Assembly: GCA_027488835.1 (NCBI GenBank)
Contig: JAIYAW010000003.1
Coordinates: 1 to 64,000, forward strand
From: Bacteroidota bacterium
GTDB taxonomy: Bacteria; Bacteroidota; Bacteroidia; NS11-12g; UBA955
Length of the DNA stretch: 64,000 bases
Reading direction: 5' to 3'
In this document: positions 1 to 64,000 of the stretch, one piece after another
Layout: every line of letters begins with the position of its first letter
How positions within the stretch are numbered: position 1 is the stretch's first letter
Notes under the pieces: generated by a model
The model's input: only the letters and a program-made list of their open reading frames with translations
The model's database searches: none
What the model was told of the DNA's origin: nothing
Made by a program: the position numbers and the translations under genes

Positions 1-126
1 ACAGTATCAACTACCAACACAGGTTTGATCAACGTAGACGCAAGCAGCTTGAGCAGCGGAGTTTACTTGGTTCAAATTTCAAACGGTAACCAAGTTGTAA
101 CCCGTAAAATCAATATTCAAAAATAA
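1..126 (+). CDS. C-terminal end of a T9SS type A sorting-domain protein (partial)
   Basis: The window opens inside a reading frame of which 41 residues remain. They end SSGVYLVQISNGNQ then VTRKINIQK and stop at 124-126. This is the usual end of a type A T9SS C-terminal domain: a SGVY strand, a short hairpin, then a basic strand ending in lysine. The domain directs a periplasmic precursor through the SprA translocon for cell-surface attachment or release. The catalytic or structural part lies upstream of the window, so the cargo function is unknown. A rho-independent terminator follows about 45 bases downstream. Confidence 0.8.
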   Translation, partial: TVSTTNTGLINVDASSLSSGVYLVQISNGNQVVTRKINIQK

Positions 127-167
127 AAAGTTGTCGGCAATTCAATTGCCTAAGTAATGTTTCATAC

Positions 168-197
168 AAAAAGGCGGCCATTGGCCGCCTTTTTTGT
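168..197 (+). terminator. Rho-independent terminator after the T9SS cargo gene
   Basis: A perfect 9-bp stem AGGCGGCCA/TGGCCGCCT (172-190) is followed by a T run. It lies between the stop at 126 and the gene-free stretch. A weaker 7-bp stem (GGCAATT/AATTGCC, 136-150) sits just before it. Confidence 0.85.
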
Positions 198-261
198 TTA
201 GAAGCACTTCGTGCGTATAGAAGAGCTTCGCTCGTTTTTGGTTTAGAAGCATTGACATGCG
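197..261. repeat. Three tandem TWTAGAA + 4-bp hairpin + G units with covarying stems
   Basis: The units start at 197, 216 and 242. Each has TTTAGAA or TATAGAA, a 4-bp hairpin, then G. The hairpins are GCAC-TTC-GTGC (204-214), GAGC-TTC-GCTC (223-233) and GCAT-TGAC-ATGC (249-260). Stem bases differ between units but pairing is kept in all three, which suggests selection on structure or duplication of a palindromic element. Visible directly; role unknown. Confidence 0.6.
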
Positions 262-341
262 TTTAGGTAGGGCATCAAAATTTGAAATCATTTGTTAAAC
301 GACCGTTAGGTCATCTAAAAGGCGCGTAGCCAATAAACCAA

Positions 342-373
342 CCTTTATAAGCCTTTATAAACCCTATAATTCT
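342..373 (+). repeat. 32-base imperfect direct repeat, copy A
   Basis: It matches 471-502 at 27 of 32 positions; the shared core reads TATAAGC-n-TTTATAAACC. The copies are 129 bases apart in the same orientation. Confidence 0.6.
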
Positions 374-470
374 AACCAGTCTAACCTTTCCGAAAGCTTT
401 CTGGATAACTCAGATTTAGTTTACGCTTCGCAGTTTAATCAAGTTCAAACCAAATCTAAACTCTCATAAA

Positions 471-502
471 CCCTTATAAGCATTTATAAACCTTAGAATT
501 CC
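471..502 (+). repeat. 32-base imperfect direct repeat, copy B, overlapping a gene end
   Basis: Copy of 342-373 with five mismatches. Its last 10 bases (493-502) are the stop and final codons of the minus-strand dehydrogenase gene, so the repeat, or its duplication, involved the 3' end of that gene. Confidence 0.55.
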
Positions 503-1149
503 CTCAGAAATTCCTTTTTAAGAAGCCCACAAATCTTATATCTCTCTTCATGAGTATCGTTATATACTGCATTTAACGTATTGTAAACGTTTTCAATTCC
601 GATGAGTTCTAAGAATTCAAATGGGCCTTTTGGATAGTTCGTGCCTAGTTTCATGGCAGTATCAATGTCTTTTGCATTTGCAGTTCCCTCTTGGACCGTA
701 TAAAATGCCTCATTGATGATCATGCAAATAATGCGAGGTGTTACCATTCCAACCCGGCTATCAACCATGGTAGACGTTGTATAACCCATAGTTTCAAACA
801 AATCTGTTGGGATTTCAACGTCATAAGGATTTGTATATTCTAAAGTGGTGCGGTCAACCATTGTGGGTAGCGCATTGATTCCAATAATTTTTAAATCGTG
901 TTGCTTTATTTGATTTTTGGCAAACGCGCCTTCCAACGAAATATTAACCGCACTTACTAAAAACACAGTTTGTGTATTGGTTGAATATGAAAGGAGATTT
1001 GTGGGGTTTTCGTCGAAATCTAAATCTATAAATGCATCAAAATCGGTATGAGATTTTGTATCTTGCACCCATGTGTAGGAATTTGCATTTAAATTTTTGG
1101 CTTTCCAAGCTTCCGCTTTTTTGCCTGTTCCCAATACTGCTATTTTCAT
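493..1149 (-). CDS. Short 3-hydroxyacyl-CoA dehydrogenase family protein
   Basis: A 218-residue protein. Residues from about 130 (RVGMVTPRIICMIINEA) to 205 match the 3HCDH C-terminal domain, including the NEA helix and the GTNYPKGPFEF segment. The N-terminal part starts like an NAD-binding fold (MKIAVLGTG) but is only about 110-120 residues, shorter than the usual Rossmann domain of FadB/PaaH enzymes. It may oxidise a 3-hydroxyacyl-CoA or have lost that activity. I chose the ATG at 1149 rather than one 21 bases upstream because a perfect -7 promoter element lies at 1157-1164, inside the longer frame. It is divergent from ridA with 26 bases between starts. A PaaN-like enzyme at 3521 and a PaaJ-like thiolase at 45892 suggest a link to phenylacetate or fatty-acid catabolism (inference). 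Confidence 0.75.
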   Translation of the reverse strand: MKIAVLGTGKKAEAWKAKNLNANSYTWVQDTKSHTDFDAFIDLDFDENPTNLLSYSTNTQTVFLVSAVNISLEGAFAKNQIKQHDLKIIGINALPTMVDRTTLEYTNPYDVEIPTDLFETMGYTTSTMVDSRVGMVTPRIICMIINEAFYTVQEGTANAKDIDTAMKLGTNYPKGPFEFLELIGIENVYNTLNAVYNDTHEERYKICGLLKKEFLREF

Positions 1150-1156
1150 GTGCATA

Positions 1157-1164
1157 CAAAAATA
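1157..1164 (-). promoter_or_regulatory. -7 promoter element TATTTTTG of the 3HCDH gene
   Basis: Perfect TAnnTTTG on the minus strand, 7 bases before the ATG at 1149. Confidence 0.6.
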
Positions 1165-1175
1165 CAACAAAGATT

Positions 1176-1559
1176 ATGAGAGAAACTATTTTTACAAAAA
1201 ATGCTCCCGCTCCAATAGGTCCTTATAGCCAAGGAGTTCGTTTTGGTAACACCTATTATTTTTCTGGACAAATTGCTTTAGATCCTGTCACCGGTAATTT
1301 TGTGTCTGAAACCGATGTGAAACTACAAACCCAACAAGTTATGAAAAATATTCATGCTTTGCTTACTGAAGCCGGATTGACATTCGACAATATTGTGAAA
1401 ACGAGTATTTTCCTAAAAAGCATGAATGACTTTCCATTGGTGAATGACGAATATGCCAAATCTTTTTCTTCGGGAGTTTATCCCGCCAGAGAAACAGTAG
1501 AAGTTTCAAGATTGCCAAAAAACGCACTCGTTGAAATTTCTGTTATTTGTGCAAAATAA
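1176..1559 (+). CDS. ridA: RidA family reactive intermediate/imine deaminase
   Basis: A 127-residue protein of exactly family length. It starts MRETIFTKNAPAPIGPYSQG and carries the signature region YPARETVEVSRLPKN with the conserved substrate-binding arginine. RidA hydrolyses reactive enamine/imine intermediates from PLP enzymes in the cytosol and works as a trimer. The frame stays open upstream to 1032, but that extension overlaps the divergent dehydrogenase and is not family sequence, so the ATG at 1176 is used. Its 3' end faces the monooxygenase gene with only 11 bases between stops. Confidence 0.95.
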   Translation: MRETIFTKNAPAPIGPYSQGVRFGNTYYFSGQIALDPVTGNFVSETDVKLQTQQVMKNIHALLTEAGLTFDNIVKTSIFLKSMNDFPLVNDEYAKSFSSGVYPARETVEVSRLPKNALVEISVICAK

Positions 1560-1570
1560 GAAGATAGGAC

Positions 1571-3115
1571 TTAATGCGCAATCAGAATCTTTTTTCGGGT
1601 AACGGTTTTATCAGATTTTAGCTCTAAAATGTACATACCATCTGGTTGGTATTGACAATTAATGCTGCCATTTTCCTGATTATCTATTTGGTATTCAATG
1701 ATTTTTTGTCCCTCAAGAGAAAATAAAGTAATTTGATTAATTGCCAAGTTACTGCTGAATTGCAAACTCTGATTCGCAGGAATTGGGGCAATATTTACTA
1801 AGTTTTTAACGGGATTAATCACCGATGACAAGTTTTTTAACGGCGTAGTATCCATCACAATATTTTCATCGCCTGCCTGGTAACCTGTATACCAAAAATA
1901 AATCAACATCATTTCGTCTGTTGTACTTTCTCCTTTTGACACAGCCTGTGGCGGTAAATTTGGATTCAATAAATTAGAAGCAGTGTTGTTATAATAAGCT
2001 TCCCCCCAAAGGGTCAAGCCCGCATTAATAATAAGCGGCTTGTAAAAACTATACGTTCTCTGCCAATGGAAATCCCAATTGGGAATATTGATAATTTTAG
2101 TAGTATCGCCATTTGCATTCAAGCCATAAGCTTTTATTTTTTGACCAATTAAATGCATGTGGGGAGCGCAAGCAAAAACAGTTGCTTTTCCTCCAACAAC
2201 ATACTGTGTATAGAATGTCTTTTTCTGATCTGCTGGTATGTATAACGGACCATTCGTCATGTTATTGTTGTTGTGATTTAAAATAGATGCAATATAAACC
2301 TCACGTAAATTACTCGTGGTCAATTTAAGTGCAACCTTTGTAGAGTCGAGTTGATTGCTAATGCCTTTTGGATAGTGAACTTGAAGGATGATTTTTGTAT
2401 TCTTAAGAATTTTTGTCCCAAAACCTGCCGGAAATACCATAGGTTCTTGTCCAGGTACATAGATTCCAATGAGTTGCGAGGTGGGAGAACCCGTCCCTCC
2501 ATATGCCAAATAACCTGGATTTGGATCTGCCAAATCTTTGGCGGTGGGAATTGAACTTGTATCTTGAAAAACGAGAACATGATGCACAATGCTGCGGTTT
2601 CCCGGAATCACTTCAAGGGCTGTTGCAAATTGATTTTGTGTCAAATTGGTAGGCAATACAAAACAGCGATACTCATCGCTTGAAGTATTTACTGTGTAAT
2701 TCGGCATCTTCAACATGAGGGATATATTCTTAAGTTGGGTACCGTTGTTTGACGTTGGATCTGATATCTTAATTGTGGTATCGCCATATGGTGCGTCATT
2801 GTCGGCCCATTTTTTTAGCGTTTCAATTTCAGTTGCACTCAGAACCCTTTCATGGGCATATCTTCTGTATTTTGGATCGGCGGGCCATGGCGGCATCCGC
2901 TTAGATTGGGTAGAACTGGCAATGCTGCTAGCCATGTTTTTGCAATTGTTATAACCAACCAACGAAAAGGGGGCTATCCCTCCTGCAGAATGACATTGGG
3001 TGCAGTTTTTATAAATGATACTCGAAACATCCAACCAAGTTGGGGTTTGTGCAGTCGCAATTTTTGTAACAAAGAAACCAATTACAATGATAATCAGGAA
3101 TTTTAAGCGTTTCAT
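1571..3115 (-). CDS. Secreted cytochrome c-copper type II monooxygenase fusion with T9SS sorting domain
   Basis: A 514-residue protein in three parts. After a signal peptide (1-22) comes a short heme c domain with CTQCH (38-42) and a candidate axial Met in MPPWPADP (74). A peptidylglycine-monooxygenase-like copper domain (about 130-415) follows, with the expected ligands: HH (178-179) and H247 for the first copper, and HMH (319-321) plus EMM (402-403) for the second. The end (about 435-514, GMYILELKSDK then KKILIAH) is a type A T9SS sorting domain. I infer a cell-surface copper oxygenase fed electrons by its own heme; the substrate is unknown. Convergent with ridA. A near-consensus -7 (TAATTTCG) lies just upstream of the ATG. 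Confidence 0.85.
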   Translation of the reverse strand: MKRLKFLIIIVIGFFVTKIATAQTPTWLDVSSIIYKNCTQCHSAGGIAPFSLVGYNNCKNMASSIASSTQSKRMPPWPADPKYRRYAHERVLSATEIETLKKWADNDAPYGDTTIKISDPTSNNGTQLKNISLMLKMPNYTVNTSSDEYRCFVLPTNLTQNQFATALEVIPGNRSIVHHVLVFQDTSSIPTAKDLADPNPGYLAYGGTGSPTSQLIGIYVPGQEPMVFPAGFGTKILKNTKIILQVHYPKGISNQLDSTKVALKLTTSNLREVYIASILNHNNNNMTNGPLYIPADQKKTFYTQYVVGGKATVFACAPHMHLIGQKIKAYGLNANGDTTKIINIPNWDFHWQRTYSFYKPLIINAGLTLWGEAYYNNTASNLLNPNLPPQAVSKGESTTDEMMLIYFWYTGYQAGDENIVMDTTPLKNLSSVINPVKNLVNIAPIPANQSLQFSSNLAINQITLFSLEGQKIIEYQIDNQENGSINCQYQPDGMYILELKSDKTVTRKKILIAH

Positions 3116-3172
3116 GATAAGCGAAATTACAAAATCTCGATGAAAATCGCGCCACTTTTATTTTTTATGCGT

Positions 3173-3180
3173 TAAATTTG
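3173..3180 (+). promoter_or_regulatory. -7 promoter element TAAATTTG of the DUF3467/PaaN-like pair
   Basis: Perfect TAnnTTTG ending 4 bases before the ATG at 3185, too close for a normal leader. No clear TTG -33 box is seen. Confidence 0.6.
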
Positions 3181-3184
3181 TGCT

Positions 3185-3514
3185 ATGTCGAACAACCACG
3201 ATGAACAAGTTCCTCAATCTTTAGATATTGAGTTAAGCGAAGAAGTTGCAGAAGGTACTTATAGTAATTTTGCAATTATTACACACAGTCAATCTGAATT
3301 TATTGTTGACTTTATTAGAATGATGCCAGGAGTTCCTAAAGGAAAGGTTAAGAGCAGAATCATTTTGGCACCGCACCATGCCAAAAGATTGTTAATGGCA
3401 CTGGGTGATAATTTGGCAAGTTATGAAGCCAACTTTGGTGACGTTGAAATAGACGAAAGACAAGGTGGCCCAAACGTTCCTTTGAATTTTGGTGGTCAAA
3501 CAGGTTTAGCATAA
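3185..3514 (+). CDS. DUF3467 domain-containing protein
   Basis: A 109-residue soluble protein with the DUF3467 pattern: a central strand-rich segment YSNFAIITHSQSEFIVDF, then VKSRIILAPHHAKRLLMAL and an acidic/glycine tail. The function of the family is not established. It has no signal peptide or membrane segment. Its stop is 6 bases from the start of the aldehyde dehydrogenase, so the two are probably co-transcribed from the -7 element at 3173-3180. Confidence 0.85.
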   Translation: MSNNHDEQVPQSLDIELSEEVAEGTYSNFAIITHSQSEFIVDFIRMMPGVPKGKVKSRIILAPHHAKRLLMALGDNLASYEANFGDVEIDERQGGPNVPLNFGGQTGLA

Positions 3515-3520
3515 AATAAT

Positions 3521-5167
3521 ATGACAACACAAGCAATGAATTCAATATTAAATGATGCGCAAGCCGCATTGAAAAATCGTTTATATTTCAGCGCATACCC
3601 TGAAAATCCTAAGGCATACGCCGACGATGGGAATGAAGCAGGAAAAACCGCTTTTAGCAAACAGCTAAATGAAAACTTTACAGAACTTGATTCTAATAAT
3701 GCAATTGGATGGATAGGAACTGAGGTTTCTCCTTACATGCAAGTTGGATTGGGTGTTCACTATCCTCAATTTTCTGTAGAAACGTTAATTGCCCATGCAA
3801 TTACTTCAAAAGCAGCTTGGAATGCAGTTTCAATTCAGAACAAAGCAAATATTTTGGTAGAAATGCTCGATGCGGTTAAAGATCGTTTCTTCGAAATTGC
3901 CTATGCAACCATGCACACTACAGGACAAAGTTTTGTTATGAGTTTCCAAGCAAGCGGTCCTCATGCCAATGACAGGGCTTTAGAGGTGATTGCAATGGGA
4001 CTTCAAGAATTGTCGCGTTTTGATGCAAATGTGAATTGGGTGAAGAATATGGGAAAATTTGATTTGACCATCAAAAAGAACTTTAAACCAGTTTCTAAAG
4101 GAATTGGATTGGTAATTGGTTGCAGTACTTTCCCAACTTGGAATACGGTTCCAGGTTTGTTTGCAAATTTGATTGCAGGCAATGTAAGTATTGTAAAACC
4201 TCATCCTAAAAGCATTTTACCAATTGCCATTGTTGTTGCCGAAATGCAAAAAGTGTTAAGCAAACACGGTTTGCCAACGTCAATTGTTCAATTGGCAGTT
4301 GACACGGTTGAAAATCCAATTACAAAAGAATTGGCTGAACATAAGGATGTAAAATTGATTGATTACACCGGCGGTTCTGCCTTTGGTGATTATATTGAAG
4401 GCTTGTCTGGCAAAACGGTATTTACCGAAAAAGCGGGTGTTAATTCTGTAATTTTGGAAAGTGTAAACGATCCGAAAGCGGTGTTTGGCAACTTGGCCTT
4501 TGCTGCAAGTTTGTACAGTGGTCAGATGTGTACTGCTCCTCAAAACGTGTTTGTTCCGGCTGGAGGTATTTCTACTTCTGAGGGACATTTGAGCTTTGAT
4601 GAAGTTGTTTCAGGTATTGCCGGTGCAATTAAAGGTTTGGTAGAAAATCCTAAAATGGGTCCATTTACCTTGGGTGCCATTCAAAACGATGTTACCAAGA
4701 ATCGTGTTTTAAAAACCTTAGAAAATAGAAATGTGGCTTTGGGTCCAATTGAATGTGTGAATCCTGAATTCCCTGATACAAGGGTGTTGTCTCCATCGGT
4801 AGTGGTTGTTGATGCAAACGATACAGACACCTGGCAGCACGAATGTTTTGGTCCTATTTTATTTATTGTTAAAACGGCAGATGCGAAGGCATGTTTGGAA
4901 TTAACAGCAGCCAGCGCTGAAAATAAAGGTGCCATTACTTGTCAATGTTATTCAACCAACGATTCATTCATGGAAGAAGTTGAAAACACCATGAATGCGG
5001 TATTTACTCCAGTAAGTTTCAATTTCACAGGTGCTGCGTTTGTAAACCAACACGCTGCGTTCAGTGATTTACACGTAACGGGTGGCAATCCAAGTGGAAA
5101 CGCAAGTTTCACTGATGCATTGTATATCAACCGCCGATTTGTTTGGGTTGGTAACAGATATTTATAA
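3521..5167 (+). CDS. PaaN-type aldehyde dehydrogenase (phenylacetate degradation family)
   Basis: A 548-residue ALDH-superfamily protein, the usual length of the PaaN subfamily. Visible motifs are the cofactor region GCSTFPTWNTVPG (200-212) with IVKPHPK (224-230), TGGSAFGD (283-290), and the nucleophile in SGQMCTAPQNV (Cys337). PaaN proteins are linked to phenylacetyl-CoA catabolism, where an NADP-dependent dehydrogenase oxidises the ring-opened aldehyde; unlike PaaZ there is no hydratase domain. No paaABCDE genes are in the window, so the pathway role is inferred from family only. It is followed by a strong terminator. Confidence 0.85.
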   Translation: MTTQAMNSILNDAQAALKNRLYFSAYPENPKAYADDGNEAGKTAFSKQLNENFTELDSNNAIGWIGTEVSPYMQVGLGVHYPQFSVETLIAHAITSKAAWNAVSIQNKANILVEMLDAVKDRFFEIAYATMHTTGQSFVMSFQASGPHANDRALEVIAMGLQELSRFDANVNWVKNMGKFDLTIKKNFKPVSKGIGLVIGCSTFPTWNTVPGLFANLIAGNVSIVKPHPKSILPIAIVVAEMQKVLSKHGLPTSIVQLAVDTVENPITKELAEHKDVKLIDYTGGSAFGDYIEGLSGKTVFTEKAGVNSVILESVNDPKAVFGNLAFAASLYSGQMCTAPQNVFVPAGGISTSEGHLSFDEVVSGIAGAIKGLVENPKMGPFTLGAIQNDVTKNRVLKTLENRNVALGPIECVNPEFPDTRVLSPSVVVVDANDTDTWQHECFGPILFIVKTADAKACLELTAASAENKGAITCQCYSTNDSFMEEVENTMNAVFTPVSFNFTGAAFVNQHAAFSDLHVTGGNPSGNASFTDALYINRRFVWVGNRYL

Positions 5168-5196
5168 ATTAAATTACTAAATAATTTACAAATAAA

Positions 5197-5227
5197 AAGC
5201 CCCGCGAGAAATAGCGGGGCTTTTTTG
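5197..5227 (+). terminator. Rho-independent terminator after the PaaN-type gene
   Basis: A 9-bp stem AAGCCCCGC/GCGGGGCTT (5197-5222) with an 8-base loop and a T6 tail. It is preceded by an A-rich stretch, so it could also work on the minus strand. Confidence 0.9.
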
Positions 5228-5344
5228 TTAATCACATTTTTCGTCTGGAAGATCGTTAGTTGTAGTTGAACTAAATGGAAATAAATAAAAAGGGATAAGT
5301 CTAAGTAAATGTTTCAAAATACATTAGAATATTTACCAAACGAA

Positions 5345-5370
5345 AAAAGGCCTCGTAAACGAGGCCTTTT
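5345..5370 (-). terminator. Rho-independent terminator after the YceI gene
   Basis: A perfect 11-bp stem AAAAGGCCTCG/CGAGGCCTTTT with a 4-base loop and, on the minus strand, a run of six T (5343-5348). It lies 24 bases past the YceI stop. Between this and the terminator at 5197 I see nothing else. Confidence 0.85.
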
Positions 5371-5393
5371 GGAATCTTAAATAGGTTTAACAA

Positions 5394-6062
5394 TTATTTT
5401 TTAGACGCTTTGATATCGAAACCGATTTCAATGTCTTTAGAAACTACACCATTTTTCAATTTAGCAGCTGCTTTTTCAGAGATGCTCATGTTGGCTTTGT
5501 CGTAGTTTACACCCCAATCCAAACGATTGATAGTTGCTTTACCTTTAGCAGTAACACCGTCAGCAGAAATAGTAACTGCAGCTGGGAAACTGATGTTTTT
5601 AGTAGAATCACGTAAAGTTAAGTTACCAGAAATAACGTGGGTGTTTTCACCGTTAGCCTCAGCTTTAACTTCAGAGATAACAAATTTAGCAGTTGGGAAT
5701 TTAGCAACGTTAAAGAAATCGTCAGCACCTAAGTGGCCGATTAATTTATCACTATATTCTTTTGGTAAACTATCTGTGCATGTAATTTTTGTCATGTCAA
5801 CAGTGAAAGTACCAGCAGTAATATTGCCGTTTTCAACACTTACAGAACCTTCAGTAATTGCGATAGTTCCTTTGTGTGCACCAACGCCAACAATTTTAGA
5901 ACCGCCCCAATTAAGTACGCTTGATGAATCAACAACGTAAGATGCTGAACCTTCTGTAGCTGATAATGCGCTGTCAGCAGCACCTGCTTCAGTCGCGTTG
6001 CTTCCGCATGAGGCAAACATCATAGTTGCTACTGCAGTAATAATAAAGAATATGTTTTTCAT
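5394..6062 (-). CDS. YceI family lipoprotein
   Basis: A 222-residue lipoprotein. A signal peptide with a lipobox ending FASC gives Cys19, followed by a small Ala/Gly/Ser linker and a YceI-like lipocalin-type beta barrel (about 42-220, from YVVDSSSVLNWGGSK to IEIGFDIKA). YceI proteins bind polyisoprenoid or other hydrophobic ligands in the periplasm; the ligand here is unknown. It has its own promoter (-7 TAAATTTG at 6073-6080), a palindrome between the promoter boxes, and its own terminator, so it is monocistronic. Confidence 0.9.
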   Translation of the reverse strand: MKNIFFIITAVATMMFASCGSNATEAGAADSALSATEGSASYVVDSSSVLNWGGSKIVGVGAHKGTIAITEGSVSVENGNITAGTFTVDMTKITCTDSLPKEYSDKLIGHLGADDFFNVAKFPTAKFVISEVKAEANGENTHVISGNLTLRDSTKNISFPAAVTISADGVTAKGKATINRLDWGVNYDKANMSISEKAAAKLKNGVVSKDIEIGFDIKASKK

Positions 6063-6072
6063 AATAATAGTA

Positions 6073-6080
6073 CAAATTTA
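6073..6080 (-). promoter_or_regulatory. -7 element TAAATTTG of the YceI gene
   Basis: Perfect TAnnTTTG on the minus strand, 10 bases before the ATG at 6062. TTG triplets occur 16-20 bases upstream (6097-6103), giving a plausible full promoter. Confidence 0.7.
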
Positions 6081-6083
6081 CAT

Positions 6084-6095
6084 TTGTTTAAACAA
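6084..6095. promoter_or_regulatory. 12-base perfect palindrome TTGTTTAAACAA in the YceI promoter
   Basis: It sits between the -7 box (6073-6080) and the TTG candidates (6097-6103), the position expected for a repressor operator. AT-rich palindromes arise easily by chance, so this is tentative. Confidence 0.4.
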
Positions 6096-6148
6096 GCAAA
6101 CAAGTAAATTGCATTAAATAATTGTGAAATTGTGTAATAGGGGAATGA

Positions 6149-6709
6149 TTATTCTGATTTTGCTCTTGGAATCCAAGGAATTTCTTTCCCTCCGAATTTC
6201 ATATCAAGAAATCTAGCAAGTGTAAATAAATAATCGCTCAAACGATTTAAATATTTGATAATGAACGCTTCAATTTCCTCAATATCAGACAAATGAACAG
6301 CCAAGCGTTCTGCTCTTCTGCAAACACAACGCGCAATATGTGCCTCAGCACCTTCTTTGGTTGCGCCTGGCAAAATGAAGTTTTTTAATTCTGGCAATTG
6401 ATCCGTCAATCTGTCAATTTCTTTTTCAATGATTTCGATGCTCTCTTCATGGAATTCAGGCAAATTCATTTTGCTGCTTGCAGAAGATGCAAGGTATGAA
6501 CCAATTGTAAATAAATTGTTTTGAATATCGGCTAGAATATGTTCTTCGGTGGTGTTGCTTACATAGCTTCGAACCAACCCAATATGACTATTTAATTCAT
6601 CAACGGTACCATAACTCTCAACGCGAATATGGTGTTTTGCAACGCGGTCACCGCCAATAAGGCCAGTTTTGCCATCGTCGCCTTTGCGGGTATAGATTTT
6701 AAATGTCAT
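6149..6709 (-). CDS. Cob(I)alamin adenosyltransferase, PduO/MMAB type
   Basis: A 186-residue protein with the family's three signature blocks: YTRKGDDGKTGL (6-17), YGTVDELNSHIG (33-44) and RCVCRRAERLA (127-137), plus FILPG (111-115). It transfers the adenosyl group of ATP to cob(I)alamin to make coenzyme B12 and acts as a cytosolic trimer. Its presence implies an adenosylcobalamin-dependent enzyme such as methylmalonyl-CoA mutase elsewhere. It lies 36 bases after gpsA and is probably the last gene of the kup-to-here operon. Confidence 0.93.
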   Translation of the reverse strand: MTFKIYTRKGDDGKTGLIGGDRVAKHHIRVESYGTVDELNSHIGLVRSYVSNTTEEHILADIQNNLFTIGSYLASSASSKMNLPEFHEESIEIIEKEIDRLTDQLPELKNFILPGATKEGAEAHIARCVCRRAERLAVHLSDIEEIEAFIIKYLNRLSDYLFTLARFLDMKFGGKEIPWIPRAKSE

Positions 6710-6745
6710 ACTGCTATAAGGTACAATTGAAAGGGGTAAATGTTT

Positions 6746-7750
6746 TTAATAAAGTTGTTTTTCTGCCAAAAAATTAAATATTTTCTTGGCGTTACCTTGC
6801 TTATAAACAATTTCATATACCGCTTTTACAATAGGCATTTCGATGTTTTTTTGAACTGCTAATTCATGAACAAGTTCAGTGGCATAATATCCCTCAGCAA
6901 TCATATTCATTTCTAATTGCGCAGATTTTACAGAATATCCTTTGCCCATCATAGTTCCAAAAGAACGGTTTCTGCTAAATTGAGAGTAACAGGTTACAAG
7001 TAAATCGCCCAAATAAGCAGCTTCTTTTACATCTCTGTTTTCGACGTGTATGGCATGCAAAAATGTTTCCATTTCTCTGATTGCTGCAGCCACAAATACC
7101 GCTTGAAAATTGTCGCCATAGCCCAATCCATGCGCAATTCCTGAACCAATTGCATAAATATTTTTCAATACCGATGCATATTCAGCCCCAATTAAATCTT
7201 GGGTTTGTGAAATATTGATGAAACGACAATCAAACAGCTGTGCAATTTTATTGGTTGTTTCTGCCACGAGTCCGCTAATAGTTAAGTAGCTTAATTTCTC
7301 AAGTGCTACTTCTTCTGCATGACAAGGACCAGAAATTAGGGTGATATTTTCTAGAGGGATATTGAAATTTTGCTGCAAATATTTTGCAATTACCATTTTG
7401 GTCTGGGGTTCAATACCTTTGATAGCCGTAATATAAATTTTATCAATCGGCAATTTTGCATCTTTCAAAGCTTGATTCACAAATGCAGAGGGTACAGCCA
7501 ATAATATGATATCTGAATTGTCAATTACCTCTTGGATATTGGTGGTCGCTTGAATCAAATTTTGGTCAATTTCAACAGACGATAAATACTTCGGATTGTG
7601 ATGAAACTCTTTTATATAGTCTACCGTTGCTTCGTCGCGCATCCACCAACGAATAGAAATGTCGCTATTTTCTGATAAAATTTTAATTAAAGCAGTTGCC
7701 CAGCTTCCGTTTCCAATAACGCCAATTTTTATTTGTGGGATTGTTGACAT
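6746..7750 (-). CDS. gpsA: NAD(P)H-dependent glycerol-3-phosphate dehydrogenase
   Basis: A 334-residue protein of normal length. It has the N-terminal dinucleotide motif GNGSWATA (13-20), TAIKGIE with a conserved Lys (111), ISGPCHAEEVA (139-149, where most homologues have GPSFAxEVA) and the catalytic Lys in YASVLKNIYAIGSG (196). It reduces dihydroxyacetone phosphate to glycerol-3-phosphate for phospholipid synthesis. It starts 6 bases after bcp in the same operon. Confidence 0.95.
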   Translation of the reverse strand: MSTIPQIKIGVIGNGSWATALIKILSENSDISIRWWMRDEATVDYIKEFHHNPKYLSSVEIDQNLIQATTNIQEVIDNSDIILLAVPSAFVNQALKDAKLPIDKIYITAIKGIEPQTKMVIAKYLQQNFNIPLENITLISGPCHAEEVALEKLSYLTISGLVAETTNKIAQLFDCRFINISQTQDLIGAEYASVLKNIYAIGSGIAHGLGYGDNFQAVFVAAAIREMETFLHAIHVENRDVKEAAYLGDLLVTCYSQFSRNRSFGTMMGKGYSVKSAQLEMNMIAEGYYATELVHELAVQKNIEMPIVKAVYEIVYKQGNAKKIFNFLAEKQLY

Positions 7751-7756
7751 GCGGCT

Positions 7757-8212
7757 TTATTTAATTTGAGCAGCGTGATTTTTAGTATCTACTTTTTCAA
7801 TGATTTCAGTTAATACTCCTGTTTCATCAATAACGAAAGTAGTTCTAGCAACCCCCATGTATTTTTTGCCGTACATACTTTTCTCAACCCAAACTCCATA
7901 AGCATTGCAAACAGCTTGATCGGTATCGGCCAATAAGCTAAATGGCAATTCGTATTTGGCAATAAACTTTGTGTGTTTTTTAGAATCATCAGGACTCACT
8001 CCTAATACAGCATATCCTTTTGCAATCAAATCATTGTAATTGTCTCTCAAACTGCAAGCCTCCGCGGTGCAACCTGGGGTATCGTCTTTTGGGTAAAAGT
8101 ACAATACTAGTTTTTTGCCTGCAAAATCATTTAAAGTGATTGTATTTCCATTTTCATCTATTGCTGAAAATGCGGGAGCTTGTTTTCCTATTTCTGGTAA
8201 CATGATGTTCAA
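7757..8212 (-). CDS. bcp: Thioredoxin-dependent peroxiredoxin, BCP/PrxQ type
   Basis: A 151-residue protein. The peroxidatic Cys48 is in DDTPGCTAEAC and the resolving Cys53 is five residues on, the atypical two-cysteine PrxQ pattern; FYPKDDTPGC is diagnostic. It reduces peroxides using thioredoxin, for which trxB at 14913 would supply electrons. An alternative ATG three codons in (8203) is equally acceptable. It lies 22 bases after the peptidase gene and 6 bases before gpsA. Confidence 0.95.
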   Translation of the reverse strand: MNIMLPEIGKQAPAFSAIDENGNTITLNDFAGKKLVLYFYPKDDTPGCTAEACSLRDNYNDLIAKGYAVLGVSPDDSKKHTKFIAKYELPFSLLADTDQAVCNAYGVWVEKSMYGKKYMGVARTTFVIDETGVLTEIIEKVDTKNHAAQIK

Positions 8213-8234
8213 TTAATTTTAATTAAAATAAAAA

Positions 8235-10466
8235 TTATAAATTTTCTTTCACAAAAGTAGTGAGTTTTTTAAATAGATGTTTTTGAGCGGCTAAATCTCC
8301 AATTCCGTGATTTCTATTCGGATAAATTTCTGAGTCAAAATTAACGCCGCTTTGAATCATAGATTTGATCATTTCAGTTGCATTTTGGAAATGCACATTG
8401 TCGTCGGCAGTTCCATGCACAATCAAATATTTAGATTTTAAATTCTTGGTAAAATTGATAGGAGAGTTGTCTTCATAACCCGCTTTATTCAATTCCGGAG
8501 TTCTTAAATATCTTTCGGTGTAAATATTGTCATAGAATTTCCAATGTGTTACAGGGGCAACTGCCATTCCCATTTTAAATAGGTCAGGGCTTTTTACCAA
8601 GCACAAACTTGTTAAATAGCCACCGAAGCTCCATCCCCACAAACCAATGCGTGAAGCGTCAACATATTTTAATGCTCCTAACCATTGTGCTCCTGCTGCT
8701 TGGTCTTCTTGTTCTAACTTACCTAAATTTAGGTAGGTTGCTTTTTTAAATGCTGCACCCATATTTCCGGTACCTCGGTTATCCACGCTAAACACAATGT
8801 ATCCCAAACTTGCAAGGTGTTGAAACCATAAAAAGTTTCTGCCGGCATAAGCGTTTCTTACAGTTGAATTTCCGGGTCCACCATACATATACATCAAAAC
8901 TGGATATTTCTTTGTAGAGTCGAAGTTGTAAGGCTTTATCATCCAATAGTTTAAAGCAACACCATCTGTGTTTTTCAATTGACCAAAAGAACAATTTCCC
9001 AAATTAACTTTCGACATAGATGAGGACCACTGTGAATTGTCTTCTATGGTAATTACTTGACTGCTTCCAAAAAGATCAACAACTTTGGTTGGTGATTTTA
9101 TTGAGATTTCTTTTGAACCATCTACCAAAGTTGTTTTTGATATTGGATTTTCAGAAAAATTTGATTCAATTACATAATACCAGGCAGCATTGCTACTCAT
9201 TATTACGGCAGTATTCCCCAAAACACTCGCAAACATGCTACGTTTTTTACTATTGATAGAAACCTTCCATAAATTATCTTGAATGGTTGAGAATTCTGTT
9301 GATGTGTAATAAACTGTGTTTGTTACTGAATTAAATCCACAAATTCTGTTGATTTGCCAGTTTCCATTTGTAACCTGTGTATTTTTATTTGTAACAAAGT
9401 CAAACAAATACAAATGGTTATAGCCAGATTTTTCTGAAGTATATAATAACTGGGTTGAATTAGGTAAGAACATCAAATTGTCAGTGATATCAACATACGC
9501 CGGGTCTTTTTCTTCCAAAACAAGTTTACAATTTCCATTTGTTGGATTGCAAAATAAAAGTTCCCAATGATTTTGTAATCTGTTTAAACGTTGAATGCTT
9601 AATTGATTATCTGCTTGTGTCCATTGAATCCTAGGGATATAATGGTCTCTTTGACTTTCAACATTGGCTGCTATTTTTTTGTTTTTAGCCAAATCGTAAA
9701 TGAAAACATCTACTTGTGAATTTGCTTCACCTGCTTTTGGATACTTCCATTTTTCTTGTGAGGGATAAAGACCTTGATATATATCCATCGAAAATTCTTT
9801 CACCTTCGATTCGTCGAAGCGGTAAAAGGCCAAAAAGTTTCCTGTAGGGCTCCATTGGAAACCAACACTCATTGAAAATTCTTCCTCGTATACCCAATCA
9901 ACAGCACCATTGATAATTTCATTGTTCTTGCCATCGGTTGTAATTTGATTTTCTTTTCCTGTGGTCAAATCAAAAATAAACATGTTGTTATCTTTGACAT
10001 AGGCTACATTTTTATTGTTGGGACTCAATGTTGGATAGCGGAAACGACCTGGAATTTCTATGATTTTTTTGTTTTGAATATCCACCACATAGGCATTCAC
10101 CGAAGAACTGTGGCGGTATATTTTCTGAGGATTGGTTTCAACCAACATGAATTTTTCATCAGATGAAAATGTAGTTGAACCTTCTGGTAAAGCTTTTTCA
10201 AACCAATTGGAATGAAAAATAGTTTTGAGAGAATCAGAGGGGTTAGCTGGGTTTTGGAGAATTACCCACCAAGTAGTTTTGTCGCCAGTTTTTGCAGATT
10301 TTGTGTTGATTAAAAATTTACCATCGTTTGAAAATTGTCCGATGTTTGCTGACTTTGGCCTTAATGCTTTGTTGTTAAAAATATCGTCAAATGCAATGTT
10401 TTGTGCATTTGTAACGGCACAAGTCCCCCAAAAAAGGAAGGAAAGTAAAAGCAAATTTTTGTTCAT
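8235..10466 (-). CDS. Dipeptidyl peptidase IV-like S9 family serine peptidase
   Basis: A 743-residue exported protein: signal peptide (1-21), N-terminal beta propeller (about 30-480) and alpha/beta hydrolase domain. The catalytic triad is Ser613 in GWSFGGY, Asp688/689 in HGTADDNVH and His720 in RNHGIGD. The DPP-IV double-glutamate motif that binds the substrate N terminus is seen in WVYEEEF (191-197). It should remove X-Pro or X-Ala dipeptides from peptides in the periplasm or on the surface. Its ATG is separated by one base from the kup stop, so the two are translationally linked. Confidence 0.93.
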   Translation of the reverse strand: MNKNLLLLSFLFWGTCAVTNAQNIAFDDIFNNKALRPKSANIGQFSNDGKFLINTKSAKTGDKTTWWVILQNPANPSDSLKTIFHSNWFEKALPEGSTTFSSDEKFMLVETNPQKIYRHSSSVNAYVVDIQNKKIIEIPGRFRYPTLSPNNKNVAYVKDNNMFIFDLTTGKENQITTDGKNNEIINGAVDWVYEEEFSMSVGFQWSPTGNFLAFYRFDESKVKEFSMDIYQGLYPSQEKWKYPKAGEANSQVDVFIYDLAKNKKIAANVESQRDHYIPRIQWTQADNQLSIQRLNRLQNHWELLFCNPTNGNCKLVLEEKDPAYVDITDNLMFLPNSTQLLYTSEKSGYNHLYLFDFVTNKNTQVTNGNWQINRICGFNSVTNTVYYTSTEFSTIQDNLWKVSINSKKRSMFASVLGNTAVIMSSNAAWYYVIESNFSENPISKTTLVDGSKEISIKSPTKVVDLFGSSQVITIEDNSQWSSSMSKVNLGNCSFGQLKNTDGVALNYWMIKPYNFDSTKKYPVLMYMYGGPGNSTVRNAYAGRNFLWFQHLASLGYIVFSVDNRGTGNMGAAFKKATYLNLGKLEQEDQAAGAQWLGALKYVDASRIGLWGWSFGGYLTSLCLVKSPDLFKMGMAVAPVTHWKFYDNIYTERYLRTPELNKAGYEDNSPINFTKNLKSKYLIVHGTADDNVHFQNATEMIKSMIQSGVNFDSEIYPNRNHGIGDLAAQKHLFKKLTTFVKENL

Positions 10467-10467
10467 G

Positions 10468-12429
10468 TTAACGAATTCTTTTTAATGATACATCTGTTCT
10501 TGGTGCAATAACAACAGGAACCAATTCTTTGGTGACCATACTTCCATCTAATCCGAACCATTTTTCTGGACGACCCGCCAAAAACTTCATTTTTTCGTAA
10601 CCATCCATAATAAGATTGTCAAACAATGGCAATTCGTTTTCGGTACTCATCTCTTCCTCTACGAGTACGAAACGGAAATCACCGATACTATGTTTATCAA
10701 TAAAACCGTGATAATAAGGATCTAAATCAATTTCTTTATTTTCAATCATTTCAGTGATTACCATTTTTAAGTAAAGACTAATTTTTTGTTGCACACGGAA
10801 TCCAAGCCTGAAACGTACTTTATAGATATCATTCTTTTCAATTACGTTTACTTTATATTCCATTGTGTAGGGTTCATCTGTTAAATCTACATTGATGAAC
10901 CAATAAAAATCGGCTCTTTTGGGACGTTTATGAAGTATAGAATAAATCAGCGGAGATTCTACTTCGTCATCCATTTTTGCTTTTGACAAGTAGATTAAGT
11001 GAGTTGCAAATTTCGGAAGTGTTGTGTCTTGACTGAGAGAACGTAATTTGTCTCTGTAGTTGGTAAGTTTTTCGGTCATTACCATTTTTTGTTTGATTTG
11101 GCCACCTCTAAAACTAACATACATCACCAAAATGATACCAGCACCAATCAATAAGGTTACGAAACCACCTTCCATAAATTTAGCTAAGTTTGCCATCAAG
11201 AATGCTGATTCAACTGCAAAAAACACGAGCATAATGACCCAAATAACTACGATGTTCCAACGTCTTGTTTTTAAATAATAGAACAATAAAATGCTGGTCA
11301 TTAACATGGTTACGGTAATTGCCAAACCGTATGCAGCTTCCATTGCAGCTGATTCTTTGAATATTAAAACGATACAAATACATCCGGCCAACAAGGCTGT
11401 GTTTACCGTAGGGATATAAATTTGTCCTTTAACGGCAGTAGGGAATTTTACAGTAAATTTAGGAAAGAAATGCAATCGAATGGCTTCTGACACCAACGTG
11501 AAAGAACCGCTAATTAAAGCCTGAGAGGCAATAATTGCTGCCATTGTTGCAATTGAAATTCCGATAGGAAGAAACCAATCTGGCATGGTTGAGTAAAATA
11601 CTCGAGTTTCACCAAGTGTTTCGCCTATGTGTTTCATTAGGTATGCGCCTTGACCAAAATAATTTGCCAACAAACATATTTTTACAAAAATCCAGGAATA
11701 TTGAATGTTCTTTTTGCCGCAATGGCCCAGATCAGAATACAATGCTTCTGCTCCTGTTGTGCAAAGGAAAACGGCACCTAATAATAAGAATGCATTTGGA
11801 CTTGACGATATAAATCGATACACCCATATTGGATTCAATGCCTTTAAAACCTCAGGATGATGAATTATTTGCGATACTCCCAAAACTGAAAGCATACCAA
11901 ACCAAACGAGCATGATTGGTCCAAAAAATTTGCCTACAACATTTGTTCCTGCTCTTTGGAACAGGAATATCATTACAATAATTGCGATTACAATCGGAAC
12001 TGTTTGAATATCTCGTAAATCTATGTGATACCCATTTGTTGGATTGATAAACCTAAGTCCCTCAATAGCCGAAGCCACCGAAATCGGAGGTGTAATAATT
12101 CCATCGGCAAGCAGCATTGCTCCACCCACCATAGTTCCAACAACCAAATAAGGAAAGCGACGTCTTAGTAGGCTAAACAATGAAAAAATACCTCCCTCAC
12201 CTTTGTTGTCGGCTTGGAGTGTAAGGAGTACATATTTTAGCGTGGTTTGAATGGTGAGTGTCCAAAACACCGCACTGATACCACCTAAAATTAAGGTTTC
12301 AGAAATTACCTTGCTACCAACAATAGCGTTCATAACGTATAGCGGAGAAGTTCCGATGTCGCCGTATATGATCCCCAACGTGATCAATAAGCCGGCTGCT
12401 GAGAGTTTGTCTATGCGGGAGTTACCCAT
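10468..12429 (-). CDS. kup: KUP/Trk-family potassium uptake transporter
   Basis: A 653-residue membrane protein starting with the KUP signature GIIYGDIGTSPLYV (19-32). About 12 hydrophobic helices run to about residue 430 and are followed by a C-terminal cytosolic domain of some 200 residues. Family members import K+ with H+. It is the first gene of a five-gene minus-strand run and is divergent from glnN across 231 bases. A near-consensus -7 (TAAATTCG) lies about 15 bases upstream of the ATG. Confidence 0.95.
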   Translation of the reverse strand: MGNSRIDKLSAAGLLITLGIIYGDIGTSPLYVMNAIVGSKVISETLILGGISAVFWTLTIQTTLKYVLLTLQADNKGEGGIFSLFSLLRRRFPYLVVGTMVGGAMLLADGIITPPISVASAIEGLRFINPTNGYHIDLRDIQTVPIVIAIIVMIFLFQRAGTNVVGKFFGPIMLVWFGMLSVLGVSQIIHHPEVLKALNPIWVYRFISSSPNAFLLLGAVFLCTTGAEALYSDLGHCGKKNIQYSWIFVKICLLANYFGQGAYLMKHIGETLGETRVFYSTMPDWFLPIGISIATMAAIIASQALISGSFTLVSEAIRLHFFPKFTVKFPTAVKGQIYIPTVNTALLAGCICIVLIFKESAAMEAAYGLAITVTMLMTSILLFYYLKTRRWNIVVIWVIMLVFFAVESAFLMANLAKFMEGGFVTLLIGAGIILVMYVSFRGGQIKQKMVMTEKLTNYRDKLRSLSQDTTLPKFATHLIYLSKAKMDDEVESPLIYSILHKRPKRADFYWFINVDLTDEPYTMEYKVNVIEKNDIYKVRFRLGFRVQQKISLYLKMVITEMIENKEIDLDPYYHGFIDKHSIGDFRFVLVEEEMSTENELPLFDNLIMDGYEKMKFLAGRPEKWFGLDGSMVTKELVPVVIAPRTDVSLKRIR

Positions 12430-12478
12430 GATTGAAATATTGGGCGAATTTAAAGAGTTACGTTGTTAAAATGGGGAT

Positions 12479-12523
12479 AATTTTCAAAAGTGTGCAAGAA
12501 TTATTGAAATTCTTTTGAAAATT
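12479..12523. promoter_or_regulatory. 45-base inverted repeat in the kup-glnN divergent region
   Basis: The 12-bp arms AATTTTCAAAAG (12479-12490) and CTTTTGAAAATT (12512-12523) are perfect complements. A second pair, AAGAATT/AATTCTT (12496-12502/12508-12514), overlaps the right arm, so two alternative folds or two nested operator sites are possible. It lies about 50 bases upstream of kup and 140 bases upstream of glnN. Confidence 0.45.
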
Positions 12524-12618
12524 GCCTAAAAATCTAATGTTCGCTCTAATAAGTGTCGTTATGACAATTGTTGATGAAATATTTATTAATCAATTATAAA
12601 ATTAAAGAAAGAACGAAC

Positions 12619-12626
12619 TAAATTTG
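12619..12626 (+). promoter_or_regulatory. -7 element TAAATTTG of glnN
   Basis: Perfect TAnnTTTG 34 bases before the glnN ATG, implying a leader of roughly 30 bases. No clear -33 TTG is present. Confidence 0.55.
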
Positions 12627-12660
12627 CACCATCTAATCATTAACCATTTCAGAAATAAAA

Positions 12661-14856
12661 ATGCCTACCAAAAAATCAACTACCGAAAAAGCCACTCCGA
12701 AAGAAGAAACTGTAACAACAACTATTTTGCCTGAAAACGGCATTTCGTCGTATTTTGGAGAAATGGTTTTTGGCCCTAGAGCTCAAAAGCACTATCTGAG
12801 TGCTGCGTCTCAAAAAGCCATTGAAAAAGCAATTAACGAAGGATTAGCGGTTAGCCGTGAAATGTCGGATGGGGTAGCTGAGGGTATGAAAAATTGGGCA
12901 TTAGACATGGGGGCAACCCATTACACCCACTGGTTTCAGCCATTAAGAGGCACTACAGCTGAAAAGCATGATAGTTTCTTCGAACCAACTGGAATTGATA
13001 CGGGTATCGAAGTTTTTTCAGGAAAATCATTAACCCAACAAGAGCCAGATGCAAGTTCTTTCCCTAATGGAGGAATTCGCAATACATTTGAGGCAAGAGG
13101 ATATTCAGTTTGGGATCCTAGTTCTCCAGCATTTATCATTGAAAAAGCAAATTCTAGAACATTGTGTATCCCTACAATTTTTGTATCTTATACCGGTGAA
13201 GCCCTAGATTACAAAGCACCATTGTTGAAAGCTTTGGCATTCGTTAGAAAAGCAACCACAGATGTTTGCAAATATTTTGACGAGAAGGTAAATGATTGTT
13301 CAGTGAGTCTCGGTGTTGAGCAAGAGTATTTCTTGGTTCGCGAAGATTTGTTCAAAATGCGTCCTGATTTGATGTATGCAGGTAGAACTTTGATTGGACA
13401 TACTCCAGCCAAAGGTCAGCAATTAGAAGATCATTACTTTGGTTCAATTCCTACCGATGCCCAGGCATTTATGGTAGACTTTGAGGAAAAAGCACATCAA
13501 TTGGGTATTCCTTTGAGAACCCGCCACAATGAAGTTGCTCCAGGGCAATTTGAATGTGCACCTCAGTTTGAAACATTAAACTTGGCTGTCGATCACAATA
13601 CTTTATTGATGGATGTGATGGAAGCGGTTGCACAAGATCACGGATTAAAAGTATTGTTGCACGAAAAACCATTCAAAGGAATTAACGGTAGTGGCAAACA
13701 TAACAATTGGAGTTTGGTAACAAATACTGGAGTAAATCTTTTATCTCCAGGTCATACGCCAGCTCAAAATTTGCAATTTTTAACATTCTTTATCAATGTA
13801 ATCAAAGCGGTTCATGATCATGCCGATTTGATGAGAGCAAGCATTGCAACTGCAGGCAACGATCACCGTTTGGGTGCAAACGAAGCGCCTCCAGCTATTA
13901 TGTCTGTATTTGTTGGTGACACCTTAGAACATGTATTAAACGATTTTGAAAGCAATCAAACATCTTCAAAAGGAGCGGACAACAAAGGCGGAGCAATTCA
14001 AGTACCAAATATTCCTGAAATTTTAATTGACAATACAGATCGCAATAGAACTTCTCCATTTGCATTTACAGGGAATAAGTTTGAATTTAGAGCTGTAGGT
14101 AGCAGCGACAATTGCGCTAGTCCTATGGTTGTATTGAATACCATTGTAGCGGATCAATTGGTGAAATTCAAAACCAAGGTAGATGCAAAAATTAAAGCAT
14201 CTAAAGGTGTTGCGAAAGAAGAAATTATCAAACAAGTGCTTCGCGATGAATTAACCAGTAGCAAACGCATTTTGTTTGGTGGTAACGGTTATGGCGATGA
14301 ATGGGTGAAAGAAGCAAAAAAACGCGGATTGAATAATGTAAAAAACACGGCTGAAGCTTTGGCATTCTATATGTCGCCAAGTAGTGTTGATGTTTTTGTG
14401 AAAAACGGAATTTATAGCCACAAAGAATTAGAAGCTAGAACGGAAATTAGATATGAATCATTTAATTTGAGAATTCAAATTGAGGGACGTGTCTTGAATG
14501 AATTGGTTCAAAACTTTGTAATTCCTGCAGGTATCAAGTACCAAAAAAGATTGGCCGACAATGTTCAAACTTTACTGGCAATTGGTCAAAGTAAAGCATC
14601 TGTGAAAGCTCAAATGGATATCATTGCTGAATTAAGCAATCACATTAATAAAGCGTATGAATTAAACAACCAAATGACAAATGAGCGTGCAAAAGCCAAT
14701 AAATTGGCTGATGCCCATGCAAAAGCTTTGGTTTACAATAAAAAAGTAAAAGGTTTGTTTGACGAAATTAGAGAAAGTTGTGATGAAATTGAGCGTTTGG
14801 TAGATGATGCTGATTGGGTTCTTCCTAAATACAGAGAATTATTATCGTTGAGCTAA
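12661..14856 (+). CDS. glnN: Class III glutamine synthetase
   Basis: A 731-residue protein, the length of the large GSIII family and far longer than GSI (about 470). It shows the GSIII N-terminal block (ISSYFGEMVFGPRAQ), the metal/glutamate-binding segments GVEQEYFLV and RHNEVAPGQFECAP, the ATP/glutamate segment GSGKHNNWS, and the C-terminal helical region with KAYELNNQMTNERAKAN. It condenses glutamate and ammonia with ATP in the cytosol. An N-terminal Lys/Thr-rich tail of about 20 residues is non-conserved. It is monocistronic with its own promoter. Confidence 0.96.
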   Translation: MPTKKSTTEKATPKEETVTTTILPENGISSYFGEMVFGPRAQKHYLSAASQKAIEKAINEGLAVSREMSDGVAEGMKNWALDMGATHYTHWFQPLRGTTAEKHDSFFEPTGIDTGIEVFSGKSLTQQEPDASSFPNGGIRNTFEARGYSVWDPSSPAFIIEKANSRTLCIPTIFVSYTGEALDYKAPLLKALAFVRKATTDVCKYFDEKVNDCSVSLGVEQEYFLVREDLFKMRPDLMYAGRTLIGHTPAKGQQLEDHYFGSIPTDAQAFMVDFEEKAHQLGIPLRTRHNEVAPGQFECAPQFETLNLAVDHNTLLMDVMEAVAQDHGLKVLLHEKPFKGINGSGKHNNWSLVTNTGVNLLSPGHTPAQNLQFLTFFINVIKAVHDHADLMRASIATAGNDHRLGANEAPPAIMSVFVGDTLEHVLNDFESNQTSSKGADNKGGAIQVPNIPEILIDNTDRNRTSPFAFTGNKFEFRAVGSSDNCASPMVVLNTIVADQLVKFKTKVDAKIKASKGVAKEEIIKQVLRDELTSSKRILFGGNGYGDEWVKEAKKRGLNNVKNTAEALAFYMSPSSVDVFVKNGIYSHKELEARTEIRYESFNLRIQIEGRVLNELVQNFVIPAGIKYQKRLADNVQTLLAIGQSKASVKAQMDIIAELSNHINKAYELNNQMTNERAKANKLADAHAKALVYNKKVKGLFDEIRESCDEIERLVDDADWVLPKYRELLSLS

Positions 14857-14896
14857 TTTTGTGCCTTTTATCACATTACATCTGATACATTTAGTA

Positions 14897-14904
14897 TAAA
14901 TTTG
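14897..14904 (+). promoter_or_regulatory. -7 element TAAATTTG of trxB
   Basis: Perfect TAnnTTTG ending 8 bases before the trxB ATG. Confidence 0.6.
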
Positions 14905-14912
14905 AAATTATT

Positions 14913-15857
14913 ATGTCTGAAGCAATAGAAAAAGTGGAATGTTTAATTATCGGAAGTGGTCCTGCGGGTTACACTTCTGCAATTTATGCAGCGAGAGCTG
15001 ATATGAAGCCTGTTATGTATGAAGGACTTCAACCTGGCGGTCAGTTGACCATTACAACGGATGTAGAAAACTATCCTGGTTACCCAGATGGAATTATGGG
15101 TCCTGAAATGATGGAATTGTTTAAAAAACAAGCAGTTAGATTGGGTGCTGATGTGCGTTTCGGAATGGTTACTTCGGTAGAATTTAAAAATGGCGGTCCT
15201 CAAAAAGTTATTGTTGATGGTGTAAAAGAAATTGAAGCTGAAACAGTAATTATCTCAACAGGAGCTTCTGCAAAATGGTTGGGCATTCCGTCTGAAACCC
15301 GTTTGAACGGTAGCGGTGTAAGCGCTTGTGCTGTTTGTGATGGATTTTTCTATAAAGGACAAGATGTTGCCATAGTTGGTGCTGGAGATACAGCTTGTGA
15401 AGAAGCTACTTATCTTGCGAAAATTTGTACAAAAGTTTACATGATTGTGCGTAAAGATGAATTTAGAGCGTCTAAAGCAATGCAAAATAGAGTTTTAAAC
15501 ACGCCAAATATTGAGGTTTTATTCAACACCGAAACAGATGAAATTTTAGGTGGTTTGGGTGTTGAAGCGGTTCGTGTGAAAAACAACGTAACCGGTGAAT
15601 TAAGGGAAATTGCGATAAAAGGTTTCTTTGTGGCAATTGGACATACACCGAATACGGATATTTTTAAACCTTACATTGATATGGATGAGCAAGGTTATAT
15701 AAAAACCATTCCAGGTTCATCTTATACAAACATTGAAGGGGTGTTTTGTTCAGGCGATGCACAAGACAAAATTTACCGTCAAGCAGTAACAGCTGCTGGT
15801 AGTGGTTGTATGGCCGCGCTTGATGCTGAACGTTGGTTGTCGGCAAGAAAAGATTAA
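14913..15857 (+). CDS. trxB: Thioredoxin-disulfide reductase
   Basis: A 314-residue flavoprotein. It has the FAD-binding motif GSGPAGYTSA (14-23), the redox-active pair CAVC (139-142) followed by DGFF, the NADPH-binding motif GAGDTACEEA (156-165) and the C-terminal FAD motif GVFCSGDAQDK. It transfers electrons from NADPH to thioredoxin and so supports peroxiredoxins such as the bcp product. It has its own -7 element with a very short spacer. Confidence 0.97.
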   Translation: MSEAIEKVECLIIGSGPAGYTSAIYAARADMKPVMYEGLQPGGQLTITTDVENYPGYPDGIMGPEMMELFKKQAVRLGADVRFGMVTSVEFKNGGPQKVIVDGVKEIEAETVIISTGASAKWLGIPSETRLNGSGVSACAVCDGFFYKGQDVAIVGAGDTACEEATYLAKICTKVYMIVRKDEFRASKAMQNRVLNTPNIEVLFNTETDEILGGLGVEAVRVKNNVTGELREIAIKGFFVAIGHTPNTDIFKPYIDMDEQGYIKTIPGSSYTNIEGVFCSGDAQDKIYRQAVTAAGSGCMAALDAERWLSARKD

Positions 15858-15872
15858 ATCAATTTTTTAATA

Positions 15873-15880
15873 TACTTTTG
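15873..15880 (+). promoter_or_regulatory. -7 element TACTTTTG of the BNR-repeat gene
   Basis: Perfect TAnnTTTG, only 4 bases (AGGG) before the ATG at 15885, inside the 27-base gap after trxB. Confidence 0.55.
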
Positions 15881-15884
15881 AGGG

Positions 15885-17432
15885 ATGAAATGCATTGCAA
15901 TTGTTGCGGCTTTTATCCCTCTTTTTGTTTTTGGTCAAATTCGAAATACCCATTTCGGTAATCCTGTTCTTGAGGGAAATGAACCCTCCATTGCGGTCAA
16001 TCCAACCAATAAAAATGAAATTTGGTTGGCGTATAATACATCTAACTTATTTCATAGTTTGGATGCTGGTAAAAGTTGGGAGCCAATGAATACCAATTCT
16101 GAGTATGGATACTATGGTGATCCAGTTTTGAAGTTTTCAAACAAAGGGAATCTATATTTTGCTCATTTGGCTAAAAATAAATCTAAGAAATGGCCTACTT
16201 GGTTTGACTGTATTGTTTTTGAACGCAGTTTGGATGGCAAAATGTTCGAATCCACCTGTGTGGCGGGTGATAAAAATAAAATGCAAGACAAACCCTGGTT
16301 TTCTATTGACGAGGGATTAAAAAGCAAGTATCGAGGAAATATATATTTGACTTGGACAGAGTTTGATCAATATGGAAGTGCCAATAAGCATGATTCAACC
16401 CGTGTAAAATTTGCAAAAAGCAATGATGGTGGATCAAGTTTTTCTGCACCTGTAACCATTAGCGACAAAAGCGGTGGTGCTGAAGACGACGACAATACAT
16501 CGGAGGGAGTAACAACCGCAATACTAAATGATGGAACCTTATTGTGTTTTTGGTCTCGGGCCGATACATTGTGGATGGATAAAAGTATAGATGCAGGAAA
16601 AACTTGGGGAATTGATTTAGCAATTTGCCGAATGCCTGGTGGTTGGAATTTTGAAAATGTGAAGGGATTGGTTAGAACCAATGGAATGCCGTTTGCTGTG
16701 GCCGATAAAAACAATCATATTTATGTAACGTTTGCATGTCAGAATGAATATAAAGATTTTGATATTTATTATGTGTATTCGGGAAACAATGGTAAATCGT
16801 TTGAGGGTCCTTTTGTTGTGAATGACGATAAAATGGAGGGGGTTGATCAATTTTCACCGTATGTTGTGTTGAATGAAAAGTTAGAAAATCCTAAACTCAT
16901 TTGGTATGATAAAAGAAATAGTGAAAAAGGACATTTTGCAGATATTTATTCGGCAGAGATTTGCAAAAAACGTCCCTCAAAAAATATAAAATTAACCAAC
17001 GAACCAATTATTTTGCCGGGAAAAGATGAGTTCATGGGAGATTATGTGGGCTTATCGATTGTTAGAGGAAGGGCATTGGCTGCTGTAACTGCCTACAATG
17101 ATGATAATCGGAAACCTTGTATCCAATTAATTGACTGGCAGGAGAACCTTAAAAAGACACCTTTTGAGAAAAATCCAATATTGTTGGTGAATAGAAATTT
17201 CAAATCGGATTCTTTGGTAGTACTGGTTTCTTTCCCTCAAGAAACTTCCTTTACATTTGAAATCAAATCGGTGAATGGGGTGGTAATGTCATCTGTTTTT
17301 GAAATAGACGAACCTGAAAAAATAAATTACAGAGAAATGTATATTCGAAAGTCTATGTTAGGCCATGGTTTATTTACTTTTATAGTGAGAAGGAAGGGTA
17401 AAATTTATAAAAAATCAATTTGGTTGGATTAG
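15885..17432 (+). CDS. Secreted sialidase-like BNR/Asp-box repeat protein
   Basis: A 515-residue protein with a signal peptide (1-18, ending VFGQ). At least four Asp-box turns are visible: SLDAGKSWE (58-66), SNDGGSSFS (about 178), SIDAGKTWG (about 234) and SGNNGKSFEG (about 299). This points to a six-bladed sialidase-type propeller. I do not see a convincing sialidase arginine triad, so the enzymatic activity is unproven. The last 80 residues (RNFKSDSLVVLV to KKSIWLD) look like a divergent T9SS type A domain ending in a basic strand. Probably surface-exposed or released. Confidence 0.75.
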   Translation: MKCIAIVAAFIPLFVFGQIRNTHFGNPVLEGNEPSIAVNPTNKNEIWLAYNTSNLFHSLDAGKSWEPMNTNSEYGYYGDPVLKFSNKGNLYFAHLAKNKSKKWPTWFDCIVFERSLDGKMFESTCVAGDKNKMQDKPWFSIDEGLKSKYRGNIYLTWTEFDQYGSANKHDSTRVKFAKSNDGGSSFSAPVTISDKSGGAEDDDNTSEGVTTAILNDGTLLCFWSRADTLWMDKSIDAGKTWGIDLAICRMPGGWNFENVKGLVRTNGMPFAVADKNNHIYVTFACQNEYKDFDIYYVYSGNNGKSFEGPFVVNDDKMEGVDQFSPYVVLNEKLENPKLIWYDKRNSEKGHFADIYSAEICKKRPSKNIKLTNEPIILPGKDEFMGDYVGLSIVRGRALAAVTAYNDDNRKPCIQLIDWQENLKKTPFEKNPILLVNRNFKSDSLVVLVSFPQETSFTFEIKSVNGVVMSSVFEIDEPEKINYREMYIRKSMLGHGLFTFIVRRKGKIYKKSIWLD

Positions 17433-17478
17433 GTGGAAAAAGATTTTTAAAACGCTTGAAAATGCGGGCACGAAAACC

Positions 17479-17486
17479 TATTTTTG
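17479..17486 (+). promoter_or_regulatory. -7 element TATTTTTG of the PpiD-like gene
   Basis: Perfect TAnnTTTG, 31 bases before the ATG, so this mRNA has a real leader, unlike many neighbours. Confidence 0.6.
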
Positions 17487-17517
17487 CTACTTTTAAAAAT
17501 TAACGTATTAAAATATT

Positions 17518-19650
17518 ATGGCAGTTATACAGAAATTAAGAAATTCGGGTTGGGTAGCAGTTGTTATCGTTGCGGCTCTTGTTTTGTTTGTGGTTGGAGA
17601 TTGGATCTCTGGTAAAAACAGTGTAAGAGGTGGTAATGAGGATGCAGATGTTATTGCTATCATGAACTCTGAAAAGGTGAGGGAAAAAGATTTGGATGCA
17701 GTAGTTAGAGAAGTTTATCAAACAGAAAAAGAAAGCGATCCTAATTATGAAATTACTGAAAAAAATCGTGCTCAATTGTTTTCAAAAGCTTGGACAGAAT
17801 TGACCAAGAGAAGATTATTGTATACCGAAATTGCCAAAGCAGGAATTCAAGTAACGGATGAAGATTACAATGAAATGATGGTAGGGTTACACCCTGATGA
17901 GTCTATCAAAGGTGATCCTTCCTTCCAAACGAATAATCAATTTGATCCAAAGAAAGTGGAACAAATTTTCCGTCAGGCAAAAGGAAACGCCCAAATGAAA
18001 GCCCGTTTGGCTGATTATGTTCGCAAAATGAAAGAAAACGAACTGACAATTAGATACGCAACTTATATTTCAAAAGCCAGTTTCAAAAGCAAAGCAGAAA
18101 AGAAATACGAATATATTGCTGCGAACCAATCGGTTTCTGGTAAAATTGTATCGTTAGATATCAATTCAATTCCAGATAAAGATATCAAAGTTACCGACGA
18201 TGATTTATCTGCTTATTTGGATGAATACAAAGAGAAATACAAATACACCCAAGAGGCAAGAAACATCAAATATGTAGTGTTTGATATTATTCCAACCAGA
18301 GATGATTCGGCATACGCATACAACAATGCAAACTCAACAGCTGCAGGTATGAGAGCTCAAACTACTCCGGATACTGTTGGTGCAATTGGTTATATCGCGA
18401 GAAATCAACTTCCAGAAGATGCTCCAGCAGAAATTTCGAACTTGGTTTGGAATGCCCCATTAAATATGGTCATTGGACCTATCTACCGAGAAGGTAAATT
18501 TTATATTTGGCAAAAAATCAGACAAAAAGCAGATACTACCGGTTTTATGAGAGCAAGTCATATATTGATTCCAATGTCGGGTCAATTGCCTGATGGAACT
18601 GATATCAAAGATTCTATTCAAGCTCAAAAGAAAGCGATTGAGGTTTTTGCTCAGCTTAAATCTGGTGCAAAAATGGAAGAGTTGGCAGGTAAATATTCTA
18701 CCGATCAAGGTTCTGCAAAAATGGGTGGTGACTTAGGTTATCAAGATCCATCGAAATATGTTCCAGAGTTCGGTGCATACTGTAAACAAGGTAAAGCGGG
18801 TGAAACCAATATCGTAAAAACTCAATATGGTTACCACATTATTAGAATAACGGGGCCAATGGATTATACCAAGATCAAATTTGTTCAAAATGAAATCGAA
18901 ATATCAGCAGGACAAAAAACTGTAAAAGTGGTAGACGAAAAATCTCGTAATTTTAAAAATGCCATCAAAGGTGATTTTGACAAAGCAGTTGAAAAATCAG
19001 GTGTCGTGCCACGTGTGTTAAAAGATTTTACTACAGATCAAAAAACAATTGTGGGTGTTGATGCTACTGCAGATACACGTACTATTCTTTTTTGGTTATT
19101 TGACAAGAAAAGAAAAATGGGTGATGTTTCTGAGGTTTTTGCTTTTTCAAACAAACAAGTAATTGTAAAAGTGGAAAATATCAAAAACATTGGTTACGCA
19201 ACTTTAGACAATGTACGTTCTGAAATCGAACCCTTGGTAAGAAGTAAGATGAAATCGGAAAAAGCCGCTGCAAAATTAGCAGATGCGATCAAAACCAATA
19301 AATCAGCAGAGCAATTGGCCGCTGCGGTAAAAGGAATGGTTATTTCTTTGGATGGGCTTAGATTTGGTCAAAACTTCGTTCCAAACATGGGACAAGAGTT
19401 GCAAGTATTGGGCACAGCATTTGGTGCTAAAGTGAAATCAACTTCAATACCATTTGCTTCTAAATCAATTGCAGGCGTATTATTCCTTGATAAACGCGAT
19501 GACGTTCAAGTGCCAACTTCGGTATATACCTCTGTCGATCAAATTGATTTCATGAACCAACCACAGTATCTTTCAAACAGAATTACTGAGGTTTTAAACA
19601 AGAGTGCTAATATTCAAGATTTCCGTTATAAATTTGAATGGAATCAATAA
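17518..19650 (+). CDS. PpiD/SurA-like periplasmic peptidyl-prolyl isomerase
   Basis: A 710-residue protein with a short cytosolic start, one membrane anchor (about 13-28, WVAVVIVAALVLFVVGDW) and a SurA_N-like helical region (about 40-220). A parvulin PPIase domain lies at about 344-445 (ASHILIPMSG, MGGDLGYQDPS, TQYGYHIIRI). A long C-terminal part resembles the second half of PpiD. It assists folding of exported and outer-membrane proteins, relevant to the large SprA and TonB proteins encoded nearby. It is followed by a terminator. Confidence 0.9.
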   Translation: MAVIQKLRNSGWVAVVIVAALVLFVVGDWISGKNSVRGGNEDADVIAIMNSEKVREKDLDAVVREVYQTEKESDPNYEITEKNRAQLFSKAWTELTKRRLLYTEIAKAGIQVTDEDYNEMMVGLHPDESIKGDPSFQTNNQFDPKKVEQIFRQAKGNAQMKARLADYVRKMKENELTIRYATYISKASFKSKAEKKYEYIAANQSVSGKIVSLDINSIPDKDIKVTDDDLSAYLDEYKEKYKYTQEARNIKYVVFDIIPTRDDSAYAYNNANSTAAGMRAQTTPDTVGAIGYIARNQLPEDAPAEISNLVWNAPLNMVIGPIYREGKFYIWQKIRQKADTTGFMRASHILIPMSGQLPDGTDIKDSIQAQKKAIEVFAQLKSGAKMEELAGKYSTDQGSAKMGGDLGYQDPSKYVPEFGAYCKQGKAGETNIVKTQYGYHIIRITGPMDYTKIKFVQNEIEISAGQKTVKVVDEKSRNFKNAIKGDFDKAVEKSGVVPRVLKDFTTDQKTIVGVDATADTRTILFWLFDKKRKMGDVSEVFAFSNKQVIVKVENIKNIGYATLDNVRSEIEPLVRSKMKSEKAAAKLADAIKTNKSAEQLAAAVKGMVISLDGLRFGQNFVPNMGQELQVLGTAFGAKVKSTSIPFASKSIAGVLFLDKRDDVQVPTSVYTSVDQIDFMNQPQYLSNRITEVLNKSANIQDFRYKFEWNQ

Positions 19651-19670
19651 TTAAAACATTAATTTGAAAG

Positions 19671-19698
19671 AAAAGGCCACTTTATGTGGCCTTTTTTT
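19671..19698 (+). terminator. Rho-independent terminator after the PpiD-like gene
   Basis: A 10-bp stem AAAAGGCCAC/GTGGCCTTTT (19671-19695), a 5-base loop and a T-rich tail. Confidence 0.9.
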
Positions 19699-19739
19699 AT
19701 TTTAGTGCATTTGTTTTTGTTTAGTCTAATTCTGAATTG

Positions 19740-19747
19740 TATTTTTG
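19740..19747 (+). promoter_or_regulatory. -7 element TATTTTTG of the PGI/PMI gene, with -33 TTTG
   Basis: Perfect TAnnTTTG, 4 bases before the ATG at 19752. A TTTG at 19716-19719 lies 20 bases upstream, making a complete Bacteroidota promoter whose transcript should start at or beside the start codon. Confidence 0.75.
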
Positions 19748-19751
19748 CTAG

Positions 19752-20735
19752 ATGTCAGTTATTACCCACGAATTATCTTTAGAGAATTTTCACGAGCAAT
19801 TAGAATATGTTTTGAATAATTACCATGCACATGGTAAAAGAGCAAGTCAATATAACAACATCGTTATTGGTGGTTTAGGAGGAAGTGGAATTGGTGGTAG
19901 AATAGCACGTTTGTATTTCTGGAATGACATGCCAATTCCTGTTGAAGTATATTCTGATTATAATTTACCGGGATATGCAAATAATAATTCATTGGTTATT
20001 CTTTGTTCGTATTCAGGAAATACAGAAGAAACATTAACAATGTATAAGGATGCTCAAAGCCGTGGTTGTGATATTTTGTGTATGGCTGCTGGTGGTGAAC
20101 TATTGTCTTTGGCGCAAACCAATCAATTGCCTTATTACACAATTGCTGAAGGTTATCAGCCAAGAATGACATTAGGGTTTGCATTGGGTAACTTAATAAT
20201 GATATTGGGTGAATTGGCAGGGAAAGACATGACATCAGCAATTACAGAAGTTAAAAATATGTTTAACAATCCTGTACAGGCTATCAAATGCGCAAAAGAA
20301 ATGCATGCTTTGTTTCAGCCAACAATTGCAAATAAATTTGTGGTTGTTACCGATAAAAATTATGAAGCTGTTGCTATTCGTTTTTGTCAACAAATTCAAG
20401 AAAACGCAAAAGGTGAAGGCTTTATTTCTGTTTTACCAGAAGCAAATCACAATATGATTGAAAGCTATTATGAAAAACACGATACCAATTTTATTTTCTT
20501 AAATAGTAAAGAGAATAGTAGGGTAGCAGCCCGTTTTGATTTCTTGAAAAAAGTATTGACTGATTTAGGAAACGTAATTTATGATTATCCTGTGTCGAAT
20601 GCATCTTTATTGAGTCAGTTTGAAGTTATTCATGCTACGGATTGGTTGAGTATTTGGGCATCAGACGACAAAAAAGTAAACAATATGGAAGTTGGTATTA
20701 TTATGCAACTTAAAGGCCATTTGAGTAATATTTAA
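19752..20735 (+). CDS. Bifunctional phosphoglucose/phosphomannose isomerase (SIS domain)
   Basis: A 327-residue two-SIS-domain protein. The glycine-rich loop GGLGGSGIGG (40-49), the sugar-phosphate loop CSYSGNTEET (85-94) and the Glu/His segment LPEANHN (about 229-235) match the archaeal-type PGI/PMI family, not the long bacterial Pgi. It should interconvert fructose-6-phosphate with glucose-6-phosphate and mannose-6-phosphate in the cytosol. It has its own promoter and terminator. Glycolysis is also represented by tpiA at 38626. Confidence 0.85.
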   Translation: MSVITHELSLENFHEQLEYVLNNYHAHGKRASQYNNIVIGGLGGSGIGGRIARLYFWNDMPIPVEVYSDYNLPGYANNNSLVILCSYSGNTEETLTMYKDAQSRGCDILCMAAGGELLSLAQTNQLPYYTIAEGYQPRMTLGFALGNLIMILGELAGKDMTSAITEVKNMFNNPVQAIKCAKEMHALFQPTIANKFVVVTDKNYEAVAIRFCQQIQENAKGEGFISVLPEANHNMIESYYEKHDTNFIFLNSKENSRVAARFDFLKKVLTDLGNVIYDYPVSNASLLSQFEVIHATDWLSIWASDDKKVNNMEVGIIMQLKGHLSNI

Positions 20736-20740
20736 TTGAC

Positions 20741-20767
20741 AAGGCCGTTTCAAAGCGGCCTTTTTTT
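20741..20767 (+). terminator. Terminator hairpin abutting the next start codon
   Basis: A 7-bp stem AAGGCCG/CGGCCTT (20741-20762) with an 8-base loop, followed by a run of T that ends exactly at the ATG of the next gene (20768). It should stop most transcription from the isomerase gene while allowing some read-through. Confidence 0.75.
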
Positions 20768-21532
20768 ATGAAAGTAACATTTTTAGGTACAGGCACTTCA
20801 CAAGGCGTTCCTCCAATTGGATGTATTTCTGATGTTTGTTTGAGTGAAAACACAAAAGACAAACGTTTGAGAGCATCTATTCATGTTGAATGGAATGGCA
20901 AGAGTATTGTTATTGATGCTGGACCTGACTTTCGTTACCAAATGATTCGTGGTAAAATCAATCATATTGATGCACTTCTTTTTACCCATGAACATAGAGA
21001 TCATACCGCTGGGTTAGATGATATTCGTCCTTATAATTACCTGCAAAATCAAAACTTGCAAGTTTATTGCCATGAAAGGGTTCTGGAAGCATTCAAAAGT
21101 CAGTACGATTATATATTTGCAGATTTCAAGTATCCCGGAATTCCGTTAATAGATTTTCACCTGATAAATAATAATCCATTCGCAATTGGGGATTTGCTTA
21201 TTGAGCCCGTAGAGGTTTTACATTATAAATTACCAGTTTTGGGATTTCGGTTTGACAAATTTGCATATATCACCGACGCGAATTTTATTTCTGAAACTGA
21301 GATTGAAAAATTGCAGAATTTAGATGTGCTCGTTTTAAATGCGTTACGCAGAGAAGCACATATTTCTCATTTCACTTTAGAACAAGCCACGCAATTGGCA
21401 TTGAGAATTGGGGCAAAGCACACTTATTTTACACACATGAGTCATCAAATTGGCTTTCATGATGAAGTTTGTGCAGGACTTCCGAATGGAATTGATTTGG
21501 CCTATGATGGCCTTGAATTGATTATTGAATAA
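20768..21532 (+). CDS. Metallo-beta-lactamase-fold hydrolase, PhnP-like
   Basis: A 254-residue protein with the metal-binding motif THEHRDH (73-79, HxHxDH), a preceding VIDAGPDFRYQ strand-turn and a C-terminal YFTHMSHQIGFH metal/active-site segment. The GTGTSQGVPPIGC start is typical of the PhnP/cyclic-phosphate phosphodiesterase branch; a tRNase Z-like role is less likely. The substrate is not determinable. There is no separate promoter: the preceding terminator hairpin touches the start codon. Its last 11 bases overlap the end of porZ on the other strand. Confidence 0.85.
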   Translation: MKVTFLGTGTSQGVPPIGCISDVCLSENTKDKRLRASIHVEWNGKSIVIDAGPDFRYQMIRGKINHIDALLFTHEHRDHTAGLDDIRPYNYLQNQNLQVYCHERVLEAFKSQYDYIFADFKYPGIPLIDFHLINNNPFAIGDLLIEPVEVLHYKLPVLGFRFDKFAYITDANFISETEIEKLQNLDVLVLNALRREAHISHFTLEQATQLALRIGAKHTYFTHMSHQIGFHDEVCAGLPNGIDLAYDGLELIIE

Positions 21533-23744
21533 ATATAAATTTACCCATTGCTGTTTCTGAACCATCTTGATTGATTCCAAAAACAAAAAACACACCGCTA
21601 TTGGGTCTGCTGCCATCTAAACGGAATCCATTCCAAACGGCTTTGCCGCCATTTGCCTTGGTTTGATAAATTAACTTACCTTGGGCATCGGCAATTCTTA
21701 TTTCAGCGTTATTGGCTAAACCTTCAATTGTAATTTGACCATTATATTTTGGAGGGACAGGATTCGGATAAACCAAGATTTCTCCAAAGCTCTCCGATGC
21801 AATGTTGGCATCGTTTCTGTATGAAACAATTCCTTTGTCGGTACCGATAAAAATCTCTCCAGTTTCATCAATTTGACCCAAGCAAATTAAAAAATTAGAT
21901 AAGAGTGGACTGTTTTCAAAAGTAAAATGCTTCAGTACTTTTTGGCCGTATTCATCAACCAAAAATAAGCCATTTGTTGTGGCAAACCATTTTCTATTCC
22001 CGCCATCAACCAATATGTCTTTTATAGTTTCTCCGCCCATTAAATAGCCTGTTGAACCATCCTGTTCAACAATAAACCTATCTAATTTTGGATTAATAAA
22101 TATATTGGTAGAACCGGTATAAATATTTAAACCTTGTAAAGTGCCTATCCAAACATACCCGTTTTTATCACATTCTATGGATAAAACGTCGCTTGATATT
22201 AATCCGTTGTTCTGAGAAATGAAAGCCGATTTATCGTCTGCCGTATTATCAAGCTTGCCTTCATCAAAAACAATAATTCCATTGTTAACAATTAACCATT
22301 TTCTGTTGTTTGCATCAATACTAATTCCTTTGATATCGGTAGTGCCATTAAATTCAAATTTATACCACTTACCAGAAGGGGTAACACATAATAATGGGTT
22401 TGATGATCCGTAATTTACTATCCAGAGGTTGCGCTTTGAATCTTCTGCGATCCCTCCAATTTTAATAAAATTGTCGCCTGAATTTCTTTCTAAAAGTGTG
22501 TTTGATTCATCCCACTTGCCAATAATTTCATCTCCCTTAATGATAAGAATTCCATTTGTATGAGTTGCCGCAAAATATGTGTTATTGGCTTTTCTGTGAC
22601 ACACGAATGTGAAATCATACATGTTTGAATTTAGAGGAGAGGTTAGATTGCTTTTCCAGCTTCTTTCTTGGTTGTATATGTAAAAACCTGAGTTATTGTA
22701 GGCATTTCCAAAAGTGTTCGATAAGCCGCCTCCAGTGCACAAAATCTGATCTCCATCTTTTGTCATTTTGAAAATTGAAGTGTTTGAAGGTCCATTAGGC
22801 ATGAATGAATAGTCCATCACTGGGTCTTTTTTGATTACACCAGGTCCAATACCCGTACAAAACCAATAAGTACCATCTTTATATTGGGTGGCACCCACTA
22901 CCAAATTGATAGTTTCATAAGATATTCCTGTATTGTTAAAGGTTGTAATTTTGCCCTTTCTAACTATGTGCAAACCAAATTGATTTTTGAAAATTCGCGC
23001 TGTGTTAACGCGGTTCGTATCAAAGGTGGTGGTTTTTCCGTTTGAATATATTTTTATATTGAATTCGGTTTCAAAAAAAACACTGTCAGCAAATGCCGTT
23101 AATTGATAACAATCTTTACCCGAATATACGTAATGCCATTGATTGAAGTCATTTAAATTTACTGTTTTGCTATATGATGCTGCCAATATTCCATCTACAG
23201 TAGATATATAGATTGAGTCCTTTTTAATGCATGATGATAATACCCTAATTGCAACACCTCCGGTACCAATAGAGGTATAACTGTCTTTGATTTCTTTTTT
23301 ATCCAAATCAACTATTAATAATCCAAAGTTGGTTGATACCAGTGCTTCTCTGTTATAAAAAGTAACATGATTAATTCGTTTGTCTCCCTGTAAAAATTTA
23401 GAATAAAATCCTGGAATATTTGTAATCTTATTGTCGTTTATAAGTAAGTCAATACTACCATCTAAATAACCAATAAAAAGGGTATTACTCGCCTGGTTGA
23501 AACAAAGTTGGCTAATTTCTCCTCCATGAAATCCATCCGTTCGGAGTAATTTTGTCATTTCTCCAGTATTTGTGGTTCGCCAAAATCCTTGGTCGGTTGA
23601 AGCATAAACATAATTATTAGTTGCTTCACAAAAAACTGCGTCTTTGTATGTGAAATGTGTTCTCCATTTTCCAGTTGGAATTCCATTCTGACCTGAACAA
23701 ACTGAAACTAAAAAAATTGAAATTGAGAGAATTACATTTTTCAT
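21522..23744 (-). CDS. porZ: T9SS attachment-complex protein PorZ
   Basis: A 740-residue exported protein: signal peptide (1-18), then two seven-bladed-type propellers with short WIGTLQGLNIY and GFWRTTNTG repeat elements. The PorZ N-terminal signature is seen (GKWRTHFTYKDAVFCEATNNYVYAST). A type A sorting-like end (from ILVYPNPVPP to KFIFIQ) closes the protein. In Porphyromonas PorZ is part of the surface attachment complex with the sortase PorU, linking A-LPS to cargo. It starts 6 bases after sprA, its T9SS partner, in the same probable operon. Confidence 0.88.
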   Translation of the reverse strand: MKNVILSISIFLVSVCSGQNGIPTGKWRTHFTYKDAVFCEATNNYVYASTDQGFWRTTNTGEMTKLLRTDGFHGGEISQLCFNQASNTLFIGYLDGSIDLLINDNKITNIPGFYSKFLQGDKRINHVTFYNREALVSTNFGLLIVDLDKKEIKDSYTSIGTGGVAIRVLSSCIKKDSIYISTVDGILAASYSKTVNLNDFNQWHYVYSGKDCYQLTAFADSVFFETEFNIKIYSNGKTTTFDTNRVNTARIFKNQFGLHIVRKGKITTFNNTGISYETINLVVGATQYKDGTYWFCTGIGPGVIKKDPVMDYSFMPNGPSNTSIFKMTKDGDQILCTGGGLSNTFGNAYNNSGFYIYNQERSWKSNLTSPLNSNMYDFTFVCHRKANNTYFAATHTNGILIIKGDEIIGKWDESNTLLERNSGDNFIKIGGIAEDSKRNLWIVNYGSSNPLLCVTPSGKWYKFEFNGTTDIKGISIDANNRKWLIVNNGIIVFDEGKLDNTADDKSAFISQNNGLISSDVLSIECDKNGYVWIGTLQGLNIYTGSTNIFINPKLDRFIVEQDGSTGYLMGGETIKDILVDGGNRKWFATTNGLFLVDEYGQKVLKHFTFENSPLLSNFLICLGQIDETGEIFIGTDKGIVSYRNDANIASESFGEILVYPNPVPPKYNGQITIEGLANNAEIRIADAQGKLIYQTKANGGKAVWNGFRLDGSRPNSGVFFVFGINQDGSETAMGKFIFIQ

Positions 23745-23750
23745 TATAGA

Positions 23751-26700
23751 TTAATTGAATGTGTATCTAAATTCTAAACCAAAATCCGTGAGGGATGTAT
23801 AAAATTGTGTTGCAATTTTAGGATCCATAATTACCCTGTTGTAACGCAATGCAAAATTGACTTTTTGGTTAACTTGATACGTGATAGAAGGTGTAATTCT
23901 AATGTTTGTCATTCCGGCGGTGTATCTGTTTACATTTACGTCAATTTTTCGAATGATGGTAACATTATCGCTGATACTCACAGCCAAGTCAAATCTAAAA
24001 TCGTTAGGCAAGAATATTTTTCTCCCTCTTCTTTTGAATGGAAGGGTTAATCCGGTTACGCGATATCCTGCGGTCATTTGAAATTCATTTTGACGCATTT
24101 CCGTTAGGTTAAAACTGGCAGCAAATAATTTCAAAATACGGCTTCTTTTATAATCAAATCCGATCGTCCAATTATTTTTTGTGGTAATGTTTACACCAAT
24201 CAAAGGCATGAAACCTTCGCTAATTGTAACGTTCGCAATTTGAAATTGAGGAGTCAAGTCTTTTCCAATTGTAGGTACTTCCAATCTGTCAAATCTCAAG
24301 TTTTGCGTAAAATCACCAACTGAATATTTACCATTATAAGCATGTTTGAAGTTTATGTTGGTGAATATTTTAGATAGGGCTTTGATTTTTGTAAGACCGT
24401 TATAGGTAATATTCCAATTGGGCATTGGAATACTTGGAAATGCACTCAAATTGCTTAGTGAAGTTGTACCAACATCTAACTTACTATATGTAGCATAAAA
24501 CGATCCAATCAAAACCTCTTGAGAGTTTTTACTATAGCCAATGGGGAATCCTGTTTGTGGATCAATTTGGGTTGTTCCAATTCTGATATCATTTATTTGT
24601 AATCTATTCGCAACAGTGTATCTGTTACTTAAAAATTCATCAAATATTGGATTTGGATGATTTTCATTTTGATTGATATCATCAACAAAATGGGTGTTGA
24701 AAAACCAACCAGAAATGTTATAAGTACCATTTTGAGTTAATCCTTGATCCATCCAATTTATACCGTCATACTTAAATACACTCTGTGTGCCTTTTGTTTC
24801 GTTTCTGATGAAATCTAGTCTTATTCTAAAGTCTTTAATGGGTTCCACCGTTACACTGCCTGAAATTGATTGGGTAAAATTTTGGCGATAGAAGTTAGCT
24901 TGACGGGTGTCCTTCATTAATCCACCATTGTTAGCGAGTTTGTATCGAATGCTTTCGTCTTGCATCCCTAAAACAAATCCAAGTCCTGGTTGTAAATGTG
25001 TAAAATTATGACCAAAGTAATCGGGTCTAAATGCAAAACCTGGCAATTCAGTTGCTTGCTTTCTTTGTATATTTAGATTTGCATTTTTAAACATTGTTAT
25101 GAAATTACCAACCGCCATAATCACAGGATTGACTTTTGGTTTGTCATCTTTTCCTTTTTCTATGGCACTTTCAAACTTAGGTCCATCTTCGTCATCAGTT
25201 GAGACTTTTGGCTTATCTGTCTTTTTTCCTTTTGATTTGGCTTTAGGTTTGTTGTAATCTTTCAACCAAGGAATCATCGAATAAAACTGAGTAAAGTTGA
25301 ATTGTGAAGTGATATTGATATCTTGGCTATTTTGAATTCTGTTACCTAATGTGGTAAATGCCGGTGGAGCCTGATTCCATTCATAACTTCCTATATAAGA
25401 TGCAGAACTTGAAATCCATTTTAAGAATCCAAGTTTACTAAATGGCAGGGTATAAGTGGCGTTCATTGTTTGAGTAAATCTAGAAATTCTACCAAATCCT
25501 TTGAATTCATTAAATATGGAATCTTGTTTTTCTTTGGTGTTAATCGCTCCAAACGGTTCTTGAATTCGCGCTTGTACATTAGCCATGTACGAAATAGTAA
25601 TTGAATTGGTTAGGGGCAATGACGCATTGTAATTACGCGTTAATGTAAAGTTTTTATCAAATAACCTTGGATTCACTTGAATAAAGTTATTGTTGTTCCT
25701 TGACTGTGATTCGCTGTACAATCGATTTAATTGTAATTGTGCATTGAAGGTACTAGGTATAAAATTGAAGTTGAAATCACGAATCAATGCCAATGTATTC
25801 GATCTGAAAATTTTTGCGAATGGACGTATGAACTTTGCGGTTAAATTATAATTATACCCCAATGAAATTTGGGTTGTTTTATAAAATTGTTCTTCAATTT
25901 GTTGGTTTCTTCTATACGTATTTGTGTAACTATAACTCGCATTGAAGTTAGAAATCCCCCAAGGCATTGCCTTTTTAGATTGATTACTTGCAACTTTGAA
26001 ATTACTAATGTTAAAACTATAGAGAGAATTATATTCTTCCGCTGCTTTTCTAACTTGATCTCTAACGGTTGCATTGGCAATCTGCGTTAACATTGTTTCC
26101 AGTTCAATATCTGGATTAAGCGGATTGAATTTTGGTCTTACAAAACTCTCAGACCATCCAATATACATGGGAATGCTAACTCCAGCTTTTGCGGGAAAAA
26201 ATTTACCAAGTTCTAAATTACTCGCAATGTCGTAATTGTAATTATTTGTTAAACTTCTGTCATTTAATTTTTTGTCTACATCACCAAAACCTATTGTCCT
26301 AATTGAACCTGCCATATTTAATGTGCCAAAATCAGCTAGTTGCGTTTGAATATTGGCGAGTGCTGCCCAACCACCTCCATTTGATATGTCCTTTACTCGT
26401 AATTCATTTGCCCAAATTTCAAAACACTGTGGTGCGTTTCCTTTGTTTTTTACACCAATCATCATCGCTTTTAAATTGCTTAAATCTGGTAAACCCATCA
26501 CACTTATTTTGCCTTTGTCTGTGGCCGAAATATATGGAGCCGTCATTGGCCAATTTGCATTTTGCCGTTGTATTTTAAGGTCAAATAACTTTTGAAATTC
26601 GAGATCAATAAAATTCTCATCCGGCCAAACTAGCTTATCGCTATTGGGCGAATTTGAATTTACATAACCCCTAGTCATTTTTAACGGAATTTCATATTCG

Positions 26701-29700
26701 TAATAATTGCTTGTTAAATCTGTTCCAAAACGAATGAATGCAGTTGCTTCTCCATCGTCAATGGTATTTGGTATTGATTCCTCAGCATGAATAAATAATT
26801 GCATTCGTTTATAATTGCGAATATCAAAATTTGCCGTTTTAAATGCGCCCCGACCATCGCCTGGCTTCAAGTCACAAACTTTCAATGACAGAGATTGTTC
26901 GTTTTCTAAAACGGTACCTAAGCTTGCCATATTTTGAACACGAACTACCCCAGGAGGAGTTACATAGGCAATAGGTGAGCGTTTTCCATTCTCTTCCAAG
27001 TTAACAGTGCTAACAATAAATTTAGTTCCGTCATTAGGATCAGTTGGTACAACAATACCAGGGTTTTTTAATGCATTGGTATAGCGTCTCCAATCTGCCC
27101 TAACCAAATTGATATATCCCATTCTCAATACTGCCGAATCATTAAATCCTGTCATTATCATTCTCATGAAACGGATACTTTTGAAATCTGAAATATTTCC
27201 TACCGCTTTTTCAAACTGACGAATAGGGATTTTAAACTGATACCAACGAATATTCTTGTCCTGGCCATTTCTCAATTTAACATTGTTATTTACAATATCA
27301 GCAACATAATTTTTACCTATTTGTAATTCAGTGGCACTAATTTTCATTTTGTATTGAAAATAGTCTTCACTTTGATTCATTGTGAAATCTCTATTTACAT
27401 CTTCAAAATCTGGTGTAGGCGATGAAGATTTTGGCATTCCAGAATACTGATTTGTGTATTTATCTGGATTTGAATTTCCCTCCATACCTTGAAATCTTGC
27501 ATATCGTTGAATGATATCAGCATCTGCTACGGTATATTTATCTTCTAAATAATGAACAAAATTGTCATTTGAAGGATCGTTCATTGCAGATAGATATAAT
27601 TTTGATGTAGGACCAAAATTGGATTTTAGTTTTTGCAAATATCCTGTATCATAAAATATTTGTTCATTGGCATCACTTAAACCATCAATACCAACGTCTT
27701 GAGTTTTTAAAGTGGCGTCATTGTTATCGAAAGCAAAATTGATTTGTGGGCTTGTAGGGATTATTCCAAACACTGATGTATCGGTTGTATTTATGTCGTT
27801 ACCGGAGGTAGGTAAGCCATTCTCAAAAGATTTTCTGCGATCGGGCAATATATCTTCACTCACATTTCCAAAATGAAGTAACAATTCACCACTCAAATTT
27901 GGATTGTTAATTAAAGGATCCATCATCCAAATCTCAACGTAGTCTATGTTTGCCGCTTCAAAATCATTTTGATCAACACGTCTCATGATTCCAGCCCAAC
28001 TATTTTTAGGATTTAACAAATTTCCATCTTGGTCAATTTGATTTGGATCGGTGTTAAAATTATATAATCCGCGAACATTTGGGTTGAACGCCAAATCTAA
28101 GGTAGGTAATATAGTTGGTGTTCCTTGAGGGAAATTCCTTTGAGGGAAGACTTCGCGTTGATCAATTTGTCGCATGTAAGGATTGCTCAAGATTTCATCT
28201 ACCCTGTTTTGAATGTTACTCGGCATATCTGCATCCCTGTAAAACAATTGATCAATTGTATAGAAACTTAATTTAGCATGATTGTTCAACCAATTGCGTT
28301 TTTCACCGAGTTGGGTTGTTGGAAAAAGGTCTGGTTGTTTTTGAGGGATACTTGCCACAACCCAATTGTTAACAACCTTAAAGTCGTTCGGTAGTTCTGC
28401 ATTCTCAAAGTCTTCTAAGTTTGAAACACCAGTTTGGTTACCTTGCGATTTAAATGCATGCGGAAAAACTTGTGCATATTCGGCATAGGCAGTGATATTT
28501 GAAATTTCCTTGGTTTCAATAAATGGCAATTTATCAACCAATTTTGTAATGAATCTTGATTTTGAACTGTATGCAAAATCAGCACCTATGATAGAATTAT
28601 AAAGGGGTTCTTCATTGAAGTTGGTTTTGGTTGTGAGCGGTCTTTCATACATATGTAAAATTGTACCACCCAACATCATGTTTTTAGAAAACTTATGTTC
28701 AATCCTTGCGCCAAGTAATGTTTTTTGTTGTATGTTGAAGAAACTCTGTCCATCGGCACTTGCTCTAATTTCTGCACCACCTTGCAATAAACCTTGATTT
28801 ATAATTCGAACCCTGCCCATTGCGTAATCTACTTCATAATCCATTCCCTCTTGAAGTGGACGACCGTTGGCTGTTACCCTCACTGATCCTCGTTGTAAAT
28901 TTGTTGTACCCAAGAACATCTCCGCACCATTTGAACTTTTGTAGCTACCCTGAATGAAGAATTTATTGTGTTTTACATCTTGAGCTGCCAAAAATTTCGT
29001 TGAATCGTAAATTGCATCATAACAATAAAAATCTGCCAGATCCGTTCTGTTTTCGAATTTTTCCCTTAAATAATCTCCGAATGGTTCTGTTTCTGGAAAA
29101 ATGATTCGTGCAAATTGTGATTGAACCGTAATTCCCTCAATGGCATCAAAAACACCATCTGGTTTGGCTTCTTGTTGACGGTTTAGTTTATCTAATCCCA
29201 GCACCCTAATTAAAGGAATGGCGTTCTTTAAAGCAGGTAAATTTGCAGTACCAACAGGTATGTATCCATAATCAGCGCCGCTGGTATCATCTGCATATAT
29301 TACATTTAGCTTAAAATCCTCTAAAGTTAACGTATATGTGTTTAGGCTATAAATATTCTTCATCATCAAACGCCAAATGGGCAAACGCGTTCTGATAGTA
29401 TTGCCTTTTAGCATTTTTAAGTAGAGTAATTTTTGATCGCCAGGAGGAACGTCTCTTGAAAATTCACCAACTTGATAAGTTTTTCCGTTTAAAGTATATT
29501 CAAAAGCAACTGCTAAAATTTCATCGTTATTCAAAGGTTGGTTTAAAGAAATAAAACCAAGTTGCGTATTCACAGTGAATTCATTGGTTTGAAGTTGACG
29601 TGCATAGTTTAGTAAATCAAAATCAACAGTTTGTTCAAAGTAAGGAAAGGTTTTATAAACTTTGTCTATTGCTGAACCGAGCTTTCTGGTGTCAACATCA

Positions 29701-30893
29701 TTTTCGATAGAACTATAAATTGTATTTGCATCATTGCTAGCCGCAGGATCAAGTACCCCATTCAATTGTTTTCTATACGGATTAGATTCACCTAAATCTT
29801 GAAAAGCCAATATATCACGGGGTGTTTCAACATTTGCATTTTTGTTGGTAACCCATGCTTCAACCCTGTTAATTACAACGCCACTTGCAACAATTGGTAG
29901 GTTTTCTAATGACTTATTGTAATTATCCTTAAAAAATTGTGCTAAGAAATAGTGTTTGTTTTGGTCGTAATTGTCGGCGGTTATTTTAAACTCGTTCATT
30001 TGAGCACCCCCTTTTAAGACAGTTTCAGTGCTTTGTCCCTTATTTTGAGAAAAAACAGTTTTAACTGTTGTTTTGCCAAATTGCATGCTATTGGCAAAAC
30101 CAAACAACGTAGGTACAGGTTTTATTAATTGCGTAGGTAAATTCAAACTCACATTACCTACTTGAACATCTTTTAATATGCCATCCGGCTTTCCTTTCCA
30201 ACCTAAATTTGTTTGATTGTCAAAATCAAATTGAGCCTCAGTATCATAATTGATTCCAAGCTTTACGAATTCTCCAATACTTCCTCTTGCTGAAATTTGC
30301 AGTTGTTGGTCAAACACCGGAACAAAATACAATTGTTGGCGTTTGCTAAAGTTAGGATTTCTAATTTCATTGATGGTTCCACCAAGTTTGACCATTGCAG
30401 ATCCACTCAATTGGAAATCTACACCCCCGGCACCAAATATTTTGGAAATTGCGGGGTTGCTTAATTCTGCGTTGATGTAATTTGATAATCCACCTTTTGT
30501 TGCTGCTTGAGAATAATCAGTATTCTGAGTTTTCTTGCGGTAATACTCGCTGTTTTTCTCTTTGGAAAAAACTTGGAAATACTCAGTAACACTTAATGAT
30601 TCACCTGTGGGATAGGTGAGCGAACCCAATTGTTTGAAAGATTCGTATCTATTGGTTTTTGAATTGTATTTCCATTCAACTTTTAATGGATCATCCAAAT
30701 CAACATTAGATGTATTTTGTTTGTTCTTGTCTGGATTGCTCGGTTTTGAAATTTTATATTTTACACCGGTAGAATCATTTTGTCCAAACAAAGAACCTGT
30801 TGCAAAAAATGCAACAAATACTATCGCGATTTTTTGCAAAATTCGCAACAACCCAAAATTAAAAAATACTTTAAATCGAAACTGATCGGTCAT
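23751..30893 (-). CDS. sprA: T9SS outer-membrane translocon SprA (Sov)
   Basis: A 2380-residue protein, the size of SprA/Sov, which forms the 36-strand outer-membrane channel for T9SS cargo. An N-terminal export signal (about 18-38, ending SLFGQ) is followed by the SprA N-terminal region, long repetitive beta-strand segments with alternating aromatic and polar residues, and a C-terminal strand ending LTDFGLEFRYTFN. A Lys/Asp-rich charged loop occurs at about 1880-1920 (PKAKSKGKKTDKPK). No frame break is seen. It lies 65 bases after ruvA and 6 before porZ. Confidence 0.97.
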   Translation of the reverse strand: MTDQFRFKVFFNFGLLRILQKIAIVFVAFFATGSLFGQNDSTGVKYKISKPSNPDKNKQNTSNVDLDDPLKVEWKYNSKTNRYESFKQLGSLTYPTGESLSVTEYFQVFSKEKNSEYYRKKTQNTDYSQAATKGGLSNYINAELSNPAISKIFGAGGVDFQLSGSAMVKLGGTINEIRNPNFSKRQQLYFVPVFDQQLQISARGSIGEFVKLGINYDTEAQFDFDNQTNLGWKGKPDGILKDVQVGNVSLNLPTQLIKPVPTLFGFANSMQFGKTTVKTVFSQNKGQSTETVLKGGAQMNEFKITADNYDQNKHYFLAQFFKDNYNKSLENLPIVASGVVINRVEAWVTNKNANVETPRDILAFQDLGESNPYRKQLNGVLDPAASNDANTIYSSIENDVDTRKLGSAIDKVYKTFPYFEQTVDFDLLNYARQLQTNEFTVNTQLGFISLNQPLNNDEILAVAFEYTLNGKTYQVGEFSRDVPPGDQKLLYLKMLKGNTIRTRLPIWRLMMKNIYSLNTYTLTLEDFKLNVIYADDTSGADYGYIPVGTANLPALKNAIPLIRVLGLDKLNRQQEAKPDGVFDAIEGITVQSQFARIIFPETEPFGDYLREKFENRTDLADFYCYDAIYDSTKFLAAQDVKHNKFFIQGSYKSSNGAEMFLGTTNLQRGSVRVTANGRPLQEGMDYEVDYAMGRVRIINQGLLQGGAEIRASADGQSFFNIQQKTLLGARIEHKFSKNMMLGGTILHMYERPLTTKTNFNEEPLYNSIIGADFAYSSKSRFITKLVDKLPFIETKEISNITAYAEYAQVFPHAFKSQGNQTGVSNLEDFENAELPNDFKVVNNWVVASIPQKQPDLFPTTQLGEKRNWLNNHAKLSFYTIDQLFYRDADMPSNIQNRVDEILSNPYMRQIDQREVFPQRNFPQGTPTILPTLDLAFNPNVRGLYNFNTDPNQIDQDGNLLNPKNSWAGIMRRVDQNDFEAANIDYVEIWMMDPLINNPNLSGELLLHFGNVSEDILPDRRKSFENGLPTSGNDINTTDTSVFGIIPTSPQINFAFDNNDATLKTQDVGIDGLSDANEQIFYDTGYLQKLKSNFGPTSKLYLSAMNDPSNDNFVHYLEDKYTVADADIIQRYARFQGMEGNSNPDKYTNQYSGMPKSSSPTPDFEDVNRDFTMNQSEDYFQYKMKISATELQIGKNYVADIVNNNVKLRNGQDKNIRWYQFKIPIRQFEKAVGNISDFKSIRFMRMIMTGFNDSAVLRMGYINLVRADWRRYTNALKNPGIVVPTDPNDGTKFIVSTVNLEENGKRSPIAYVTPPGVVRVQNMASLGTVLENEQSLSLKVCDLKPGDGRGAFKTANFDIRNYKRMQLFIHAEESIPNTIDDGEATAFIRFGTDLTSNYYEYEIPLKMTRGYVNSNSPNSDKLVWPDENFIDLEFQKLFDLKIQRQNANWPMTAPYISATDKGKISVMGLPDLSNLKAMMIGVKNKGNAPQCFEIWANELRVKDISNGGGWAALANIQTQLADFGTLNMAGSIRTIGFGDVDKKLNDRSLTNNYNYDIASNLELGKFFPAKAGVSIPMYIGWSESFVRPKFNPLNPDIELETMLTQIANATVRDQVRKAAEEYNSLYSFNISNFKVASNQSKKAMPWGISNFNASYSYTNTYRRNQQIEEQFYKTTQISLGYNYNLTAKFIRPFAKIFRSNTLALIRDFNFNFIPSTFNAQLQLNRLYSESQSRNNNNFIQVNPRLFDKNFTLTRNYNASLPLTNSITISYMANVQARIQEPFGAINTKEKQDSIFNEFKGFGRISRFTQTMNATYTLPFSKLGFLKWISSSASYIGSYEWNQAPPAFTTLGNRIQNSQDINITSQFNFTQFYSMIPWLKDYNKPKAKSKGKKTDKPKVSTDDEDGPKFESAIEKGKDDKPKVNPVIMAVGNFITMFKNANLNIQRKQATELPGFAFRPDYFGHNFTHLQPGLGFVLGMQDESIRYKLANNGGLMKDTRQANFYRQNFTQSISGSVTVEPIKDFRIRLDFIRNETKGTQSVFKYDGINWMDQGLTQNGTYNISGWFFNTHFVDDINQNENHPNPIFDEFLSNRYTVANRLQINDIRIGTTQIDPQTGFPIGYSKNSQEVLIGSFYATYSKLDVGTTSLSNLSAFPSIPMPNWNITYNGLTKIKALSKIFTNINFKHAYNGKYSVGDFTQNLRFDRLEVPTIGKDLTPQFQIANVTISEGFMPLIGVNITTKNNWTIGFDYKRSRILKLFAASFNLTEMRQNEFQMTAGYRVTGLTLPFKRRGRKIFLPNDFRFDLAVSISDNVTIIRKIDVNVNRYTAGMTNIRITPSITYQVNQKVNFALRYNRVIMDPKIATQFYTSLTDFGLEFRYTFN

Positions 30894-30958
30894 TATTAAT
30901 TTTTTTTCTTGAGTAGTCTTTGTTTAATAGGCAGCTTGATTAAATTTAATTTTGCAAT

Positions 30959-31564
30959 TTACAATATTTTGAGTGAATTTTTTATTAATTCTTCAACTGT
31001 GGCCATCCCTCCCAAATCTTTACTCACCTTGATCAGCGCTTTTTCTGCACTGGCTTTTTGATAACCTAAAATGGTTAAAGCAGTTAATGCTTCTGAAATT
31101 GCATCTAACTTACTCGGATCCAATAATGTACCCAAGCCTGTTTTCTTTCCACCTGTTAATTTATCACGCAATTCTAAAACAATTCTTTGTGCAGTTTTTT
31201 CTCCAATTCCTTTGATACTTTTTAACAAGCCGACGTTGCCATTTAATATGGTTGATGTGATTGTCTCTGAATCTAAACTAGAAAGCATAATTAAAGCCGT
31301 ATTGTTACCAACGCCGCTGACAGAAGTTAACAATCGAAACATTTGACGTTCATCAGGATGTGCAAATCCATACAAGATTATGCCCGTAGGATTTTGATTT
31401 TCAACCCTGAAAGTTTGTTCCATAAAAAGACGCACTTGTTTGCCACCTTTTATGGTTTCAAATGTGTGTAAACTTATGCTAGCAAGGTATCCAATTCCTT
31501 GATTATTAATAACTACATGGGTTGGTGAAATCTGTTCAACTGTCCCTTCAATAAATTCATACAT
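30959..31564 (-). CDS. ruvA: Holliday junction branch migration protein RuvA
   Basis: A 201-residue protein with the N-terminal OB fold (MYEFIEGTVEQISPTHVVI), the helix-hairpin-helix pair (VSGVGNNTALIML and IKGIGEKTAQRIVLEL) and the C-terminal UBA-like domain III (about 150-200) that contacts RuvB. It binds Holliday junctions in recombinational repair. Its location between gldG and sprA is functionally unrelated but the ruvA-sprA neighbourhood recurs in Bacteroidota. Gaps are 9 bases to gldG and 65 to sprA. Confidence 0.97.
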   Translation of the reverse strand: MYEFIEGTVEQISPTHVVINNQGIGYLASISLHTFETIKGGKQVRLFMEQTFRVENQNPTGIILYGFAHPDERQMFRLLTSVSGVGNNTALIMLSSLDSETITSTILNGNVGLLKSIKGIGEKTAQRIVLELRDKLTGGKKTGLGTLLDPSKLDAISEALTALTILGYQKASAEKALIKVSKDLGGMATVEELIKNSLKIL

Positions 31565-31573
31565 AAAAACGGC

Positions 31574-33334
31574 TTAAGTATAACGTTTGCGACGTATCAA
31601 ATAGTTTGCAATACCCAAAATAAATATACTTAAAATTGGCAAAATCATCGAAAACCATTGCCAGTAAACTTTTTCTGACTTTGATTTTTCAGGATCTAAC
31701 AATCTTAACGTTCTTTCTTTTGCTCGAATTTCAATTAAACCGTTGTTATCTATCAAATAATCAATACAGTTTAAAAGGAACTTTTTATTGGCAAAAGTGA
31801 ACTGTGATATTTTATCGTAACCCGTTGGGAAAAATTTCCCACTGCTACTTACAGGATTGCGCGCTATGTCACCATCAGCAATAACAATCATTTTGCTTTT
31901 CCCCTCCGCTACAAAAGGTATTTCTGTATATTTCTTTTGGTAGACGAATGGCGACTTAAACTGTCCCTCCAAAAGCAAACCCGAAGTTTTAACTCCCTGG
32001 TTCAAAGTTGATCTATATTGCACATCCCTTGACTGCATATACACATTTTCCAAATTAATAGAAGCGGGAGTATTAATTACCTTTGAATATTGTGTACTGC
32101 TCAACAATGGTATGGCCGTTACGTCGGTTCTGATTTTAGGTTGTAATGTTCCAGGAAATTGACACCAAACTGTACCCATGTTTTTGCAAATAATGTGAGG
32201 CATGTCGGTTGATCCAAACAAAGGGAAATAAGGAAAATCAACCAACTCCATTCTCTTTCCTGCGGGGATAGGTATTTGATTGCATTTTAAATCTTCCAAT
32301 AGCGTGTTTTCAAGTCCCACACCGTAAGTAAAGAGTGAAGCAGTAATATTTTCTAGCCCATAATCATATGCCAATACTTCTTTGTCGTTTCTAAAACTGT
32401 CTATTTCAATATTTACAGGATCTACAAGCCAAAGGGCTTTTCCGCCTTTCATGATAAATTGATCAATCAAATACAACTCAGTAGGAGAGTAATCTTTAAT
32501 TGGTTTGATAATCATGATCATGTCGTTTAGGTTTAGTCTACGTTGTAGGCTATTTACTAAAATAGTACCCGCATTTTTAGGATCTTTTTCAAGACTTTTG
32601 ATAAAAGGGCGGGCAGATTCTGGATCATTTGTATTTAAATTGATGGCCGAAACTTGGTAGTATTTGCTTAATTCTGCAGCAAAGCTCTCAACCCTTCCAT
32701 CAAGCATTTCTCCACTACCGTCAATAACGGCGATGTTCTTCATTTTTTCAGTCACAACCTGGCGCAAGCCATTTGCAATTTCATATTCAATATTGTCAAT
32801 GGCACGCTGAATGTTTTCCTCAGGCGATTTTGCTACATCGTAATCGAAGAAATTAATGGCAACGGTTTTTTTATCACTCATTAATTCAGCTCCTGGTAGC
32901 AAGTATTTCATTTTTGTTTCATCAGGGTTTTCATTGTCCATGTCACGAACAGGTTCAATTCCTTTTTGAACAAAATCGTCTAATAACGCATCAAGGTCTT
33001 CTTTTTTTACTCCTTTAAAGGGATCAACAATTTCGATTTCTATTTTTTTACCACTGATTTCTCTGAATTCATAAGCAATATCGCGAATTTCAAGTTTTAA
33101 TTGTTTGAATTTTGCCGACATAGCACCATCTAGGTATAACTTGAAATAAACTTTGTCTTTAACATTTTTAGCAAGAGTTTTACTTGTTTCGCTGAGGGTA
33201 TATCGCTTTTCTAAAGTTAAATCAATGCGTTTGTAGTAAAGCGAACTTAATATATTGCCCAAAACAATAAGTAAGAACAATACAGAAAAGTTGATATACG
33301 ATTGTATTTTTTTATTTGTTCTGTTCATCACCAT
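31574..33334 (-). CDS. gldG: Gliding motility ABC transporter auxiliary protein GldG
   Basis: A 586-residue membrane protein. One N-terminal helix (about 13-31) is followed by a large periplasmic ABC_transp_aux domain with IEIVDPFKGVKKED, IAVIDGSGEM and LWLVDPVNIEID segments. A C-terminal helix (about 562-580) ends in RRKRYT. With GldA and GldF it forms an ABC transporter needed for gliding in Flavobacterium; the substrate is unknown. It overlaps gldF by 7 bases. Confidence 0.93.
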   Translation of the reverse strand: MVMNRTNKKIQSYINFSVLFLLIVLGNILSSLYYKRIDLTLEKRYTLSETSKTLAKNVKDKVYFKLYLDGAMSAKFKQLKLEIRDIAYEFREISGKKIEIEIVDPFKGVKKEDLDALLDDFVQKGIEPVRDMDNENPDETKMKYLLPGAELMSDKKTVAINFFDYDVAKSPEENIQRAIDNIEYEIANGLRQVVTEKMKNIAVIDGSGEMLDGRVESFAAELSKYYQVSAINLNTNDPESARPFIKSLEKDPKNAGTILVNSLQRRLNLNDMIMIIKPIKDYSPTELYLIDQFIMKGGKALWLVDPVNIEIDSFRNDKEVLAYDYGLENITASLFTYGVGLENTLLEDLKCNQIPIPAGKRMELVDFPYFPLFGSTDMPHIICKNMGTVWCQFPGTLQPKIRTDVTAIPLLSSTQYSKVINTPASINLENVYMQSRDVQYRSTLNQGVKTSGLLLEGQFKSPFVYQKKYTEIPFVAEGKSKMIVIADGDIARNPVSSSGKFFPTGYDKISQFTFANKKFLLNCIDYLIDNNGLIEIRAKERTLRLLDPEKSKSEKVYWQWFSMILPILSIFILGIANYLIRRKRYT

Positions 33335-34056
33335 TTTCTGCTTTCAAATACAATTTTTGTCAAACCAAGAAATACCAAGATAAATCCCACAAAATAGATA
33401 ACGTCTCTGGTATCTACCAAACCTCTACTTATTGAATCGTAGTGGAATTCTAAACCAAACCATTCCAAACTCTTTCCGATGAAATTAAGCCAAGAAGCTT
33501 CGCCGAGCATACTCAACACTCCAAAAAAGAAAAAATTCAAGAGCATCGAAGTAATCAATGCCACAATTTGATTGTCGGTTAGTGAGCTGCTAAACATTCC
33601 AATACTTGCATAGCAAGCGGCAAGTAAAATGAGTCCAAAATAGCTGCCTAAAGTTGCTCCAATATCTACATTTCCAATAGGCGTTGCCAATTGATACACC
33701 GCATAGAAGAAAAATAAAGTTGGCAATATTGCAATTGCGATTAAGGTAACCGAAGCAAAAAACTTGCCTGCTATGATGGCGGTGTCTGTAATTGGCTTGG
33801 TGGTTAAAATCTCTAAAGTACCTAATCGTTGTTCATCACTTATGCTTTTCATTGTGATGGCAGAAACCAAGAAAATAAGTATATAAGGAGCAATTTCAAA
33901 CATCACTTGTAAACTTGCAATTCCTAAGTCAAATACATTGTTCCCTTTTATTATCCAAAGGAACAATCCTGTTAAAATTAAGAAAACCCCGATAACTATA
34001 TAAGCAATGAAGGAACCAAGGAAACTTCGAATTTCTTTTTTAAATATGACCCACAT
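33328..34056 (-). CDS. gldF: Gliding motility ABC transporter permease GldF
   Basis: A 242-residue permease with about six transmembrane helices and the ABC-2 type pattern. The conserved EQRLGTLEILTTKPITD segment (about 75-91) between the second and third helices couples to the ATPase. It overlaps gldA by 17 bases and gldG by 7, so translation of the three is coupled. Confidence 0.93.
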   Translation of the reverse strand: MWVIFKKEIRSFLGSFIAYIVIGVFLILTGLFLWIIKGNNVFDLGIASLQVMFEIAPYILIFLVSAITMKSISDEQRLGTLEILTTKPITDTAIIAGKFFASVTLIAIAILPTLFFFYAVYQLATPIGNVDIGATLGSYFGLILLAACYASIGMFSSSLTDNQIVALITSMLLNFFFFGVLSMLGEASWLNFIGKSLEWFGLEFHYDSISRGLVDTRDVIYFVGFILVFLGLTKIVFESRKW

Positions 34057-34957
34057 TTGTTGTTAAATTTCTGAAGATATCTTCAAGTGAATTTTTATCT
34101 GTACTTAACTCTAAAATTTCTACATTGTTTGATAATGCAAATTGTGAAATTTGTTGACGCAATTGTGCATTATTCGATTGGATTTTCCAAGAATTTCCAC
34201 CCTTGTTTTCGGCAGATGTTACGCCATCAATTTGAAGGATTTTAGATTTATCTATTGCCGAACTAAACTCAACCAATATTGAAATAAACGAACTGAAATT
34301 GGTTTTTAATAATCCAATATCATCGTTGGCAATAATTTGACCACCATTGATAATAATGACCTTGCTACACATTGCCTCAACTTCCTGCATTACGTGCGTA
34401 CTTAACATTACAGTTTTTTCTTTTCCAAGTTGGGTAATTACATTCCTCATGTCGATTACTTGGTTAGGATCTAATCCACTGGTAGGTTCATCTAGAATGA
34501 GCACCTTTGGATTATGAATAAGTGCTTGTGCAAGCCCCACTCTTTGCCTGTAACCTTTGGAAAGCATACCAATTTTCTTGTGTCTTTCCGGACCCAGATT
34601 GGTAATGTCAATGGCCATTTCAACGCTTTTTTTAGCTGATTTAATATTTGAAATTTCAGCCATAAAGGTTAAGTATTCAGTCACATACATATCTAAGTAT
34701 AATGGATTGTGTTCAGGTAAATAACCTACAATTTTTCGAACTTCGATACTGTCTTCAACGAAGTCAATTCCACAAACAGAACCTCCTCCTTCAGAAGGTG
34801 GAATAAATCCTGTTATCATTTTCATGGTGGTTGATTTTCCGGCTCCATTTGGACCTAAAAAACCTACTACTTCACCAGTGCCAATTTCAAAAGAAATGTT
34901 ATTGACAGCAAGTTGTTTACCATAAATTTTGGTTAAATTATTTACAACAATACTCAC
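34040..34957 (-). CDS. gldA: Gliding motility ABC transporter ATPase GldA
   Basis: A 305-residue ABC ATPase: Walker A GPNGAGKST (35-43), signature LSKGYRQR, Walker B VLILDEPTSGLDP, and a switch His in LSTHVMQEVE, followed by a C-terminal extension of about 80 residues. It energises the GldFG membrane complex. The start is GTG at 34957, chosen because the family begins MSIVVxNLTK here and there is no nearby ATG. A perfect -7 element lies 12 bases upstream. First gene of the gldA-gldF-gldG-ruvA-sprA-porZ run. Confidence 0.93.
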   Translation of the reverse strand: MSIVVNNLTKIYGKQLAVNNISFEIGTGEVVGFLGPNGAGKSTTMKMITGFIPPSEGGGSVCGIDFVEDSIEVRKIVGYLPEHNPLYLDMYVTEYLTFMAEISNIKSAKKSVEMAIDITNLGPERHKKIGMLSKGYRQRVGLAQALIHNPKVLILDEPTSGLDPNQVIDMRNVITQLGKEKTVMLSTHVMQEVEAMCSKVIIINGGQIIANDDIGLLKTNFSSFISILVEFSSAIDKSKILQIDGVTSAENKGGNSWKIQSNNAQLRQQISQFALSNNVEILELSTDKNSLEDIFRNLTTNVGHI

Positions 34958-34969
34958 GGTTATATTTTA

Positions 34970-34977
34970 CAAAAATA
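34970..34977 (-). promoter_or_regulatory. -7 element TATTTTTG upstream of gldA
   Basis: Perfect TAnnTTTG on the minus strand, 12 bases before the GTG. It marks a promoter for the gld/T9SS unit that is independent of ribF and the M23 gene. Confidence 0.6.
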
Positions 34978-35029
34978 CCGACTACAAATGAAATTCAACC
35001 AATATCTGTTGAATAAAATTAACTATGCA

Positions 35030-35950
35030 TTAAACTGTAAAATCTACAGTACACCTTCTGATCAAAGGGTAAGCAAATGCATGCCGTCTTTTGGGCTTCC
35101 TTAATTTTGATTTGCCATGTTTGATTCGCGAATGTGGTTTGTGTGGTCCATGGCTGCGTTTTTTCAAAATACGACGCTTTCTATTTTTGTATTTCAATTT
35201 AAACCCGCGGTGTCTTTTACCTTTTTTGAATTTAAAACGGCTATGTGAATTTGGCAAATGAAAAGATTCTTGCGAAATAAGCAGGGTTTCATAGATTAGG
35301 CTATCTCCTTTGAAATCAATAATTGATGCAGGATTAATGGGTCTGCCCAAGAATCGTGTTTCAAAATGTAAGTGTGGACCTGTACTTCTTCCCGTGCTTC
35401 CACCCAAACCGATAAGTTGACCGGCATTTACCAAATCGCCAGGTTTTGCTATTCTATAGGAAAGATGTCCATATAGCGTTTCAAATCCATTATAATGTCT
35501 TACAATGATACAATTGCCGTAGCCTGAATACCAACGACTCATTCTCACAACACCATCAAAGGCTACCCTAACAGAATCTCCGGTTCTTAGTTGTAAATCT
35601 ATGCCTTGGTGAGGAACACCACCTCTCCATCCAAAGCCAGAATTTACCTTCCCTGAAATGGGTAGCGTGTAACCACAATCTGCATGAAGTAAGGTAACTG
35701 GTATTTCTCTGTTTAATGTTTTAACATTGAATCTGTATGGATCGAGCGCGAGCGTATCCCATTGATAATAAAAATCAAATTCAGGATAAAAGCCTGGAAG
35801 GATGAGTGCATTTAATTCTAAAACATCTTCGGGAACATCGCGATAAGTAGAATCACCCAAAATATTTAGTCCATAGGAATTAATGGCAAAAAAGGCCAAT
35901 ACAAAAACAATAAGTTTATAATAACTGCGCGGCTCTTGTTTTAGCTTCAT
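35030..35950 (-). CDS. M23 family metallopeptidase with a highly basic C-terminal tail
   Basis: A 306-residue protein. A membrane or signal segment at 11-27 is followed by a LytM domain (about 95-212) with all zinc/active-site residues: HQGID (H114, D118), YGHLS (H162) and HLHFE (H193, H195). This predicts an active peptidoglycan endopeptidase in the periplasm. Residues 239-290 are extraordinary: about 32 of 52 are Lys, Arg or His. I chose the ATG at 35950, giving a proper export signal; the frame is open further upstream but that part lies inside ribF and has no signal. The first 35 bases overlap the ribF end. Confidence 0.88.
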   Translation of the reverse strand: MKLKQEPRSYYKLIVFVLAFFAINSYGLNILGDSTYRDVPEDVLELNALILPGFYPEFDFYYQWDTLALDPYRFNVKTLNREIPVTLLHADCGYTLPISGKVNSGFGWRGGVPHQGIDLQLRTGDSVRVAFDGVVRMSRWYSGYGNCIIVRHYNGFETLYGHLSYRIAKPGDLVNAGQLIGLGGSTGRSTGPHLHFETRFLGRPINPASIIDFKGDSLIYETLLISQESFHLPNSHSRFKFKKGKRHRGFKLKYKNRKRRILKKRSHGPHKPHSRIKHGKSKLRKPKRRHAFAYPLIRRCTVDFTV

Positions 35951-36848
35951 CTTTTTGTAGTTGTATTTTGAGCGCGTCCAATCCATTAAATCTTTGTTCT
36001 TCCCGCAAAAATTGTACCAAAAACAAGGTGATTTGTTGGTTGTATATGTCGTTATTAAAGTCAAGAATATGTGCTTCAATGGTTTGGGTAGTGCCATCTA
36101 CTGTTGGTCTAACGCCAATATTGAGCATGATTTTATACTTGGTTTCTCCAATAAGTGTATAGCCAATGTACACTCCGTTGGGAGGGATTAATTTATTTGG
36201 TTCGTCAATTTGAATATTGGCAGTAGGAAATCCCAATTGACGGCCAAGCTGTTTTCCCTTTACTACAGTTCCACTTAGTATATAAGGTCTTCCCAATAAC
36301 TCATTTGCACTTTCGAGGTTACCACTATTCAAAGCTTTCCGAATTCTGGTGCTACTCACAGCAATTTCCTCAATTTCAGATGCATCAATCTCCTTTACAT
36401 CAAAATTGAATTCAGTTGCCAAATTGGTCAATTCTTCAAATCCTCCAGATCTATTTTTGCCAAATCGGTGGTCATATCCCACAACCATGCACTCCACATT
36501 TAGTTTTTTTACCAGTATTTCGTTCACGAATTCTCTAGGTGAAAATTGTGAAATTTCATGAGTAAACGACAATACAAGTACATAATCAATACCCATTTCT
36601 AAGATTTTTTTCGCCTTTTCTTCTATTGAAGATAAGAGTTTAATGCTGGTATTTTTGGGGTCAATGACCAATCTTGGATGTGGGTGGAAGGTAATTAATA
36701 AACTGGGTTTGCTATAGGATTTTGCTAGGTTAACTACTTGTTTTAAAACATGTTGATGTCCCAAATGAACGCCATCGAAAGTTCCCTGGGTAATTACAAA
36801 ACCATTGTTTTGAGGGATGTTTTCAAGGTCGAAAATTAAGCCGTTCAT
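35916..36848 (-). CDS. ribF: Bifunctional riboflavin kinase/FAD synthetase
   Basis: A 310-residue protein. The N-terminal FAD synthetase part has GTFDGVHLGHQ (22-32) and the C-terminal riboflavin kinase domain (about 185-308) has GKQLGRQLGFPTANI and NGVYIGY. It makes FMN and FAD from riboflavin in the cytosol. It is divergent from porQ with only 40 bases between the starts. A near-consensus -7 (GAACTTTG, 36857-36864) and a TTG at 36884-36886 are spaced 19 bases apart. Its end overlaps the M23 gene by 35 bases. Confidence 0.96.
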   Translation of the reverse strand: MNGLIFDLENIPQNNGFVITQGTFDGVHLGHQHVLKQVVNLAKSYSKPSLLITFHPHPRLVIDPKNTSIKLLSSIEEKAKKILEMGIDYVLVLSFTHEISQFSPREFVNEILVKKLNVECMVVGYDHRFGKNRSGGFEELTNLATEFNFDVKEIDASEIEEIAVSSTRIRKALNSGNLESANELLGRPYILSGTVVKGKQLGRQLGFPTANIQIDEPNKLIPPNGVYIGYTLIGETKYKIMLNIGVRPTVDGTTQTIEAHILDFNNDIYNQQITLFLVQFLREEQRFNGLDALKIQLQKDEAKTRAAQLL

Positions 36849-36875
36849 TCTATGTGCAAAGTTCGTAATAAACCC

Positions 36876-36883
36876 TATTTTTG
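36876..36883 (+). promoter_or_regulatory. -7 element TATTTTTG of porQ, interleaved with the ribF promoter
   Basis: Perfect TAnnTTTG, 5 bases before the ATG at 36889. The ribF promoter boxes on the other strand (36857-36886) overlap it, so the two promoters probably compete. Confidence 0.6.
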
Positions 36884-36888
36884 CAACT

Positions 36889-37920
36889 ATGAGGATGAAG
36901 TTTCTGCAATTTATTTTGTTAGTTGGAATAATCGCCAGTGGAAAAGCCCAAGTTGGAGGAACGGGAGTTTTTCAAATTTTGGAAGTTCCTTTGCACGCAA
37001 GATCTATGGCTTGGGGTGGTTATTTATTGGCTTCTCCTACTACAGATGTTCAATTCTCTTCAAACAATCCAGCGCTACTAAATAAGTCTTTACACAACAA
37101 CTATGGAGTTACTTATGGTAGTTTTTTACCTGGTGTAACCAATGGTGGAGTAGGGTATGCCTTCAACAAAGGAATTCATAATTTTTCATTTCATGCGCAA
37201 TACCTGGATTATGGCACAATGAAATCATTCGACGACGGTGGCAATTCGTTAGGAACTGTGTCGGCAAATGAAACCAAAGTAACGTTGGGCTATTCGAGAG
37301 AACTTACAGATAGAATTACTTTAGGAGCCCAGTTGGGTTTTGTTTACAGTGTTTTGGAACCCTACGTTTCAAATGGGATTTTTTCTAATTTAGGAGCGCA
37401 TTACAACTCGGAAGACACGCTGATTCAAATGGGATTGATTGTCAGAAACATTGGATTTATGTTAAACGCATATAGAAATGCCTCACGCGAATCACTTCCA
37501 TTTAATATTCAATATGGTGTTTCAATCAAACCAGCTCATATGCCAGTAAGATTTCAGATAATCGCGCATTCGCTTCAAAAATGGGATTTAACTTATGATC
37601 AATATTTGAAAACAGGTACAATGGATTTGAATGGACAAGAAGTTCTTCCGCAGGAATCAAACTTTGGAGATAAATTGTCAAGACATTTGGCATTAGGTAT
37701 GGAATTTATTTTGGGTGAACATCTGGGATTGTTAGTTGGATATAACCATCAACGCAGGGCGGAAATGGCGCCTGAAGCACAAAAAGGAATGGCGGGATTT
37801 GGTTGGGGATTGAAGTTTAAAGTGTATAAATTCCATATTACGTATGCGAGTTCATCTTATTTTCCGGGCTTTAACTCAAATATGTTTTCTATTTCATTAA
37901 TTCCCGCATTTTTAAATTAA
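36889..37920 (+). CDS. porQ: T9SS protein PorQ
   Basis: A 343-residue predicted outer-membrane beta barrel with a signal peptide (1-20) and the PorQ start GGTGVFQILEVPLHARSMAWGG. Strand repeats continue to a final SSSYFPGFNSNMFSISLIPAFLN. PorQ with PorU, PorV and PorZ forms the attachment complex that links T9SS cargo to lipopolysaccharide. The ATG at 36889 is chosen because it follows the -7 element by 5 bases; an ATG two codons later is possible. Three bases separate it from cmk. Confidence 0.9.
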   Translation: MRMKFLQFILLVGIIASGKAQVGGTGVFQILEVPLHARSMAWGGYLLASPTTDVQFSSNNPALLNKSLHNNYGVTYGSFLPGVTNGGVGYAFNKGIHNFSFHAQYLDYGTMKSFDDGGNSLGTVSANETKVTLGYSRELTDRITLGAQLGFVYSVLEPYVSNGIFSNLGAHYNSEDTLIQMGLIVRNIGFMLNAYRNASRESLPFNIQYGVSIKPAHMPVRFQIIAHSLQKWDLTYDQYLKTGTMDLNGQEVLPQESNFGDKLSRHLALGMEFILGEHLGLLVGYNHQRRAEMAPEAQKGMAGFGWGLKFKVYKFHITYASSSYFPGFNSNMFSISLIPAFLN

Positions 37921-37923
37921 TTC

Positions 37924-38601
37924 ATGAAAAAAATCAATATTGCAATTGACGGTTACAGCAGTTGTGGAAAAGGCACATTGGCAAAGCAATTGGCCCAAAA
38001 ACTAGAATATGTTTTTATTGATAGTGGTGCAATGTATAGGGCGGTTACGTTGTATTTGATAGAAAATAACATAGATATTGACAACGAAATTGCAATTTCA
38101 GAAGCGTTAAATCATATACAACTCGAATTTCATCCCTCAAAAGAAAACAACCGATTTGAGATACATTTAAACGGCAGAAATGTTGAATCTCTGATTCGTG
38201 AAATTCATATAGCCAACAAAGTGAGTTTTATTGCGAAAATTTCAGTTGTGAGAACGAAACTGGTAAGGATTCAACAGCAAATAGGTGAAAATAAAGGAGT
38301 GGTTATGGATGGTAGAGATATTGGCACCGTTGTTTATCCAGATGCAGAACTGAAAATTTTCATGACCGCTTCAAACGAGGTGAGGGCTGAGCGCAGATTC
38401 AAAGAAATGATTTCAGCGGGTAAAAATATAACCATTGAAGAAGTTTCGGCGAATTTAATTGAGCGTGATTCAATCGATTCTAGCCGCAAGGACAGTCCCT
38501 TAACGCTCAATGATAGCTATCATCTTCTTGACAATTCTCATCTTACGCCAAAACAGCAATTCGAACTTGCAATGAGTTGGGTAAATGAATTGTTGGATTA
38601 A
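37924..38601 (+). CDS. cmk: Cytidylate kinase
   Basis: A 225-residue P-loop kinase. The N-terminal IAIDGYSSCGKGTLAKQLA (6-24) is the nucleotide-binding loop, DSGAMYRAVTLY (38-49) binds CMP, and MDGRDIGTVVYPDAELKIF and SSRKDSPL complete the family. It phosphorylates CMP and dCMP. It follows porQ by 3 bases, so it is co-transcribed with this T9SS gene. Confidence 0.96.
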   Translation: MKKINIAIDGYSSCGKGTLAKQLAQKLEYVFIDSGAMYRAVTLYLIENNIDIDNEIAISEALNHIQLEFHPSKENNRFEIHLNGRNVESLIREIHIANKVSFIAKISVVRTKLVRIQQQIGENKGVVMDGRDIGTVVYPDAELKIFMTASNEVRAERRFKEMISAGKNITIEEVSANLIERDSIDSSRKDSPLTLNDSYHLLDNSHLTPKQQFELAMSWVNELLD

Positions 38602-38612
38602 AATAGTTTGTC

Positions 38613-38620
38613 TAACTTTG
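38613..38620 (+). promoter_or_regulatory. -7 element TAACTTTG of tpiA, with -33 TTG
   Basis: Perfect TAnnTTTG, 5 bases before the ATG at 38626. A TTG at 38593-38595 lies 17 bases upstream, inside the end of cmk. Confidence 0.65.
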
Positions 38621-38625
38621 CGCCA

Positions 38626-39387
38626 ATGAGAAAGAAAATAGTTGCCGGAAATTGGAAAATGAATAAAACCTTGGTTGAAAGCCAAGCGCTGATTACTGAA
38701 ATTAGAGGAATTGTTAGAGATGAGAATACCAATAAAGCCGAAGTAATTATTTGTCCTACTTTTTTGGCATTGTCTTCTGCATCAAAATTACTCGATGGAA
38801 GTACCGTTAAATTGGGTGCTCAAAATTGTCATTTTGAAGAAAGCGGCGCTTATACTGGAGAACTTTCTGCCTCTATGTTGAAGTCTGTTGGTGTTTCTCA
38901 TGTAATTATTGGACATAGTGAACGCCGTCAGTATTTTCATGAAACAAATGAAATGCTTGCCAAAAAAACAACAGCAGCGGTAAATCAAGGTTTAACCGTT
39001 TTGTTTTGCGTTGGGGAAACTTTGGAAGAAAGAGAATCTGGTTCGCATTTTAAGGTTATTCAATCTCAAATTTCTGAGGGACTTTTCCACCTTAGTGCGA
39101 AGGATATGTCGTTGGTAGTTGTGGCCTATGAGCCAGTTTGGGCTATTGGAACCGGATTAACAGCAAGTTCTGAGCAAGCGGAAGAAGTACATGCATTTAT
39201 TCGTACATTGCTCACAGAAAAATTTGGTGAAGCAATTTCAGAAGAAGTTTCTATCCTTTATGGCGGAAGTGTAAAACCCGATAACGCAGCAGAATTGTTT
39301 TCGCAAAAGAATATTGATGGTGGATTAATTGGAGGCGCTGCTTTGAAAGCACGAGATTTCTTTGATATTATCAAAGAGATTAAATAA
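38626..39387 (+). CDS. tpiA: Triose-phosphate isomerase
   Basis: A 253-residue TIM barrel with the conserved N-terminal AGNWKMNKT (catalytic Lys), the catalytic His in IIGHSERRQYFHE, the catalytic Glu in VVAYEPVWAIGTG and the phosphate-binding YGGSVKPDNA/GGLIGGAAL. It interconverts glyceraldehyde-3-phosphate and dihydroxyacetone phosphate. The ATG at 38626 gives the family N terminus; an upstream TTG at 38608 would run through the promoter. Confidence 0.98.
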   Translation: MRKKIVAGNWKMNKTLVESQALITEIRGIVRDENTNKAEVIICPTFLALSSASKLLDGSTVKLGAQNCHFEESGAYTGELSASMLKSVGVSHVIIGHSERRQYFHETNEMLAKKTTAAVNQGLTVLFCVGETLEERESGSHFKVIQSQISEGLFHLSAKDMSLVVVAYEPVWAIGTGLTASSEQAEEVHAFIRTLLTEKFGEAISEEVSILYGGSVKPDNAAELFSQKNIDGGLIGGAALKARDFFDIIKEIK

Positions 39388-39438
39388 AGCTCCTTTTTAT
39401 ACTAGTACAATACTTTATTGTATTTTTACGTTTCTCTT

Positions 39439-39443
39439 AGGAG
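39439..39443 (+). promoter_or_regulatory. Shine-Dalgarno AGGAG before the 1504-residue protein
   Basis: AGGAG spaced 7 bases from the ATG at 39451. A near-consensus -7 element (TATTTTTA, 39421-39428) precedes it. Strong SD sites are rare in this window. Confidence 0.6.
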
Positions 39444-39450
39444 TTATTCT

Positions 39451-42400
39451 ATGATTAAATTAAAATTGTTTTTCTTAATAGTGCTTTTGGCGCTCAGTAA
39501 TGCTGCTTTTTCTCAAATACGCAGTTTTAATTCTGATCCTACCATCTTCATGAAGGAATTGGAAGACCTTTTTAAGGGAGTTGATGACAAAGAAACGCTT
39601 CGAGATTTTGCTATTTTTAAAGAAAACTGGTTAAATGGTAAGTTTACTCCGAATCAGCAAAAATTTATGATGCAGGTTTCAAATCAAATGCTAACCGATC
39701 AAATGCAAGTATTGCCTTATTTCAAATTGTTTTATGGCACCATTACCCGTTTTCTTGAGAGAAAAATGCCCGATAAAACGCTTGCACAGTGGCAAGGGTT
39801 GGTGAAAACAATTTTGGCTAATTCATCCGAAGATTATCTCGAATTTCTAAAAACTACAGAACAATTATTTTCATCTAAAACACTATTTATCAATGAAAAT
39901 AAAAAATGGTTTGTTGATACTAATAATTACGATATTAAATTGGTTAAAGGCAAGATAGCCATTGATTTTGGCGAAGTTACTTTAACCTGTAAATCACTCA
40001 GTGATAAACTTATTATTTCAAAAACCAAGGGTATTTATTTTCCAGGAACAGCAATTTGGGAGGGGAAATATGGAAATACAGACTTTTCTAGAGCAATACC
40101 TGAAGACAAAACGCTCATTAAATTTGGCAAATACTCAATCAATTTCAATAAAGCCGAATATCAGATTGATACAGTGACGCTTATATATCCGAAATATTTT
40201 AAAGAACCCATTTTAGGGAAATTTTCTGATAAATTGATGTTTTCGCTCGATTCAAATACGGTGAAAACAGGCGGATATCCCAAATTTACATCATTTAATA
40301 ACAATTTGTTGGTTCGTGGTATTGTTGGTTCAGAATCCTTTTTTAGGGGTGGATTCTCAATGAATGGCGGTGTAATTAATACGCAAACAGTAGATAACAA
40401 ACCATCGTTCATTGATATTTTTTATAAAGGTAAAAAGAAGGTTACCTTGAAAAGTACGGGATTTAGAATTGCAAAAGGTGTTGCAAATTCTCCCAATACG
40501 GAATTTACTTTATACCTCGATAGCGGTAAAAACATTAGCCATCCTGCGGTTCAAGTTTCTTTTGTATTTAATGACAATCGTTTAATCATCAACCGTGGTG
40601 AAGAAGGATTGATGCGCACTGCATTCAATGATGATTACCACAACATGAGTATCGACGTGGAGCAGATTCGGTGGAAAATTGATGAGCCATTTGTAGATTT
40701 TGACAATATCAACGACGATAAAGGAGTGAAGTTTGAATCGAACGATTTCTTTAGGGATTTTATTTATGAAAAATGGCAAGGACCTTTACTCACCAACCCA
40801 CTTGAAAAAATTAACGCTTATTATTTAAGAACTCCTCCTGATCCAATAGCAGAAAGACTTGACAAAGAAATCAAAACATTATATGCAAATCCGAAGAGAG
40901 ATCAAGCTTTAATCTCGGTGAAGTTAAAAGAACTCAGCGAACGAAAAAGTAATGCAAAAAGATTGATTAATTTCAAAGAAAGAGGCACATTCCATTTAGA
41001 CGATTATTGTAGATTTTTCAATTTAGAACCCACGAATACCAAACACTTATTTATTGATTTGCACGATGCAGGGTTTGTGAATTATAATTTTAAAACTGAT
41101 AGCATTAAAATTAATCGCAAATTATTCAAATATAATTTGATGCACAAAAAAGCAATTGATTATGATGTAATCCGTTTGAATTCGGTAATTGCAGCAAAGC
41201 CCAATGCTACCTTGAATTTGCTTAGCAATGAAATGAATATTGAAGGGGTGAGATTCTGTTATTTTTCTGATTCCCAAAACGTAAGTGTTCGTCCTACAGA
41301 CCAATCTGTTGTTCTAACTCACAATAGAAATTTAAGATTTGGTGGGATGGTTCGTGCGGGTCGTTTTGATTTTTACGGGCAGCGATTTAATTTTTCATAT
41401 GAAAAATTCATTATTGATTTTGCGAATATTGATTCCATGCAAATGTTCTTTCCAGATGAAACGGGACAGAGATTGATTCCAATTAAATCGGTTTTAAGAA
41501 ACATTGGAGGGACATTATTCATTGATAAACCCAATAATAAATCGGGAAATATAAACTACCCAGAATATCCAATTTTCACTTCGAACAAAGGAAGTGATAT
41601 TTTGTATGACAAACCAAGTATTCACGGTGGCCAGTATAAAGGTGATGTGTTTAAGTTTGTGGTGGATCCATTTACAATTGATAGTTTAGATAACTTTACA
41701 ATCCAAGGTTTGCGATTTGAAGGAGAGTTCTTTTCAGATGGTATTTTTCCAGATTTTAGACATTATGCCTATATACAACCTGATTATTCTTTGGGATTTG
41801 TAAAATCAACGCCACCGGGAGGTTACCCAATGTACAGAGGGAAGGGACATGGCGATATGACCATGAATTTGAGTGAAATGGGTTTTTATGGTGAAAATGG
41901 TGAAATCAAATATGAAACAAGTTCTACCAAGTTTACTAAAATTCTGTTGTTGCTAAATGAAGCGAAGGGCGATATCAATTCTTACGATTTAAATCAGAAC
42001 TCCAAATATCCAGAAATTCATGCAGTAAATGCTTCTTTGAATTGGAAACCGTATAACGATAAGTACACCATTACCCAGGGTAAAACTCCCATCAAAATGT
42101 TTAATTATGGTTATGACTTCTTTGGTAAAATTACCCAGAGTCCTACCAATGTTATTGGTGACGGTTTATTGAAGTGGGATTTGGCAACATTTGGCAGCAA
42201 GGAAATGGTTTTTGCGCCTCAAAAAGCAAAAGCAGAAGTTGGAGAATTAACTATTTTTGCATTGGATTCAACCAAAGTGGTATTTAATAGCAAGAACATT
42301 CATGGTACAATGGATTTCGCAACAAGAATGGGTGATTTCGCAACAAATGAAATGGGCCAAATTACCAATTTTCCATTCAATAAATACCAAACCAATTTGA

Positions 42401-43965
42401 GTGATTACAAATGGAATATGGACAAGAAAACCATCGAAGCAAAAGTTGGTCCCGGTATGGGAGGCTTAACGCCAGAGTTTTTAAGTACCAATGTAACCCA
42501 AGATAGTTTGAAGTTTGAATCGCCAAAGGCCATTTACAATATGGAAGATTATACCCTCAAAGCTGAGCAGATTCCATATATTGATATTGCCGATTCTCGA
42601 TTGTTTTTGAAGGATGGGAAAGTGACCATCCGTGAAAATGCAAACATGGATACCTTATTTGAAACCAAGTTAATTGCCAATAGAGATGATAAGTTTCATG
42701 AAATTTATAAACTCACAATTAAAGTACTTGGCAAGAATAGGGTGCATGGTTCCGGATTTTACCAATACGTGGATAAACTTGCAAACCGCCAAGAGTTTTT
42801 GTTAGATAGCGTAATTGTAAATAGAAAGAAACATGTTGAGGGAATTGGTGTGATTCAAGAAGAAAGAGGATTTACCCTAGATAAGAAAATTGGATACAAG
42901 GGAATTGCTCAAATTGAAAGTAGTGAGCAATTGATTAAATTCTTAGGATTTGTGAAACCCTTGCATACATTTAAAAACGTACTGCCATCGGCTTGGGTGA
43001 GTTTCAGAGATTTTGTAGATCCCAAAGATGTGGTTATTCCATTGTCAAATCCACGTGATAGGCTCAATACAAAGCAGTTTGTTGGGTTATACATTGCAAA
43101 TGATTCGTCTCACGTTTATCCGTTGTTGTTTTCTGCAAGAAGACGATATAGCGATAATGATGTTTCTAACGATACCGGGATATTGTATTACGACCATAAG
43201 TTAGAAAGTTTCATGGTGGGAAGTGAAGACAAATTGAGAAATGGCGGAACAAAAGGTAGTTTCATTCAATTCAATGAAAAAGACCATACCATTCATGCAG
43301 AAGGTCCAATGGATTTTGGATTAGAATCTGAAAATATCAAATTTAAAAATGCCGGTCATGCCGATTTGAAAGCAAAAGACAGTACGTTCTCATTTAATTT
43401 GGCAATGATGCTCGATTTTCCTCTGCATAAAGACTTTGTTGAATATTTGGTAAACAAAATCAATGAAGGAGGACCAGGTACGGTTGATTTAAATACGGAC
43501 TTCTTTAAAGATGCACTTGGTGAGATGATTGCTTCACCAAAGGTATTGCGAAATGCAATTTCAGGTATTGAAAAGAGCAACCAACTCAAAGGAAAAGATG
43601 AATGCGATTATACCTTAGTAATGTCTGATGCAACGTTCCGTTGGGACAATAAAATGAGAGGTATGTATTGCAATGACAATGTAATTATTGCAAGTATTGC
43701 TGGTACCCCAATTAATAAAGAAGTAAAGGCAACCATGCTTTTAGAATCTAAACGTTCTGGTGAAAATATGTTTATCTACCTTAACTATGGCGAAGATTAT
43801 GTATTTTTCAACCTTACCAAAAGTAAGTGTGCGATTTATGCATCTGATCCTAAGTTAACAGAAATCTTGATTAACACGGCGAATAAGGTAAAAGCGAAAG
43901 ACTTTTATATCATGCAAACTACCGAGAGAACAGTAGACAAGTTCTTGAAGAAAATAGAGCGTTAA
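39451..43965 (+). CDS. Large exported protein of unknown function (1504 residues)
   Basis: I do not recognise this protein. It has a signal peptide (1-22, ending AFSQ). A helical N-terminal region (about 25-160, LEDLFKGVDDKETLRD) is followed by a long beta-rich part with repeated short strands. Around 460-560 is a helical, possibly winged-helix-like insert (LDKEIKTLYANPK and FHLDDYCRFFNLEPTN). A further very long beta region runs to about 1400, and a helical C terminus ends DKFLKKIER. Segments such as DSLKFESPKAIYNMEDYTLKA resemble the OstA/LptA-like periplasmic jelly-roll style, which would fit lipid or LPS transport, but this is only an impression. There is no sorting domain or membrane helix after the signal. 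It follows tpiA by 63 bases and meets truA tail to tail with a 4-base overlap. Confidence 0.85.
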   Translation: MIKLKLFFLIVLLALSNAAFSQIRSFNSDPTIFMKELEDLFKGVDDKETLRDFAIFKENWLNGKFTPNQQKFMMQVSNQMLTDQMQVLPYFKLFYGTITRFLERKMPDKTLAQWQGLVKTILANSSEDYLEFLKTTEQLFSSKTLFINENKKWFVDTNNYDIKLVKGKIAIDFGEVTLTCKSLSDKLIISKTKGIYFPGTAIWEGKYGNTDFSRAIPEDKTLIKFGKYSINFNKAEYQIDTVTLIYPKYFKEPILGKFSDKLMFSLDSNTVKTGGYPKFTSFNNNLLVRGIVGSESFFRGGFSMNGGVINTQTVDNKPSFIDIFYKGKKKVTLKSTGFRIAKGVANSPNTEFTLYLDSGKNISHPAVQVSFVFNDNRLIINRGEEGLMRTAFNDDYHNMSIDVEQIRWKIDEPFVDFDNINDDKGVKFESNDFFRDFIYEKWQGPLLTNPLEKINAYYLRTPPDPIAERLDKEIKTLYANPKRDQALISVKLKELSERKSNAKRLINFKERGTFHLDDYCRFFNLEPTNTKHLFIDLHDAGFVNYNFKTDSIKINRKLFKYNLMHKKAIDYDVIRLNSVIAAKPNATLNLLSNEMNIEGVRFCYFSDSQNVSVRPTDQSVVLTHNRNLRFGGMVRAGRFDFYGQRFNFSYEKFIIDFANIDSMQMFFPDETGQRLIPIKSVLRNIGGTLFIDKPNNKSGNINYPEYPIFTSNKGSDILYDKPSIHGGQYKGDVFKFVVDPFTIDSLDNFTIQGLRFEGEFFSDGIFPDFRHYAYIQPDYSLGFVKSTPPGGYPMYRGKGHGDMTMNLSEMGFYGENGEIKYETSSTKFTKILLLLNEAKGDINSYDLNQNSKYPEIHAVNASLNWKPYNDKYTITQGKTPIKMFNYGYDFFGKITQSPTNVIGDGLLKWDLATFGSKEMVFAPQKAKAEVGELTIFALDSTKVVFNSKNIHGTMDFATRMGDFATNEMGQITNFPFNKYQTNLSDYKWNMDKKTIEAKVGPGMGGLTPEFLSTNVTQDSLKFESPKAIYNMEDYTLKAEQIPYIDIADSRLFLKDGKVTIRENANMDTLFETKLIANRDDKFHEIYKLTIKVLGKNRVHGSGFYQYVDKLANRQEFLLDSVIVNRKKHVEGIGVIQEERGFTLDKKIGYKGIAQIESSEQLIKFLGFVKPLHTFKNVLPSAWVSFRDFVDPKDVVIPLSNPRDRLNTKQFVGLYIANDSSHVYPLLFSARRRYSDNDVSNDTGILYYDHKLESFMVGSEDKLRNGGTKGSFIQFNEKDHTIHAEGPMDFGLESENIKFKNAGHADLKAKDSTFSFNLAMMLDFPLHKDFVEYLVNKINEGGPGTVDLNTDFFKDALGEMIASPKVLRNAISGIEKSNQLKGKDECDYTLVMSDATFRWDNKMRGMYCNDNVIIASIAGTPINKEVKATMLLESKRSGENMFIYLNYGEDYVFFNLTKSKCAIYASDPKLTEILINTANKVKAKDFYIMQTTERTVDKFLKKIER

Positions 43966-44690
43966 TTCGGGTAAATTACTTTAGTTAGAAATAATCCTTT
44001 TGCAGCCACTGAATTACCGGCATCAGATCTTGTCCCGGTTTTCAGTATGGTTTCAAATTCATCTACTGACATTTTTTCGGTTCCAATTAAAATACTCGTT
44101 CCTACCAAGGCCCTAACCATATTTCTAAGAAATCTGCTTGCAGATATCCTAAATATTATCTGTGAACCCTGTTCGAACCAGATTGCCTCGTAAACATGAC
44201 AACGGTAATTATCCGCAGGAGGTAATCCTTTACAAAATGCTTGAAATTCATTTGTACCCAAAAGAATTTTTGCGGCTTGATTCATGGCATCTAAATCCAA
44301 CTTTTTTGTAAAAGAATAAGAAAATCTATCAGTAAAAGGATTGGGATTTGTTTCAATGAAATACTGATATTCTCGCAATGTTGCATCGAATCTTGCATGG
44401 AAGCTATCATGGGTTGGCAAACAATTTTTAATAGAAATACTTTTTGGCAGCATCGCATTGAGTTTGTATACAAACGATTCCGGCATGGGTAAATCAAAAT
44501 TAAAATGTGCGGTATATTCACTTGCATGAACACCTGTATCGGTTCTTCCACAACCCATAATTTCGATGGGTTGATTGCATATTTGAGAAAGTTTATGTTG
44601 AATTACCTCTTGAACAGTAATTCCATTTGGTTGAATTTGCCAACCATGAAAGTCAGTGCCATCGTATGATAAATCGAGGCGGTAACGCAT
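43962..44690 (-). CDS. truA: tRNA pseudouridine(38-40) synthase TruA
   Basis: A 242-residue protein with the catalytic aspartate in MGCGRTDTGVHA (Asp51), the YDGTDFHGWQ start and the C-terminal RFLRNMVRALVG motif. It makes pseudouridine at positions 38-40 of the tRNA anticodon stem-loop. Its start codon shares one base with the thiolase stop (TAATG), so the two are coupled. Its stop overlaps the stop of the 1504-residue gene through a TTAA. Confidence 0.97.
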   Translation of the reverse strand: MRYRLDLSYDGTDFHGWQIQPNGITVQEVIQHKLSQICNQPIEIMGCGRTDTGVHASEYTAHFNFDLPMPESFVYKLNAMLPKSISIKNCLPTHDSFHARFDATLREYQYFIETNPNPFTDRFSYSFTKKLDLDAMNQAAKILLGTNEFQAFCKGLPPADNYRCHVYEAIWFEQGSQIIFRISASRFLRNMVRALVGTSILIGTEKMSVDEFETILKTGTRSDAGNSVAAKGLFLTKVIYPN

Positions 44691-45892
44691 TATGCTAGGT
44701 TTTCAAACACAATCGCACAACCTTGGCCAACCCCAATACACATTGTTGCCAATCCATATTTTTTACCTGGGTGTTTGGCCATGTGGTGAATTAAGGTAGC
44801 AGAAATTCTGGTACCACTGGCGCCTAATGGATGTCCAATGGCAATACTTCCACCATTCAAATTTACTTTGGCTAAATCTACATTCAATAAATCGGCACTT
44901 GCCAATACTTGAGCAGCAAACGCCTCGTTTAATTCAAATACGTCAATATCGTTAGCTGTTAACCCAGCTTTCTTTAGTGCTTTTTCAGTAGCAGGAACTG
45001 GTCCAATTCCCATAATCGATGGATCTACACCCGCTGCACCGCAACTTACAATTCTGGCAATAGGTTTTAAATCAAATTGTTTCACCATACTTTCGCTAGC
45101 CAATATACAACAAGCGGCACCGTCGTTAATTCCAGAAGAGTTTCCGGCAGTAACTGATCCATTGTCTTTAAATGCTGGCTTCAAGGTGCTTAAAACATCA
45201 ACAGTACTTAATCTTGGATGTTCATCAATATGAAAGGAAGTAAACTGTCCTTTCTTTTGAGGGATCATGACCGGTACAATTTCATTTTCAAACAACAAAT
45301 GCTCTTGGGCGCTTTGCCATTTTAATTGTGATTGATAAGCGAATTCGTCCTGACGGTCTCTGGTAATGTTGTATTTTTCTGCTACATTTTCAGCAGTTTC
45401 GCCCATTGAATAAGGGTAGTATAGTTTTGATAATGTTTTGTTCGTAAATCGCCAACCAATTGTCGTGTCATGAATTTCAGGAGTTCTTGAAAATGCAGAT
45501 TCAGCTTTTGCCATTACAAAAGGGGCCCTGGTCATACTTTCTGTACCTCCCGCAATAATCAAATGAGCTTCACCACTTTTGATAGCCATATAGCCATTCA
45601 TCATGCTTTGTAAACCAGAAGCACAAAGTCTGTTTACTGTGTAACCAGGAACGCTGGTAGGAACACCTGCCAAAAGACTAGCCATTCTTGCTACGTTTCT
45701 ATTGTCTTCACCGGCTTGATTCGCTGCACCCAAAATAACCTCATCAATTTGGGTTAAGTCAATGCTTGGGTTTCTCTCAATAAGTGCTTTGATCACTGTT
45801 GCCGCCAAATCATCGGGGCGAACTGATGCCAATGCTCCACCAAATTTACCCACCGGGGTTCTAACAATATCTATCACGTAAACTGCGTTCAT
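44690..45892 (-). CDS. Thiolase, 3-oxoadipyl-CoA thiolase-like (PaaJ/PcaF type)
   Basis: A 400-residue thiolase with the nucleophile Cys90 in NRLCASGLQS, the catalytic His in GGSIAIGHPLGASG and the second Cys in TMCIGVGQG. The segments ANQAGEDNRNVARMA and HDTTIGWRF are characteristic of the beta-ketoadipyl-CoA/3-oxo-dehydrosuberyl-CoA thiolases rather than of acetoacetyl-CoA thiolases, so a role at the end of phenylacetate or protocatechuate breakdown is likely (inference). The -7 element TAACTTTG lies 4 bases before the ATG and an inverted repeat lies upstream. First gene of a two-gene unit with truA. Confidence 0.9.
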   Translation of the reverse strand: MNAVYVIDIVRTPVGKFGGALASVRPDDLAATVIKALIERNPSIDLTQIDEVILGAANQAGEDNRNVARMASLLAGVPTSVPGYTVNRLCASGLQSMMNGYMAIKSGEAHLIIAGGTESMTRAPFVMAKAESAFSRTPEIHDTTIGWRFTNKTLSKLYYPYSMGETAENVAEKYNITRDRQDEFAYQSQLKWQSAQEHLLFENEIVPVMIPQKKGQFTSFHIDEHPRLSTVDVLSTLKPAFKDNGSVTAGNSSGINDGAACCILASESMVKQFDLKPIARIVSCGAAGVDPSIMGIGPVPATEKALKKAGLTANDIDVFELNEAFAAQVLASADLLNVDLAKVNLNGGSIAIGHPLGASGTRISATLIHHMAKHPGKKYGLATMCIGVGQGCAIVFENLA

Positions 45893-45896
45893 TGTG

Positions 45897-45904
45897 CAAA
45901 GTTA
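45897..45904 (-). promoter_or_regulatory. -7 element TAACTTTG of the thiolase gene
   Basis: Perfect TAnnTTTG on the minus strand, 4 bases before the ATG at 45892. Confidence 0.6.
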
Positions 45905-45920
45905 CAAGATTATTTTATAA

Positions 45921-45950
45921 CATTGCCTTCAACAATCAACACAGGCAATG
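45921..45950. promoter_or_regulatory. 8-bp inverted repeat upstream of the thiolase promoter
   Basis: CATTGCCT (45921-45928) and AGGCAATG (45943-45950) are perfect complements separated by 14 bases. They cover about 17-46 bases upstream of the thiolase -7 element and lie 75 bases before the divergent DUF3298 gene. The arrangement is that of a dimeric-regulator operator. Confidence 0.45.
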
Positions 45951-46025
45951 GCATTTTTATCGAACATTCTATTTTTTAAGGATATTTTTTTATTTTATTA
46001 GAAATAAAATGCGAATTTTGAGTCT

Positions 46026-46895
46026 ATGTCCCTCATGAAAAAAATAAACTGCCTTTTTGTTTTTCTTTTTTGTTCAAGTTTGCTAGGTCAAAACGTTAAA
46101 ATAGTTTTGAAGGATACTTTTAAATATAGAGATTTTGTATTTTTCAATAAGGTTTATTCTTATGAAAATAGTGAATTCGCAAACAAAAGAAAAACTGATA
46201 TTTTAAAGAGTTTAAACAAGGAAAATGAGGATTTTTATTGGGGAGATACAATGAGAAGTCATCTCGAAATTGCTGATTTATTCGTGGCTGGTCCGTTTGA
46301 TTTTGTTTTGAAAACATCCCTCGATCAAATAAAAAAAACAATCTACCAGCTAACAGATGGCGATTTGGTAAATAATTACAATGAGAATTTTAGTGGCTAT
46401 TGTAAAGAAATTGTTGATACGGCTGCAACCTATGGTTTCATAGAGCATGAACAAACGGTTTCTGTAACCAATGTGTTTTTTGACATCATTACAATTGGAA
46501 ATTTTTCTTACGGATTTTCAGGTGGTGCCCATCCCAATCATTGGCATAACCATTTTTTAATTGATTTAACCGATGGCCGATTGTTAACTTTTACCGATGT
46601 GTTTCAATCGAGTAAGGAAAATCAGTTAAAAAGTTTGTTGAGTTCGAAATTCAATACCGATTATGGGAAAGATAACTTATTGGATCAATTTGAAATTGCA
46701 GATAATTTTTCAGTTGATAAAAATGGGATTCATTTTTTATATAATCCCTATGAAATTACACCTTATGCTCTTGGAGATCCAGAAATTACAATCAGCTTTA
46801 CTCAGGCATTGCCGTTTTTAACGCCCTATTTCAAATCAAAAGTATTGCAGCATTTAAAAACGGGGAAACCTTCTGTCAAAAAGAAAAAATCATGA
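46026..46895 (+). CDS. DUF3298 (RsiV-like) domain-containing exported protein
   Basis: A 289-residue protein with a signal peptide (to SLLGQ, about 22). The C-terminal DUF3298 domain (about 160-275) shows the hallmark FSGGAHPNHWHNHFLIDL, DGRLLTFTDVF and GIHFLYNPYEITPYALG. Its relatives include the lysozyme-binding anti-sigma factor RsiV and PdaC-type envelope proteins, so a periplasmic ligand-binding role is possible, but no sigma factor is adjacent. It ends in a Lys-rich tail. An ATG three codons later (46035) is also possible. A near-consensus -7 (GAATTTTG) ends 5 bases before the first ATG. Confidence 0.8.
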   Translation: MSLMKKINCLFVFLFCSSLLGQNVKIVLKDTFKYRDFVFFNKVYSYENSEFANKRKTDILKSLNKENEDFYWGDTMRSHLEIADLFVAGPFDFVLKTSLDQIKKTIYQLTDGDLVNNYNENFSGYCKEIVDTAATYGFIEHEQTVSVTNVFFDIITIGNFSYGFSGGAHPNHWHNHFLIDLTDGRLLTFTDVFQSSKENQLKSLLSSKFNTDYGKDNLLDQFEIADNFSVDKNGIHFLYNPYEITPYALGDPEITISFTQALPFLTPYFKSKVLQHLKTGKPSVKKKKS

Positions 46896-46966
46896 AAACC
46901 GGGCACAATCAGACGTAGTGAGTTTGTTTGATCGCTTAGAGATTTATTTTGTTTTCATTATATTCG

Positions 46967-46974
46967 TATCTTTG
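46967..46974 (+). promoter_or_regulatory. -7 element TATCTTTG of the small membrane protein gene
   Basis: Perfect TAnnTTTG, 7 bases before the ATG at 46982. Confidence 0.55.
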
Positions 46975-46981
46975 GAAAGCC

Positions 46982-47491
46982 ATGAAGAGGAAGTTGTACA
47001 AGATTAGTTGTGTATTGTTGTCGGCCTTACTTCCTTTATTAATGGTTGCTGAATTGATTGGTATTCAAATTCAAAAGAAAAATTTCAAACAACAACTTAT
47101 TTTGCACTCTCCTGCACTTTACAAGTATCAAGAAACTCTTTTCGTTTCAAATAAGGACTACGCAAATCAACATGTTGGCGATGAAATTTCATTGAATGAC
47201 AATATGTATGATATTATTTCAATTGAAAAACGTTCCGATGGTTATTATTTTATAGTATTCAATGATACCTTAGATAAAAAGCTTGAATCGCTGCTTAGTC
47301 AACATTCAAACGCGAATCATCCATCAAAAAAATCGAACAAAAAATCAATTCAGAATATTCAACTATTTGTTGAATTATTCTCGGGTTTTGAATATCAATT
47401 GAAGGAATGTATCTCATCTTTCAAATTTTCACATTCACGTTTAACAAAGGGTTTCAAATCAAACCCATTTTTGCCCCCAAAAGCTTGTTGA
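46982..47491 (+). CDS. Small membrane-anchored protein of unknown function upstream of a TonB receptor
   Basis: A 169-residue protein I do not recognise. A single N-terminal hydrophobic helix (about 8-27, ISCVLLSALLPLLMVAELIG) is followed by a soluble region. This has a short beta-rich part (DEISLNDNMYDIISIEKRSDGYYFIVFND, about 65-95) and a polar linker (HSNANHPSKKSNKKS). The end is PPKAC with the protein's last Cys at the C terminus. The ATG at 46982 is supported by the -7 element 7 bases upstream. It lies 113 bases before the TonB receptor, so a shared role in uptake is a guess from context only. Confidence 0.65.
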   Translation: MKRKLYKISCVLLSALLPLLMVAELIGIQIQKKNFKQQLILHSPALYKYQETLFVSNKDYANQHVGDEISLNDNMYDIISIEKRSDGYYFIVFNDTLDKKLESLLSQHSNANHPSKKSNKKSIQNIQLFVELFSGFEYQLKECISSFKFSHSRLTKGFKSNPFLPPKAC

Positions 47492-47604
47492 TTTTCTTAT
47501 GTAGAATGAAAAATAGGTGCTTTTTTAGGCATTTGTTTTTGTGTAATTAACAGAATTAAGGGATTTGGGACACCCGATTGTTCCTCTAAAGCAAAATTGA
47601 ATAT

Positions 47605-49800
47605 ATGAAAAAAACGATTCTTGTATTGGGGTTGATGACCCTGATAAATATGCAATTAAAGGCTCAAATAATAGATACAAGTGATGTTGAATCATTTGAC
47701 GAAATTTTAGTATCAGCTCAACGATTTGAGCAGAAAAGAAGAGATTCGCCGAGGCAAATAGAGGTATTGAGTTCCAAAAGATTGTTGGAACTTCAGCCTG
47801 CAACGCTAGGCGATGCACTCATTAACAGCGGTAAAGTCTTTGTTCAGAAAAGCCAAATGGGCGGTAGTAGTCCTGTTCTGAGGGGCTTTGAAGCAAGCAG
47901 GGTGCTCATGGTTGTTGATGGGGTTAGGATGAACAATGCAACATACAGGGCGGGTCATATCCAAGATATAATTACCATTGATCCATTTATTTTGGATAAA
48001 ATGGAGGTGAATTTCGGTTCTGGCTCAACTTTGTTTGGTTCTGATGCACTCGGTGGTGTTTTATATTTTAAAACGAAAGAGGCAACCTTGGGTACTAAGA
48101 AAATTAGTCCTTACGCAAATTTACGCTACCTAAGTGCAAACGACGGTGTTGTATTCAACGGAGGAATTCAAGTTCAACTTCCAAAGATTGGTTTGATTTT
48201 GAACGCAACTTCTTCGAATTTTGGCGACTTAAGAATGGGTAAAAATAGCTATTATAGGGGGGATTCAAATTTTGGATTAATGCCAAAATATGTAACACAA
48301 ATGAACAATAAAGACACTGTAATTAACAATGCTGATCCATATGTACAAAAGGGTACGGGATATAAACAGCTCGATTTATTCGGGAAATTAACCATTAAAA
48401 CTGGTCGTTTTTTACATACGTTGAATTTTCAAAAATCATCGAGTGATTTGATTCCGAGATATGACAGAATCAATGAAAACAATAATGGTGTTTTTTCTTA
48501 TGGTAGATGGGATTACACTCCACAAAATAGAGATTATCTTTCGTATCAGTTGAAATTTGGCTCAGAAAAACACTCAAATCGACTTACATTGGCTCAACAA
48601 AATACGGAAGTTGGCAGAGTAACTCGGAACTTTGGTTCAATAATAGAAAGAACTCAGTTAGACAAAGTGAAAATGAATACGATTAACTTTGATAGGCATG
48701 ATATTTTTGGAAATTTTACATTGAACTCAGGAATTGAATACTTAACAAATGATATAATCAGCAATGGAATCAATAAGAAAATCACAGACAATTCTGTAAC
48801 ATCAACCAAGGCAAGATATTCTGATTCCGGAGCGCATACAAAGTCATGGGGTATTTTTACTCAGGGTATCTATAATTTCAAATCATCGGGTACGGTAATA
48901 CAAGGAGGATTAAGAATCACAGGGTATGATTTGGTTGCGAATTTCTCAAGAACCAATCCTTGGAAATTGCCATACACAAGTATTCAATTTTCAAATGTTG
49001 CACCTAGTTTTGATTTGGGCATCACTCAAATGGTGTCTGAACATTTAATGGTGAAAGGAAGCGTAAATCAAGCTTTTAGAAATCCCAATGTTGATGATAT
49101 GACAAAGGTATTTGATTCTAAAAAAGGTGTTAAATTATTGGTTCCTAATGATCGATTACAACCTGAAATTAGCATCAGTATAGATTTAGGGCTAGCTTAT
49201 ACGTTATCAAATAAATTTATGTTTGAAGCAGGAATTTTCAATTCAAATGTATCTAATTTGTTGTTAGATCAAAAGGGAAGTTGGGATGGCAAAGATTCAA
49301 TGATTTATGATGGGGTAAATACTCCCGTTTACCAAGTAACGAATGTTGCATTAGCGAATATTTCTGGTGCGTATTTTAATTTTAAATCTAGGTTATATAA
49401 AGAACTTTGGATGAATGCTTCAGCAACTACAACAAGCGGCACTTACCAAAAAGGTATAGATAGTTTGGCTCAGCCTTTAGATCATATTCCTCCGTTTTAT
49501 GGTCAAGTTTCATTGAGATGGAACGGTAAATCTTGGTTTACTGAAGCCCAGATCTTATTCAATGGCAAAAAAGAAGCTAGGGATTATTCAAATAGTGGAG
49601 AAGATAATGCCGATAAAAATCCACCTATGGGAAATCCTGCTTGGCAAATTTATAATTTGCGCGGTGGTTTCTCTCATAAAAGTGGACTTTCAGTTCAATT
49701 TGCTTTAGAGAACTTGTTGGATTTAAGATACCGCTATTTTGCCTCGGGAGTTACAGCCAGTGGAAGAAGTTTGAGTTGTACTTTGTCTTATAAATTTTAA
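47605..49800 (+). CDS. TonB-dependent outer-membrane receptor, heme/hemoglobin type
   Basis: A 731-residue protein. A signal peptide (1-21) is followed by a plug domain (about 28-160) with GGSSPVLRGFEASRVLMVVDGVRMNN and GSGSTLFGSDALGGVLYF, then a 22-strand-type barrel ending in the aromatic strand LSCTLSYKF. The plug sequence is closest to the hemoglobin/transferrin/lactoferrin receptor group, so heme or iron-protein uptake is likely, but a cobalamin or metal ligand cannot be excluded. There is no carboxypeptidase-like N-terminal domain of the SusC type and no SusD partner. Confidence 0.88.
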   Translation: MKKTILVLGLMTLINMQLKAQIIDTSDVESFDEILVSAQRFEQKRRDSPRQIEVLSSKRLLELQPATLGDALINSGKVFVQKSQMGGSSPVLRGFEASRVLMVVDGVRMNNATYRAGHIQDIITIDPFILDKMEVNFGSGSTLFGSDALGGVLYFKTKEATLGTKKISPYANLRYLSANDGVVFNGGIQVQLPKIGLILNATSSNFGDLRMGKNSYYRGDSNFGLMPKYVTQMNNKDTVINNADPYVQKGTGYKQLDLFGKLTIKTGRFLHTLNFQKSSSDLIPRYDRINENNNGVFSYGRWDYTPQNRDYLSYQLKFGSEKHSNRLTLAQQNTEVGRVTRNFGSIIERTQLDKVKMNTINFDRHDIFGNFTLNSGIEYLTNDIISNGINKKITDNSVTSTKARYSDSGAHTKSWGIFTQGIYNFKSSGTVIQGGLRITGYDLVANFSRTNPWKLPYTSIQFSNVAPSFDLGITQMVSEHLMVKGSVNQAFRNPNVDDMTKVFDSKKGVKLLVPNDRLQPEISISIDLGLAYTLSNKFMFEAGIFNSNVSNLLLDQKGSWDGKDSMIYDGVNTPVYQVTNVALANISGAYFNFKSRLYKELWMNASATTTSGTYQKGIDSLAQPLDHIPPFYGQVSLRWNGKSWFTEAQILFNGKKEARDYSNSGEDNADKNPPMGNPAWQIYNLRGGFSHKSGLSVQFALENLLDLRYRYFASGVTASGRSLSCTLSYKF

Positions 49801-49814
49801 TGAATTAATTTTCG

Positions 49815-49822
49815 TATTTTTG
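49815..49822 (+). promoter_or_regulatory. -7 element TATTTTTG of yebC
   Basis: Perfect TAnnTTTG, 7 bases before the ATG at 49830. Confidence 0.6.
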
Positions 49823-49829
49823 CACCTTT

Positions 49830-50546
49830 ATGGGACGTATTTTCGAGAAAAGAAAGCACAAAATGTTTGCCCGATTCGATAGAATGGCAAAACAATTTAC
49901 CAAGCTTGGAAAAGAAATTGCCATTGCTGTTAGGCTGTCGGGAGAAAATCCTGACAACAATCCGCGTTTGCGTTTGGCTATGCAAAATGCCAAAAACGTG
50001 AACATGCCAAAAGATAGGGTAGATGCAGCAATCAAAAGAGCAAGTAGCAAAGCTGAAGGCAATTATGAAGAGGTTCGTTACGAAGGGTATGGTCCTCATG
50101 CTGTTGCAATTTTGGTTGAAACAGCCACAGATAATACCACGAGAACCGTAGCAAACATTCGTATGCATTTCAACAAGGGTGGTGGAACTATGGGCAAAAC
50201 AGGTTCTTTGGATTTTATGTTTTCTCGTAAAGGGGTATTTAAAATAGACATTGCAAAATTAGCAGGCAGAGATCTTGAAGAATTTGAATTTGAATTGATT
50301 GATTGTGGAATTGAAGATTTTGCAATTGATGAAGATGTTGTTTACATCTATACATCTTTTACCGATTTTGGATTAATGCAAAAAGGATTGGAAGATTTGA
50401 AAATAGAAATTGCTAATGCAGAGTTGCAATACATTCCAAGCACATTCGTTGACTTACCTGAAGATCAAGCCAAAGAGGTTTTAGACCTAATTGAGCGTTT
50501 GGAAGGCGACGATGACGTTCAGAACGTATATCACAACTTACAATAA
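49830..50546 (+). CDS. yebC: YebC/PmpR family regulatory/translation factor
   Basis: A 238-residue cytosolic protein of normal length. It has the N-terminal MGRIFEKRKHKMFARFDRMAKQF variant seen in Bacteroidota, then FTKLGKEIAIAVR, NVNMPKDRVDAAIKRA and GGTMGKTGSLDFMF. The family binds DNA or helps ribosomes at proline stretches, depending on the lineage. It has its own promoter and a terminator shared with the convergent DUF1573 gene. Confidence 0.95.
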   Translation: MGRIFEKRKHKMFARFDRMAKQFTKLGKEIAIAVRLSGENPDNNPRLRLAMQNAKNVNMPKDRVDAAIKRASSKAEGNYEEVRYEGYGPHAVAILVETATDNTTRTVANIRMHFNKGGGTMGKTGSLDFMFSRKGVFKIDIAKLAGRDLEEFEFELIDCGIEDFAIDEDVVYIYTSFTDFGLMQKGLEDLKIEIANAELQYIPSTFVDLPEDQAKEVLDLIERLEGDDDVQNVYHNLQ

Positions 50547-50566
50547 ATAATCGTTTAATTAAGCAA

Positions 50567-50601
50567 TAAAAAAAGACCATCAATTTTGATGGTCTTTTTT
50601 G
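50567..50601. terminator. Bidirectional terminator between yebC and the DUF1573 gene
   Basis: A stem AAAAGACCATCAA/TTGATGGTCTTTT (50571-50598) with an A-rich 5' flank and a T-rich 3' flank, which suits both converging genes. Confidence 0.88.
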
Positions 50602-50618
50602 TTTAATTGGAATTAAAA

Positions 50619-51791
50619 TCAATCGCATGTTGGACACTTCAAAGAAAATTTCTCTTGAAATTTAGCCTTAACATAAATGTATTTTGAGGGATTTATTGGG
50701 TCGTTGGTAACGATTTCGCAACCGATTGTTTTTGATCCATTTTTTGTTACCGTATCAAAAATTGCTTCCAAGGTTAATGTTTCTCCTGGGGCAATTGTTT
50801 TTTTGTGGTCTTTAAATCGCAAGCAAGGACAATCGGGCATGATTTGCTTGATTACCAAATCTTTTTTACCGTTGTTTTTGATATCAAAATTGCAAAAAAG
50901 AAAACCACCAGATGTTTGAGGTCCAAAATCATGCATTGGTTTAACAATTTCAATTTTAGGTTGTTTGGCTAATTCTTTTGCTGAATATTTGGGGAAATAC
51001 TGACTTCTTTTATATGTGATGCTTAAGCCCATTGCCGGTAGCGCAACATTGTCTGAAAATATAGGAACTTGAAATGCGCCAAAGCCATATCCTGGTGCTT
51101 TTTTACCGTCAATAACAACCTTGATTTTCGCAAATTCGTTTGGTTCTAGAGAAGTAGGGAAATCTAAAACTTTGCAATAAGGGGGTAAATCGTCTGGATT
51201 AATGGGAGTGAAGTTGGTTGTGTATAATGTAGTATTTGTAAGCTTGATATATTGTGAATCTAAACCATTATCGTACAAGGGTTCGAAAATTACTGCTCCT
51301 TTTTCAAATACCAAACTACCAATGGTTTGGGGCGTAGCGGCGCCTATAAAAGTAGATTTCGGTCGGATCACATTTCCCTCAATATCTAAATATACGAATG
51401 GAGTTTTTGGCACATTGGTGTATACTGTAACTGTTTTGTGAAATTGCCCTAAATGGTTGGAGGTTTCGTAGCGAGTTTCAATATATCCTTTTCCCCCAGG
51501 AGGAATAGAATCGAGGGTCCATGAGGGACTGGTGCAACCGCAGGAAGATTCAACTTTATTTATAAAAAGTGGCGCGTCGCCAGTATTTGTAAAAGAAAAA
51601 CGATAAGATGCAAATTTCATGGATTCATCGAGTTCTCCATAGTTATGTTTTTTAGTATCAAATGAAATATCTGCACCTAATTTAATTTTGGGGACAGGCG
51701 TCTTTTTTGTTTGAGCAGTAAGAGTGATCGAGCACAAGGTAAAAAGGATAAACAGAGATTTTTTTAATAGGTTGTTTGGGGAGTTATTCAT
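50619..51791 (-). CDS. Exported DUF1573 domain protein (two domains)
   Basis: A 390-residue protein with a signal peptide (about 1-26, ending LTAQ). It has two immunoglobulin-like DUF1573 units, one near 40-130 with VESSCGCTSPSW and one near 285-380 with IMPDCPCLRF. The middle (140-280) is another beta region. The C terminus ends KCPTCD. Paired cysteines in each unit suggest disulfides or metal/heme binding. Function unknown; such proteins are periplasmic or surface-associated in Bacteroidota. It converges on yebC. Confidence 0.85.
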   Translation of the reverse strand: MNNSPNNLLKKSLFILFTLCSITLTAQTKKTPVPKIKLGADISFDTKKHNYGELDESMKFASYRFSFTNTGDAPLFINKVESSCGCTSPSWTLDSIPPGGKGYIETRYETSNHLGQFHKTVTVYTNVPKTPFVYLDIEGNVIRPKSTFIGAATPQTIGSLVFEKGAVIFEPLYDNGLDSQYIKLTNTTLYTTNFTPINPDDLPPYCKVLDFPTSLEPNEFAKIKVVIDGKKAPGYGFGAFQVPIFSDNVALPAMGLSITYKRSQYFPKYSAKELAKQPKIEIVKPMHDFGPQTSGGFLFCNFDIKNNGKKDLVIKQIMPDCPCLRFKDHKKTIAPGETLTLEAIFDTVTKNGSKTIGCEIVTNDPINPSKYIYVKAKFQEKFSLKCPTCD

Positions 51792-52007
51792 AGGACATGT
51801 GATGTGTTTACAAAAGACGTAAAAATTGTGGAAATGGTTGCATAAAATGCGTTGTTTTTTTACGACACCTTTACTAATGGTATCAAAAATGTGGGTAAAG
51901 TAGATAATTTGAAAAGAAAGGTGGGCTTAGGCAGTGCGTGCAAACTCTTTATTCACGGGGCAGAAGCATCAAATATGATATTTTTTTACTTTTTTTTCTA
52001 GTATGTG

Positions 52008-52038
52008 TTGATTTTAAGAAATAAAAGCGTTAATTTTG
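52008..52038 (+). promoter_or_regulatory. Promoter of the ribosomal superoperon (TTG-N20-TAATTTTG)
   Basis: A -33 TTG (52008-52010) and a perfect -7 TAATTTTG (52031-52038) are 20 bases apart, 21 bases before the rpsL ATG. The 268-base gap after the DUF1573 start (51792-52059) otherwise holds only a weak CTTTAC/GTAAAG inverted repeat. Confidence 0.75.
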
Positions 52039-52059
52039 CCGTCCTTTTTGGGAAAAAAT

Positions 52060-52437
52060 ATGCCTACTATTCAACAGTTAATTAGAAAGGGTCGTCAGGA
52101 GATTACCGTTAAGAGTAAGTCTCCAGCACTAGATTCTTGTCCACAGCGTAGAGGAGTTTGTACTCGTGTATATACTACAACACCGAAGAAGCCAAACTCG
52201 GCTTTACGTAAGGTTGCACGTGTTCGTTTGACAAATGGAAAAGAGGTGAATGCCTACATTCCAGGAGAAGGACACAACTTGCAAGAACACAGTATTGTAT
52301 TGGTACGTGGCGGCAGAGTAAAAGATTTACCTGGTGTACGTTATCACATTGTAAGAGGAGCATTAGATACTGCCGGTGTTGAGGGAAGAAATCAACGTCG
52401 CAGTAAATACGGAACCAAGAAGCCTAAGAAAAAATAA
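52060..52437 (+). CDS. rpsL: 30S ribosomal protein S12
   Basis: A 125-residue protein of family length. It carries [11 protein letters not shown] with Lys43 and [15 protein letters not shown] with Lys88, the wild-type streptomycin-sensitive residues. It sits at the decoding centre. The start [11 protein letters not shown] at 52060 is used; an in-frame TTG 24 bases upstream overlaps the promoter. First gene of the str part of the operon. Confidence 0.98.
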
Positions 52438-52450
52438 TTGATTTAAGGAC

Positions 52451-52921
52451 ATGAGAAAGTCGCGCGCTAAAAAACGCATATTGCTACCAGATCCAAAATT
52501 TAACGAAATTTTGGTAACCCGTTTCGTAAACGGAATGATGTACGATGGTAAAAAATCTGTTGCATTGAACATTTTTTATGATGCAATTGACATTGTAGAA
52601 AAGAAATTAACAGAAGAACCAGGTATTGAATCTTGGAAGAAGGCTTTAAACAACGTAATGCCTGCTGTAGAAGTAAAGGCACGTCGTGTTGGAGGTTCTA
52701 CATTCCAAATCCCTACTGAAGTTCCACAGAGAAGAAAAGTCGCTATGGGAATGAAGTGGATGATTGGTTACGCTAGAAAAAGAAATGAAAAATCGATGGC
52801 TGAGAAATTGGCTGGTGAAATCGTAGCAGCTGCAAAAAATGAAGGTTCTTCAGTTAAGAAAAAAGAAGATACCCACAAAATGGCTGAAGCAAACAAAGCA
52901 TTCTCGCATTTTAGAGCATAA
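52451..52921 (+). CDS. rpsG: 30S ribosomal protein S7
   Basis: A 156-residue protein starting MRKSRAKKR, with VTRFVNGMMYDGKK, PAVEVKARRVGGSTFQIP and RKRNEKSMAEKLAGEI. It nucleates assembly of the 30S head on 16S rRNA. It lies 13 bases after rpsL and 18 before fusA. Confidence 0.98.
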   Translation: MRKSRAKKRILLPDPKFNEILVTRFVNGMMYDGKKSVALNIFYDAIDIVEKKLTEEPGIESWKKALNNVMPAVEVKARRVGGSTFQIPTEVPQRRKVAMGMKWMIGYARKRNEKSMAEKLAGEIVAAAKNEGSSVKKKEDTHKMAEANKAFSHFRA

Positions 52922-52939
52922 CCTTATACAAAAACGAAA

Positions 52940-55036
52940 ATGGCACGCGATTTAAATTTTACGAGAAACATAGGTATTGCCGCTCACATTGATGCTGGTA
53001 AAACTACCACCACTGAACGTATATTGTACTATGCCGGTGTAAATCACAAAATTGGTGAGGTACATGATGGTGCAGCAACAATGGATTGGATGGCACAAGA
53101 GCAAGAAAGAGGTATTACAATTACTTCTGCTGCAACGACTGTGTTTTGGAAATATAGAGAAAATAATTACCATATTAATATCATCGACACACCTGGTCAC
53201 GTAGATTTTACTGTAGAGGTAAATCGTTCATTGCGTGTATTGGATGGGTTGGTTTTCTTGTTTAGTTCTGTAGATGGTGTTGAACCACAATCAGAAACTA
53301 ACTGGCGTTTGGCAAACAATTACAATGTTGCTCGTATTGGTTTCGTTAACAAAATGGACCGTTCAGGAGCTGACTTTTTAAATGTTGTGAAACAAGTTAA
53401 AACAATGTTAGGTTCTCATGCAGTTCCATTACAGTTGCCAATTGGTGCTGAAGATCAGTTCAAAGGAGTAGTTGATTTGATCAACTTCCGTGGAATGATA
53501 TGGAATGAACATGACTCAGGAATGACTTACGAAACTATCGAAGTTCCTGAAGACTTATATGAAGAGGCTACTTATTGGAGAGAGCAACTTTTAGAAGCTG
53601 TTTCTGAGTATGATGACAAATTGATGGAGAAATTCTTCGAAGATCCTACTTCTATTACTGAAGCTGAAATCTTGGCTGCACTTCGTCCTGCTGTTATCGA
53701 TATGAAAATTGTACCAATGATGTGTGGGTCATCTTTCAAAAACAAAGGTGTTCAAACAATGTTGGATATGGTAATGGAATTATTGCCTAGCCCTATCGAT
53801 AAAGGTGGTGCAAAAGGAATAAATCCAAAAACTGAAAAAGAAGAAATTCGTAAACCAGATTATAACGAACCTTTCTGTGCTTTGGCATTTAAAATTGCCA
53901 CTGATCCTTTCGTAGGTCGTTTGTGTTTCCTTAGAGCATACTCAGGTAAGTTGGATGCGGGTTCTTATGTGTTGAACATGAGAACTGGTAACAAAGAACG
54001 TATTTCTCGTATCTTCCAAATGCATGCAAACAAACAAAACCCTATTGATTATTTGGGTGCTGGTGATATTGGAGCTGCAGTTGGATTTAAAGATATCAGA
54101 ACTGGTGATACATTGGTAGTTGAAAATTCACCAATCATTCTTGAGTCAATGGTATTCCCTGAGCCAGTAATCGGTTTGGCGGTTGAGCCTAAAACTCAAG
54201 CTGATATGGATAAATTGGGTATGGCCTTGAATAAATTGGCTGAAGAGGATCCTACATTTAAAGTTCACACAGATCAAGAAACTGGTCAAACAGTAATCTC
54301 AGGTATGGGTGAGTTACATTTGGATATCATTGTAGATCGTTTGAAGCGTGAGTTCAAAGTGGAATGTAATCAAGGTGCTCCTCAAGTTGCTTACAAAGAA
54401 GCTCTTACCAAGAAATATACACACCGTGAAACTTACAAGAAGCAAACAGGTGGTCGTGGTAAATTCGCGGATATTCAGTTTGAACTTGGTCCTGCTGACG
54501 ATACATTCGTTGGAGAAGGTTTACAGTTTGTTAACGATATCGTAGGTGGATCTATTCCTCGTGAATTTATTCCTGCAGTTGAAAAAGGATTCAAAGCATC
54601 TATGGTGAACGGTTGTTTGGCTGGATATCCGATTGATCGTATCAAGGTACGTTTATTTGATGGTTCCTTCCACGCAGTTGACTCAGATTCATTGTCGTTC
54701 GAGATTGCTGCAAAATCTGGTTTCAGAGAAGCATCAAGAAGTTGTGGACCAGTATTGTTAGAACCAATTATGAAATTGGAGGTTGTAACACCAGCTGAAA
54801 ACACAGGAGATATCATGGGAGATTTGAATCGTCGTCGTGGCCAAATGGAAGGTATCGATGAGCGTGCAGGATCTCAAATCGTAAAAGCAAAAGTACCTTT
54901 GAGTGAAATGTTTGGTTACGTAACAACCTTGCGTACAATCACCTCTGGTCGTGCAAGTAGTACAATGGAATTCAACAATTATGCTGAAACACCAAAAAGT
55001 ATTGCTGAAGAAGTTTTAAAGAAAGTTAAAGCGTAA
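52940..55036 (+). CDS. fusA: Elongation factor G
   Basis: A 698-residue GTPase with G1 AHIDAGKTT (15-23), G3 DTPGHVDF (83-90) and G4 NKMD (137-140). The five-domain tail includes the domain IV loop [13 protein letters not shown] and [16 protein letters not shown]. It drives ribosomal translocation. It is followed by rpsJ after 17 bases, without a tuf gene. Confidence 0.98.
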
Positions 55037-55053
55037 GCTTAATTGAAATAATA

Positions 55054-55362
55054 ATGGTAAGCCAAAAGATAAGAATCAAGTTAAAGTCTTTCGATCATAA
55101 TTTGCTAGATAAATCAGCAGAGAAGATAGTGAAAGCGGTACGCACCACTGGAGTCGTAGTTAGTGGACCGGTGCCTCTACCAACCCGTAAGAAAATATTC
55201 ACTGTTTTGCGTTCACCTCACGTGAACAAAAAAGCTAGGGAACAGTTCCAATATTGTACTTATCAGCGTTTGATTGATATTTTCAATGGTTCAACAAAAA
55301 CAGTTGATGCTTTAATGAAAATTGAATTGCCAAGCGGAGTTGAGGTTGAAATTAAATTGTAA
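55054..55362 (+). CDS. rpsJ: 30S ribosomal protein S10
   Basis: A 102-residue protein with [23 protein letters not shown] and [28 protein letters not shown]. It belongs to the 30S head and, in other bacteria, also acts as NusE in antitermination. First gene of the S10 part, 17 bases after fusA. Confidence 0.98.
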
Positions 55363-55367
55363 GAGCG

Positions 55368-55985
55368 ATGAACGGTTTAATAGGAAAAAAATTAGGAATG
55401 ACCAGCATCTTTAACGAAGATGGAAAAAGAGTTGCTTGTACAGTGATTCAAGCTGGTCCTTGTGTAGTTTCACAAGTAAAAACTGTTTCTAACGATGGTT
55501 ATGATGCAGTTCAATTGGCTTACGGAGATAAGAAAGAAAAACATTCTAACGCGGCTCAAATTGGTCACTTTGAAAAAGCAAATACTTCAGCGAAATCTGA
55601 GGTAGTTGAATTCAGAGATTTTCCAACTGATATGCTTATTGGTTCTATCTTGGATGTAACTATTTTTGAAGTTGGTGATTTCGTTGATGTTATCGGTACT
55701 TCAAAAGGTAAAGGTTTCCAAGGTGTTGTTAAACGTCATGGTTTTGCCGGTGTTGGTGAAGCATCTCATGGTCAACATAATCGTTTGAGAGCTCCAGGTT
55801 CAATTGGTGCTTGTTCTTTCCCTGGTCGTGTATTCAAAGGAATGCGTATGGCTGGTAGAACCGGTGGTGATAGAGTGAAATCTACAAACTTAACTATTTT
55901 GAAAATTGATGCGGAAAGAAACCTTTTAGTAATTAAAGGGTCTGTTCCTGGTCATAATGGTGCAACTGTAATAATTGAAAAATAA
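55368..55985 (+). CDS. rplC: 50S ribosomal protein L3
   Basis: A 205-residue protein: [13 protein letters not shown] start, and the extended loop [20 protein letters not shown] then [14 protein letters not shown] near the peptidyl transferase centre. It initiates 50S assembly. It lies 5 bases after rpsJ. Confidence 0.97.
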
Positions 55986-55989
55986 AATC

Positions 55990-56616
55990 ATGGAATTTAA
56001 AGTTTTAAATAAACAAGGTGCAGAAACTGGTCGTACAGTTACTTTGTCAACCGATATTTTTGGTGTAGAACCTAATGACCATGCTATCTATTTGGATGTA
56101 AAGCAGTTCATGGCAAATCAACGTCAAGGTACACACAAAACCAAAGACAGAGCCGAGATTTCACGTTCAACACGTAAGATCTTCCGTCAAAAAGGTACCG
56201 GTGGAGCACGTCACGGTTCATTAAAAAGTGGTATATTTGTAGGCGGTGCTAGAATTCATGGACCACGTCCAAGAGATTATTCATTTAAATTGAATAAAAA
56301 ATTGAAGCGTTTGGCTCGTATTTCAGCTTTATCGTACAAAGCAAAAGACAATCAAATAGTAGTAATAGAAGATTTCAACATGTTAAACCCGAAAACTTCC
56401 GAGTTTGTAGGTATGTTGAAAGCTTTGAATGTTACAGGTCGATCATTATTTGTTACTCCAGATACAGACAAAAATGTGTATTTGTCTGGTCGTAACATTG
56501 AAGGAAACACTGTAATGCGTGCTGCTGATTTAAATACTTATGAAGTTTTGAAAGCTTCTAGTTTAATATTAACAGAAAGTTCTATTTCTAAAATAGAGGA
56601 GACTAATAAAAAATGA
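55990..56616 (+). CDS. rplD: 50S ribosomal protein L4
   Basis: A 208-residue protein with the tunnel-loop [15 protein letters not shown] and the [15 protein letters not shown] segment. The ATG at 55990 gives the family start [10 protein letters not shown]. In enterobacteria L4 autoregulates the S10 operon; no equivalent leader hairpin is evident here. It overlaps rplW by 4 bases (ATGA). Confidence 0.97.
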
Positions 56617-56897
56617 TACTGAAGAAACCATTGATAACTGAGAAAATGACTTCTCTAATGGACAAAAGAGGACAGTACGGTTTCGTTGTAGATCCAAAAT
56701 CTACAAAAGACGAAATTAAGGCTGAAGTTGAAAAGTTCTATGGAGTTGAAGTTGCATCAGTTAACACTATGATCACACGGGGGAAAGCACGCAAGAATCG
56801 TCGTACAGGCCAAATCTCCGGTTATACTAATAAGTATAAAAAGGCTATTATTACATTGAAAGAGGGATTTACAATTGACTTTTACGAAAACATCTAA
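56613..56897 (+). CDS. rplW: 50S ribosomal protein L23
   Basis: A 94-residue protein with [34 protein letters not shown] and [16 protein letters not shown]. It sits at the exit tunnel and docks SRP and trigger factor. It overlaps both neighbours, by 4 bases (rplD) and 1 base (rplB). Confidence 0.96.
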
Positions 56898-57733
56898 TGG
56901 GAGTACGTCGTCTTAAACCAACAACCCCAGGACAAAGATTTCGCGTGGCGAATACCTTTGAGGAAATAACTACCGATAAGCCGGAAAAGTCATTACTTGT
57001 TCCTATTAAGAAATCAGGTGGTCGTAATAACCAAGGTCGTATGACAGTACGTTTCATTGGTGGTGGTCACAAACGTAGATACCGTATCATTGACTTCAAA
57101 AGAAATAATTTTGGAATCGTAGGTGAGGTTAAAACAGTAGAATATGATCCAAACAGAAGCGCATTCATTTCTTTAGTTGAATATTCTGATGGAGAAAAAA
57201 GATATATCATTGCGCCAAATGGTGTTAAAGTAGGGCAAAAAGTTGAACAAGGTCCAGGTGTAGTGCCTGAAATTGGAAACGCTTTGTTATTGACTGAAAT
57301 CCCTTTAGGCACATTGATACATAATATTGAAATGTCACCAGGACAAGGAGCTAAAATCTGCAGAAGTGCAGGATCTTATGCTCAGTTAATGGCTCGCGAA
57401 GGGAAATATGCATCTATTAAATTGCCATCTGGGGAAAGTCGTTTGATTTTGTCAGCGTGTTTGGCAACGATTGGATCTGTTTCGAATAGCGAACATAGCC
57501 AAGAAGTGAAAGGTAAAGCTGGTCGTTCAAGATGGCTTGGAATTCGTCCTAGAACTAGAAGTTCTGTGATGAACCCAGTTGATCACCCAATGGGTGGTGG
57601 TGAAGGTCGTAGTAAAGGTGGTCAACCTAGATCACGTAACTTGATTTATTCACAAGGTCAAAAAACTCGTGCACCGAAGAAAAGTAGCTCTAAGTTGATT
57701 ATCGAGAAAAGAAAGTCTATCCGCAATAAGTAA
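56897..57733 (+). CDS. rplB: 50S ribosomal protein L2
   Basis: A 278-residue protein with TTPGQRFRV near the start and the conserved [13 protein letters not shown] (His230), important for subunit joining and peptidyl transfer. The basic C terminus is typical. Its start overlaps the rplW stop by one base. Confidence 0.98.
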
Positions 57734-57752
57734 AAATTAGAGAACAAGCGAA

Positions 57753-58010
57753 ATGGCAAGATCCATAAAAAAAGGACCCTTTGTAGACATCAAATTGATG
57801 CACAAAGTTGATGTCTTGAACGAATCAAGTAAAAAATCTGTGATCAAAACTTGGTCACGTAGAAGTTTAATTATCCCTGATTTTGTAGGGCATACTTTTG
57901 CAGTACACAACGGAAATAAGTTTATTCCAGTATATGTTACCGAAAATATGGTAGGACATAAATTAGGTGAATTTGCTCCAACTAGAACATACAAAGGACA
58001 CGGAAAATAA
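57753..58010 (+). CDS. rpsS: 30S ribosomal protein S19
   Basis: An 85-residue protein with [35 protein letters not shown] and the C-terminal [13 protein letters not shown]. It pairs with S13 in the 30S head. Confidence 0.97.
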
Positions 58011-58017
58011 AAGGAAC

Positions 58018-58389
58018 ATGGAAGCTAAAGCAATTTTAAGAAACTGTCCGTTGTCACCACGTAAAATGAGATTGGTGGCGGATTTGGTTAGAGGCCAACG
58101 TGTTGAAAGAGCGTTGAACATCCTTCAATTCAATCAAAAACCTGCGTATGCAATCTATTTGAGTAAATTAATCAAAAGTGGTATTGCCAATTGGGGTGTA
58201 ATCAATCCAGATGATCGTATCGAAGATGGTGAATTGTTTATCAAAACTATCATGGTTGATGGTGGCGTTACAATGAAGCGTTTAAGAACTGCTCCTCAAG
58301 GTCGTGGTTACAGAATTAGAAAAAGATCAAACCACGTAACTGTGATTATTGATAGTTTAAAAAATAATAATAACGAAACGGAAGCATAA
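58018..58389 (+). CDS. rplV: 50S ribosomal protein L22
   Basis: A 123-residue protein. [18 protein letters not shown] begins the fold, and the tunnel beta-hairpin is seen as [21 protein letters not shown] (loop residues). The ATG at 58018 gives MEAKAILRN; the frame stays open upstream into rpsS but lacks family sequence. Confidence 0.96.
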
Positions 58390-58391
58390 AA

Positions 58392-59132
58392 ATGGGACAA
58401 AAAATAAACCCTATAGGATTTCGTCTAGGTATCATCCGTGGTTGGGATTCTAACTGGTACGGAGGTAAAGACTACGGCGATAAATTGGTAGAAGACGAAA
58501 AAATTCGTAAATACCTTACTGTGCGTATTCCAAAAGGAGGAATCGCAAAAGTAATTATCGAACGTACATTAAAACGTATTACATTAACGATTAATACATC
58601 TAGACCAGGTATTGTAATTGGTAAAGGTGGACAAGAGGTTGATGCGATTCGTGAAGAGATTAAAAAGATAACTGGTAAAGATGTTCAAATTAACATCAAT
58701 GAAATCAAACGTCCTGAATTAGATGCTAGATTGGTTGGTGAAAATATTGCACAACAAATTGAAAATCGTTTCTCATACAAGCGTGCAATTAAAAATGCAA
58801 TTCAAGGAACAATGAAAATGGGTGCTGATGGAATCAAGGTTCGTATCAGTGGACGTTTGAATGGTGGTGAGATTGCGCGTTCGGAAATGTATAAAGAAGG
58901 AAGAACTCCTTTACACACATTGCGTTCAAACATTGACTACGCATTGGTAGAGGCGCAAACAGTTTATGGTAAAATCGGTATTAAAGTATGGTTGTGTAAA
59001 GGTGAAATTTATGGTAAAGTAGATTTGTCTCCACAAACAGAAACCGAAAGAAAAGGTTCAAATAATAGAGGTAACGATAGAAGAGACCGTGGTGGTCGTG
59101 ACCGTCGTGATCGTCGTCGTAATAATGCATAA
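58392..59132 (+). CDS. rpsC: 30S ribosomal protein S3 with Arg/Asp-rich tail
   Basis: A 246-residue protein: [14 protein letters not shown] start, KH domain with [15 protein letters not shown], and the C-terminal [25 protein letters not shown]. The last 30 or so residues are low-complexity, Arg/Asp/Gly/Asn-rich ([19 protein letters not shown]), longer and more charged than in E. coli. It forms part of the mRNA entry helicase. Confidence 0.97.
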
Positions 59133-59136
59133 GGAG
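59131..59136 (+). promoter_or_regulatory. Shine-Dalgarno AAGGAG of rplP
   Basis: AAGGAG at the rpsC stop, spaced 7 bases from the rplP ATG at 59144. Confidence 0.7.
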
Positions 59137-59143
59137 TAGAATA

Positions 59144-59569
59144 ATGCTGAGTCCAAAAAGAACGAAATTTAGAAAACAACATAAAGGCCGTGTACACGGT
59201 ATGGCTACAAGAGGTCATCGCGTAGTGTTCGGTAGCTTTGGTTTAAAATCGCTTGAGCCTCACTGGATAACTTCTCGTCAAATAGAAGCTGCCAGGATTG
59301 CTTTAACACGTTATTTGAAGCGTGAAGGTCAAGTGTGGATCAGAATTTTCCCTGACAAACCTATTACAAAGAAACCTGCAGAGGTTCGTATGGGTAAGGG
59401 TAAAGGTGCTCCTGAATATTGGGTAGCTATTGTAAAACCAGGAACAATTATGTTTGAGGTTGCCGGTGTACCAATGGAAATTGCAAAAGAAGGTATTCGC
59501 CTTGCAGCGCAGAAATTACCTGTGTCTTGTAAGTTTGTTGTACGTCCTGATTATAACGAGGAGGCTTAA
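59144..59569 (+). CDS. rplP: 50S ribosomal protein L16
   Basis: A 141-residue protein with [16 protein letters not shown], the conserved loop [10 protein letters not shown] and [19 protein letters not shown]. It shapes the A-site tRNA pocket. Confidence 0.98.
59558..59564 (+). promoter_or_regulatory. Shine-Dalgarno GAGGAGG of rpmC
   Basis: A strong SD within the last codons of rplP, spaced 7 bases from the rpmC ATG at 59572. Confidence 0.7.
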
Positions 59570-59571
59570 TT

Positions 59572-59805
59572 ATGAAATTTGAAGAAATTAAATCATTACC
59601 GAACAAAGAATTGGTAGAACGTTACAGAGAAGAACGCAAACTTTTGACACAAATGAAGTTTCAAAATGCCGTTTCTCAAATTGATGGTCCTCATAAATTG
59701 AAGGAATCAAGAAAGAATATTGCCCGTATGTTAACTGAGTTAAACTCACGTAGAACTGAAGCTGAGTATCAAGCATACCTTAAAAAAACGAGTGAAGAAA
59801 ACTAA
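59572..59805 (+). CDS. rpmC: 50S ribosomal protein L29
   Basis: A 77-residue two-helix protein: [22 protein letters not shown], then [18 protein letters not shown] with a ten-residue extra tail. It binds near the tunnel exit next to L23. Its stop overlaps the rpsQ start by one base. Confidence 0.95.
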
Positions 59806-60065
59806 TGGAAACAATTAGAAACTCCAGAAAAGAGATCATAGGCATTGTGAGTAGTGCCAAAATGGACAAAACCATTGTGGTTGCCGTTGTTCGTAGTGTG
59901 AAACACCCGAAATATGGTAAATATTTTAAGAAAACCAAAAAGTTTGCTGCCCATGACGAAACGAACCAATGTGGTGAGAACGATATCGTTCGCATTATGG
60001 AAACTCGTCCATTGAGCAAAAACAAATGTTGGAGATTAGTGGAAATTGTAGAAAAAGCTAAATAA
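59805..60065 (+). CDS. rpsQ: 30S ribosomal protein S17
   Basis: An 86-residue OB-fold protein with [38 protein letters not shown] and [18 protein letters not shown]. An early 16S rRNA-binding protein. Confidence 0.97.
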
Positions 60066-60066
60066 C

Positions 60067-60435
60067 ATGGTACAAACAGAATCAAGATTAAAAGTAGCTG
60101 ATAACAGCGGTGCTAAAGAAGTACTTTGTATTAGAGTACTAGGTGGTACTGGACGACGTTATGCCAGTGTTGGTGATAAAATAGTTGTCAGTGTTAAGCA
60201 TGCAATGCCAGGTGGAAACATCAAAAAAGGTGCTGTATCTAAGGCGGTGGTTGTTCGTGTTAAGAAGGAAATTCGTAGAGCTGATGGTTCTTATATCCGC
60301 TTCGATGAGAATAGCTGCGTTTTGTTGAACAACTCAGATGAACCAAGAGGTACGCGCATCTTCGGTCCAGTGGCAAGAGAATTGCGCGATAAACAATTCA
60401 TGAAAATTGTGTCATTGGCACCTGAAGTTTTATAA
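60067..60435 (+). CDS. rplN: 50S ribosomal protein L14
   Basis: A 122-residue protein of exact family length: [19 protein letters not shown] and [18 protein letters not shown]. It lies at the subunit interface. One base separates it from rpsQ. Confidence 0.98.
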
Positions 60436-60437
60436 TC

Positions 60438-60764
60438 ATGGCGAAAAGCGCATTTAAATTACATATCAAAAAAGGCGATACCGTATTGGTATTGGCTGGT
60501 GATGATAAAGGAAAGTCTGGGAAGGTATTAACTGTTTATCCAGAAAAGAGTAGAGCTATTGTAGAAGGTTTAAACATTGTTAGCAAACATCGTAAACCAT
60601 CTGCACAGAATACTGGTGGTAAAATTGACAAAATTGAAGCTCCAATTCACATTTCAAACCTTATGGTAATGGTTGGTGGTAATCCAACCCGTATCGGTAG
60701 AAAAGTAAATGAGAATAATAAACTTCAACGTTTTGCTAAAAAAACTGGAGAATTTATTAAATAA
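60438..60764 (+). CDS. rplX: 50S ribosomal protein L24
   Basis: A 108-residue protein with the KOW motif GDTVLVLAGDDKGKSGKVL and IVEGLNIVSKHRKPS. An assembly initiator of the 50S. Confidence 0.97.
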   Translation: MAKSAFKLHIKKGDTVLVLAGDDKGKSGKVLTVYPEKSRAIVEGLNIVSKHRKPSAQNTGGKIDKIEAPIHISNLMVMVGGNPTRIGRKVNENNKLQRFAKKTGEFIK

Positions 60765-60771
60765 TTAAATT

Positions 60772-61323
60772 ATGAGTTACGTTCCAAGATTAAGAGATAA
60801 ATATTCGGCTGAAGTTGTTCCTGCAATGATGGAAAAATTCAACTATAAAAATGTAATGCAAATCCCTTGCATCACAAAAGTTGTTTTGAACCAAGGTGTA
60901 GGCGCTGCCGTAAATGATAAAAAATTAGTAGATGCTGCCATCGATGAGATGTCAAAAATTACTGGTCAAAAAGCACAAGCTACTTATTCCAAGAAAGCTA
61001 TTTCTAACTTTAAATTAAGAGAGAATATGCCAATTGGTTGCAAGGTAACTTTGCGTAAAGAGAGAATGTTCGAATTCTTAGACAGATTGGTTTCTGTTGC
61101 ACTTCCTCGTGTTCGCGATTTCCAAGGTTTGGAAGTTAAGGGTTTTGATGGCAGAGGTAACTGGACTATGGGTATTACAGAACAAATTATTTTCCCTGAA
61201 ATTGATATTGATAAAACCAATAAAATTACGGGTATGGATATTACTGTAGTGACCTCAGCTAAGAATGACGAAGAGAGTTTAGAATTGTTAAAATTAATGG
61301 GTTTCCCTTTTAAAACTAAATAA
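60772..61323 (+). CDS. rplE: 50S ribosomal protein L5
   Basis: A 183-residue protein with [33 protein letters not shown] and the C-terminal [26 protein letters not shown]. It binds 5S rRNA and contacts P-site tRNA. Confidence 0.98.
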
Positions 61324-61326
61324 ATC

Positions 61327-61596
61327 ATGGCAAAAGAAAGTATGAAAGCCCGTCAGCGTAAACGTGAATCAATGGTTGCACGTTTTGCTGAGAAACGAGC
61401 TAAATTGAAAGCGGAAGGAAATTATGACGAATTGCAAAAAATTCCTCGTAATGCTTCTCCAGTAAGATTGAGAAATCGTTGTAAAATTACTGGTAAACCG
61501 AGAGGGTATATGCGCGTTTTCGGAGTTTGTAGAAATCAATTCCGTGAATTAGCTAGTAATGGTAAAATTCCAGGTGTAACTAAATCAAGTTGGTAA
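61327..61596 (+). CDS. rpsN: 30S ribosomal protein S14 (zinc-independent form)
   Basis: An 89-residue protein of the longer form. It has [28 protein letters not shown] with only two Cys instead of the four of the zinc-ribbon type, so zinc binding is not expected. It belongs to the 30S head. Confidence 0.96.
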
Positions 61597-61608
61597 AAAT
61601 AAAATAAA

Positions 61609-62007
61609 ATGACTGATCCTATATCAGATTATCTAACGCGTTTGCGTAACGCAATCAAAGCGCAACATCGTATTGTAGAGATACCTGCAAGTAATTTAAA
61701 AAGAGAGATTACTCGAGTGCTTTACGAAAAAGGTTATATCCTTAAATATAAATTTGAGGAAACCGAAAACAAACAAGGTGTAATTAAAATTGCATTGAAA
61801 TATAATGCTCAATCTAGACTAAGTGCTATTTCTTCATTGAAAAGAGTTTCTTCTCCAGGTTTGAGAAAATATTCAGCAACTTCAGACATTCCAAGAGTAT
61901 TGAATGGCTTAGGTGTAGCAATTATTACAACTTCTAGAGGTGTTATGACCGACAAAGAAGCCCGCACCCTAGGTGTCGGCGGAGAAATTCTTTGTTTTAT
62001 CTCTTAA
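61609..62007 (+). CDS. rpsH: 30S ribosomal protein S8
   Basis: A 132-residue protein: DPISDYLTRLRNAIKA start and GVAIITTSRGVMTDKEAR then GGEILCFIS. A 16S rRNA binder and, in E. coli, the translational repressor of the spc operon. It is followed by 34 bases before rplF, the largest gap in this block. Confidence 0.98.
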   Translation: MTDPISDYLTRLRNAIKAQHRIVEIPASNLKREITRVLYEKGYILKYKFEETENKQGVIKIALKYNAQSRLSAISSLKRVSSPGLRKYSATSDIPRVLNGLGVAIITTSRGVMTDKEARTLGVGGEILCFIS

Positions 62008-62041
62008 TCGTTAACTTTAAAATTCAAATAAAAAAGAATAT

Positions 62042-62593
62042 ATGTCACGCGTAGGAAAAGCACCCATTCAGATTCCATCGAATGTGAATGTTACAGTAAA
62101 CGTAGGATACGTTACTGCAAAGGGCCCTAAAGGAGAACTTTCTCAACCCATCGATCAAGACTTTATCGTTATTGTTGACAATGGAGTGATGACTGTAAAT
62201 CGCCCAAGCGAGAGTAAACAGCATAAAAGCCTTCATGGTTTATACCGTTCATTACTAAATAATTTAGTGGTAGGTGTAGGCATTGGCCATACTGTAACTC
62301 AAGAACTTGTGGGTGTAGGTTACAAAGTTTCAAACCAAGGCAACTTGGTAGAGTTTGTTTTAGGATACTCTCACAAAATCTTGTTACAAGTTCCTTCAGA
62401 AATTTCAGTGGTAACTGAAACTGTAAAAGGTAAAAGCCCATCAATTACTATGACTTGTGTCGATAAGCAATTGTTGGGTCAAGTAGCAGCTAAAATCCGT
62501 TCATTGCGTAAACCTGAACCATACAAAGGAAAAGGTATTCGTTTTGCTGGAGAAGTTTTACGTAAAAAAGCAGGTAAATCTGCATCTAAGTAA
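62042..62593 (+). CDS. rplF: 50S ribosomal protein L6
   Basis: A 183-residue two-domain protein: MSRVGKAPIQIPSNV start, the repeat-domain SLHGLYRSLLNNLVVGV, and the C-terminal KIRSLRKPEPYKGKGIRF. It lies near the factor-binding site. Confidence 0.98.
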   Translation: MSRVGKAPIQIPSNVNVTVNVGYVTAKGPKGELSQPIDQDFIVIVDNGVMTVNRPSESKQHKSLHGLYRSLLNNLVVGVGIGHTVTQELVGVGYKVSNQGNLVEFVLGYSHKILLQVPSEISVVTETVKGKSPSITMTCVDKQLLGQVAAKIRSLRKPEPYKGKGIRFAGEVLRKKAGKSASK

Positions 62594-62598
62594 GGAGG
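62591..62598 (+). promoter_or_regulatory. Shine-Dalgarno TAAGGAGG of rplR
   Basis: A full anti-SD complement overlapping the rplF stop, spaced 7 bases from the rplR ATG at 62606. Confidence 0.75.
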
Positions 62599-62605
62599 AA
62601 TTAAA

Positions 62606-62962
62606 ATGGCAAAAAGTAAGAATTCAAGAAGAGAAAAAATACGTAAACGCATTCGCGGCGTAATTTCGGGTACATCTGCTCGTCCACGTCTAAGTGTTTA
62701 CCGTAGTAATAAAGATATCTATGCACAATTGATAGATGATAGCAAAGGAATTACCTTAGCCGCTGCATCTTCAAGAGAAGCTGGTATCAACGAAGTGAAA
62801 GATAATAAAGTGGCTAAGGCTACTTTGGTAGGCAAAAAAATCGCTGAATTGGCAAAAGGTGCTGGAATTGAATCAGTAGTTTTCGACCGTGGTGGATATT
62901 TATACCATGGACGTGTTAAGAGTTTGGCTGAAGGAGCCCGTGAGGGAGGTTTACAATTTTAA
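62606..62962 (+). CDS. rplR: 50S ribosomal protein L18
   Basis: A 118-residue protein with the basic start [34 protein letters not shown] and [23 protein letters not shown]. It binds 5S rRNA. It has the strongest SD in the window. Confidence 0.98.
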
Positions 62963-62974
62963 TTTTAAAAAACA

Positions 62975-63493
62975 ATGTCAAATAAAAACATAGTTAGAGT
63001 TCGTCCAGGTGAATTAACCTTAACCGAAAAAGTAGTTAATATTAACCGTGTTGCTAAAGTTACCAAAGGTGGTAGAACTTTTAGCTTCACAGCTTTGGTT
63101 GTTGTGGGTGATGGTCATGGTACAGTAGGGCATGGTCTTGGAAAATCAAATGAGGTTATCGATGCAATTAATAAAGGTATTGAAGACGCTAAGAAAAATT
63201 TGATTAAAGTTCCTGTAATTAACGGTACTGTTCCTCACGAACAATTAGGCAAATTTGGTGGTGGTCGTGTTTTCTTGAAACCTGCTTCTCATGGTACTGG
63301 TGTTATTGCCGGTGGTGCTATGCGTTCAGTATTAGAAAGCGCTGGTGTTACCGATGTATTGGCAAAATCAAAAGGTTCTTCTAATCCACATAACGTGGTA
63401 AAAGCAACTTTTGATGCCCTTACAAGTATGAGAGATCCACATACCGTTGCCCATATGCGCGGTATTAGTATGAAACAAGTATTTAATGGTTAA
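62975..63493 (+). CDS. rpsE: 30S ribosomal protein S5
   Basis: A 172-residue protein with [23 protein letters not shown], the double-stranded-RNA-binding fold, and [23 protein letters not shown]. It contributes to decoding accuracy. Confidence 0.98.
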
Positions 63494-63497
63494 AATC

Positions 63498-63677
63498 ATG
63501 GGAAAAGTTAAAATTACCCAAATTAAAAGTGGTATTGGATATCCAAAAAACCAAAAAGCTACTTTAAGAGCATTAGGACTTAGAAAAATGAACGCGTCTC
63601 GTGAAGTTGAGTTAAATCCTCAAATTGAAGGAATGATTCGCACAGTTAATCACCTATTAAAAGTAGAAAACGCCTAA
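63498..63677 (+). CDS. rpmD: 50S ribosomal protein L30
   Basis: A 59-residue protein: MGKVKITQIKSGIGYPKNQK, LRALGLRKMNASREVE and GMIRTVNHLLKVE. The ATG at 63498 fits the family; a start four codons upstream overlaps the rpsE stop. Confidence 0.97.
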   Translation: MGKVKITQIKSGIGYPKNQKATLRALGLRKMNASREVELNPQIEGMIRTVNHLLKVENA

Positions 63678-63681
63678 TAAT

Positions 63682-64000
63682 ATGAATTTAAGTAATCTAA
63701 AACCTGCTGCAGGTTCTGTAAAAAACCGTAAAAGAATTGGTCGTGGACAAGGTTCTGGTAGAGGTGGTACTTCTACAAAAGGTCATAAAGGTGCTCAATC
63801 TAGAACTGGTTATTCTCGTAAAATCGGTTTTGAAGGTGGTCAAATGCCATTGCAACGTCGTATTCCAAAGGGCGGATTTAAAAACATTAACCGTGTAGAA
63901 TACGCTTCTGTGAATTTAGATGTTTTGCAACAACTTGCTGAAAATTTGAATATCAGCAAAATTGATCGCCAACTATTGATTGACAAAAATTTAATTCACA
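63682..64000 (+). CDS. rplO: 50S ribosomal protein L15 (cut by the window end)
   Basis: The first 106 residues are present: MNLSNLKPAAGSVKNRKRIG, then the glycine-rich RGQGSGRGGTSTKGHKGAQSR and FEGGQMPLQRRIPKGGF. The frame is still open at 64000, leaving roughly 40 residues missing. It lies 4 bases after rpmD. secY would be expected next. Confidence 0.97.
   Translation, partial: MNLSNLKPAAGSVKNRKRIGRGQGSGRGGTSTKGHKGAQSRTGYSRKIGFEGGQMPLQRRIPKGGFKNINRVEYASVNLDVLQQLAENLNISKIDRQLLIDKNLIH

Follow-up and report, generated by a model that had tools for sequence, protein, structure and literature searches.

A widely conserved 1504-residue exported protein of Bacteroidia with predicted Lpt-type jelly rolls, a possible periplasmic lipid conduit

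The 64,000-nucleotide stretch of DNA analysed here (the window) carries a gene for a 1504-residue protein between tpiA (38608-39387; TIGR00419) on its upstream side and, downstream, the minus-strand truA (43962-44690; TIGR00071), which overlaps the gene by 4 bases. The frame described as intact in an earlier sequence-only reading of this DNA was confirmed to run unbroken from its ATG to its TAA. The coordinates of the gene and of the features assigned to it are collected in Table 1, in which re-ranking denotes a structural re-ranking, by VIA, of Foldseek's top 1000 PDB chains.

Table 1. Features of the gene and its product, with window coordinates, strand and the basis of each assignment (rmsd in A).
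Feature	Coordinates	Strand	Basis
Shine-Dalgarno-like motif AGGAG, 7 bases before ATG	39439..39443	+	sequence
Gene, 1504-residue exported protein	39451..43965	+	ATG at 39451, TAA at 43963-43965, 1504 codons without stop
Putative signal peptide, residues 1-21 (AFS/Q)	39451..39513	+	sequence: hydrophobic core, then AFS/Q
Predicted N-terminal helical domain, residues ~30-142	39538..39876	+	AlphaFold model m97650410bc13
Predicted jelly roll 1, residues 152-289, LptC-like	39904..40317	+	re-ranking: LptC 3my2, Z 9.2, rmsd 3.7, 119 aligned
Predicted jelly roll 2, residues 293-432, LptA-like	40327..40746	+	re-ranking: LptA 2r1a_C, Z 9.5, rmsd 3.1, 121 aligned
Predicted helical insert with winged-helix domain, residues ~438-570	40762..41160	+	re-ranking: Csa3 2wte_A, Z 8.0, rmsd 2.7, 74 aligned
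Most conserved part, residues 551-800	41101..41850	+	41-member class-wide and 26-member alignments
Predicted jelly roll 3, residues ~571-778, LptC/LptD-N-like	41161..41784	+	re-ranking: LptC 3my2, Z 10.1, rmsd 3.2, 116 aligned (model 69..217)
Predicted jelly roll 4, residues ~885-1062, LptA/LptC/LptD-N-like	42103..42636	+	re-ranking: LptA 2r1a_C, Z 10.8, rmsd 2.8, 120 aligned (model 381..510)
Predicted C-terminal third, residues 1063-1504: beta-rich, helices, beta region, terminal helix	42637..43962	+	AlphaFold model ma8852af524b3

The Shine-Dalgarno spacing, which had been called unusual for the window, is indeed so, the motif being the only one of its kind at 4-12 bases before the start amongst the 43 non-overlapping ATG-started ORFs of at least 150 aa. 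A similar motif preceded one of the first ATGs at 5 of 56 relatives' loci, three of these five belonging to genomes of 98% identity, and was absent from the locus of an 81%-identity relative. Because its conservation does not reach past the 98%-identical relatives, it was rejected as a sign of special regulation. Scanning for promoters and terminators returned 18 and 5, respectively, versus 22.9 and 4.4 expected; the only DNA repeats were short and chance-like, and hhalign self-comparison of the protein listed no internal repeats.

An export signal is present, as judged by motif. In all 41 aligned members a 12-residue window close to the N-terminus is hydrophobic, the strict [AGSTC]x[AGS]/Q pattern is found in 19 of them and a lipobox in none, the signal-peptide and lipobox calls being based on our own heuristics rather than on SignalP. 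After residue 40 the mean Kyte-Doolittle hydropathy over 19 residues never exceeds 0.84, so a second membrane helix is not predicted. The NCBIfam library contains models of T9SS sorting domains; since the window protein has no match at E<=1 in Pfam or NCBIfam, it has no sorting domain known to either. The earlier description of a signal peptide with neither a sorting domain nor a later membrane helix was thus upheld on each point.

The gene is present in 57 of 57 genomes (its own and 56 relatives) and in 320 of 396 genomes drawn across class Bacteroidia, representing 162 of 204 genera, which excludes a protein confined to one strain. It is absent from 76 of the 396, including all those sampled from families f3, f4, f6 and f13, and is therefore not indispensable to the class. 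The strong selection suspected from the length of the unbroken frame was borne out by measurement: dN/dS was 0.017-0.021 in comparison with three 98%-identical relatives and 0.068 with one of 81% identity, so the gene is under very strong purifying selection. Together with the presence across the class, this selection fits a housekeeping role in the envelope. The most conserved part of the protein includes the motifs DYD (570-572), SDS (606-608), NKSG (696-699) and DYSLGF (778-783).

Sequence comparisons gave no family for the protein. Searching the PDB by sequence returned nothing for the window protein at E<=1, the LptD Pfam model did not match it, and the Pfam TamB/AsmA model matched neither it nor any of 26 members examined. 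Pfam searches of these 26 members gave 14 weak families, each in a single member and none of them OstA or LptC; the single-member matches in Pfam and NCBIfam (best Pfam Arylesterase, 0.006; best NCBIfam a valine--tRNA ligase model, 0.0022; each seen in one of the 26 members) were scattered and taken as chance. A profile search against PDB sequences produced three matches (E 0.3-0.76), one of which, the MarR protein 3jw4 at E 0.3, fell on the winged helix. In profile-profile comparisons, hhalign probabilities were 1.2% against Bacteroidia OstA_2 and 0.2% against LptC, with the control of OstA_2 against LptC reaching only 1.6%. Over Bacteroidia LptA-like, LptC and LptD proteins together, including an LptD set in which 3 of 6 sequences were cut at the N-terminal side, the probabilities were 0.2-1.2%, compared with 0.1-1.6% for known Lpt pairs in the same test. 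No description of the protein was recognised in the literature, as judged by titles and the opening parts of abstracts.

The fold was examined in two partly overlapping AlphaFold models predicted separately, covering residues 21-700 and 505-1504 (mean pLDDT 88.6 and 88.9). For residues 505-1504, 11 of 13 Foldseek hits in the PDB at E<=1e-3 were LptD (best 2.3e-6) and the other two were teneurins; for residues 21-700 no PDB hit passed 1e-3, the best being 0.016. After structural re-ranking, ranks 1-16 for residues 505-1504 were all LptA, LptC or LptD (best Z 10.8), with the lowest Lpt matches (Z 8.0-8.2) tied with the best unrelated chain, a radial spoke protein at Z 8.0. For residues 21-700, ranks 1-15 were LptD, LptA, LptC or LptH (best Z 10.2). 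Winged helices came next, starting at Z 8.0, and the highest-scoring unrelated beta chain reached Z 6.3. Radial spoke, CPAP G-box, OspA, MORN and junctophilin matches (Z 4-8) were taken as common beta arrangements, and TamB, AsmA and VPS13 were not amongst the best structural matches listed.

The resemblance is to single rolls. Superposition on LptD over the whole length was poor for the leading Foldseek hits (TM about 0.1, rmsd 45-49 A). Amongst the 16 Lpt matches that head the re-ranking for residues 505-1504, seven had rmsd values of 14.9-51 A, so only individual rolls can be said to match Lpt proteins. Single LptA, LptC or LptH domains matched in separate places over 114-134 of 125-175 residues at 2.8-4.0 A, those of LptA and LptC at Z 8.0-10.8. 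The region of jelly roll 2 also matched LptD 9ia0_A (Z 10.2, rmsd 4.1, 157 aligned over model 276..605), and in the model this roll probably continues beyond the winged-helix insert. Jelly roll 3 likewise matched LptD 9a39 (Z 10.2, rmsd 4.4, 158 aligned, model 67..272), and jelly roll 4 matched LptC 6mit_C (Z 9.7, rmsd 3.0, model 393..538) and LptD 9ia2 (Z 10.2, rmsd 3.2, model 385..558). No compact Lpt match was found for the C-terminal third amongst the best matches listed. Hydrophobicity alternated along the long strands (1.95 over 50 strands, against 1.35 +- 0.14 when shuffled and a maximum of 1.78 in 500 shuffles); amphipathic strands are expected in any beta sandwich.

Altogether, the models predict with good confidence an Lpt-type jelly-roll fold in four stretches or more. 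As far as the predicted fold goes, the initial impression of OstA/LptA-like strands is therefore supported, with Lpt proteins heading the re-ranking of both models. The insert that had looked possibly winged-helix-like is supported as such by Csa3 and by MarR, ArsR and IclR matches to the predicted model (Z 5.5-7.3), over about 70-85 residues. The beta-rich stretches described around this insert also appear in the AlphaFold models, together with an N-terminal helical domain that the description had passed over.

The genomic surroundings, compared over 41 loci, offered no functional clue. The gene directly follows tpiA or prmA at 32 loci. In the window's own family, f1, it lies beside PorQ-cmk and near gldF/gldG; the PorQ cluster occurs at only 5 of the 41 loci, all of them in f1, and the conservation next to T9SS genes that had been proposed for checking was not seen outside this family. 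At 13 loci plsY directly follows the gene, and genomes with the gene contain PlsY (PF02660) more often (259 of 320) than those without it (29 of 76), a correlation not corrected for phylogeny. Five plsY loci from genomes lacking the gene were compared: in two (L228 and L229) prmA immediately precedes plsY, and in three no prmA lies within the stretch examined. Because of the first two, the adjacency of plsY is probably an ancestral gene order. For these reasons plsY was rejected as evidence of a functional partner.

The genome of origin also encodes OstA_2 (LptA-like), LptC, LptD, LptF/G and TamB proteins, and the 1504-residue protein is therefore an addition there. TamB was matched separately in 388 of 396 class genomes, and all 30 genomes examined, with or without the gene, have one LptD_2 and at least two LptF/G matches; replacement of TamB, LptD or LptF/G was accordingly rejected, as was replacement of LptA/LptC in the genome of origin. 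OstA_2 and LptC were each matched in 25 of 29 genomes, the genome of origin included. Four genomes that carry the gene gave no OstA_2 match over the cut-off, even when searched with a profile made from the relatives: G017 (100% complete), G005 (96%), G007 (82%) and G011 (74%). G017 has LptC and LptD, and its OstA_2 match of 19.4 bits, in a frame of 1113 codons, fell below the cut-off; the other three lack an LptC match as well. The protein could have taken the place of OstA_2 in these four, or the missing matches may reflect assembly gaps or divergence. Of the suggestion that the protein serves envelope lipid transport, the part concerning fold thus stood, and the part concerning transport did not gain support: no profile link to Bacteroidia LptA-like, LptC or LptD proteins was found, in a test whose controls were equally blind, and there is no additional LptD and no informative neighbour.

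As it is strongly conserved across much of the class and its predicted rolls resemble those that carry LPS, the protein may be an unrecognised lipid bridge. Quite possibly, though we put this forward tentatively and on the strength of models, it is a one-piece periplasmic lipid conduit of Lpt type. Such a chain, exported by its signal peptide and made up largely of LptA/LptC-type beta-jelly rolls, would most likely stack these rolls lengthwise to form a groove or tube. Along a hydrophobic groove, an amphipathic molecule could pass its acyl chains across the periplasm much as LPS does on LptA, but here on one polypeptide. Docking to partners at one membrane could fall to the helical and winged-helix domains, and a phospholipid or another outer-membrane lipid would be a more likely cargo than LPS.

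Fold similarity alone shows no function, and the same rolls could instead form a rigid rod, a periplasmic scaffold or spacer that places outer-membrane assembly or secretion components without any passage of lipid. The winged-helix and helical domains would suit this as modules resembling those of protein docking, as would the position near PorQ-cmk and gldF/gldG; however, that neighbourhood was seen in one family only, and rolls of lipid-carrying proteins match better than rod-like beta proteins such as OspA and MORN repeats. We hold a scaffold to be rather unlikely. We consider it improbable that the protein is part of the LPS pathway, or a stand-in within it, acting as a one-piece LptA with the same LptF/G and LptD. 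Structurally it is most like LptA, LptC and the LptD N-domain, the LptD and LptF/G partners are available in each genome examined, and four carriers lack a detected OstA_2; yet OstA_2 and LptC are each matched in most genomes, including its own, the four gaps may be technical or due to divergence, and LptD and LptF/G also occur where the gene is missing. Least credible is a secreted or surface exoprotein, such as an adhesin or enzyme, unrelated to envelope biogenesis. This would agree with a signal peptide and a beta-rich sequence free of named domains, but no sorting domain known to NCBIfam was found, and a dN/dS of about 0.02 at a locus common to many families is unlike typical surface proteins.

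In Bacteroidota, we know of no established route across the periplasm for surface lipoproteins or for lipids other than LPS. By its size, constancy, predicted fold and lack of a Pfam or NCBIfam model, the 1504-residue protein is a candidate for a missing part of such a route. In its broadest form, which we regard as speculative and on balance unlikely, the conduit reading would mean that many Bacteroidia possess, beside Lpt and TamB, a previously unrecognised trans-periplasmic conduit of fused Lpt-type rolls for a further class of amphipathic cargo, for instance special lipids of the phylum (the sulfono- and ornithine lipids) or perhaps surface proteins that bear a lipid anchor.

Amongst known systems, LptA and LptC (PF13100 OstA_2, PF06835 LptC) share the predicted jelly-roll fold (LptA Z 10.8, rmsd 2.8; LptC Z 10.1, rmsd 3.2), and LptA is likewise exported by a signal peptide. 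The 1504-residue protein differs from them in holding several rolls in one chain, in its winged-helix and helical domains, in having no sequence-family match, and in occurring in a genome that has OstA_2 and LptC proteins besides. Two regions, residues ~571-776 and ~249-592, match the roll at the N-terminal end of LptD (in Bacteroidota, PF19838 LptD_2); unlike LptD, the protein shows no sign of an outer-membrane barrel, its C-terminus being a helix in the model, and the LptD_2 gene is separate. With the TamB/AsmA-like bridges (PF04357; YhdP, YdbH), proposed as phospholipid conduits in PMC8593681 and, for Bacteroidota, in PMC12045153, it shares a great length of about 1500 residues, a periplasmic, beta-rich character and a wide distribution in the class, but it has no sequence match to them, and its N-terminus resembles a cleavable signal peptide (by the strict pattern and heuristics given above) rather than an inner-membrane anchor. 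With the eukaryotic bridge-like lipid transfer proteins VPS13 and ATG2 (PMC7613979), the proposed conduit would share the idea of a single-chain bridge with a beta groove. If the conduit reading is true, Lpt rolls would also occur fused into a bridge of one chain, an arrangement hitherto linked to AsmA-like and eukaryotic bridge proteins.

Structure prediction of the giant protein, made in two overlapping parts from 59-sequence alignments, gave models with a mean pLDDT of 88.6 and pTM of 0.72 (residues 21-700) and of 88.9 and 0.54 (residues 505-1504). Foldseek searches of the PDB returned 13 matches at E<=1e-3 for residues 505-1504, namely 11 LptD chains and two teneurins, and none at this threshold for residues 21-700, where LptD or LptH filled eight of the ten top rows, all above E 1e-3. 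Structural re-ranking took in Foldseek's top 1000 chains; on its scale, the best Z is typically 7-8 for models that match nothing clearly. For residues 505-1504, ranks 1-16 were held by LptA, LptC or LptD (best match LptA, Z 10.8, 2.8 A across 120 residues; top unrelated hit, from a radial spoke protein, Z 8.0, 5.1 A, 181 residues). For residues 21-700, LptD, LptA, LptC or LptH held ranks 1-15, all at <=4.1 A (best match LptD, Z 10.2), followed by winged-helix proteins from Z 8.0 and a best unrelated beta chain at Z 6.3. These predicted models bear out both the OstA/LptA jelly-roll impression and the winged-helix-like insert of the sequence-only reading. Seven of the 16 top rows for residues 505-1504 run along the whole LptD chain (rmsd 14.9-51 A) and carry little weight, and the evidence is for a protein predicted to consist of repeated single Lpt-type rolls, not one that is LptD-like as a whole. 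Profile-profile comparison gave probabilities of 1.2% against the relatives' OstA_2 (an LptA-like Pfam family), 0.2% against their LptC and 0.2% against LptD, and pairs of families known to share the fold fare no better in it, at 0.1-1.6% (OstA_2-LptC 1.6%, OstA_2-LptD 1.1%, LptC-LptD 0.1%).

Features of the giant protein (residues, predicted models) and of neighbouring genes (window positions)
Feature	Location	Remark
Helical N-terminus	30-142	
Lpt-like match	152-289	
Lpt-like match	293-432	LptD rows extend beyond insert to about 592-625
Helical insert with winged helix	438-570	
Lpt-like match	571-778	
Lpt-like match	885-1062	
C-terminal third	1063-1504	No compact Lpt match among the rows listed
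Gliding-motility genes gldG and gldF	31574-34056	gldG: TIGR03521, above cut-off
gldF	within 31574-34056	TIGR03518, 285.1 bits, slightly below cut-off of 288.5
PorQ, type IX secretion system	36817-37920	NF033711, 302 bits; cmk and tpiA follow directly downstream

The gene (39451-43965) is an intact frame of 1504 codons, from the ATG at 39451 to a TAA, which lies 63 bases after tpiA and shares a 4-base overlap with the convergent truA. Its product starts with a typical signal peptide (…LALSNAAFS|Q) and, by heuristics of our own, has no later stretch hydrophobic enough for a membrane helix, as had been claimed from the sequence; the same heuristics showed no lipobox among 41 members. The low dN/dS (0.017-0.021 against three relatives with a 98% identical protein, and 0.068 against one 81% relative) indicates very strong selection on the amino-acid sequence, in agreement with the intact frame and strong selection proposed earlier. 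The Shine-Dalgarno sequence had been called unusual for the window, and the motif at 39439-39443 is indeed the only one of its kind among 43 window ORFs; it is common to the three 98%-identical genomes and missing from the 81% relative.

The giant protein is not confined to one strain. It was found in our own genome and in all 56 others examined from its genus, family or order (57 in total; 21/21 genera), and in 320 of the 396 genomes (162/204 genera), own included, sampled across class Bacteroidia at a completeness of at least 80. Draws across the phylum at a completeness of at least 90 found it in 10 of 247 genomes by single-sequence search and 11 of 296 by profile search, own included; we attribute the gap between these draws and that across the class to the families sampled. 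Where the whole gene sits on one contig, the frame usually has about 1460-1580 codons; several of the 57 copies are cut off by contig ends, no second full copy was seen in these genomes, and one copy (G051), possibly frameshifted, is split across two frames of 875 and 641 codons. Among the matches listed for the class, four (G475, G393, G499 and G519) carry a single in-frame TAA or TAG each, which may reflect a pseudogene, an assembly error or recoding. In 76 class genomes, one measuring just 0.5 Mb, the search found no match; they span 19 families (f3 16, f6 15, f4 10, f13 7, f94 5, f10 4, f98 4, f7 3, f5 2 and ten families with 1 each). Families f7, f10 and f94, among others, include both holders and non-holders, which suggests that the gene was lost several times.

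Gene neighbourhoods were compared in 40 fetched loci from 24 families (10 of them from own family f1) together with the window. The gene immediately upstream is prmA in 23 of these 41 loci and tpiA, as in the window, in nine, tpiA occurring anywhere within the compared stretch in 23; plsY is immediately downstream in 13. Five plsY loci came from genomes that lack the giant protein; in two of them (L228 and L229) plsY directly follows prmA, the prmA stop and the plsY open frame lying 41 and 17 bases apart at the place where other genomes have the giant gene. The order tpiA-prmA-(giant gene)-plsY thus looks ancestral, with the gene cleanly missing from these two loci, and the neighbourhood speaks for vertical descent at a single locus rather than for a shared function. 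PlsY (PF02660) had no match in 108 of the 396 class genomes, and the matches listed include none from f6 or f10. Conservation beside type IX secretion genes, the check suggested by the sequence-only reading, was seen only in the window's own family: a PorQ cluster lies near the gene in 5/41 loci, every one in family f1. The ABC ATPase adjoining gldG and gldF is possibly gldA. Elsewhere in the window, the minus strand carries an open frame of 2380 codons (23751-30893), and two predicted proteins (46026-46895 and 46949-47491) had no NCBIfam match at E<=0.001.

The best-supported reading is that the giant protein would be a periplasmic conduit, made in one piece from Lpt-type rolls; its fold and export are predicted, and we infer its groove, cargo and partners. 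The main rival is a structural scaffold instead of a conduit. For the putative conduit, LPS is a less likely cargo, because genomes have LptD and LptF/G whether or not they encode the giant protein, and OstA_2 and LptC occur in most relatives. Each of 30 genomes picked to include holders and non-holders had exactly one LptD_2 (the Bacteroidota LptD family) and at least two LptF/G matches. In a search of 29 genomes, own included, OstA_2 and LptC were each matched in 25.

Whether the giant protein replaces such components or adds to them may depend on the genome. It is no substitute in our own, which encodes an OstA_2 protein of about 540 residues, an LptC, a single LptD_2 and a single TamB, besides two LptF/G matches. 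Four genomes that carry the giant protein (G005, G007, G011 and G017; completeness 96% for G005 and 100% for G017) count, as far as profile matches tell, against extending the no-substitute reading. None had OstA_2 over cut-off, even with the relatives' own profile, which recovered a contig-end fragment in G009; neither OstA_2 nor LptC was matched in G005, G007 and G011, and in G017 a frame of 1113 codons matched OstA_2 weakly, at 19.4 bits. TamB was matched in 388 of the 396 class genomes, with at least two matches in 59/76 genomes without the giant protein versus 92/320 with it (kinship ignored, at most four candidates scored per genome), a surplus that may hint at overlapping roles.

The literature searched, one limited collection, yielded no paper recognisable as describing the giant protein, and the words LptA and jelly are absent from the main text of the two 2025 reports on Bacteroidota BAM complexes (PMC12611786, PMC12578637). 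Amongst known systems, a role as bridges for phospholipids has been proposed for the AsmA-like proteins of Escherichia coli (PMC8593681); TamL and TamB are reported from all Bacteroidota species surveyed and resisted deletion in Flavobacterium johnsoniae (PMC12045153).
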